Positions 1 to 21,249 of a DNA stretch of 21,249 nucleotides are shown piece after piece. Under the pieces are notes generated by a model. The model was not told the DNA's origin. It made no database searches and saw only the letters and a list, made by a program, of their open reading frames with translations. Positions within the stretch are counted from its first letter, which is position 1. Each line of letters opens with the position of its first letter. The stretch comes from a virus, in IMG/VR virus record IMGVR_UViG_3300028045_000124, positions 1 to 21,249 of that record. The stretch is one strand, 5' to 3'. The position numbers and the translations under genes were made by a program.

Positions 1-211
1 CAGTAGCAAGAGCTTGTCTACCCGTTGAGGTTCCATTTGCGCTTAATATTAAAGAGGAAACTCCACCAAAAGGGTTAGTGTGCAGTACACTTGAAAATGT
101 CCCCAATTGACCACCAGTAAACGGTGCCCAAACTAAACCCGTTAAATCAGTATTAAAAGTAATCCTTGGGTCTAACGCAGTATCGACAGTATAGCCAAGC
201 ATATTAGGATT
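1..211 (-). repeat. Carbohydrate-binding-like module, copy 3 in adhesin (cut by window edge)
   Basis: This starts at adhesin residue 811 with NPNMLGYTVDT and contains GTFSSVLHTNPFGGVSSLIL before the window ends. Only the first 70 residues are visible. The header lacks the SPGLD element of the other copies. Confidence 0.6.
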
Positions 212-2641
212 AGATACCACGCCCACTTTGTTCTTAGCATCGTAAACCTTTCCAACAAACCCAAAGGCATCCATAGAACTTGCTTCATTTACAATACTAT
301 TGTAGGTTCCTGAGACAAAGTTGGGATCAGTTCCATTAGCAGCTTGCAAGTAAGCAGCAGAGTTATCTAAGGAACTCACAAGAGCCCAATTAGATCCTCC
401 TGTACTAGAACCTTCTGGGTAACATCCAAGATAGTAGGCTTGATTACCTAAAGTACCTACACCTGATGTAGTTGAATGAGTATTCCCCAAATAATTATAA
501 GACGCAACATTACCTTTAAAAGGCCAAGCATAGTCTTTTACATAAGTTGTTGTCGGAGGTGTAGAATCTAGAACTGAATAAGCTGAGAAGGATGTTGGGG
601 TCCTAAGCTGAGTGTCCATACCAGAGTAATCTCTCCACGGAACCATATTCAGATTTTGTCCAAAGTCTATAGAACTAAAGATTCCTGAGAAGGTTTCTTC
701 TGTAGTATTTCTATCCTCTACTCTAGTACTCTCAGGGTTGGGAGGACTTGAGAGGTAGTTAGTGGGAGTATAAGAAGAAGTTAGTAAATTATCTTCTGCG
801 TAGTTTGGGAAACTTCCTGATACCTCCCTATACTTGGTAGGACCAATTTTAGTTCCAGTGGGCCACTGTTCAAATTGAGGAGAAGATGCCCAAAGCCTAG
901 CAAGAGATCTATCGGGACTGCCTACCCAGTCCCCCAGATACAACCAATTAGATAACTTGGTCCCCTCAGTTATAGAACCGTTTCCTAATCCTGTAGTGAT
1001 AACACTTACTCGATACCAGTCACCAGGAAGACTCTCTATATGCGCCCTATTAACAGAATTTTCCCCAGATTTTAGAGTGGGCTCTTTACCTCCTACACCA
1101 AGAAACTCAAAAGCCATGGTGTTTGATTGTGAAGCTGGGGCCTCACTATAATTATTCATCATGAATGAGGATACTGTGACTCCATAAGTAGGCTGTTTTA
1201 CATAAAAACTAAAAATAGAATCATACCCTGTTCTTAGCCATCTATCCCTAGTTAAATCAGGTACGGCTGTTATATTTGCTCTTGCCTGAATATAGGCAGG
1301 TGTAGTAGGTGACACATCGTTAGCACTAACTTCTATACTAGAGGGTCCGAAGGGGCTGGCTACTAAAATAGAAGAGAAAGATCCAATAGTGCCTGCGCCA
1401 AACCAATACTCACCATTCGTGTCTCCCCCTGGGAAATCCAAACCTGGACTATTACCTGGATCATCAGTATAGAAAAGTAAGTTAGGATTGGGAATAGGAT
1501 CATTTAATACTCTAACTGTTCCCTTGTCTAAAGGATGAATAGCTTCTGATCCATACTTTGCGTACCATTGATTAAGAACACTTCCAGAAAGATCCCAAGC
1601 ATTTGCTTGATAACCAGAATTATATTGGAGAGGTGTGGGCCATTTACCTACTTCTAATTGCCAACCAAAAGTATACACCCCACCAGAGGTTTCTCCAAAA
1701 TTAATCCCGTGATCATACCCAGCAGGATACATAATAGTAGAGTGGTAATCTGCTGCTGATGGAGCAGGAATAGCATTCCACAGTCTATACCACCCGTCTC
1801 CTACATCTTGCACTCCTCCATTCCCATTCCATTCATCTTCCGTGAACCCTGCTGCGACTGTTCTTTCTTCACCTTGGAAAGAAGTTACATTAATACTTGA
1901 GAGGGTGTGTGGTTCTATAGTAGGATCCCAATAAATATTAACTGAGTTCCTGCCTCTTCCCAAAGCAAACCCAGATTGGTATGAACCTTGGGCGGTTATA
2001 TTATTTTTAAATTCAGCTTTTGCTGCGGTTGAGTTAGCTCCTGGATCAACAAGATCTAAATTATAGGGATACCCAGGGTGAGGAGCTTTTACATAAACCG
2101 AAGTACAAAACCATTTATCTTGTAATGCGCTTGCTTGTAAAGGACCATAAGGTTGCCAATCCTGTGCAGCATTAAAATTAAGAGCATATTGGAAAGATAC
2201 ATTTGCATCTCCTGCGTTTATTTTTCTATCTCCCAAAAAGGTTACATGAGCAGTGGAGGATGGAACATCCTCAAATCCAGGTGGGTTGGTTTCGTCTGGG
2301 AGAGAAGATAGCAAATAATCTACCCCCTCCACTGTTCCTCCACTAATTCCTCGTCCCCCTGTACCTACTGACGAGAAGGTACTATCATACCACAAGTTTC
2401 TTCTATCAGCATACTTGTGAGCATTGTTCTGATAAGCAGATGCGTCCTTACCAAACGAGATAGCTTGAATGGTATAGTTAGAAGCATCTAGAATAGAAGA
2501 GGTAGCATGGTCTGCTATACCAGATAGGGAAGGGGAGACTGTCATAATGTCAGCCAACAATTCTCCTGCCCCATTCACAAGAAGGTTACTTTCCTTGTGG
2601 AGTAGCTTGTCTCCGTCCCAAATTTCTACTTCGCCTCTCAT
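1..2641 (-). CDS. Modular adhesin / tail-fibre-like protein, C-terminus beyond the window (partial)
   Basis: The frame from ATG at 2641 is open through 880 codons to the left edge; I checked every codon and found no stop. The start shares its A with the TAA of the upstream wedge gene (TAATG), and a GGAG lies about 12 nt upstream. Residues 1-50 form a compact cap beginning MRGEVEIWDGDKLLHKESNL and ending near GAGELLADIM. Three carbohydrate-binding-like modules follow at about 133-347, 385-612 and 811 onward, the last cut by the edge. They share YVK-x-P, WYR and QxE motifs. Residues 613-810 form a separate Gly/Ser/Tyr-rich region. Position after the wedge genes and the beta-rich repeats suggest a virion protein hung from the baseplate that binds a host-surface glycan. 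I do not recognise a named family for the whole chain. No signal peptide, membrane segment or enzymatic motif is visible. An alternative is a structural baseplate-decoration protein rather than a receptor binder. Confidence 0.7.
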   Translation of the reverse strand, partial: MRGEVEIWDGDKLLHKESNLLVNGAGELLADIMTVSPSLSGIADHATSSILDASNYTIQAISFGKDASAYQNNAHKYADRRNLWYDSTFSSVGTGGRGISGGTVEGVDYLLSSLPDETNPPGFEDVPSSTAHVTFLGDRKINAGDANVSFQYALNFNAAQDWQPYGPLQASALQDKWFCTSVYVKAPHPGYPYNLDLVDPGANSTAAKAEFKNNITAQGSYQSGFALGRGRNSVNIYWDPTIEPHTLSSINVTSFQGEERTVAAGFTEDEWNGNGGVQDVGDGWYRLWNAIPAPSAADYHSTIMYPAGYDHGINFGETSGGVYTFGWQLEVGKWPTPLQYNSGYQANAWDLSGSVLNQWYAKYGSEAIHPLDKGTVRVLNDPIPNPNLLFYTDDPGNSPGLDFPGGDTNGEYWFGAGTIGSFSSILVASPFGPSSIEVSANDVSPTTPAYIQARANITAVPDLTRDRWLRTGYDSIFSFYVKQPTYGVTVSSFMMNNYSEAPASQSNTMAFEFLGVGGKEPTLKSGENSVNRAHIESLPGDWYRVSVITTGLGNGSITEGTKLSNWLYLGDWVGSPDRSLARLWASSPQFEQWPTGTKIGPTKYREVSGSFPNYAEDNLLTSSYTPTNYLSSPPNPESTRVEDRNTTEETFSGIFSSIDFGQNLNMVPWRDYSGMDTQLRTPTSFSAYSVLDSTPPTTTYVKDYAWPFKGNVASYNYLGNTHSTTSGVGTLGNQAYYLGCYPEGSSTGGSNWALVSSLDNSAAYLQAANGTDPNFVSGTYNSIVNEASSMDAFGFVGKVYDAKNKVGVVSNPNMLGYTVDTALDPRITFNTDLTGLVWAPFTGGQLGTFSSVLHTNPFGGVSSLILSANGTSTGRQALAT
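806..1489 (-). repeat. Carbohydrate-binding-like module, copy 2 in adhesin
   Basis: This covers adhesin residues about 385-612. Landmarks are the header NPNLLFYTDDPGNSPGLDFP, the core GSFSSILVASPFG-PSSIEVSA (one Gly shorter than the other copies), FYVKQP, GDWYRV, PQFEQW and TKYREV. It is the adhesin copy most similar to the two wedge-protein copies. Confidence 0.7.
1601..2245 (-). repeat. Carbohydrate-binding-like module, divergent copy 1 in adhesin
   Basis: This covers adhesin residues about 133-347. It keeps the later landmarks (VYVKAP, DGWYRL, GWQLEV, TPLQYN) but lacks the NLLxYT header and the FSS-x5-PFGG core. It is therefore either a divergent copy or a related CBM-type domain of different origin. 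Confidence 0.55.
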
Positions 2642-5600
2642 TAGTTATCTAGCTCCACATTTGTAAAGTTATTGTAGTCAGCTTGAGTGTTGCCAGCATT
2701 ACCAGCACCCCAAGTTGGGCTTAGTCTATAGTTCAATCTACTACCCCCGCTTACTTCCATAGTACCTGATGTAATCATTGCATCTCTGGAAGCTAGGGAG
2801 GTAGCATACATTCCTGTACCTAGTCCTGCCAATCCATTATAGAACTTTAAAACATCTCTAAGTTGATCTTTCTCTAAGTAAAGTTTATCTTCTGTTACAA
2901 AAGGTCTAAGTGGGATGCCACTAGTAGCTACCCCATGCCCAGTTGCAATGCCTGTATTCTCTCGCTGGGTAACATCTTGAAGCTCGATGGAATCAATTAG
3001 GAGGTACTTGTTTGGATTATTGTTTGGGATAAAGAAGACTTCCACAATGTAATTCGTGTCATCCATGTTCACTTGTTCTGTAACCTTATAAACATCATTA
3101 TCCATAGGAATAATATCAAGATACTCAGAGTTGTTATGCTTAGTAAAGTTTCTGGTATCGAACTCTATTTCAAAGTTTCTAAAATACTCCTCCTTAAGAT
3201 TATTGAGAGTATTATTATTTATAACTTCATTTGAATCCGAAGTATTACCTAAGCAGAATTCCTCATCAATAAGTGCGGGTTGATAAATTGGGAAATCGTA
3301 TATGTGAGCTAGGGAATTCTTAACACTAGGAATGGATAAAGTACTTTCTTCTGCTACTTCCCACTTTCCGTTTGGAGTCCAGGACCATAGATATCCATTA
3401 GGGGTTATGGGGTCGGGCATGTTGCTTGATACTGCTTCGTAAGGAGTAGGGAGGGTTTGAGTTTCTCCTCCTCCAACAGGCCACTGCTCCACTTGAGGAG
3501 CAGTAACCCATAATGATTGTCCTGATACCTCATCATATTGGGAAATAGGGTAGAAATGATTGCCTCCTATGTAGAAATATGGTGAGTATTCATCCCCCTC
3601 AATAGTTTTTCCTCCAGAATCCACATAATCACCAAGACCACTTAATACCATTCCACATCTATACCAACCATCACCAACATCTTCTAAAATGGGAGTAACC
3701 CAATCATCTAATGAAGTAGACACTGTTGGCACCCCACTAGCTGCTGAATCATACCCGTTTGCATACTCAAAGTATATATTGTTAGACCATGATGGTGCTG
3801 TATGGTCATAAATATTCATAAAAAAAGATGAAACAGCTAGGTTTCTTGTAGGACGCTTCACATACCAAGTAAGTGCTGTTCTTTGGTTTGATCTAAATGT
3901 TCTAGATCTTGCCGAGCCCCCCACAGCAGTAACCTCAGAAACCCTTCTCGTCCCTAAGTAAGGCCAGTAAGTTATGGTAGTACCCAGCATTGCACTCAAC
4001 TCCATGCTAGATGCACCCCCAAAAGGGTCTACTTCTAAGATACTAGAGAAGGTAGCTAAGTTTGCTCCCGTCCAATAATCTCCCGCAGTATCTCCATTAG
4101 GTAAATCCATTCCAGGAGAGTTTGCGATGTCGGAAGTATAAGAAAATAAGTTTCTATTACCATCTAAGTACTTAGGTTTAGTATGAATCCATACGCCTAA
4201 CTTACCTCCTCCCAATATAGGAGAGTTCTCTTCCGCAACCAAAGACTTTACATTAAGTTTAAACTTGTGATCTTTAATAAAGTGGTTTGGTCTATCTCCA
4301 TATGAAGACAAATCAAAGCGAAGTCTGGGCAATCCTCCAACAGACTTACACTTAATAACGCTGTTGTTGATAAGAGCATTCTCCATTCCAGGGGTAGCCT
4401 TAGAAGAATCTAATTTAAACACACTAAACTGATTAGCGTTAGGTGCCCCAGAAGTTTGGACAAACTCAATACCACTTAAAATATTAGGGTTTCTAAACTC
4501 TGCGGCATAATCCCCGTAATCGGAATACTGTGCTGTGTTTACATTAAATGGGGAGTTATAAATACCAACTAGTGGGAGTACGGACTCGGCTGGGCCATAA
4601 GCAATGTAAGTTCCTGAAGCAATACCATCTCCATAAGACGCTACCGCACAGGTACTGAATACACCTGACCCCTCGTTATATGCGATAGGAACCACACTAG
4701 CAACGCTAGAGGCGATATAGTTTCCTTCTAAGGTAGTTGCAGCGGATCCAGCCAGATCAAAATCACAATTGTAAATACCCTTACCGAACACTTGAGCAAA
4801 GATATTGCCTCCAGTCTTAGCAACTTCAGTTAATCCTAACGGATGTTTGTCGAAGTACTTACAATAGTCTCTATGAGCTTTCTGCATTCCAGTACCGAAG
4901 CTGAAGTTCTCGTAGTCAGCAAAAGAGTTTAGAACAAAGCCACTAGCGATAGCTTCATTAGCAAAGCTTAGTCTAGTATTCTTCCAATAATCAACTACAT
5001 CATAAGCACTCGTATTTAGATTAATCTGCTCATTAGCGTAATCGTATGCCTTAGCTTGGAAAAGCTCATGCATAGTATTATATAATTCAGGAACTTGACC
5101 TCTATCCACATACCTAGCTGTGGCTGATTCCTCTTCTGGCATCTTGTTATTTGATCCGAGGGGAGTTAATCCTCTATAGGGATAAGTTGCGCTAGTATAA
5201 ACTCCAGAGAACTGACGGGAAGAATCAAGCTTCTCACACTCATGCCAAACGCCTGATGGATCAATAGGATCAACTATAGGATGGAACGCTGCTGCTGAAG
5301 CCACATATCCTAAGGTAAGTTCTCCCTTATCATGATTATTAGTGGGGGAGGCTCCTTCTACTGCCTGATATGGGCTAGGGAGGAGATCCCCTTTTGATAT
5401 AAGCTTCTGCTCTAGTTGAGGAGAAGATATATATAGGTGATAGGAAGCTCCTAAAGTAAGATAGAAATAGGGGAGTATTCTATCTCCTTCAACGGTATCC
5501 GAACCAGCACCTCTTCCCAAGCCGCTTGTAGTTATGCTACATCTGTACCAATCATTTCCAACGCTCTCCACATAACCTGTGGTGGCGGCGTGAGCCTCGG

Positions 5601-8562
5601 TTTGTACAACTGCTGCGTTACCATCCCACTCAAAAGTAACTTCATTAGATTCAAAATCAGCAGGACCATAATCGTAATTATTAATTTTAAAAGTAGTGGA
5701 TGGATTTGTTGTTGGCTTCTTAACATACCAACTTTGTATAGTATAATAAGCTGATTTGAACACGGGGTTTCTTTCGGCGGGGAGTCCAGTTTCAAATATA
5801 GCCCCACCACCAGTACCAAACTGTGACGCACTCAGATCTGTCGAAGAGGGTCCACCAAAAGGATTAGTTTCTAATGTAGATGAAAAAGTGCCTAATGCTC
5901 CTGGATTCCCCCTCCAATGTGTTCCTGTAATATCAATGGAACTTCCATTTGTAGGAGCCACACCCATATCTAGCCCAGGTGAGCCTCCAAGATCCTCCGT
6001 ATAAGAAAGCAAGTTTGGATTCTGAGCTTCTAGATCCCAATTCACAGGACCATTAAATCCAGTCCTATCGTAGTATCCCTCTTTGGGAAGAAGATACTTA
6101 AAGTTACGCCTTCTTAAAGCTCGTCTAGGAGCAAAGGTAGAAGAAGTAGTTGATTCAAGACCATCCGTAATTCTATCTACAGCGGCTCGTTTGAAAGTGT
6201 TCAGTCCCCCCCTACCATCAGAGTTTCCTGGACCTACAGCCCCCATAGCTGCTCCACTAATCTCAAAGTTTCCTAGGACAGAGGCTGAAGTATAGGAAGC
6301 TCTATTATCATCTTTATCAAAGCCTAAGTATTCCCACATAGCACCTGATGTAGAAAAATCATCTTCTGCACTAGCAGTTAGGTTTACTCTAGTGATAGCG
6401 TGAGCAGGAGAGAATTCTCTTGCTACTCTAGCTGCTTCATACAAGGCATACTTTCCATCACCTTCTAATGTAGTTTTAGAAAAATCAAAATCAGTATCTT
6501 TAAAGTTGATGAATAGGTGTGAGGATTTTCCATTCCACAAAGGGAGTAGGTTCTTCTCGTAGTCCGAAATACTAAGCATCACATCGTTAAAGTTCGATGG
6601 AGTCTGAACTGAACTAAAGAACATCAGCATCTCATTTAAAGCACCGAGATCTGATTCATCCGTGACCGCACTACTAAGAATATAATTACCAACCTCATCA
6701 GCAAAGGAATCCTTTACCCTAAAGCATTTCAACCTCTCTACCAGTAAGCTAACCATGTCAGCAGTAACACTAGAGTCTCTATAGTATTTTACTTCCTCAA
6801 ACGGAGGTAGTGGGTAGTTCTGCTTCTCTCTATAGTTAAATAAGAAATTAAGATCCCCCTCTGGCTTAAGATATATTGGCCTAGCTCCCGTAACTATGTT
6901 GGAGTGTTCTGCACCAGCCATATACACACCTGATCCTAATGCACCAAATCCTGTAGCAGCCTCGAAAGCATTCCTCTCCCCAAATAGTTTCGCATCCTGT
7001 TTGAATGCTTGATATCCATTACTATCATAAGAATGCATGTGGAATGGCTTCATTCCTGGCTCATTAATAATAGTATAACGCTTAGTCTTACATCCATTAA
7101 TATCAAGCTCCCACAACTCAGGTACAGGAAATCTATTTCCGTGGAATAAGAAATTATCAGGAAACGCTTTATACAGATCTAATAGGATATTATCAGTAAC
7201 GATTTTGATATTTTCTTCCAGGCTGCTAGTACTGTACAAAGATACTCCTGCTTGGGTAGCCAATCCAGGAGTCCAAGAGTTTAGGTTTTTAAACAGGGGT
7301 GATTCCGTACCTAACGCATACCAAACTAACTGGGGAAGGTACGACTCCCATAGCTCCTGCACCTTACCAGATACATCAAAAACAGAATCAACAATCAGTG
7401 CGTTGATCGCTGCTTGAATAGCTCCTATAGTTCCCGACTGCTTATAAAGATCTATTGCGAGCCGCAGTTGGTGTCTCCACTTTGAAGGAGAATTACCACG
7501 AAGTTTAAATCCGATAAGGTCAGCGATATATTGAATATGCTCATCTTTAACATTCTCAATATCATAAATTAAACTAATATTTTCAACTTGATCAGTGAGG
7601 TCAGCAAACTCATACCCTAAAAGATTAGTAAACTTTCTGTACGGTCCTTTAGATATATTGTTTGATAACAGTAGAGTAGCATCTATGTAGTTATCAAATG
7701 CGGCCTTAACAGTATAGTCTTGCTCATCAATATACAGAGGAGAGTATACTATGTCTATAAAAGTTTGAAGGGCTTCAAGTTTTTGGGTTCCACTAGTGTA
7801 GGTTGCTACGGTTCCTGCACTAGATTCAGTAATACCATCTGCTGTTCCAGAGATAAAATCGACAGGGATATACGCACCGAAAGAACATGTCTCATTGTTT
7901 CTCCACAAATACTCTGTTAGTCCTTTTATGCCATCAACTGTCTTTAGCGTATTCCCCAGATATAGAGAATTTAGAGAGCTAAGAACATAGCTAGATGGAG
8001 AATAATCCAGTCCTCCATCAGCAGAAGTATTCAAGAAATACATCCAACCTAAAGCATCCACTAAGTAATTATGAACACTGCTAGTATTTGAATCTCCCGT
8101 CAAAGAAGATAATGTTACTATATTAGCTTGGAGGGGATCAACCTGCGTAAGCGAAGGAGGTATAATCATCGGGAGCAATGTACCCGATAAGTATGTGGAG
8201 AACTCTGCGCTTGTGTCGTAGGCTGCTAAACTAGTACCTAAGGGAAGCATGATCTTACTTTCAAATAAGAATGGATTAATATTAGTTAGTTCATTCTGTT
8301 TTACAAAGTACTGTGCTATACCATTAATGTTTCCTAAGGCACTCGTCTGACTGTTAGCTACTCCAGACAAAGGAATAATATTAGAAATATTAGCAGCAAC
8401 ATTTATATGAGCATTGATTACCTGAGAGACAGGATTTAGCTCAACACCGCTTATGGATAAATCCTCTGCCTTATACACCTCAGGGGTGATAAGCTCCACT
8501 AGATCTACAAAGTTTGTCTTGTAGTATTTTCTAGGATTTGGTGTGTACTTGCTATCTGCCAT
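2641..8562 (-). CDS. Giant baseplate wedge protein, gp7 / tail-protein-I-like, with two inserted binding modules
   Basis: This 1973-residue protein starts at ATG 8562, overlapping the gp6 stop as TAATG. Residues about 305-420 resemble the tail protein I / T4 gp7 type of wedge region: a helical stretch with YIADLIGFKLRG at 345-356, then SGTIGAIQAAINAL at 376-389. Such proteins bridge gp6 to the peripheral baseplate. The rest is long and mosaic. A basic segment APRRALRRRNFKYLLPKEGY lies at 811-830. Two carbohydrate-binding-like modules lie at about 848-1068 and 1469-1710. A Gly/Ala-rich region spans about 1280-1380, and a domain seems split around module two (LGVWIHTK at 1455-1462, then LWSWTPNGKWEV at 1725-1736). 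T4 gp7 is about 1030 residues, so this protein is almost twice as long. Its place directly after gp6 supports the wedge role; the N-terminal 300 and C-terminal 230 residues are not recognised. It may replace several separate T4 peripheral wedge proteins. Confidence 0.72.
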   Translation of the reverse strand: MADSKYTPNPRKYYKTNFVDLVELITPEVYKAEDLSISGVELNPVSQVINAHINVAANISNIIPLSGVANSQTSALGNINGIAQYFVKQNELTNINPFLFESKIMLPLGTSLAAYDTSAEFSTYLSGTLLPMIIPPSLTQVDPLQANIVTLSSLTGDSNTSSVHNYLVDALGWMYFLNTSADGGLDYSPSSYVLSSLNSLYLGNTLKTVDGIKGLTEYLWRNNETCSFGAYIPVDFISGTADGITESSAGTVATYTSGTQKLEALQTFIDIVYSPLYIDEQDYTVKAAFDNYIDATLLLSNNISKGPYRKFTNLLGYEFADLTDQVENISLIYDIENVKDEHIQYIADLIGFKLRGNSPSKWRHQLRLAIDLYKQSGTIGAIQAAINALIVDSVFDVSGKVQELWESYLPQLVWYALGTESPLFKNLNSWTPGLATQAGVSLYSTSSLEENIKIVTDNILLDLYKAFPDNFLFHGNRFPVPELWELDINGCKTKRYTIINEPGMKPFHMHSYDSNGYQAFKQDAKLFGERNAFEAATGFGALGSGVYMAGAEHSNIVTGARPIYLKPEGDLNFLFNYREKQNYPLPPFEEVKYYRDSSVTADMVSLLVERLKCFRVKDSFADEVGNYILSSAVTDESDLGALNEMLMFFSSVQTPSNFNDVMLSISDYEKNLLPLWNGKSSHLFINFKDTDFDFSKTTLEGDGKYALYEAARVAREFSPAHAITRVNLTASAEDDFSTSGAMWEYLGFDKDDNRASYTSASVLGNFEISGAAMGAVGPGNSDGRGGLNTFKRAAVDRITDGLESTTSSTFAPRRALRRRNFKYLLPKEGYYDRTGFNGPVNWDLEAQNPNLLSYTEDLGGSPGLDMGVAPTNGSSIDITGTHWRGNPGALGTFSSTLETNPFGGPSSTDLSASQFGTGGGAIFETGLPAERNPVFKSAYYTIQSWYVKKPTTNPSTTFKINNYDYGPADFESNEVTFEWDGNAAVVQTEAHAATTGYVESVGNDWYRCSITTSGLGRGAGSDTVEGDRILPYFYLTLGASYHLYISSPQLEQKLISKGDLLPSPYQAVEGASPTNNHDKGELTLGYVASAAAFHPIVDPIDPSGVWHECEKLDSSRQFSGVYTSATYPYRGLTPLGSNNKMPEEESATARYVDRGQVPELYNTMHELFQAKAYDYANEQINLNTSAYDVVDYWKNTRLSFANEAIASGFVLNSFADYENFSFGTGMQKAHRDYCKYFDKHPLGLTEVAKTGGNIFAQVFGKGIYNCDFDLAGSAATTLEGNYIASSVASVVPIAYNEGSGVFSTCAVASYGDGIASGTYIAYGPAESVLPLVGIYNSPFNVNTAQYSDYGDYAAEFRNPNILSGIEFVQTSGAPNANQFSVFKLDSSKATPGMENALINNSVIKCKSVGGLPRLRFDLSSYGDRPNHFIKDHKFKLNVKSLVAEENSPILGGGKLGVWIHTKPKYLDGNRNLFSYTSDIANSPGMDLPNGDTAGDYWTGANLATFSSILEVDPFGGASSMELSAMLGTTITYWPYLGTRRVSEVTAVGGSARSRTFRSNQRTALTWYVKRPTRNLAVSSFFMNIYDHTAPSWSNNIYFEYANGYDSAASGVPTVSTSLDDWVTPILEDVGDGWYRCGMVLSGLGDYVDSGGKTIEGDEYSPYFYIGGNHFYPISQYDEVSGQSLWVTAPQVEQWPVGGGETQTLPTPYEAVSSNMPDPITPNGYLWSWTPNGKWEVAEESTLSIPSVKNSLAHIYDFPIYQPALIDEEFCLGNTSDSNEVINNNTLNNLKEEYFRNFEIEFDTRNFTKHNNSEYLDIIPMDNDVYKVTEQVNMDDTNYIVEVFFIPNNNPNKYLLIDSIELQDVTQRENTGIATGHGVATSGIPLRPFVTEDKLYLEKDQLRDVLKFYNGLAGLGTGMYATSLASRDAMITSGTMEVSGGSRLNYRLSPTWGAGNAGNTQADYNNFTNVELDN
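3433..4158 (-). repeat. Carbohydrate-binding-like module, copy B in wedge protein
   Basis: This covers residues about 1469-1710 of the wedge protein. Landmarks are the header NLFSYTSDIANSPGMDLP, ATFSSILEVDPFGGASSMEL (1503-1522), WYVKRP (1566-1571), DGWYRC (1631-1636), PQVEQW and TPYEAV. The flanks LGVWIHTK and LWSWTPNGKWEV read like two halves of one interrupted domain. The pattern resembles jelly-roll CBM-type domains common in phage tail proteins. Confidence 0.7.
5359..6021 (-). repeat. Carbohydrate-binding-like module, copy A in wedge protein
   Basis: This covers residues about 848-1068 of the wedge protein. Landmarks are the header NLLSYTEDLGGSPGLDMG, GTFSSTLETNPFGGPSSTDL (891-910), WYVKKP (945-950), NDWYRC (1003-1008), PQLEQ and SPYQAV. 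It sits between a basic KEGYYDRTGF segment and an ELTLGYVASAAAFHPIVD segment that look like parts of the surrounding structural region. Confidence 0.7.
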
Positions 8563-10157
8563 TAGTCTAATAACGCTACATTAATTGTTAAATTATTCAA
8601 TTGAACAATCTCATTAAAATCAATTGTAATATTTTTTTCAATGTTATCTATTGTAGAAAATATAACCTCATCCACTTCAAAGATTTGTCTGTTTATTTCA
8701 GCTACATTAAAATCCTCTCCAAATTCCCGATTATCTACATTCATATAAGCCATAACCTTGTCTCTAACTCTTGCTTTGATTTGGTCTTGATTTGCCTCTT
8801 CCTCTCTATCAATTTTAATTGTTGTAATTAAATCTAAGGTTCGAATAAGACCGTCCACAATAACCACATCGTCCGTTGCCATGCGCTTTTTATTTATAGC
8901 AGTTAGTAATTGGGTTTTAAAATTTGTAGTAGCTCGTTGCAATTGAAGATCAGAAGCTTTTTCCAAAGTATAAATATCAATCACATTAGCTGAGGAGTAC
9001 GCTTGTCTAGTAGCAGCAACAGCTTTACCAACCGTACCGAAAGTACTAATGAATGTATTAGCAAATACTGAATAGTCTTCTATGGTTACTAGACGATCTT
9101 GCCTTCTAAAGTTTAATGGAGCATATCGTTTAGCATGTTCTAATGTTTCTGCATTTGAACCACCAGTACCCTTTGAAATATTTGTTATATCTACGCTCTG
9201 CGGTATCCCATTAACAAGGGCAACTAAAGTATTATTAATAGTATTCTTTCCTATATTCCCTCGGGTTCCTCCACCAACTCTATAAAAGACATAATAATTA
9301 GAGGTATCGTTTGGGGAAACTCCAACACTACCGTCTCCAAAAACGACTGTAGCCTTATAATCATCATCATAAATAACTTCAAAAATCTTGTCAGAAGATC
9401 CAGAAGCGAAGAACACATTAGGCACTTCAACAAAGGCTCCGTTATTGGTAGCGTTAGGCCCATCAGTATATACCTGAACGCTTCCATCTACAACAGGGCC
9501 TTGTGTAAGCTTAATAGTCTTAACGCCTTCAGTCGCTGCGAAGCTACCTGAATCCTTTACAAGTGTTCCCTCCTGCATAACTACATTTTCAAATACCGTT
9601 ACTGGAGATCCTTGGCCCTCTTCATCATTAAGAATAATTGACCCAGTAGAATTGACTGTATCAACAAGCCCATTAACTACTTTATATAATGTATAATTTA
9701 GCACTCCTCCATCCTCGGGGGAGATGGTTTCTATAATTCTATTAGTAGCTGCAATTTCGATGGTTCCTGTTCCAGCGGTTACTGCTAAAGGAGAGGTAAT
9801 CTTCACATCGGTAGCCGCAGAAAGAGGACCCCTCATACGAATTCCAATTAACTGTAATAGCTTTTTAACACTGGGTCGTTGTGTAGCTGTGGCTAAGAAA
9901 TTCTCATTAGCAAGCATATCAGCTTTCATAGACATAACAGATCCCATGTACGCCACCAACTCTAGGAACATCATCCCCAAATCAGATTCTACAAAGTACT
10001 TGTAGTCTGTCGGATATACAGTCTTAGCATACTCAATCAGAGAATTCCTAAGAGTAAGAAAATCAGTAGCAGCAAAGTTAATAAGAGACGGTCTCTTTAC
10101 AACGGGAATGTTTGCTAACTTCATATAGTCCGATGTAATAGTTCCAGAAAAGTTCAT
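8562..10157 (-). CDS. 6: Baseplate wedge protein gp6 (baseplate J-like family)
   Basis: This 531-residue protein matches the T4 gp6 / baseplate J pattern. An N-terminal helical part contains DLGMMFLELVAYMGSVMSMK (59-78). The hallmark central motifs are VVFGDGSVGVSP (271-282) and YRVGGGTRGNIG (292-303). A post-core segment, NFRRQDRLVTIEDY, lies at 349-362. The C-terminus is alpha/beta and acidic. gp6 forms the inner ring of the baseplate and joins neighbouring wedges; its dimers contact gp25, gp53 and gp7. T4 gp6 is about 660 residues, so this version is shorter but has the whole conserved core. The start ATG overlaps the gp25 stop (ATGA), with GAGGT about 10 nt upstream, and its stop overlaps the start of the giant wedge gene (TAATG). 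Coupled translation of gp25, gp6 and the gp7-like protein fits their joint assembly into the wedge core. Confidence 0.92.
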   Translation of the reverse strand: MNFSGTITSDYMKLANIPVVKRPSLINFAATDFLTLRNSLIEYAKTVYPTDYKYFVESDLGMMFLELVAYMGSVMSMKADMLANENFLATATQRPSVKKLLQLIGIRMRGPLSAATDVKITSPLAVTAGTGTIEIAATNRIIETISPEDGGVLNYTLYKVVNGLVDTVNSTGSIILNDEEGQGSPVTVFENVVMQEGTLVKDSGSFAATEGVKTIKLTQGPVVDGSVQVYTDGPNATNNGAFVEVPNVFFASGSSDKIFEVIYDDDYKATVVFGDGSVGVSPNDTSNYYVFYRVGGGTRGNIGKNTINNTLVALVNGIPQSVDITNISKGTGGSNAETLEHAKRYAPLNFRRQDRLVTIEDYSVFANTFISTFGTVGKAVAATRQAYSSANVIDIYTLEKASDLQLQRATTNFKTQLLTAINKKRMATDDVVIVDGLIRTLDLITTIKIDREEEANQDQIKARVRDKVMAYMNVDNREFGEDFNVAEINRQIFEVDEVIFSTIDNIEKNITIDFNEIVQLNNLTINVALLD

Positions 10158-10618
10158 GATATGTTTACCTCAACATCAAATATCTCTAAGTCAGCACTAT
10201 CTATTTGTAAAGATAAAACCACTTTAAGGGAGTTCCCTCCTGCTGGGCCAGCCTCACCCATAGGAAACACAGCTAATTTTGCAATGTTAGCTCCTACAAT
10301 GTAATTCTTAAAGGAATATTGAATCTCTTGCTTAATTGATTCAAAAGTAGATTCAGTTAATGGTTGAAAAAGAAATTTTCTTAGGTTACATCCAAAATTG
10401 GGAAGCATAACCCTCTCACCCCTCTCTGTTAAAAGAAGCTGCTTGACCGCTTCTCTTATCATAACAATACCAGATCGCTTTGAAAAGAATCCTCCTCCAA
10501 GAGCAGATCCCAAAGGGAAGGACAGTCCGTAGACCTCTTGCTTCTGTGAAGTTATCCCCTGTTTCGTATACCTAGGGGGTACACTTCCAAAAACCGTAAC
10601 TGTTTGATTAGATGCCAT
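10154..10618 (-). CDS. 25: Baseplate wedge protein gp25 (GPW/gp25 family)
   Basis: This 154-residue protein carries the GPW/gp25 signature: a helix IREAVKQLLLTERGERVMLP (54-73) followed by NFGCNLRKFLFQP (74-86). The TERGER-x-M-x-P-x-FG pattern is typical of the family. An amphipathic helix (about 90-105) and two C-terminal beta strands follow. gp25 sits in the inner wedge core and contacts the first sheath layer, where it is thought to seed sheath assembly. Family members are usually 100-150 residues, so the length is slightly large because of an N-terminal extension of about 30 residues. ATG at 10618 overlaps the stop of the LamG-protein gene (TAATG). There is no good Shine-Dalgarno in front, so translation probably depends on coupling to the upstream gene. 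The family assignment is clear. Confidence 0.94.
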   Translation of the reverse strand: MASNQTVTVFGSVPPRYTKQGITSQKQEVYGLSFPLGSALGGGFFSKRSGIVMIREAVKQLLLTERGERVMLPNFGCNLRKFLFQPLTESTFESIKQEIQYSFKNYIVGANIAKLAVFPMGEAGPAGGNSLKVVLSLQIDSADLEIFDVEVNIS

Positions 10619-13320
10619 TAGATCTTAATATTCTTGAAGAAGCCTTCTTGGGCTTTATAGTTCTTTAATACTTCTGAATTATCTAGGGCTCTAGCGTAAA
10701 ATTTCAAACTTCCTAGGTGCCCACGAAGACCGCTGGTTATTCCCCCACGATCTCCTCCTAAGAAGTTTCCGTGACTATACATGCCGTCAGTATATCCTCC
10801 ACCCACTATCCAAGGAGTATAGAATGTATTTAGTAGGGGTCCTTGTTTAAGCACTGTAGGACCGTCCACCGTAGTTGAGGAGTACTGGAAGCTATTATTT
10901 TTCTTGAAGGTGGGTAGGCTTGGTGGGAGTCCTATATCAACACCGAAAACATCTGATATTGCTGAGGTGGCAATTAATGATCCATCAGCGAATAGCTTAA
11001 TAGTATTAGTTCTAGGGTCACAAGATATATCAATAAGGACAAACTGTGAGGATACATTGCCAAAATCAGTAGCTGAAAGATCCACTTTCATTTTGTAAAA
11101 AGTTGGATAATCCTGACAATCATCATTATTAATCCAGGATGCTGAGGAAGCGTCTCTAGCTTGGGTAGGAGCTATGAAGAAACTCAAGGAGGATGCTGGG
11201 TCATTATCGTAATTATTATTACTGTATCCTGCGGAAGCCTGGGTGATTCTTCTATCTCTAGTAAATCCACAAACCATCCCCCTGACAAAGCTCTCACCTC
11301 TTTTGTTCTCCAAGTAATCCAAGTCTCGCTCGCTCCCCGTATGATCCACAGCTAACACTCCTGAGGCAGAACCAACATTCTCACTAGCTAGAATAACCTT
11401 AGTTAGTGAGGATACTGTAGAACTAAGCCAACCAAGATCCCCATCCATAATATTTGGAACATGAGCCCAGCACTCCATGGTGAATCCACTTGGCGAATAG
11501 GTTAGGTCCTGGAACTCTTTTGTGTCGGGAAGCTTGGCGTATGATCCAAGAGCGGATGCTCCAGCAGGATCTGAGGATTTGTTCTTAACAATACCCTCAA
11601 AATATGGAATACTTAAACCTGATAAGAATAGTGTTCTTTTGGATGCTCCCACTAATTGAGCATTATTATACATATTATCTGTGGCACAATTTGTCACAGG
11701 AAAATCTATTGAGGAAGGTAATTCTAAAGTAGTCTCAAGAAAATTATATATGGCAAACAAATCTTTACTTACAATCTGATCAGTCAAGGATAACACCGTC
11801 CCTGAATTTGTAGATGATGGAGAATAAATAATAGATCCTTTGCCTACGGTAGGAATATTTAAATGATCAATAGATATGGATGGGGGTGATGCGTTGATCC
11901 TTGAGAACTTAGCTTCAATAGGTAAAACAATACCTACAACATCTGCTTGCTTGAAAATCAAGGAATTCTGTTTTTCAAAATCTACTGATAAATTAAAATC
12001 AGCTAAGTAGGAGAAATCGTTAATAGGTACTTCTCCTGGGGCGAACATAGGACCCTCTAAGTCCCCATAAATTTGTGGTGCTTTTACGGCAACCTCAATC
12101 TGTTTCTTTCTTCTATTTATCTTATTATTGTGATTAGCAATTTCTGTAATAATTAATTGCCTCTGATTTTGGATTACTGATATAGCTTCTCCACCATCAA
12201 TAAATACCTGCAAATCAGCAGATAAATCATATGTTAGCTTATTTCTTTGTTGCTTAAGAACTGAAAGGAAGTGATCCTCATCATAGTATGCTTGAAGCCC
12301 TCTACTATCATCAATTATATTTGGATCAAAAATATTGTCCGTAAATTTATTCAGAGACTTGATAGAGACTGCTTGGCCCTTACCCCCTAAGTTAGGATCA
12401 TAATCATATTTCCACTGATCTCCGATAGGGACTATTCCCGAAATAGCTAGAAACACGGGGTTTAGTCCCCCCGACTGGGAATCGTAATAGAGTCCATCGG
12501 AGGTTAATACATATTGACCATCAGAGGATTTTGGAGGCCCATAAGTAAGTCTAAATATTTCTTGATCTTCTTGTCCAACTTCTGGATCGGCCAAGGGACT
12601 TCTGCTAAAAGTGGTTTTATCTAAGAAGGGGTCTAACTCTCTTGAGTCTAATAATTTAGGTTCCAGGGAGGGGTCTGCTGCTCTAGCCTTAAGAAGATCA
12701 TTAATTTCCTTGATCTTATCATCGCATTTAGACATAAAATCTCCTGCCGTTTCCAGTCGCGCCTTATCACCTGCGTACATGGAATCGAAGAGGGCATCTG
12801 CTTCTGCGGTGGGAAGCGTAGCTTTTTGATCAGCGGAATTTCCAGACTGGAAGGATTGAAGGTCGTTCCACTTCTGAAGACAGTCAGAGATAGCGTCAAT
12901 TTGGTTTGCTATGTCTGTGTAGTTTTGGTAGATTTGTGCCCCAAAGGAAGCTGCGTATTGAAACGCTCCCAACAGGCCAGCTAAGTTATCCTTTGTTTGG
13001 TTATCATCATTGTCGATTCCTTGCCATGCAGTATCCGACATAAACTTAAAAACGCCTGTATCCGTATCAAACTCAATAATTCCAGTATTAAGCATTAGCT
13101 TTTTGAATACTTCTTTTGTTACCTCATTAGCTTTAGCTTTTCCTTGTGAGATTTGAGATTGCATATTACTCAAAACAGAACTCGGGAGAAGGTTCAAAGC
13201 CCCCGCTGCTAAATTCAGCATACAACTGGGCATACCAAAAGACATACCTAAAGCCTGAAGGGCTCCAGTGCCTGTATTACCTTGTACCTTTAAGAAGGTT
13301 TCTAAATCAAATGATGCCAT
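10618..13320 (-). CDS. Large baseplate-associated structural protein with C-terminal LamG-like domain
   Basis: This 900-residue protein lies between the spike and gp25 genes, which strongly suggests a virion component. The N-terminus (about 15-60) is rich in Gly, Ala, Leu and Met with mild hydrophobicity. Residues about 110-215 and 345-415 look helical and possibly coiled coil, with many Gln, Asn, Lys and Glu. Residues about 595-890 read as a concanavalin/LamG-like jelly roll. Its visible signs are a first strand FTMECWAHVP (613-622), a strand/loop TIKLFADGSLIATSAI (773-788) and the closing pair GHLGSLKFYARALDNSEVLK (867-886), which is the usual LamG ending. Such domains bind sugars or act as structural folds in phage tails. 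GAGG lies about 6 nt before ATG 13320. No T4 counterpart is recognised for the N-terminal 590 residues. A role as a hub or wedge linker exposing a glycan-binding domain is inference; the LamG call is moderately firm. Confidence 0.68.
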   Translation of the reverse strand: MASFDLETFLKVQGNTGTGALQALGMSFGMPSCMLNLAAGALNLLPSSVLSNMQSQISQGKAKANEVTKEVFKKLMLNTGIIEFDTDTGVFKFMSDTAWQGIDNDDNQTKDNLAGLLGAFQYAASFGAQIYQNYTDIANQIDAISDCLQKWNDLQSFQSGNSADQKATLPTAEADALFDSMYAGDKARLETAGDFMSKCDDKIKEINDLLKARAADPSLEPKLLDSRELDPFLDKTTFSRSPLADPEVGQEDQEIFRLTYGPPKSSDGQYVLTSDGLYYDSQSGGLNPVFLAISGIVPIGDQWKYDYDPNLGGKGQAVSIKSLNKFTDNIFDPNIIDDSRGLQAYYDEDHFLSVLKQQRNKLTYDLSADLQVFIDGGEAISVIQNQRQLIITEIANHNNKINRRKKQIEVAVKAPQIYGDLEGPMFAPGEVPINDFSYLADFNLSVDFEKQNSLIFKQADVVGIVLPIEAKFSRINASPPSISIDHLNIPTVGKGSIIYSPSSTNSGTVLSLTDQIVSKDLFAIYNFLETTLELPSSIDFPVTNCATDNMYNNAQLVGASKRTLFLSGLSIPYFEGIVKNKSSDPAGASALGSYAKLPDTKEFQDLTYSPSGFTMECWAHVPNIMDGDLGWLSSTVSSLTKVILASENVGSASGVLAVDHTGSERDLDYLENKRGESFVRGMVCGFTRDRRITQASAGYSNNNYDNDPASSLSFFIAPTQARDASSASWINNDDCQDYPTFYKMKVDLSATDFGNVSSQFVLIDISCDPRTNTIKLFADGSLIATSAISDVFGVDIGLPPSLPTFKKNNSFQYSSTTVDGPTVLKQGPLLNTFYTPWIVGGGYTDGMYSHGNFLGGDRGGITSGLRGHLGSLKFYARALDNSEVLKNYKAQEGFFKNIKI

Positions 13321-13329
13321 AATTGCCTC

Positions 13330-14421
13330 TTAGTATGTAGTGATACCAGTGTTACCATAGGTGCTTTGTGTTCCCTCAACGCTTGGTGGGCTCGCATTAG
13401 CTCCGTTAGCTAATTGTATCGTAGCAGCATCAATGTTAGCGTTACCTGCCACTGCGACCTCCAATGTTGGGCAAGTAATGTTAGTTGCACCGCCATCACT
13501 CTGCATCCTTATCTGTCCCCCTGCTTTCATTTCTATATTTCCACCCGCATCTAAACGGATATCTCCTTTAGTTTTAATAACAATAGCTCCTCCATCCCCG
13601 TTAGTCTCAATTTGGATAACCTGATTGCTTCCATTTTCATTTAAGCATTCAATAAAGATTCGTCCTTGTTCTGCTTGGGTGAATACATTTATATCTCTCC
13701 ACTTACTTTGAATATTTACATTACCGCAAGGGATTCCAGGACCCCACTCAATCCCACTAGCCATGTTAAGTAGCTGAAGCTCTCTCCCTGCTGATCCGAC
13801 TAATACATCAGTCTGGGACTCTGTGTTGATATATTTTTGGGGGCCAACAGTCTCAATTTGGACAGACTGAGCAGCAATGCTACTATTCTGAGGATCATCA
13901 GCTATGGTAATTTTACTTCCATTCCCAGAGGTTAGTGTGATAGCATCAATAGCAGGACTATCACTTAAAGTAATTCTCTTATTTACATTTGATCTGATCT
14001 CTGTTTTATTGTTAATTAACTTAGGGTTGTACTCCTCAGTTACTGAGATACCGCCCCCTCCTGGCCCTGTGAGTTGTACAGCCATAGGAACGCCTCTAGA
14101 CCTGTATAGGACTGAGTTAGCTCTCTCTAGAGGGTAAACAGTAGCGTCAGCAATTGACGCTCCCTCGACCTGGAAGGGCTCTGGTTCGAAGGTGGACCCT
14201 AAGTAATACCAATCATCCCCCTGCCCAGGCTTACATACTAGGATCTGTACTCCAACCATTGGAATGCCAATGAAAGCCCCCTCCCCATTAGAAGCGAAAG
14301 GACTAACATACTTAACTCGTTTTTCCTCGTTCCCTAACTCAACAATTCTAGCTAAAAAGGATCCACTTCGACTTGCATCAGCCGTATCCCTAACTTCCGC
14401 TAATGAAATTATCTGACTCAT
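13330..14421 (-). CDS. Baseplate central spike protein (gp5/gpV/VgrG-like OB fold plus beta-helix)
   Basis: This 363-residue protein has the architecture of a membrane-piercing spike. Residues about 18-85 form an OB fold: SGSFLARIVELG (19-30), GAFIGIPMVGVQILVCKPGQ (48-67), then DDWYYLGSTF. A repetitive beta-prism or beta-helix follows, with many short polar strands at about 140-345. It includes the regular stretch IVIKTKGDIRLDAGGNIEMK (280-299), typical of VgrG/gp5 spikes. The chain ends in a Gly/Asn/Ser/Thr tail. It presumably trimerises at the end of the hub. Unlike T4 gp5 it has no lysozyme domain between the OB fold and the helix, and I see no HxH metal-binding tip motif as in P2 gpV. GAGGAGG lies 7 nt before the start, and the start overlaps the hub stop (ATGA). 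A 9-bp gap separates it from the LamG-protein gene. Confidence 0.87.
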   Translation of the reverse strand: MSQIISLAEVRDTADASRSGSFLARIVELGNEEKRVKYVSPFASNGEGAFIGIPMVGVQILVCKPGQGDDWYYLGSTFEPEPFQVEGASIADATVYPLERANSVLYRSRGVPMAVQLTGPGGGGISVTEEYNPKLINNKTEIRSNVNKRITLSDSPAIDAITLTSGNGSKITIADDPQNSSIAAQSVQIETVGPQKYINTESQTDVLVGSAGRELQLLNMASGIEWGPGIPCGNVNIQSKWRDINVFTQAEQGRIFIECLNENGSNQVIQIETNGDGGAIVIKTKGDIRLDAGGNIEMKAGGQIRMQSDGGATNITCPTLEVAVAGNANIDAATIQLANGANASPPSVEGTQSTYGNTGITTY

Positions 14422-17177
14422 TCGGAAGCCTCCTCAAGATCATACTTAGGAGCATTTTTTACGAGGCTAAACTCGGAGGTGGCAGTACTAGTATTTATAG
14501 TATGTTTCCACCCCATTATCTTATAAAGGCCACTAAAGAAGGAATTTAACAAAGTCCTTTGTGGATCAATAGATTGTTTTATAGAAGCATCTTGAGCAAA
14601 CACAATGCATGGCGAAGACATATTGTGAATATTTGATACATGAAAAAGAGGTAGGGTTTTTATACTCATTTGGAGGGCTTGTCTATATACATTTTCTGCA
14701 AAGTCTGTCAAAACGGACTGGGGATTTCCAGGTAATAATTGATCAACCTCAATTAATCCTTTGAGATCATCATCATTACCACCTTCAGCTTTGTCAAGTA
14801 AAGCACCGATTGCTTGAGCAGCCGATAAGGGGTCAGTTACTTCAAGGTCTTTCATAAGTTCTATGGACACTTTCCCCTTCAAATCTTTTAATATCTCTAA
14901 TCTGTTATCTGAATCTAAAGAAAAGTTCTTTTGTCTTAAGTATGCAGCAGCAGCACCTATAGTCCTAATGGGTAAACTTCCCGTTCCGATAGGCAAAAGA
15001 CCTTCTGTAACACCAGAGGCTTTCCTAGTAACCATCTTATTAAATCCCATCTTTAGTTGTGCGAAATAGACTCCTCCAAATTTAAAGTTAATATCTAAAA
15101 CATTAGGGTTTGTTGTGTTGTATCTAAAAATAGGAATTCCTTGCTTCTTTATATAATCTTTTTTAGTATTAGTAAATTGTTTATCCGAATACCCAAAGGT
15201 ATCGGGAATATCGGAAATATCTCCAAAGGAGCCTTCTCCTGTAATTGGGGGAAATGCTATCGCCCTAACCGCTTTATTATAGCTCTTACTAGTTAGCATT
15301 AGTGCGTCTAATGGGTGGAGGGGAATAGCTTTTACTGCACCTATTATACCTGCTTTATAAATTTCACCTTGTTCGATAGCTGCGGCTTCTAAAGAGGAGG
15401 CAGCAAGCGTGGATGTATATTTTGGGCTGGGGGCTTCCCAAGGATTACTTACAGGTAGATTCTCTAAATCACTTTCATACTTACCTTGATTCTCTTTAGC
15501 CAGAGAGGCAGCATCCTGATACTCTTGAATAGTTTTAAACTTATTATCTAGATCAACCTTGCCATAAAGATACTTCTGAATCAATGCTTGGTCCCCAACA
15601 ATAATGGCTTCTTGGTCCTCACTAAAATCTTTATATCCACCAAAGAGAGGAAATTTATGTGTAGGAAGAGATTTAATACTACCTCCCCAAAAATCTAGAA
15701 GTTTTATATCTGTCTCATTATAAATACCTAAATTTATTTGATACTCTTCTTTGGCGTTAAGATTAATCTTCTTAATAATGGTATTAACAACATCCATATG
15801 ATTTGGAATACCCTTATCACTAGCCTTTTGGGCTATGGCATAGAAGTTATGATGATCAAAGTATTTCTCAAATCTCTCATTTGCGGTTTTACCTACTTCG
15901 TAGTTTATCCTACTTTCTATACTACTATATGGAATAGCTTTTAGTTCGTACCCCGTAGCATCTTTTAGCGTCTGGTGAAGCTCTAATCCGAAAGAGCTTA
16001 AGAAGCTAGATATGAACTGTTCTTTAAATCCTAACTCTCCTAAATTAGGATTATACTGATAGTCAGTAATTTGTTTAATAAAGGAACCAAACAAAGGTAT
16101 CTTTGAAGCACTGGATATAATACTTAGGGCTTGGCTTGCTCTAGAATTTTTAATACTATCATCAAGGTGCTGTCTACAAGTAACATTAATATTTGGCAAG
16201 AGGACAATTACATTCCTATTTCCTGTTGCTTTTTGAACATAACTTCGCAAGGTATCAACGATCATAGAATGAAAATCAAAATCACCTAACTCAGAGGCTG
16301 CATTAGCTAACCCTATCTTCTTTAGCGCATCAGTAGTATCCTTACTATTTGAATAAGCTGTATCAACTAACCCAGTAATACCAGAAACTGCTAACTCACT
16401 TAAACCTAGTAAGGCTATAGGATCATATGCCTTACCTCCTTCTTTTAAGTTAGTAAATTCAATAGGTTTGGATATTCCTGAGTACCGCATGGTTAATCCC
16501 GCCAAATCTAAGTCTACTTTCTCATTAGATGCACCTCGTCTATGGCTTAATTGAACTGCATTTGCAGTGGGGGTTAGAGTCAAAGTAATTTTTCTGGATC
16601 CCTTCACAGTAACTTCAGCACCAGTCATTACGGTTCTGTGTGGACCAGACCAAAGATCAAGATTACTTCCTGATCCATAAGCTACATAAAATTCTCTTTC
16701 TCCGTAATGCTCCGACATCTTTTCTTTAAGGTCTGAAAAAAACTTCTTATCATATAGCACTTGGCTTTTCTCAACATCTGCATTGGCTTTTGCTGAAATT
16801 TCATCCTCTTTATTTTGATCCTCAGTCTCTTCTTTGGATATAGCTAGTTCTTCATAAGTAAATTTATTATAAGCCTTTTTATTTTTACTAAACCCAGCGA
16901 TGTTTCTAGTTATGTTATCAGTCATAAACCTTCTCTCAAACTCACCCTTAGGATCAATAAAAGTTAAAACCATCTTCATGCCCTTACCAAAACCCATAGT
17001 ATGTTCAAAAGATACGAAGTTAGGGTTTGATTCATTATCAAAAAGAAGAACTTCATCAAACTCCCCCTTTTTGGTTAGTCCCTGAATTAAACTCTTATAG
17101 GTTGCTCCTTCGGTAAAGAGCCTATCCATAACCCCCCTATCAAATCCAATAATTACATTTGCTGTAGGAACTCTCAT
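14418..17177 (-). CDS. Large baseplate hub protein (gp27-like role)
   Basis: This 919-residue protein sits between gp53 and the spike, where the hub is expected. The N-terminal part (about 1-205) contains beta-rich stretches, including MKMVLTFIDPKGEFERRF (67-84), FYVAYGSGSNLDLWSGPHRT (163-182) and KGSRKITLTLTP (192-203), separated by a charged, helical Glu/Lys insert at about 110-155. The C-terminal end (about 880-910) reads GLYKIMGWKHTINTSTATSEF. A Gly-Tyr-x-x-x-x-x-x-H-x-I/L pattern before the last strands is common at the end of gp27/gpD-type hub domains. T4 gp27 is about 390 residues, so this protein is more than twice that size; the middle (about 210-660) is unrecognised and largely helical. 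It would connect the tail tube to the spike. The start overlaps the gp53 stop (TAATG) without a clear ribosome-binding site. Hub identity rests mainly on context and end motifs. Confidence 0.6.
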   Translation of the reverse strand: MRVPTANVIIGFDRGVMDRLFTEGATYKSLIQGLTKKGEFDEVLLFDNESNPNFVSFEHTMGFGKGMKMVLTFIDPKGEFERRFMTDNITRNIAGFSKNKKAYNKFTYEELAISKEETEDQNKEDEISAKANADVEKSQVLYDKKFFSDLKEKMSEHYGEREFYVAYGSGSNLDLWSGPHRTVMTGAEVTVKGSRKITLTLTPTANAVQLSHRRGASNEKVDLDLAGLTMRYSGISKPIEFTNLKEGGKAYDPIALLGLSELAVSGITGLVDTAYSNSKDTTDALKKIGLANAASELGDFDFHSMIVDTLRSYVQKATGNRNVIVLLPNINVTCRQHLDDSIKNSRASQALSIISSASKIPLFGSFIKQITDYQYNPNLGELGFKEQFISSFLSSFGLELHQTLKDATGYELKAIPYSSIESRINYEVGKTANERFEKYFDHHNFYAIAQKASDKGIPNHMDVVNTIIKKINLNAKEEYQINLGIYNETDIKLLDFWGGSIKSLPTHKFPLFGGYKDFSEDQEAIIVGDQALIQKYLYGKVDLDNKFKTIQEYQDAASLAKENQGKYESDLENLPVSNPWEAPSPKYTSTLAASSLEAAAIEQGEIYKAGIIGAVKAIPLHPLDALMLTSKSYNKAVRAIAFPPITGEGSFGDISDIPDTFGYSDKQFTNTKKDYIKKQGIPIFRYNTTNPNVLDINFKFGGVYFAQLKMGFNKMVTRKASGVTEGLLPIGTGSLPIRTIGAAAAYLRQKNFSLDSDNRLEILKDLKGKVSIELMKDLEVTDPLSAAQAIGALLDKAEGGNDDDLKGLIEVDQLLPGNPQSVLTDFAENVYRQALQMSIKTLPLFHVSNIHNMSSPCIVFAQDASIKQSIDPQRTLLNSFFSGLYKIMGWKHTINTSTATSEFSLVKNAPKYDLEEASE

Positions 17178-17482
17178 TACAGTTTAGGGATTATAATTTT
17201 TTGATTTTCCGTGAACCCCTCTCCAGGGTCTGAGATACCATTCACTAACATTAGAAGCCACCAATTTTTAGGACTACCATAAAAAATATTGGAAATTAAA
17301 TCAGGACGATGCTCGTACCCAGCAGGAATATAACCAATCTCGTACTCATAAGCATCCCCTAAATTTACTAAAAGGTTATCAAACTTAGGAGTATTTAAGA
17401 TGGTTGTCGTAGTAACTCCTCTATGCAATACTTGTTTGTAGTCTAGGCTATAAGGACCTCTATCTTTTCCTAAAGATGCCAT
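17177..17482 (-). CDS. 53: Baseplate wedge protein gp53 (LysM-like)
   Basis: This 101-residue protein shows the gp53 pattern. GYEHRPDLISNIFYGSPKNW (55-74) is followed by WLLMLVNGISDPGEGF (75-90) and a terminal KIIIPKL. This RPDLIxxxFYGxPxxWW core, followed by VNxIxDP and IxIP, is a LysM-like fold used by gp53 and related baseplate proteins to clamp neighbouring wedges. T4 gp53 is about 196 residues, so this is a short version, close in length to the compact LysM-type baseplate proteins of other myophages. AGGAG lies about 11 nt before ATG 17482, and both ends overlap neighbouring genes by TAATG. The family assignment is clear from the core motif; the exact equivalence to T4 gp53 rather than another LysM-like wedge protein is slightly less certain. 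Confidence 0.86.
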   Translation of the reverse strand: MASLGKDRGPYSLDYKQVLHRGVTTTTILNTPKFDNLLVNLGDAYEYEIGYIPAGYEHRPDLISNIFYGSPKNWWLLMLVNGISDPGEGFTENQKIIIPKL

Positions 17483-18534
17483 TAGGATTGACTCCTATAG
17501 CCAGGGTCCATGCTATGGTGTTTGCCTTCAACAACAGCTTCCCAACCAGCTAAATTGTCTTTCTTGATAATGTCTGTAGTATCAAACTCACCAAAGTCTC
17601 CTGTTCTTATTTCTTCTAACTTCATAGTAATCTTTAGTTGGCGAGGTAATAAAGTGTCCATATCGTATCCCGCTGCTTCATTATAGTCAATTGAATAATT
17701 AGTACAAATACAGGGAATATCTTGATAGAGAATACCATGTCGTAATCTAATTACAGGAGGACCATATAAAGGATTCTTAGCATTATTTACTACACTAGCT
17801 CTAATGATATTTGTCCAATAAATAATTATATCAATAATTCTATATTTTAATTGATTATCCTGATTATTTTCTATATTAATTTTAGCTTCATTTTGTGAAG
17901 CATCCTGCGAATTCCTAGCAACCTCGCCCATTGCTGTAGGATTTAATAAAGCCATGGGATTACTAGTTATATTTTTAGTAATATTACCCATAGTATTTAT
18001 AGAGTTCATATCCGTCTCGCTAATCCCATATCTGCTCTGAATGAAATGCTTATCTTGGGAGTTTAAAGAATTAGTTATCGTACTATTTAATAGAACTGCC
18101 TTCGCAGAAGACTTAGCAAATGTTTTAGTATACTCTGTTCCAAGCTTGAAGGCTGTGCCTGTAGGTATTGAGTCTTCGTTATAAGGTTCAAGGAATCTCT
18201 TTTTCTCTCCATCTACATTTTCAACGGACTTATCATATTTAACATATTCATCTAGCGTAATTCCTGGATGCTCGTCTAGAATATGTGGTAGTGTCATATT
18301 GAAAGATAAAGTAAGGTTGCGTGAGTCGGCTCCCAGGTAACTGTATAGATTACTCGATCTAGAAATCGTGGAGTACTTTTGATACTTGGCTTTCTTACTC
18401 TCTTTAATACTAACATTTTCGAAGAAGGGTACTTCGATAACATAAAAATCACTACCCTGCGTTGGTACAGGGAAGTAAAACATAAGCTTTGCTCTTTCAG
18501 GTAATGCTCTATCAACTATGTGTCTATTTGTCAT
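17482..18534 (-). CDS. Tail tube initiator / baseplate cap protein (gp48/gp54-like)
   Basis: This 350-residue protein lies between tape measure and gp53. The N-terminal part contains KLMFYFPVP (16-24), then an extended segment KYSTISRSSNLYSYLGADSR (53-72) and the strand NLTLSFNMTLPHIL (73-86). Arg-x-x-x-LYxYxGAxSRxLxLxF is what I expect of the gp48/gp54 proteins that cap the hub and start tube polymerisation. The C-terminal part has PPVIRLRHGILYQDIPCICT (259-278), NYSIDYNEAAG (279-289) and PRQLKITMKLEEIRTGDF (297-314), a tube-like beta pattern. A polar, Asn/Gln/Ser-rich helical insert spans about 140-230. T4 gp54 is 320 and gp48 is 364 residues, and only one such protein is present here. No Shine-Dalgarno is visible in the 9-bp gap upstream. 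Whether it acts as gp48, gp54 or both cannot be settled. Confidence 0.76.
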   Translation of the reverse strand: MTNRHIVDRALPERAKLMFYFPVPTQGSDFYVIEVPFFENVSIKESKKAKYQKYSTISRSSNLYSYLGADSRNLTLSFNMTLPHILDEHPGITLDEYVKYDKSVENVDGEKKRFLEPYNEDSIPTGTAFKLGTEYTKTFAKSSAKAVLLNSTITNSLNSQDKHFIQSRYGISETDMNSINTMGNITKNITSNPMALLNPTAMGEVARNSQDASQNEAKINIENNQDNQLKYRIIDIIIYWTNIIRASVVNNAKNPLYGPPVIRLRHGILYQDIPCICTNYSIDYNEAAGYDMDTLLPRQLKITMKLEEIRTGDFGEFDTTDIIKKDNLAGWEAVVEGKHHSMDPGYRSQS

Positions 18535-18543
18535 GGTAAAATT

Positions 18544-20325
18544 TTAGGTAGATGTAAGGGCAGAATTTCCGCTACCTGTTGTTGCTTCGGCTGCTGCTTT
18601 TGCTCTCTGTTGATTTGCTTCTCGTAGCTCTTCTAGAATCTCTTCTGAGGTTGTATCTCTTCCAACCCCAAGGATACCTTCAATACTTCGTCCAAGCATG
18701 TTAGCTGTTTGATCTAAGAACTCTGGGGTTGTTTTAATTTCTGGGGCCGTATTTATTGCTGTGGTTTCTGAAGCATCTTTAATTTCTTCTGTAAGTCCCA
18801 TAGCTACTTTATCAGTTTTTATTTGCGTTTTAAGAGCCCCCATAAGCTCATTATGATTCATGTTATCAATATCCTCACCTTTAACCTTTGCAGCTTTTTC
18901 TAATTCTTTATTTTTTTTAATAGCCTCAGTGCTGCTCTTTAAGGACTCTCCTAACTCTCCAATAAACGCTGGTACAAAGCGCATTTTTCCAAAGCCAATC
19001 AAAAATTCGGCAATAGCCATTTTCATCCCGTGGATTGCACCTGTTACTTTTTCTGTTACCCAAGACATAACTCCAAATTTCTCCTCTAGTTTTCTCATCG
19101 TTGCAACAACAAGTACTACTCCTGCTCCTAGTGCTAGGAAAGGCCAGATGATGGGGAATAATGCTATACCAAGCCCAACAGCCATCGCAGTCAAAGTAGC
19201 TAACGCCCCTATTAGAAGTGGGATAGTAATATCTTTTGCCAATTTAAACTTGTCTTGAATACCTGAAAAAGTCTTTTTCAATGTTTCAATCATTCCTGAA
19301 AAGCCTCCTAACTTTAGGAACACCTTAGTTAGAGCATCCACCACAAACATAACACCTTCTCTAAGTTTAGTTCCTATTACGATACCAATTCCTTTAATTA
19401 TTGGGAAAAACTCCACAAACGCTTCCTGAAGAGGCACCATAATCTCAGATTTAATAACACCTAATTGATTACCAAAGGCTTCAGCATCAGCCCCCTCTTT
19501 TTTTACTCTTGTTCCAAAACCCTCAGAGACAGTGGTAAAGTTAATCGCTGCTGGACCAAAGGTATCTGCTGCAACACCTAGCGAAGCATAAAAGGATTCC
19601 GCACCTCCCCCAATTTGATTAAAGTTAGTTGCGGCTGTCTTAAAAGCTGATTCTAAAATTTTGGCTGCTTCATCCTGATTCTTAGCAGCAGAAAGTTGTT
19701 CTCTTACTCCACCTATACCAAGTTTAGCTAACTTCTCCATCCCTTCCAGGCTGGTATCCATGATCATACCCATCGCAGAATTAAGTTGCTTGTGCATACC
19801 TTGGGGTAGCTGGGCAGTTAACTGCACCATAGCACCAGTAACTTTATCTCCCATACCTGCCAAAGCCTGAGCAGGGAAAGAGGCTTCTAAAGCAGTCATC
19901 GCACCAACTAATTTATCAGTACTAATCCCCCACTCTGCTCCAGTATCAATTAGACTACTTGATAATTTGTTAGTTTGCTCTCTAGATAATCCAAGCTGGG
20001 CCTCTAAGGTAGCCATAGCTTTAGCTGTTCCTGCTGATTGCGTTCCAGTTAAGCGTTGCTGGTTAATCAGTTTAGCCACTCCCGCAGTATTCCCTTGAAG
20101 ACCTGCCTCCAAACCAGCAATGGCTCCAGCGAACCTCTGCTTCATGTCTCCCCGCAAGCCCTGCATGGTGCCACCAAGCTGGTCATTGGTTTGCTCAAAG
20201 GTCATGCCTAAAGCTAAACTGGCTTTTTCGGCTTTCATGGCAAAATCCATACCAGATTTGATCTGGGCAGTTAGCCCTTCCATGGCTTTCGTTAAGCCAC
20301 CTAATACTAGATCGGATACTACCAT
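18544..20325 (-). CDS. Tail tape measure protein
   Basis: This 593-residue protein is Ala, Gly, Leu, Lys and Glu rich and mostly helical, with no beta-rich domain. The N-terminal half (about 10-300) has amphipathic helices with many Gly/Ala/Met. A hydrophobic zone follows at about 366-410, long enough for two membrane passes: IPLLIGALATLTAMAVGLGI (368-387), then a Pro/Trp break and LALGAGVVLVVATM (397-410). A charged tail at about 455-593 ends with EEILEELREANQQRAKAAAE. These are hallmarks of tape measures, which fill the tube, set its length and may form a membrane channel at infection. T4 gp29 is 590 residues, nearly the same. At about 1.5 angstrom per helical residue the tail would be near 90 nm. 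AGGAAG about 8 nt before ATG 20325 overlaps the end of the upstream gene. No peptidase or muramidase domain is visible. Confidence 0.83.
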   Translation of the reverse strand: MVVSDLVLGGLTKAMEGLTAQIKSGMDFAMKAEKASLALGMTFEQTNDQLGGTMQGLRGDMKQRFAGAIAGLEAGLQGNTAGVAKLINQQRLTGTQSAGTAKAMATLEAQLGLSREQTNKLSSSLIDTGAEWGISTDKLVGAMTALEASFPAQALAGMGDKVTGAMVQLTAQLPQGMHKQLNSAMGMIMDTSLEGMEKLAKLGIGGVREQLSAAKNQDEAAKILESAFKTAATNFNQIGGGAESFYASLGVAADTFGPAAINFTTVSEGFGTRVKKEGADAEAFGNQLGVIKSEIMVPLQEAFVEFFPIIKGIGIVIGTKLREGVMFVVDALTKVFLKLGGFSGMIETLKKTFSGIQDKFKLAKDITIPLLIGALATLTAMAVGLGIALFPIIWPFLALGAGVVLVVATMRKLEEKFGVMSWVTEKVTGAIHGMKMAIAEFLIGFGKMRFVPAFIGELGESLKSSTEAIKKNKELEKAAKVKGEDIDNMNHNELMGALKTQIKTDKVAMGLTEEIKDASETTAINTAPEIKTTPEFLDQTANMLGRSIEGILGVGRDTTSEEILEELREANQQRAKAAAEATTGSGNSALTST

Positions 20326-20327
20326 AA

Positions 20328-20696
20328 TTAAGACTTCCTGATTCTTCTGAGAGGACCAAAGATATGACTCATAATATAAGTTCTGTAGTTATCTTTAGGT
20401 AACTCCTTATTTTTATATAGCGAATCTAAAGATTCTGGGGTATAATCTCCATCCCCAGGAACCCTAAACCCTGTTAATAGCAAATTACCTGTAGCTGCTT
20501 CTCTGGTAATGGGTTGCGTGACTAGAAACAGCCTTTCGGCTCTACTACCCTTACCTTTTCCCAGACTATATCGAAAAAATAAAATATCTCCTGGATTAGC
20601 ACAAGAATCGGACCTGGGGACTATCTGAACGCTGATTTCAGGATCCGCTCCAACAGATTTTAAAAAATTCTGAGTTTGTTTTGAAAATTTAGGCAT
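20328..20696 (-). CDS. Small protein preceding the tape measure, probable virion or tail-assembly component
   Basis: I do not recognise this 122-residue protein. It is beta-rich and basic: EISVQIVPR (20-28), GDILFFRYS (37-45), RLFLVTQPI (55-63), NLLLTGFRVP (71-80), ending in PLRRIRKS. The GDILFF-x-Y and LFLV strands with short Gly/Pro turns suggest a small SH3-like barrel. It is the first gene of the leftward block, 2 bp before the tape-measure start, and its 3' end supplies the tape-measure ribosome-binding site, so a role in tail assembly or as a baseplate/tube accessory is likely. The ATG at 20696 follows a very AT-rich gap, with TATAAT repeats and no purine-rich Shine-Dalgarno. No membrane segment or signal peptide is present. 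It could also be a chaperone for the tape measure. Confidence 0.5.
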   Translation of the reverse strand: MPKFSKQTQNFLKSVGADPEISVQIVPRSDSCANPGDILFFRYSLGKGKGSRAERLFLVTQPITREAATGNLLLTGFRVPGDGDYTPESLDSLYKNKELPKDNYRTYIMSHIFGPLRRIRKS

Positions 20697-20734
20697 GTCG
20701 TGTTATTATATATTATATATATTAAATTTAAACC
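20697..20734. promoter_or_regulatory. Divergent AT-rich intergenic region, candidate bidirectional promoter
   Basis: This 38-bp gap separates two divergent genes and is almost purely A/T from 20703 to 20732. On the minus strand TATAAT occurs twice (20718-20713 and 20710-20705), and a TTAAATTTAA palindrome lies at 20722-20731. Neither flanking start has a clear Shine-Dalgarno. The exact T4 late-promoter octamer TATAAATA is not present. It is the only non-coding gap above 10 bp in the window, so the leftward operon probably starts here or reads through from further right. The promoter call is positional inference. Confidence 0.4.
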
Positions 20735-21040
20735 ATGAGTAACAACCTAGACATCGAGATTATAGACTTCCTTGATTTGATAAATGAAACGCTTAGTTAT
20801 TCATTCGTAGAGAAATGGAGACATAAGTTCTCTGAAAAGTTTGTAAAGCATTTCCAGTTGAAAGTTCTGGATGCTATGAATAAACAGAAGCCCATCAAGC
20901 TTGAGATGCTGTTTAATTACCTAACTAAGAAGTGTAAGTACTCTCCAGATCAAGTAGAAAACTTCTTTCGGTCGATAGAGATTGATATTTATCGCCCTTT
21001 TATATATGGTACTTACCCTAAGACTTCTTCTTCTTCTTAG
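20735..21040 (+). CDS. Small hypothetical protein on the opposite strand
   Basis: This 101-residue protein is the only likely plus-strand gene. It is mostly helical and rich in Lys, Asp, Glu, Ile and Phe: EIIDFLDLINETLSYSF (8-24), FVEKWRHKFSEKFVKHF (24-40), then KLEMLFNYLTKKCKYSPDQV (55-74) and ENFFRSIEIDIYRPFIYG (75-92). It ends in a four-serine tail. I do not recognise a family, and no transmembrane segment or catalytic motif is visible. The composition looks like real protein rather than an antisense shadow: few rare residues, regular helices, and a start immediately next to a divergent AT-rich gap. Its 3' end overlaps the convergent nuclease gene by 23 bp. It could be a small early or regulatory phage protein, which would fit its separation from the late structural operon. 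Confidence 0.55.
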   Translation: MSNNLDIEIIDFLDLINETLSYSFVEKWRHKFSEKFVKHFQLKVLDAMNKQKPIKLEMLFNYLTKKCKYSPDQVENFFRSIEIDIYRPFIYGTYPKTSSSS

Positions 21041-21249
21041 CTTTTAATTCTTCTATTGTTTTCTGTACTTCATGTACAGTACAAAATTCAGGGCAAGCAG
21101 TCTTATAAGCACACCAGTTACAGAACTCGTTCCTGTTAGACCTCATCTCCTCTTTCTTCTTCTTACGGATCTTCCAGACTTCATCAACGATCTTTCTTAA
21201 GTGAGCATTGATTTGAGGAACAGAGTATTGGACATGCACGAAATTGTTA
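21018..21249 (-). CDS. C-terminal part of a probable PD-(D/E)XK nuclease with Cys cluster (Cas4/RecB-like), N-terminus outside window
   Basis: The frame is open to the right edge (three more codons lie upstream of the GTG at 21239), so this is probably the last 76 or so residues of a longer gene rather than a short protein. Counting from that GTG, a helical segment with a run of basic residues (KIRKKKKEEMRSNR, 23-36) precedes FCNWCAYKTACPEF (39-52), giving Cys at 40, 43, 49 and 53. A C-x2-C-x5-C arrangement after the catalytic core is typical of Cas4/AddB-type PD-(D/E)XK exonucleases, where the cysteines hold an iron-sulfur cluster; phages use such enzymes in recombination or replication. The tail is Lys-rich. 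The catalytic core is not in the window, so activity cannot be judged. A small zinc-binding protein starting at the GTG is the alternative. Confidence 0.6.
   Translation of the reverse strand, partial: NNFVHVQYSVPQINAHLRKIVDEVWKIRKKKKEEMRSNRNEFCNWCAYKTACPEFCTVHEVQKTIEELKAKKKKKS
21024..21038. repeat. (CTT)5 trinucleotide repeat at convergent gene ends
   Basis: Five tandem CTT triplets lie in the 23-bp overlap of two convergent genes. On the plus strand the tract is read as TCT and gives the four-serine end before TAG. On the minus strand it is read as AAG and gives a five-lysine run before Ser-stop. Slippage here would alter both C-termini. Confidence 0.9.

Follow-up and report, generated by a model that had tools for sequence, protein, structure and literature searches.

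The modules repeated across two adjacent baseplate genes of this virus are quite probably exchangeable beta-sandwich binding cassettes, mounted at fixed positions, or slots, within two conserved baseplate proteins. Alignment with relatives indicates that they are optional cassettes of ~230-260 aa, found at two fixed sites in a wedge protein and at three in the product of the next gene, and that the copies did not come from tandem duplication long ago. By exchanging parts of its baseplate the virus probably alters the surfaces to which it attaches. Host recognition in contractile phages is usually placed in the tail fibres and spikes; here exchangeable binding-type parts are found in the wedge itself and in the gene adjacent to it.

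The sequence analysed, referred to as the window, is the whole of a 21,249-base IMG/VR contig (IMGVR_UViG_3300028045_000124). The lineage it belongs to is uncultured, T4-like, contractile-tailed and marine, with "marine" taken from the kind of collections and relatives involved and not from sample records. Gene calls in the window, together with Pfam and PHROG matches, identify a contractile-tail operon encoded on the minus strand, in the order gp53-like protein, DUF2345-type spike, gp25, gp6, protein B and protein A (Table 1). Protein B is called a wedge protein because of a weak match to Tail_P2_I (PF09684) at residues 320-392, at 16.1 bits against a cut-off of 20.6, and because its gene comes after gp25 and gp6; the scores of its relatives reach 21.7, with one relative above the cut-off. 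It has two cassette sites, 1 and 2, which are both filled in the window. The window is without the end of the second gene, the relatives of which encode 1145-1173 aa if intact with all three sites (S0, SA and SB) filled, with most being of 346-397 aa. The label of adhesin, given to protein A in the first-pass annotation, is better replaced by that of a conserved baseplate-operon gene, the scaffold with empty sites being only ~350-400 aa.

Table 1. Baseplate genes, cassettes and slot edges in the window
Feature	Position	Strand	Basis or remark
gp53-like wedge protein	17177..17482	-	Pfam PF11246, 20.9 bits (cut-off 21)
DUF2345-type spike	13330-14421	-	weak Pfam match
gp25-like baseplate wedge protein	10154..10618	-	Pfam PF04965, above cut-off
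gp6-like baseplate wedge subunit	8562..10157	-	PHROG 219, E 5e-37
Protein B, Tail_P2_I-like wedge gene, 1973 aa	2641..8562	-	follows gp25 and gp6
Left edge of wedge site 1, backbone (LPKEGYYDRTGFNGPVNWDLE)	6028..6087	-	alignment with relatives
Wedge site 1 cassette, B846-1079	5326..6027	-	header NPNLLSYT to PSPYQAV
Right edge of wedge site 1, backbone (GELTLGYV...)	5280..5325	-	abuts FNGPV..SM in relatives with an empty site
Left edge of wedge site 2 (GGGKLGVWIHTKPKY)	4165..4215	-	alignment with relatives
Wedge site 2 cassette, B1467-1721	3400..4164	-	homology and filled/empty site in relatives
Right edge of wedge site 2 (GYLWSWTPNGKWE)	3360..3399	-	alignment with relatives
Protein A (MRGEVEIW...), 880 aa, incomplete at the contig end	2..2641	-	second baseplate-operon gene
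Distant fifth copy, site S0, A80-349	1595..2404	-	limits judged from relatives
Cassette SA, second gene, A383-618	788..1495	-	full-length homologue
Cassette SB, second gene, A809-880	2..217	-	cut by the contig end

That one module occurs five times across the two genes had been proposed from motifs read in the sequence, and the motifs are found in the translations at the positions given for them, all five segments being encoded on the minus strand, by ORF 2641-8562 for B and ORF 2-2641 for A. By alignment the repeat is real, with three intact copies and one truncated copy that are clear homologues and a fifth that is a distant relative. Pairwise alignment of the intact copies (B846-1079, B1467-1721 and A383-618) gives 40-45% identity over their full length, and their local scores, 295-354, far exceed the highest value from shuffled sequences, 71 (z 37-51). 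Despite its truncation A809-880 is 46-51% identical to the intact copies (z 16-17). The fifth copy gives no pairwise alignment signal against the others (z -1.6 to 3), its relationship being found by profile-profile comparison (hhalign), with a score of 49.3 and E of 1.7e-6 over ~64-70 columns around GNxWYR...QLE; among the controls, 100 column shuffles reached a maximum of 22.7, and reversed and backbone decoys 16 or less. It has the motifs NL.., YVK, GDGWYR, WQLE and PT in order. As the fifth copy passes a profile test that decoys fail, the count of five holds with one boundary corrected: the segment that had been placed at 1601-2245 is a true distant relative, seen by profile only, and its limits are wider than was thought (Table 1).

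The nature of the modules becomes apparent from the relatives of the wedge protein, which like all the relatives compared are metagenomic, and which are encoded on 66 IMG/VR contigs; a profile search finds several hundred (351, of which the best 80 were kept). Most encode a protein of about 1450-1500 aa that lacks cassettes and matches B end to end, the cassettes excepted. The empty junctions are exact in the aligned relatives, with FNGPVxxDxxxxExSM running directly into GELTLGYV at site 1, and GGGKLGVWIHTxP into GxxWSWTPxGKWE at site 2. A survey of 101 distinct wedge sequences allowed site 1 to be measured in 82 and site 2 in 72. The gap at site 1 is 15-28 aa in 71 of the 82 and 235-264 aa in 11, with none intermediate; at site 2 it is -1 to 13 aa, that is empty, in all but 13 of the 72 by a profile-based count, those 13 being 12 with 224-259 aa and one odd case (L041) with 39 aa. 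Site SB of the second gene is likewise of 10-25 aa when empty and 248-270 aa when full, and in some relatives of this gene, such as L035, S0 is present with SA and SB absent. The reading frame and the exact junctions are kept in every case. The cassette itself begins with N-P-N-L and ends with P-x-P/A-Y-x-x-V. The short linkers that connect it to the host protein are a property of the slot and not of the cassette: linkers beside cassettes track the slot, and the cassette ends track the cassette.

At a given slot, cassettes are exchanged for others between wedges that hardly differ on the two flanks. The wedges of contigs L005, L008 and L004 are nearly identical, and between L005 and L008 the wedge DNA is 98-100% identical to the left of site 1, 49-52% within the cassette and 95-100% to the right, with the swapped site-1 cassettes of such wedges sharing ~35% amino acid identity. 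The pattern is similar at sites 1 and 2 between L004 and L005, where the left side is 89-99.8% identical. Each of the site-1 versions is found in two contigs (L004/L010, L005/L006 and L008/L012). Homologous recombination in the near-identical flanks would be the most likely route of replacement within a slot.

Closely related cassettes also occupy different slots and different genes. Between the site-2 cassette of L034 and the site-1 cassette of L073 the DNA identity is 91%, including an exact match of 151 nt, in wedge backbones that are 69% identical over ~840 codons and 50% at third positions. In an independent contig, L075, the window's site-1 type sits at site 2 and site 1 is empty. Between genes, the cassette at site 1 of L005 is 77% identical in DNA to that at SB in the second gene of L003, and the site-1 cassettes of L005 and L003 are only 58% identical to each other. 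In a tree of the cassettes sites 1, 2 and SB are intermixed, only SA keeping to itself, and a single site-1 clade is rejected. The cassette said to be common to the wedge protein and its neighbour does belong to one family in the two genes. Movement between slots would need rarer events of short homology. The idea that the second gene arose as a copy of the neighbourhood of wedge site 1 came from a BLAST alignment that extended beyond the ends of the cassette, and was rejected when wedge-backbone profiles gave no match in that gene.

The divergence of the copies had been put down in part to old duplication within the genome. Such a duplication, followed by divergence and by secondary losses in other viruses, fits the age implied by copies that are ~40% identical within one genome, and as the four SA cassettes of the second gene form one group in the tree, some slots do keep a lineage of their own. 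It is nevertheless very unlikely. The cassettes are inserted at set positions which most relatives leave vacant, and they are replaced and moved: cassettes from different slots of different viruses resemble one another more closely than they do the copies next to them, or the cassette at their own slot of an almost identical wedge. For sites 1, 2 and SB duplication is contradicted unless the contigs are chimeric. That repeats within a gene gave rise to chimeric contigs which mimic swaps is more improbable still. Metagenome assemblies can misjoin repeated similar segments and the evidence from L034 comes from one contig, but the swapped cassettes are too different to act as assembly repeats, the site-1 versions each recur in a second contig, L075 has the site-1 type at site 2 independently, and frame and junctions are always preserved.

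Diversifying change between the copies, the other cause that had been suggested, is in keeping with the finding that the cassettes outpace the backbone in amino acid change. By the Nei-Gojobori method dN/dS is 0.23-0.68 for the cassettes and 0.08-0.14 for the backbones, overall below 1, which makes the cassette values ~3 to 7x those of the backbone at lower silent divergence; among the pairs that are furthest apart, backbone dS approaches saturation. This means relaxed or locally diversifying selection on the cassettes, positive selection not being proven. There was no contrast in variability between strands and loops of the cassettes (entropy 1.82 vs 1.74).

A structural model of the cassette from 20 sequences is all-beta (pLDDT 79, pTM 0.83), and the predicted fold is a beta-sandwich of the CBM type. 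The top Foldseek matches are ~500-aa baseplate chains of the Pseudomonas phages E217 and Pa193 (E 2.4e-6 and 8.5e-7, TM to query 0.6), with the chain assigned by its length to the fibre-holding wedge subunit, gp45 in E217 and gp46 in Pa193. Further matches, with a probability of about 1.0 and TM to target of 0.4-0.6, are to CBM22, 11, 30, 28, 27, 16 and 61 and to legume lectins, and many tail proteins of uncultured phages are also among them. The similarity to CBM-type domains put forward in the first-pass annotation stands for the predicted fold, but not for any CBM family of Pfam, with 17 cassettes compared to Pfam-A matching none, CBM_4_9 included; Pfam and PHROG scans of the cassettes gave nothing beyond weak matches to PHROG 5939, "tail protein". 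The fifth copy has the same fold matches again (9b45 and 8env), which are only supportive because its model is poor (pLDDT 47).

Among solved proteins the best match to the cassette profile is the head spike fibre of RcGTA, Rcc01080 (E 7e-5), which is also the best PDB match, a weak one, for the profile of the fifth copy (E 0.028). The match spans YVK...WYR...QLE and is confined to the C-terminal 60% of the cassette. RcGTA particles adhere to the host capsule through their head fibres (PMC7296036), and the tagged fibre protein binds fully to wild-type cells and at ~4% to a capsule-less mutant (PMC10218006). Rcc01080 (PDB 6TB9; PMC7296036, PMC10218006) binds capsular polysaccharide of its host. 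Like the cassettes it is beta-rich, with homology over YVK-WYR-QLE, but it is a free spike on the capsid vertices, with no insertion in a baseplate loop and no multi-slot arrangement. We infer that the cassettes most likely bind surface glycans, which may be those of capsule, LPS or exopolysaccharide. Several copies per baseplate would display them toward the host, and swaps would then change or broaden attachment before the sheath contracts.

Because of the fold match to E217, a role in structural docking is the main rival to glycan binding, with the cassettes stiffening the wedge or anchoring fibres or other adhesins without touching the host themselves. By length the top Foldseek chains are the proteins that hold the tail fibre in E217 and Pa193, a wedge subunit without known sugar binding. 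We regard this role as unlikely, as cassettes are dispensable in most relatives, are replaced wholesale, evolve faster than the scaffold and share a family with the RcGTA spike fibre, a capsule binder. It is an evenly balanced question whether the cassettes form a combinatorial adhesion array, in which as many as five slots, spread over the two baseplate proteins, draw on one shared pool of glycan-binding cassettes and host range evolves by exchange of cassettes between slots, genes and viruses, leaving the tail fibres untouched. In such an array the slot-specific linkers and the conserved cassette ends would act as a standard interface.

Carbohydrate-binding insertions and domain exchange in tail proteins are already known, and it is the sharing of one family among several slots that is new. 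In Bacillus phages the wedge Gp119 of Vp4 bears a CBM that its homologue Gp177 in Deep-Blue lacks, and a GFP-Gp119 fusion decorates host cells whilst Gp177 does not (PMC11406892). Both Gp119 and the window have an optional carbohydrate-binding-type domain in a myophage wedge, in the window from predicted fold and presence or absence; they differ in that the Gp119 folds are CBM16-like and xylanase-CBM-like and concern a single pair of phages, for which neither a cassette family shared across several slots and genes nor transfer from slot to slot is reported. The wedge scaffold of the window has no detectable homology to the Gp119-type wedge, and wedge protein B has no match at all, by tblastn in 50,697 named phage records; cassette 1 has no relative in named phages. 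The evolved Dit of lactococcal and other siphophages has carbohydrate-binding domains inserted in a tail-tip protein that aid adsorption, which as here are present or absent among close relatives (PMC10688798), although these are non-contractile tails, a Dit protein and Gram-positive hosts. The window was considered as an evolved Dit and this was rejected, its scaffold being in a gp25-gp6 baseplate operon and matching Tail_P2_I, not Dit. Domain shuffling in receptor-binding and baseplate proteins of phages is general and ongoing (PMC10684548), in a survey of unrelated proteins, whereas in the window's lineage a single cassette family is exchanged among the fixed slots of two neighbouring orthologous genes. 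E217 gp45 and Pa193 gp46 are integral subunits of the baseplate triplex wedge that anchor the fibre (PMC10329688, PMC11042391); they are the best fold matches of the cassette, yet are without known sugar binding. No report was found in the open PMC literature of one cassette family across fixed slots of two neighbouring baseplate genes and exchanged between the slots.

Empty, full and swapped forms all exist in nature, which offers a direct way of asking which cassette binds which surface, and the same natural variants bear on how a baseplate is re-equipped without loss of function. The capsule-binding spike domain of a gene transfer agent is also tied to the baseplates of a common, uncultured virus lineage. 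The only relative from genome collections lies on a contig of 30 kb in the same bin as an Altibacter genome, and the terminase of a relative is closest to those of Flavobacterium phages (32%), a hint, but only that, of Flavobacteriia as hosts.

Wedge site 2 in three of the relatives (L004, L011 and L073) carries a second cassette subtype that is only about 20-25% identical to the other cassettes. The site-2 copies of this subtype in L004 and L073 share 89% DNA identity, although the wedges that carry them are 76% identical. Weak matches to the WYR half of the cassette are also found in a set of phage proteins (L086-L110), often with two matches per protein, which suggests a wide distribution of the cassette domain family among other phages; many of these proteins start with MSxxxDKASLVxIPSG.

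The cassette is not the only insertion found in the wedge. In the relative L020 a third wedge position (residues about 970-1235) is occupied by an insert of ~260 aa that differs from the cassette. The end of this insert, ...SWYELRF..IWGTQIVKGEF, is reminiscent of the cassette fold, and the cassette profile scans did not detect the insert. An insert of ~130 aa particular to a separate lineage (L049, L051-L053, L064 and L065) lies at a further wedge position, residues about 902-1037. At 1723 aa the wedge of the relative L126 exceeds the cassette-free length, yet its site 1 is empty.

Two relatives, L018 and L029, have an additional gene flanked by the wedge gene on one side and the second gene on the other.

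Coordinates of features in the window and in relatives
Feature	Position	Strand	Remark
900-aa protein, baseplate operon	window 10618-13320	-	C-terminal part LamG/concanavalin-like by reading
Additional gene, 675-694 aa	L018:14377-16404		
	L029:8853-10937		
Third-position wedge insert	L020:5500-6300		

Within the baseplate operon of the window, the 900-aa protein has a C-terminal part, GFTMECWAHVPN...DGSLIATS...HLGSLKFYARALDNSEV, with the look of a LamG/concanavalin-type domain, for which Pfam gave no support.

A wedge relative of 37% identity is encoded on a 30 kb contig (L111, NZTP01000017.1) binned into an Altibacter (Flavobacteriaceae) genome, which, together with the Flavobacterium-phage-like terminase of a relative, is a weak hint of the host.
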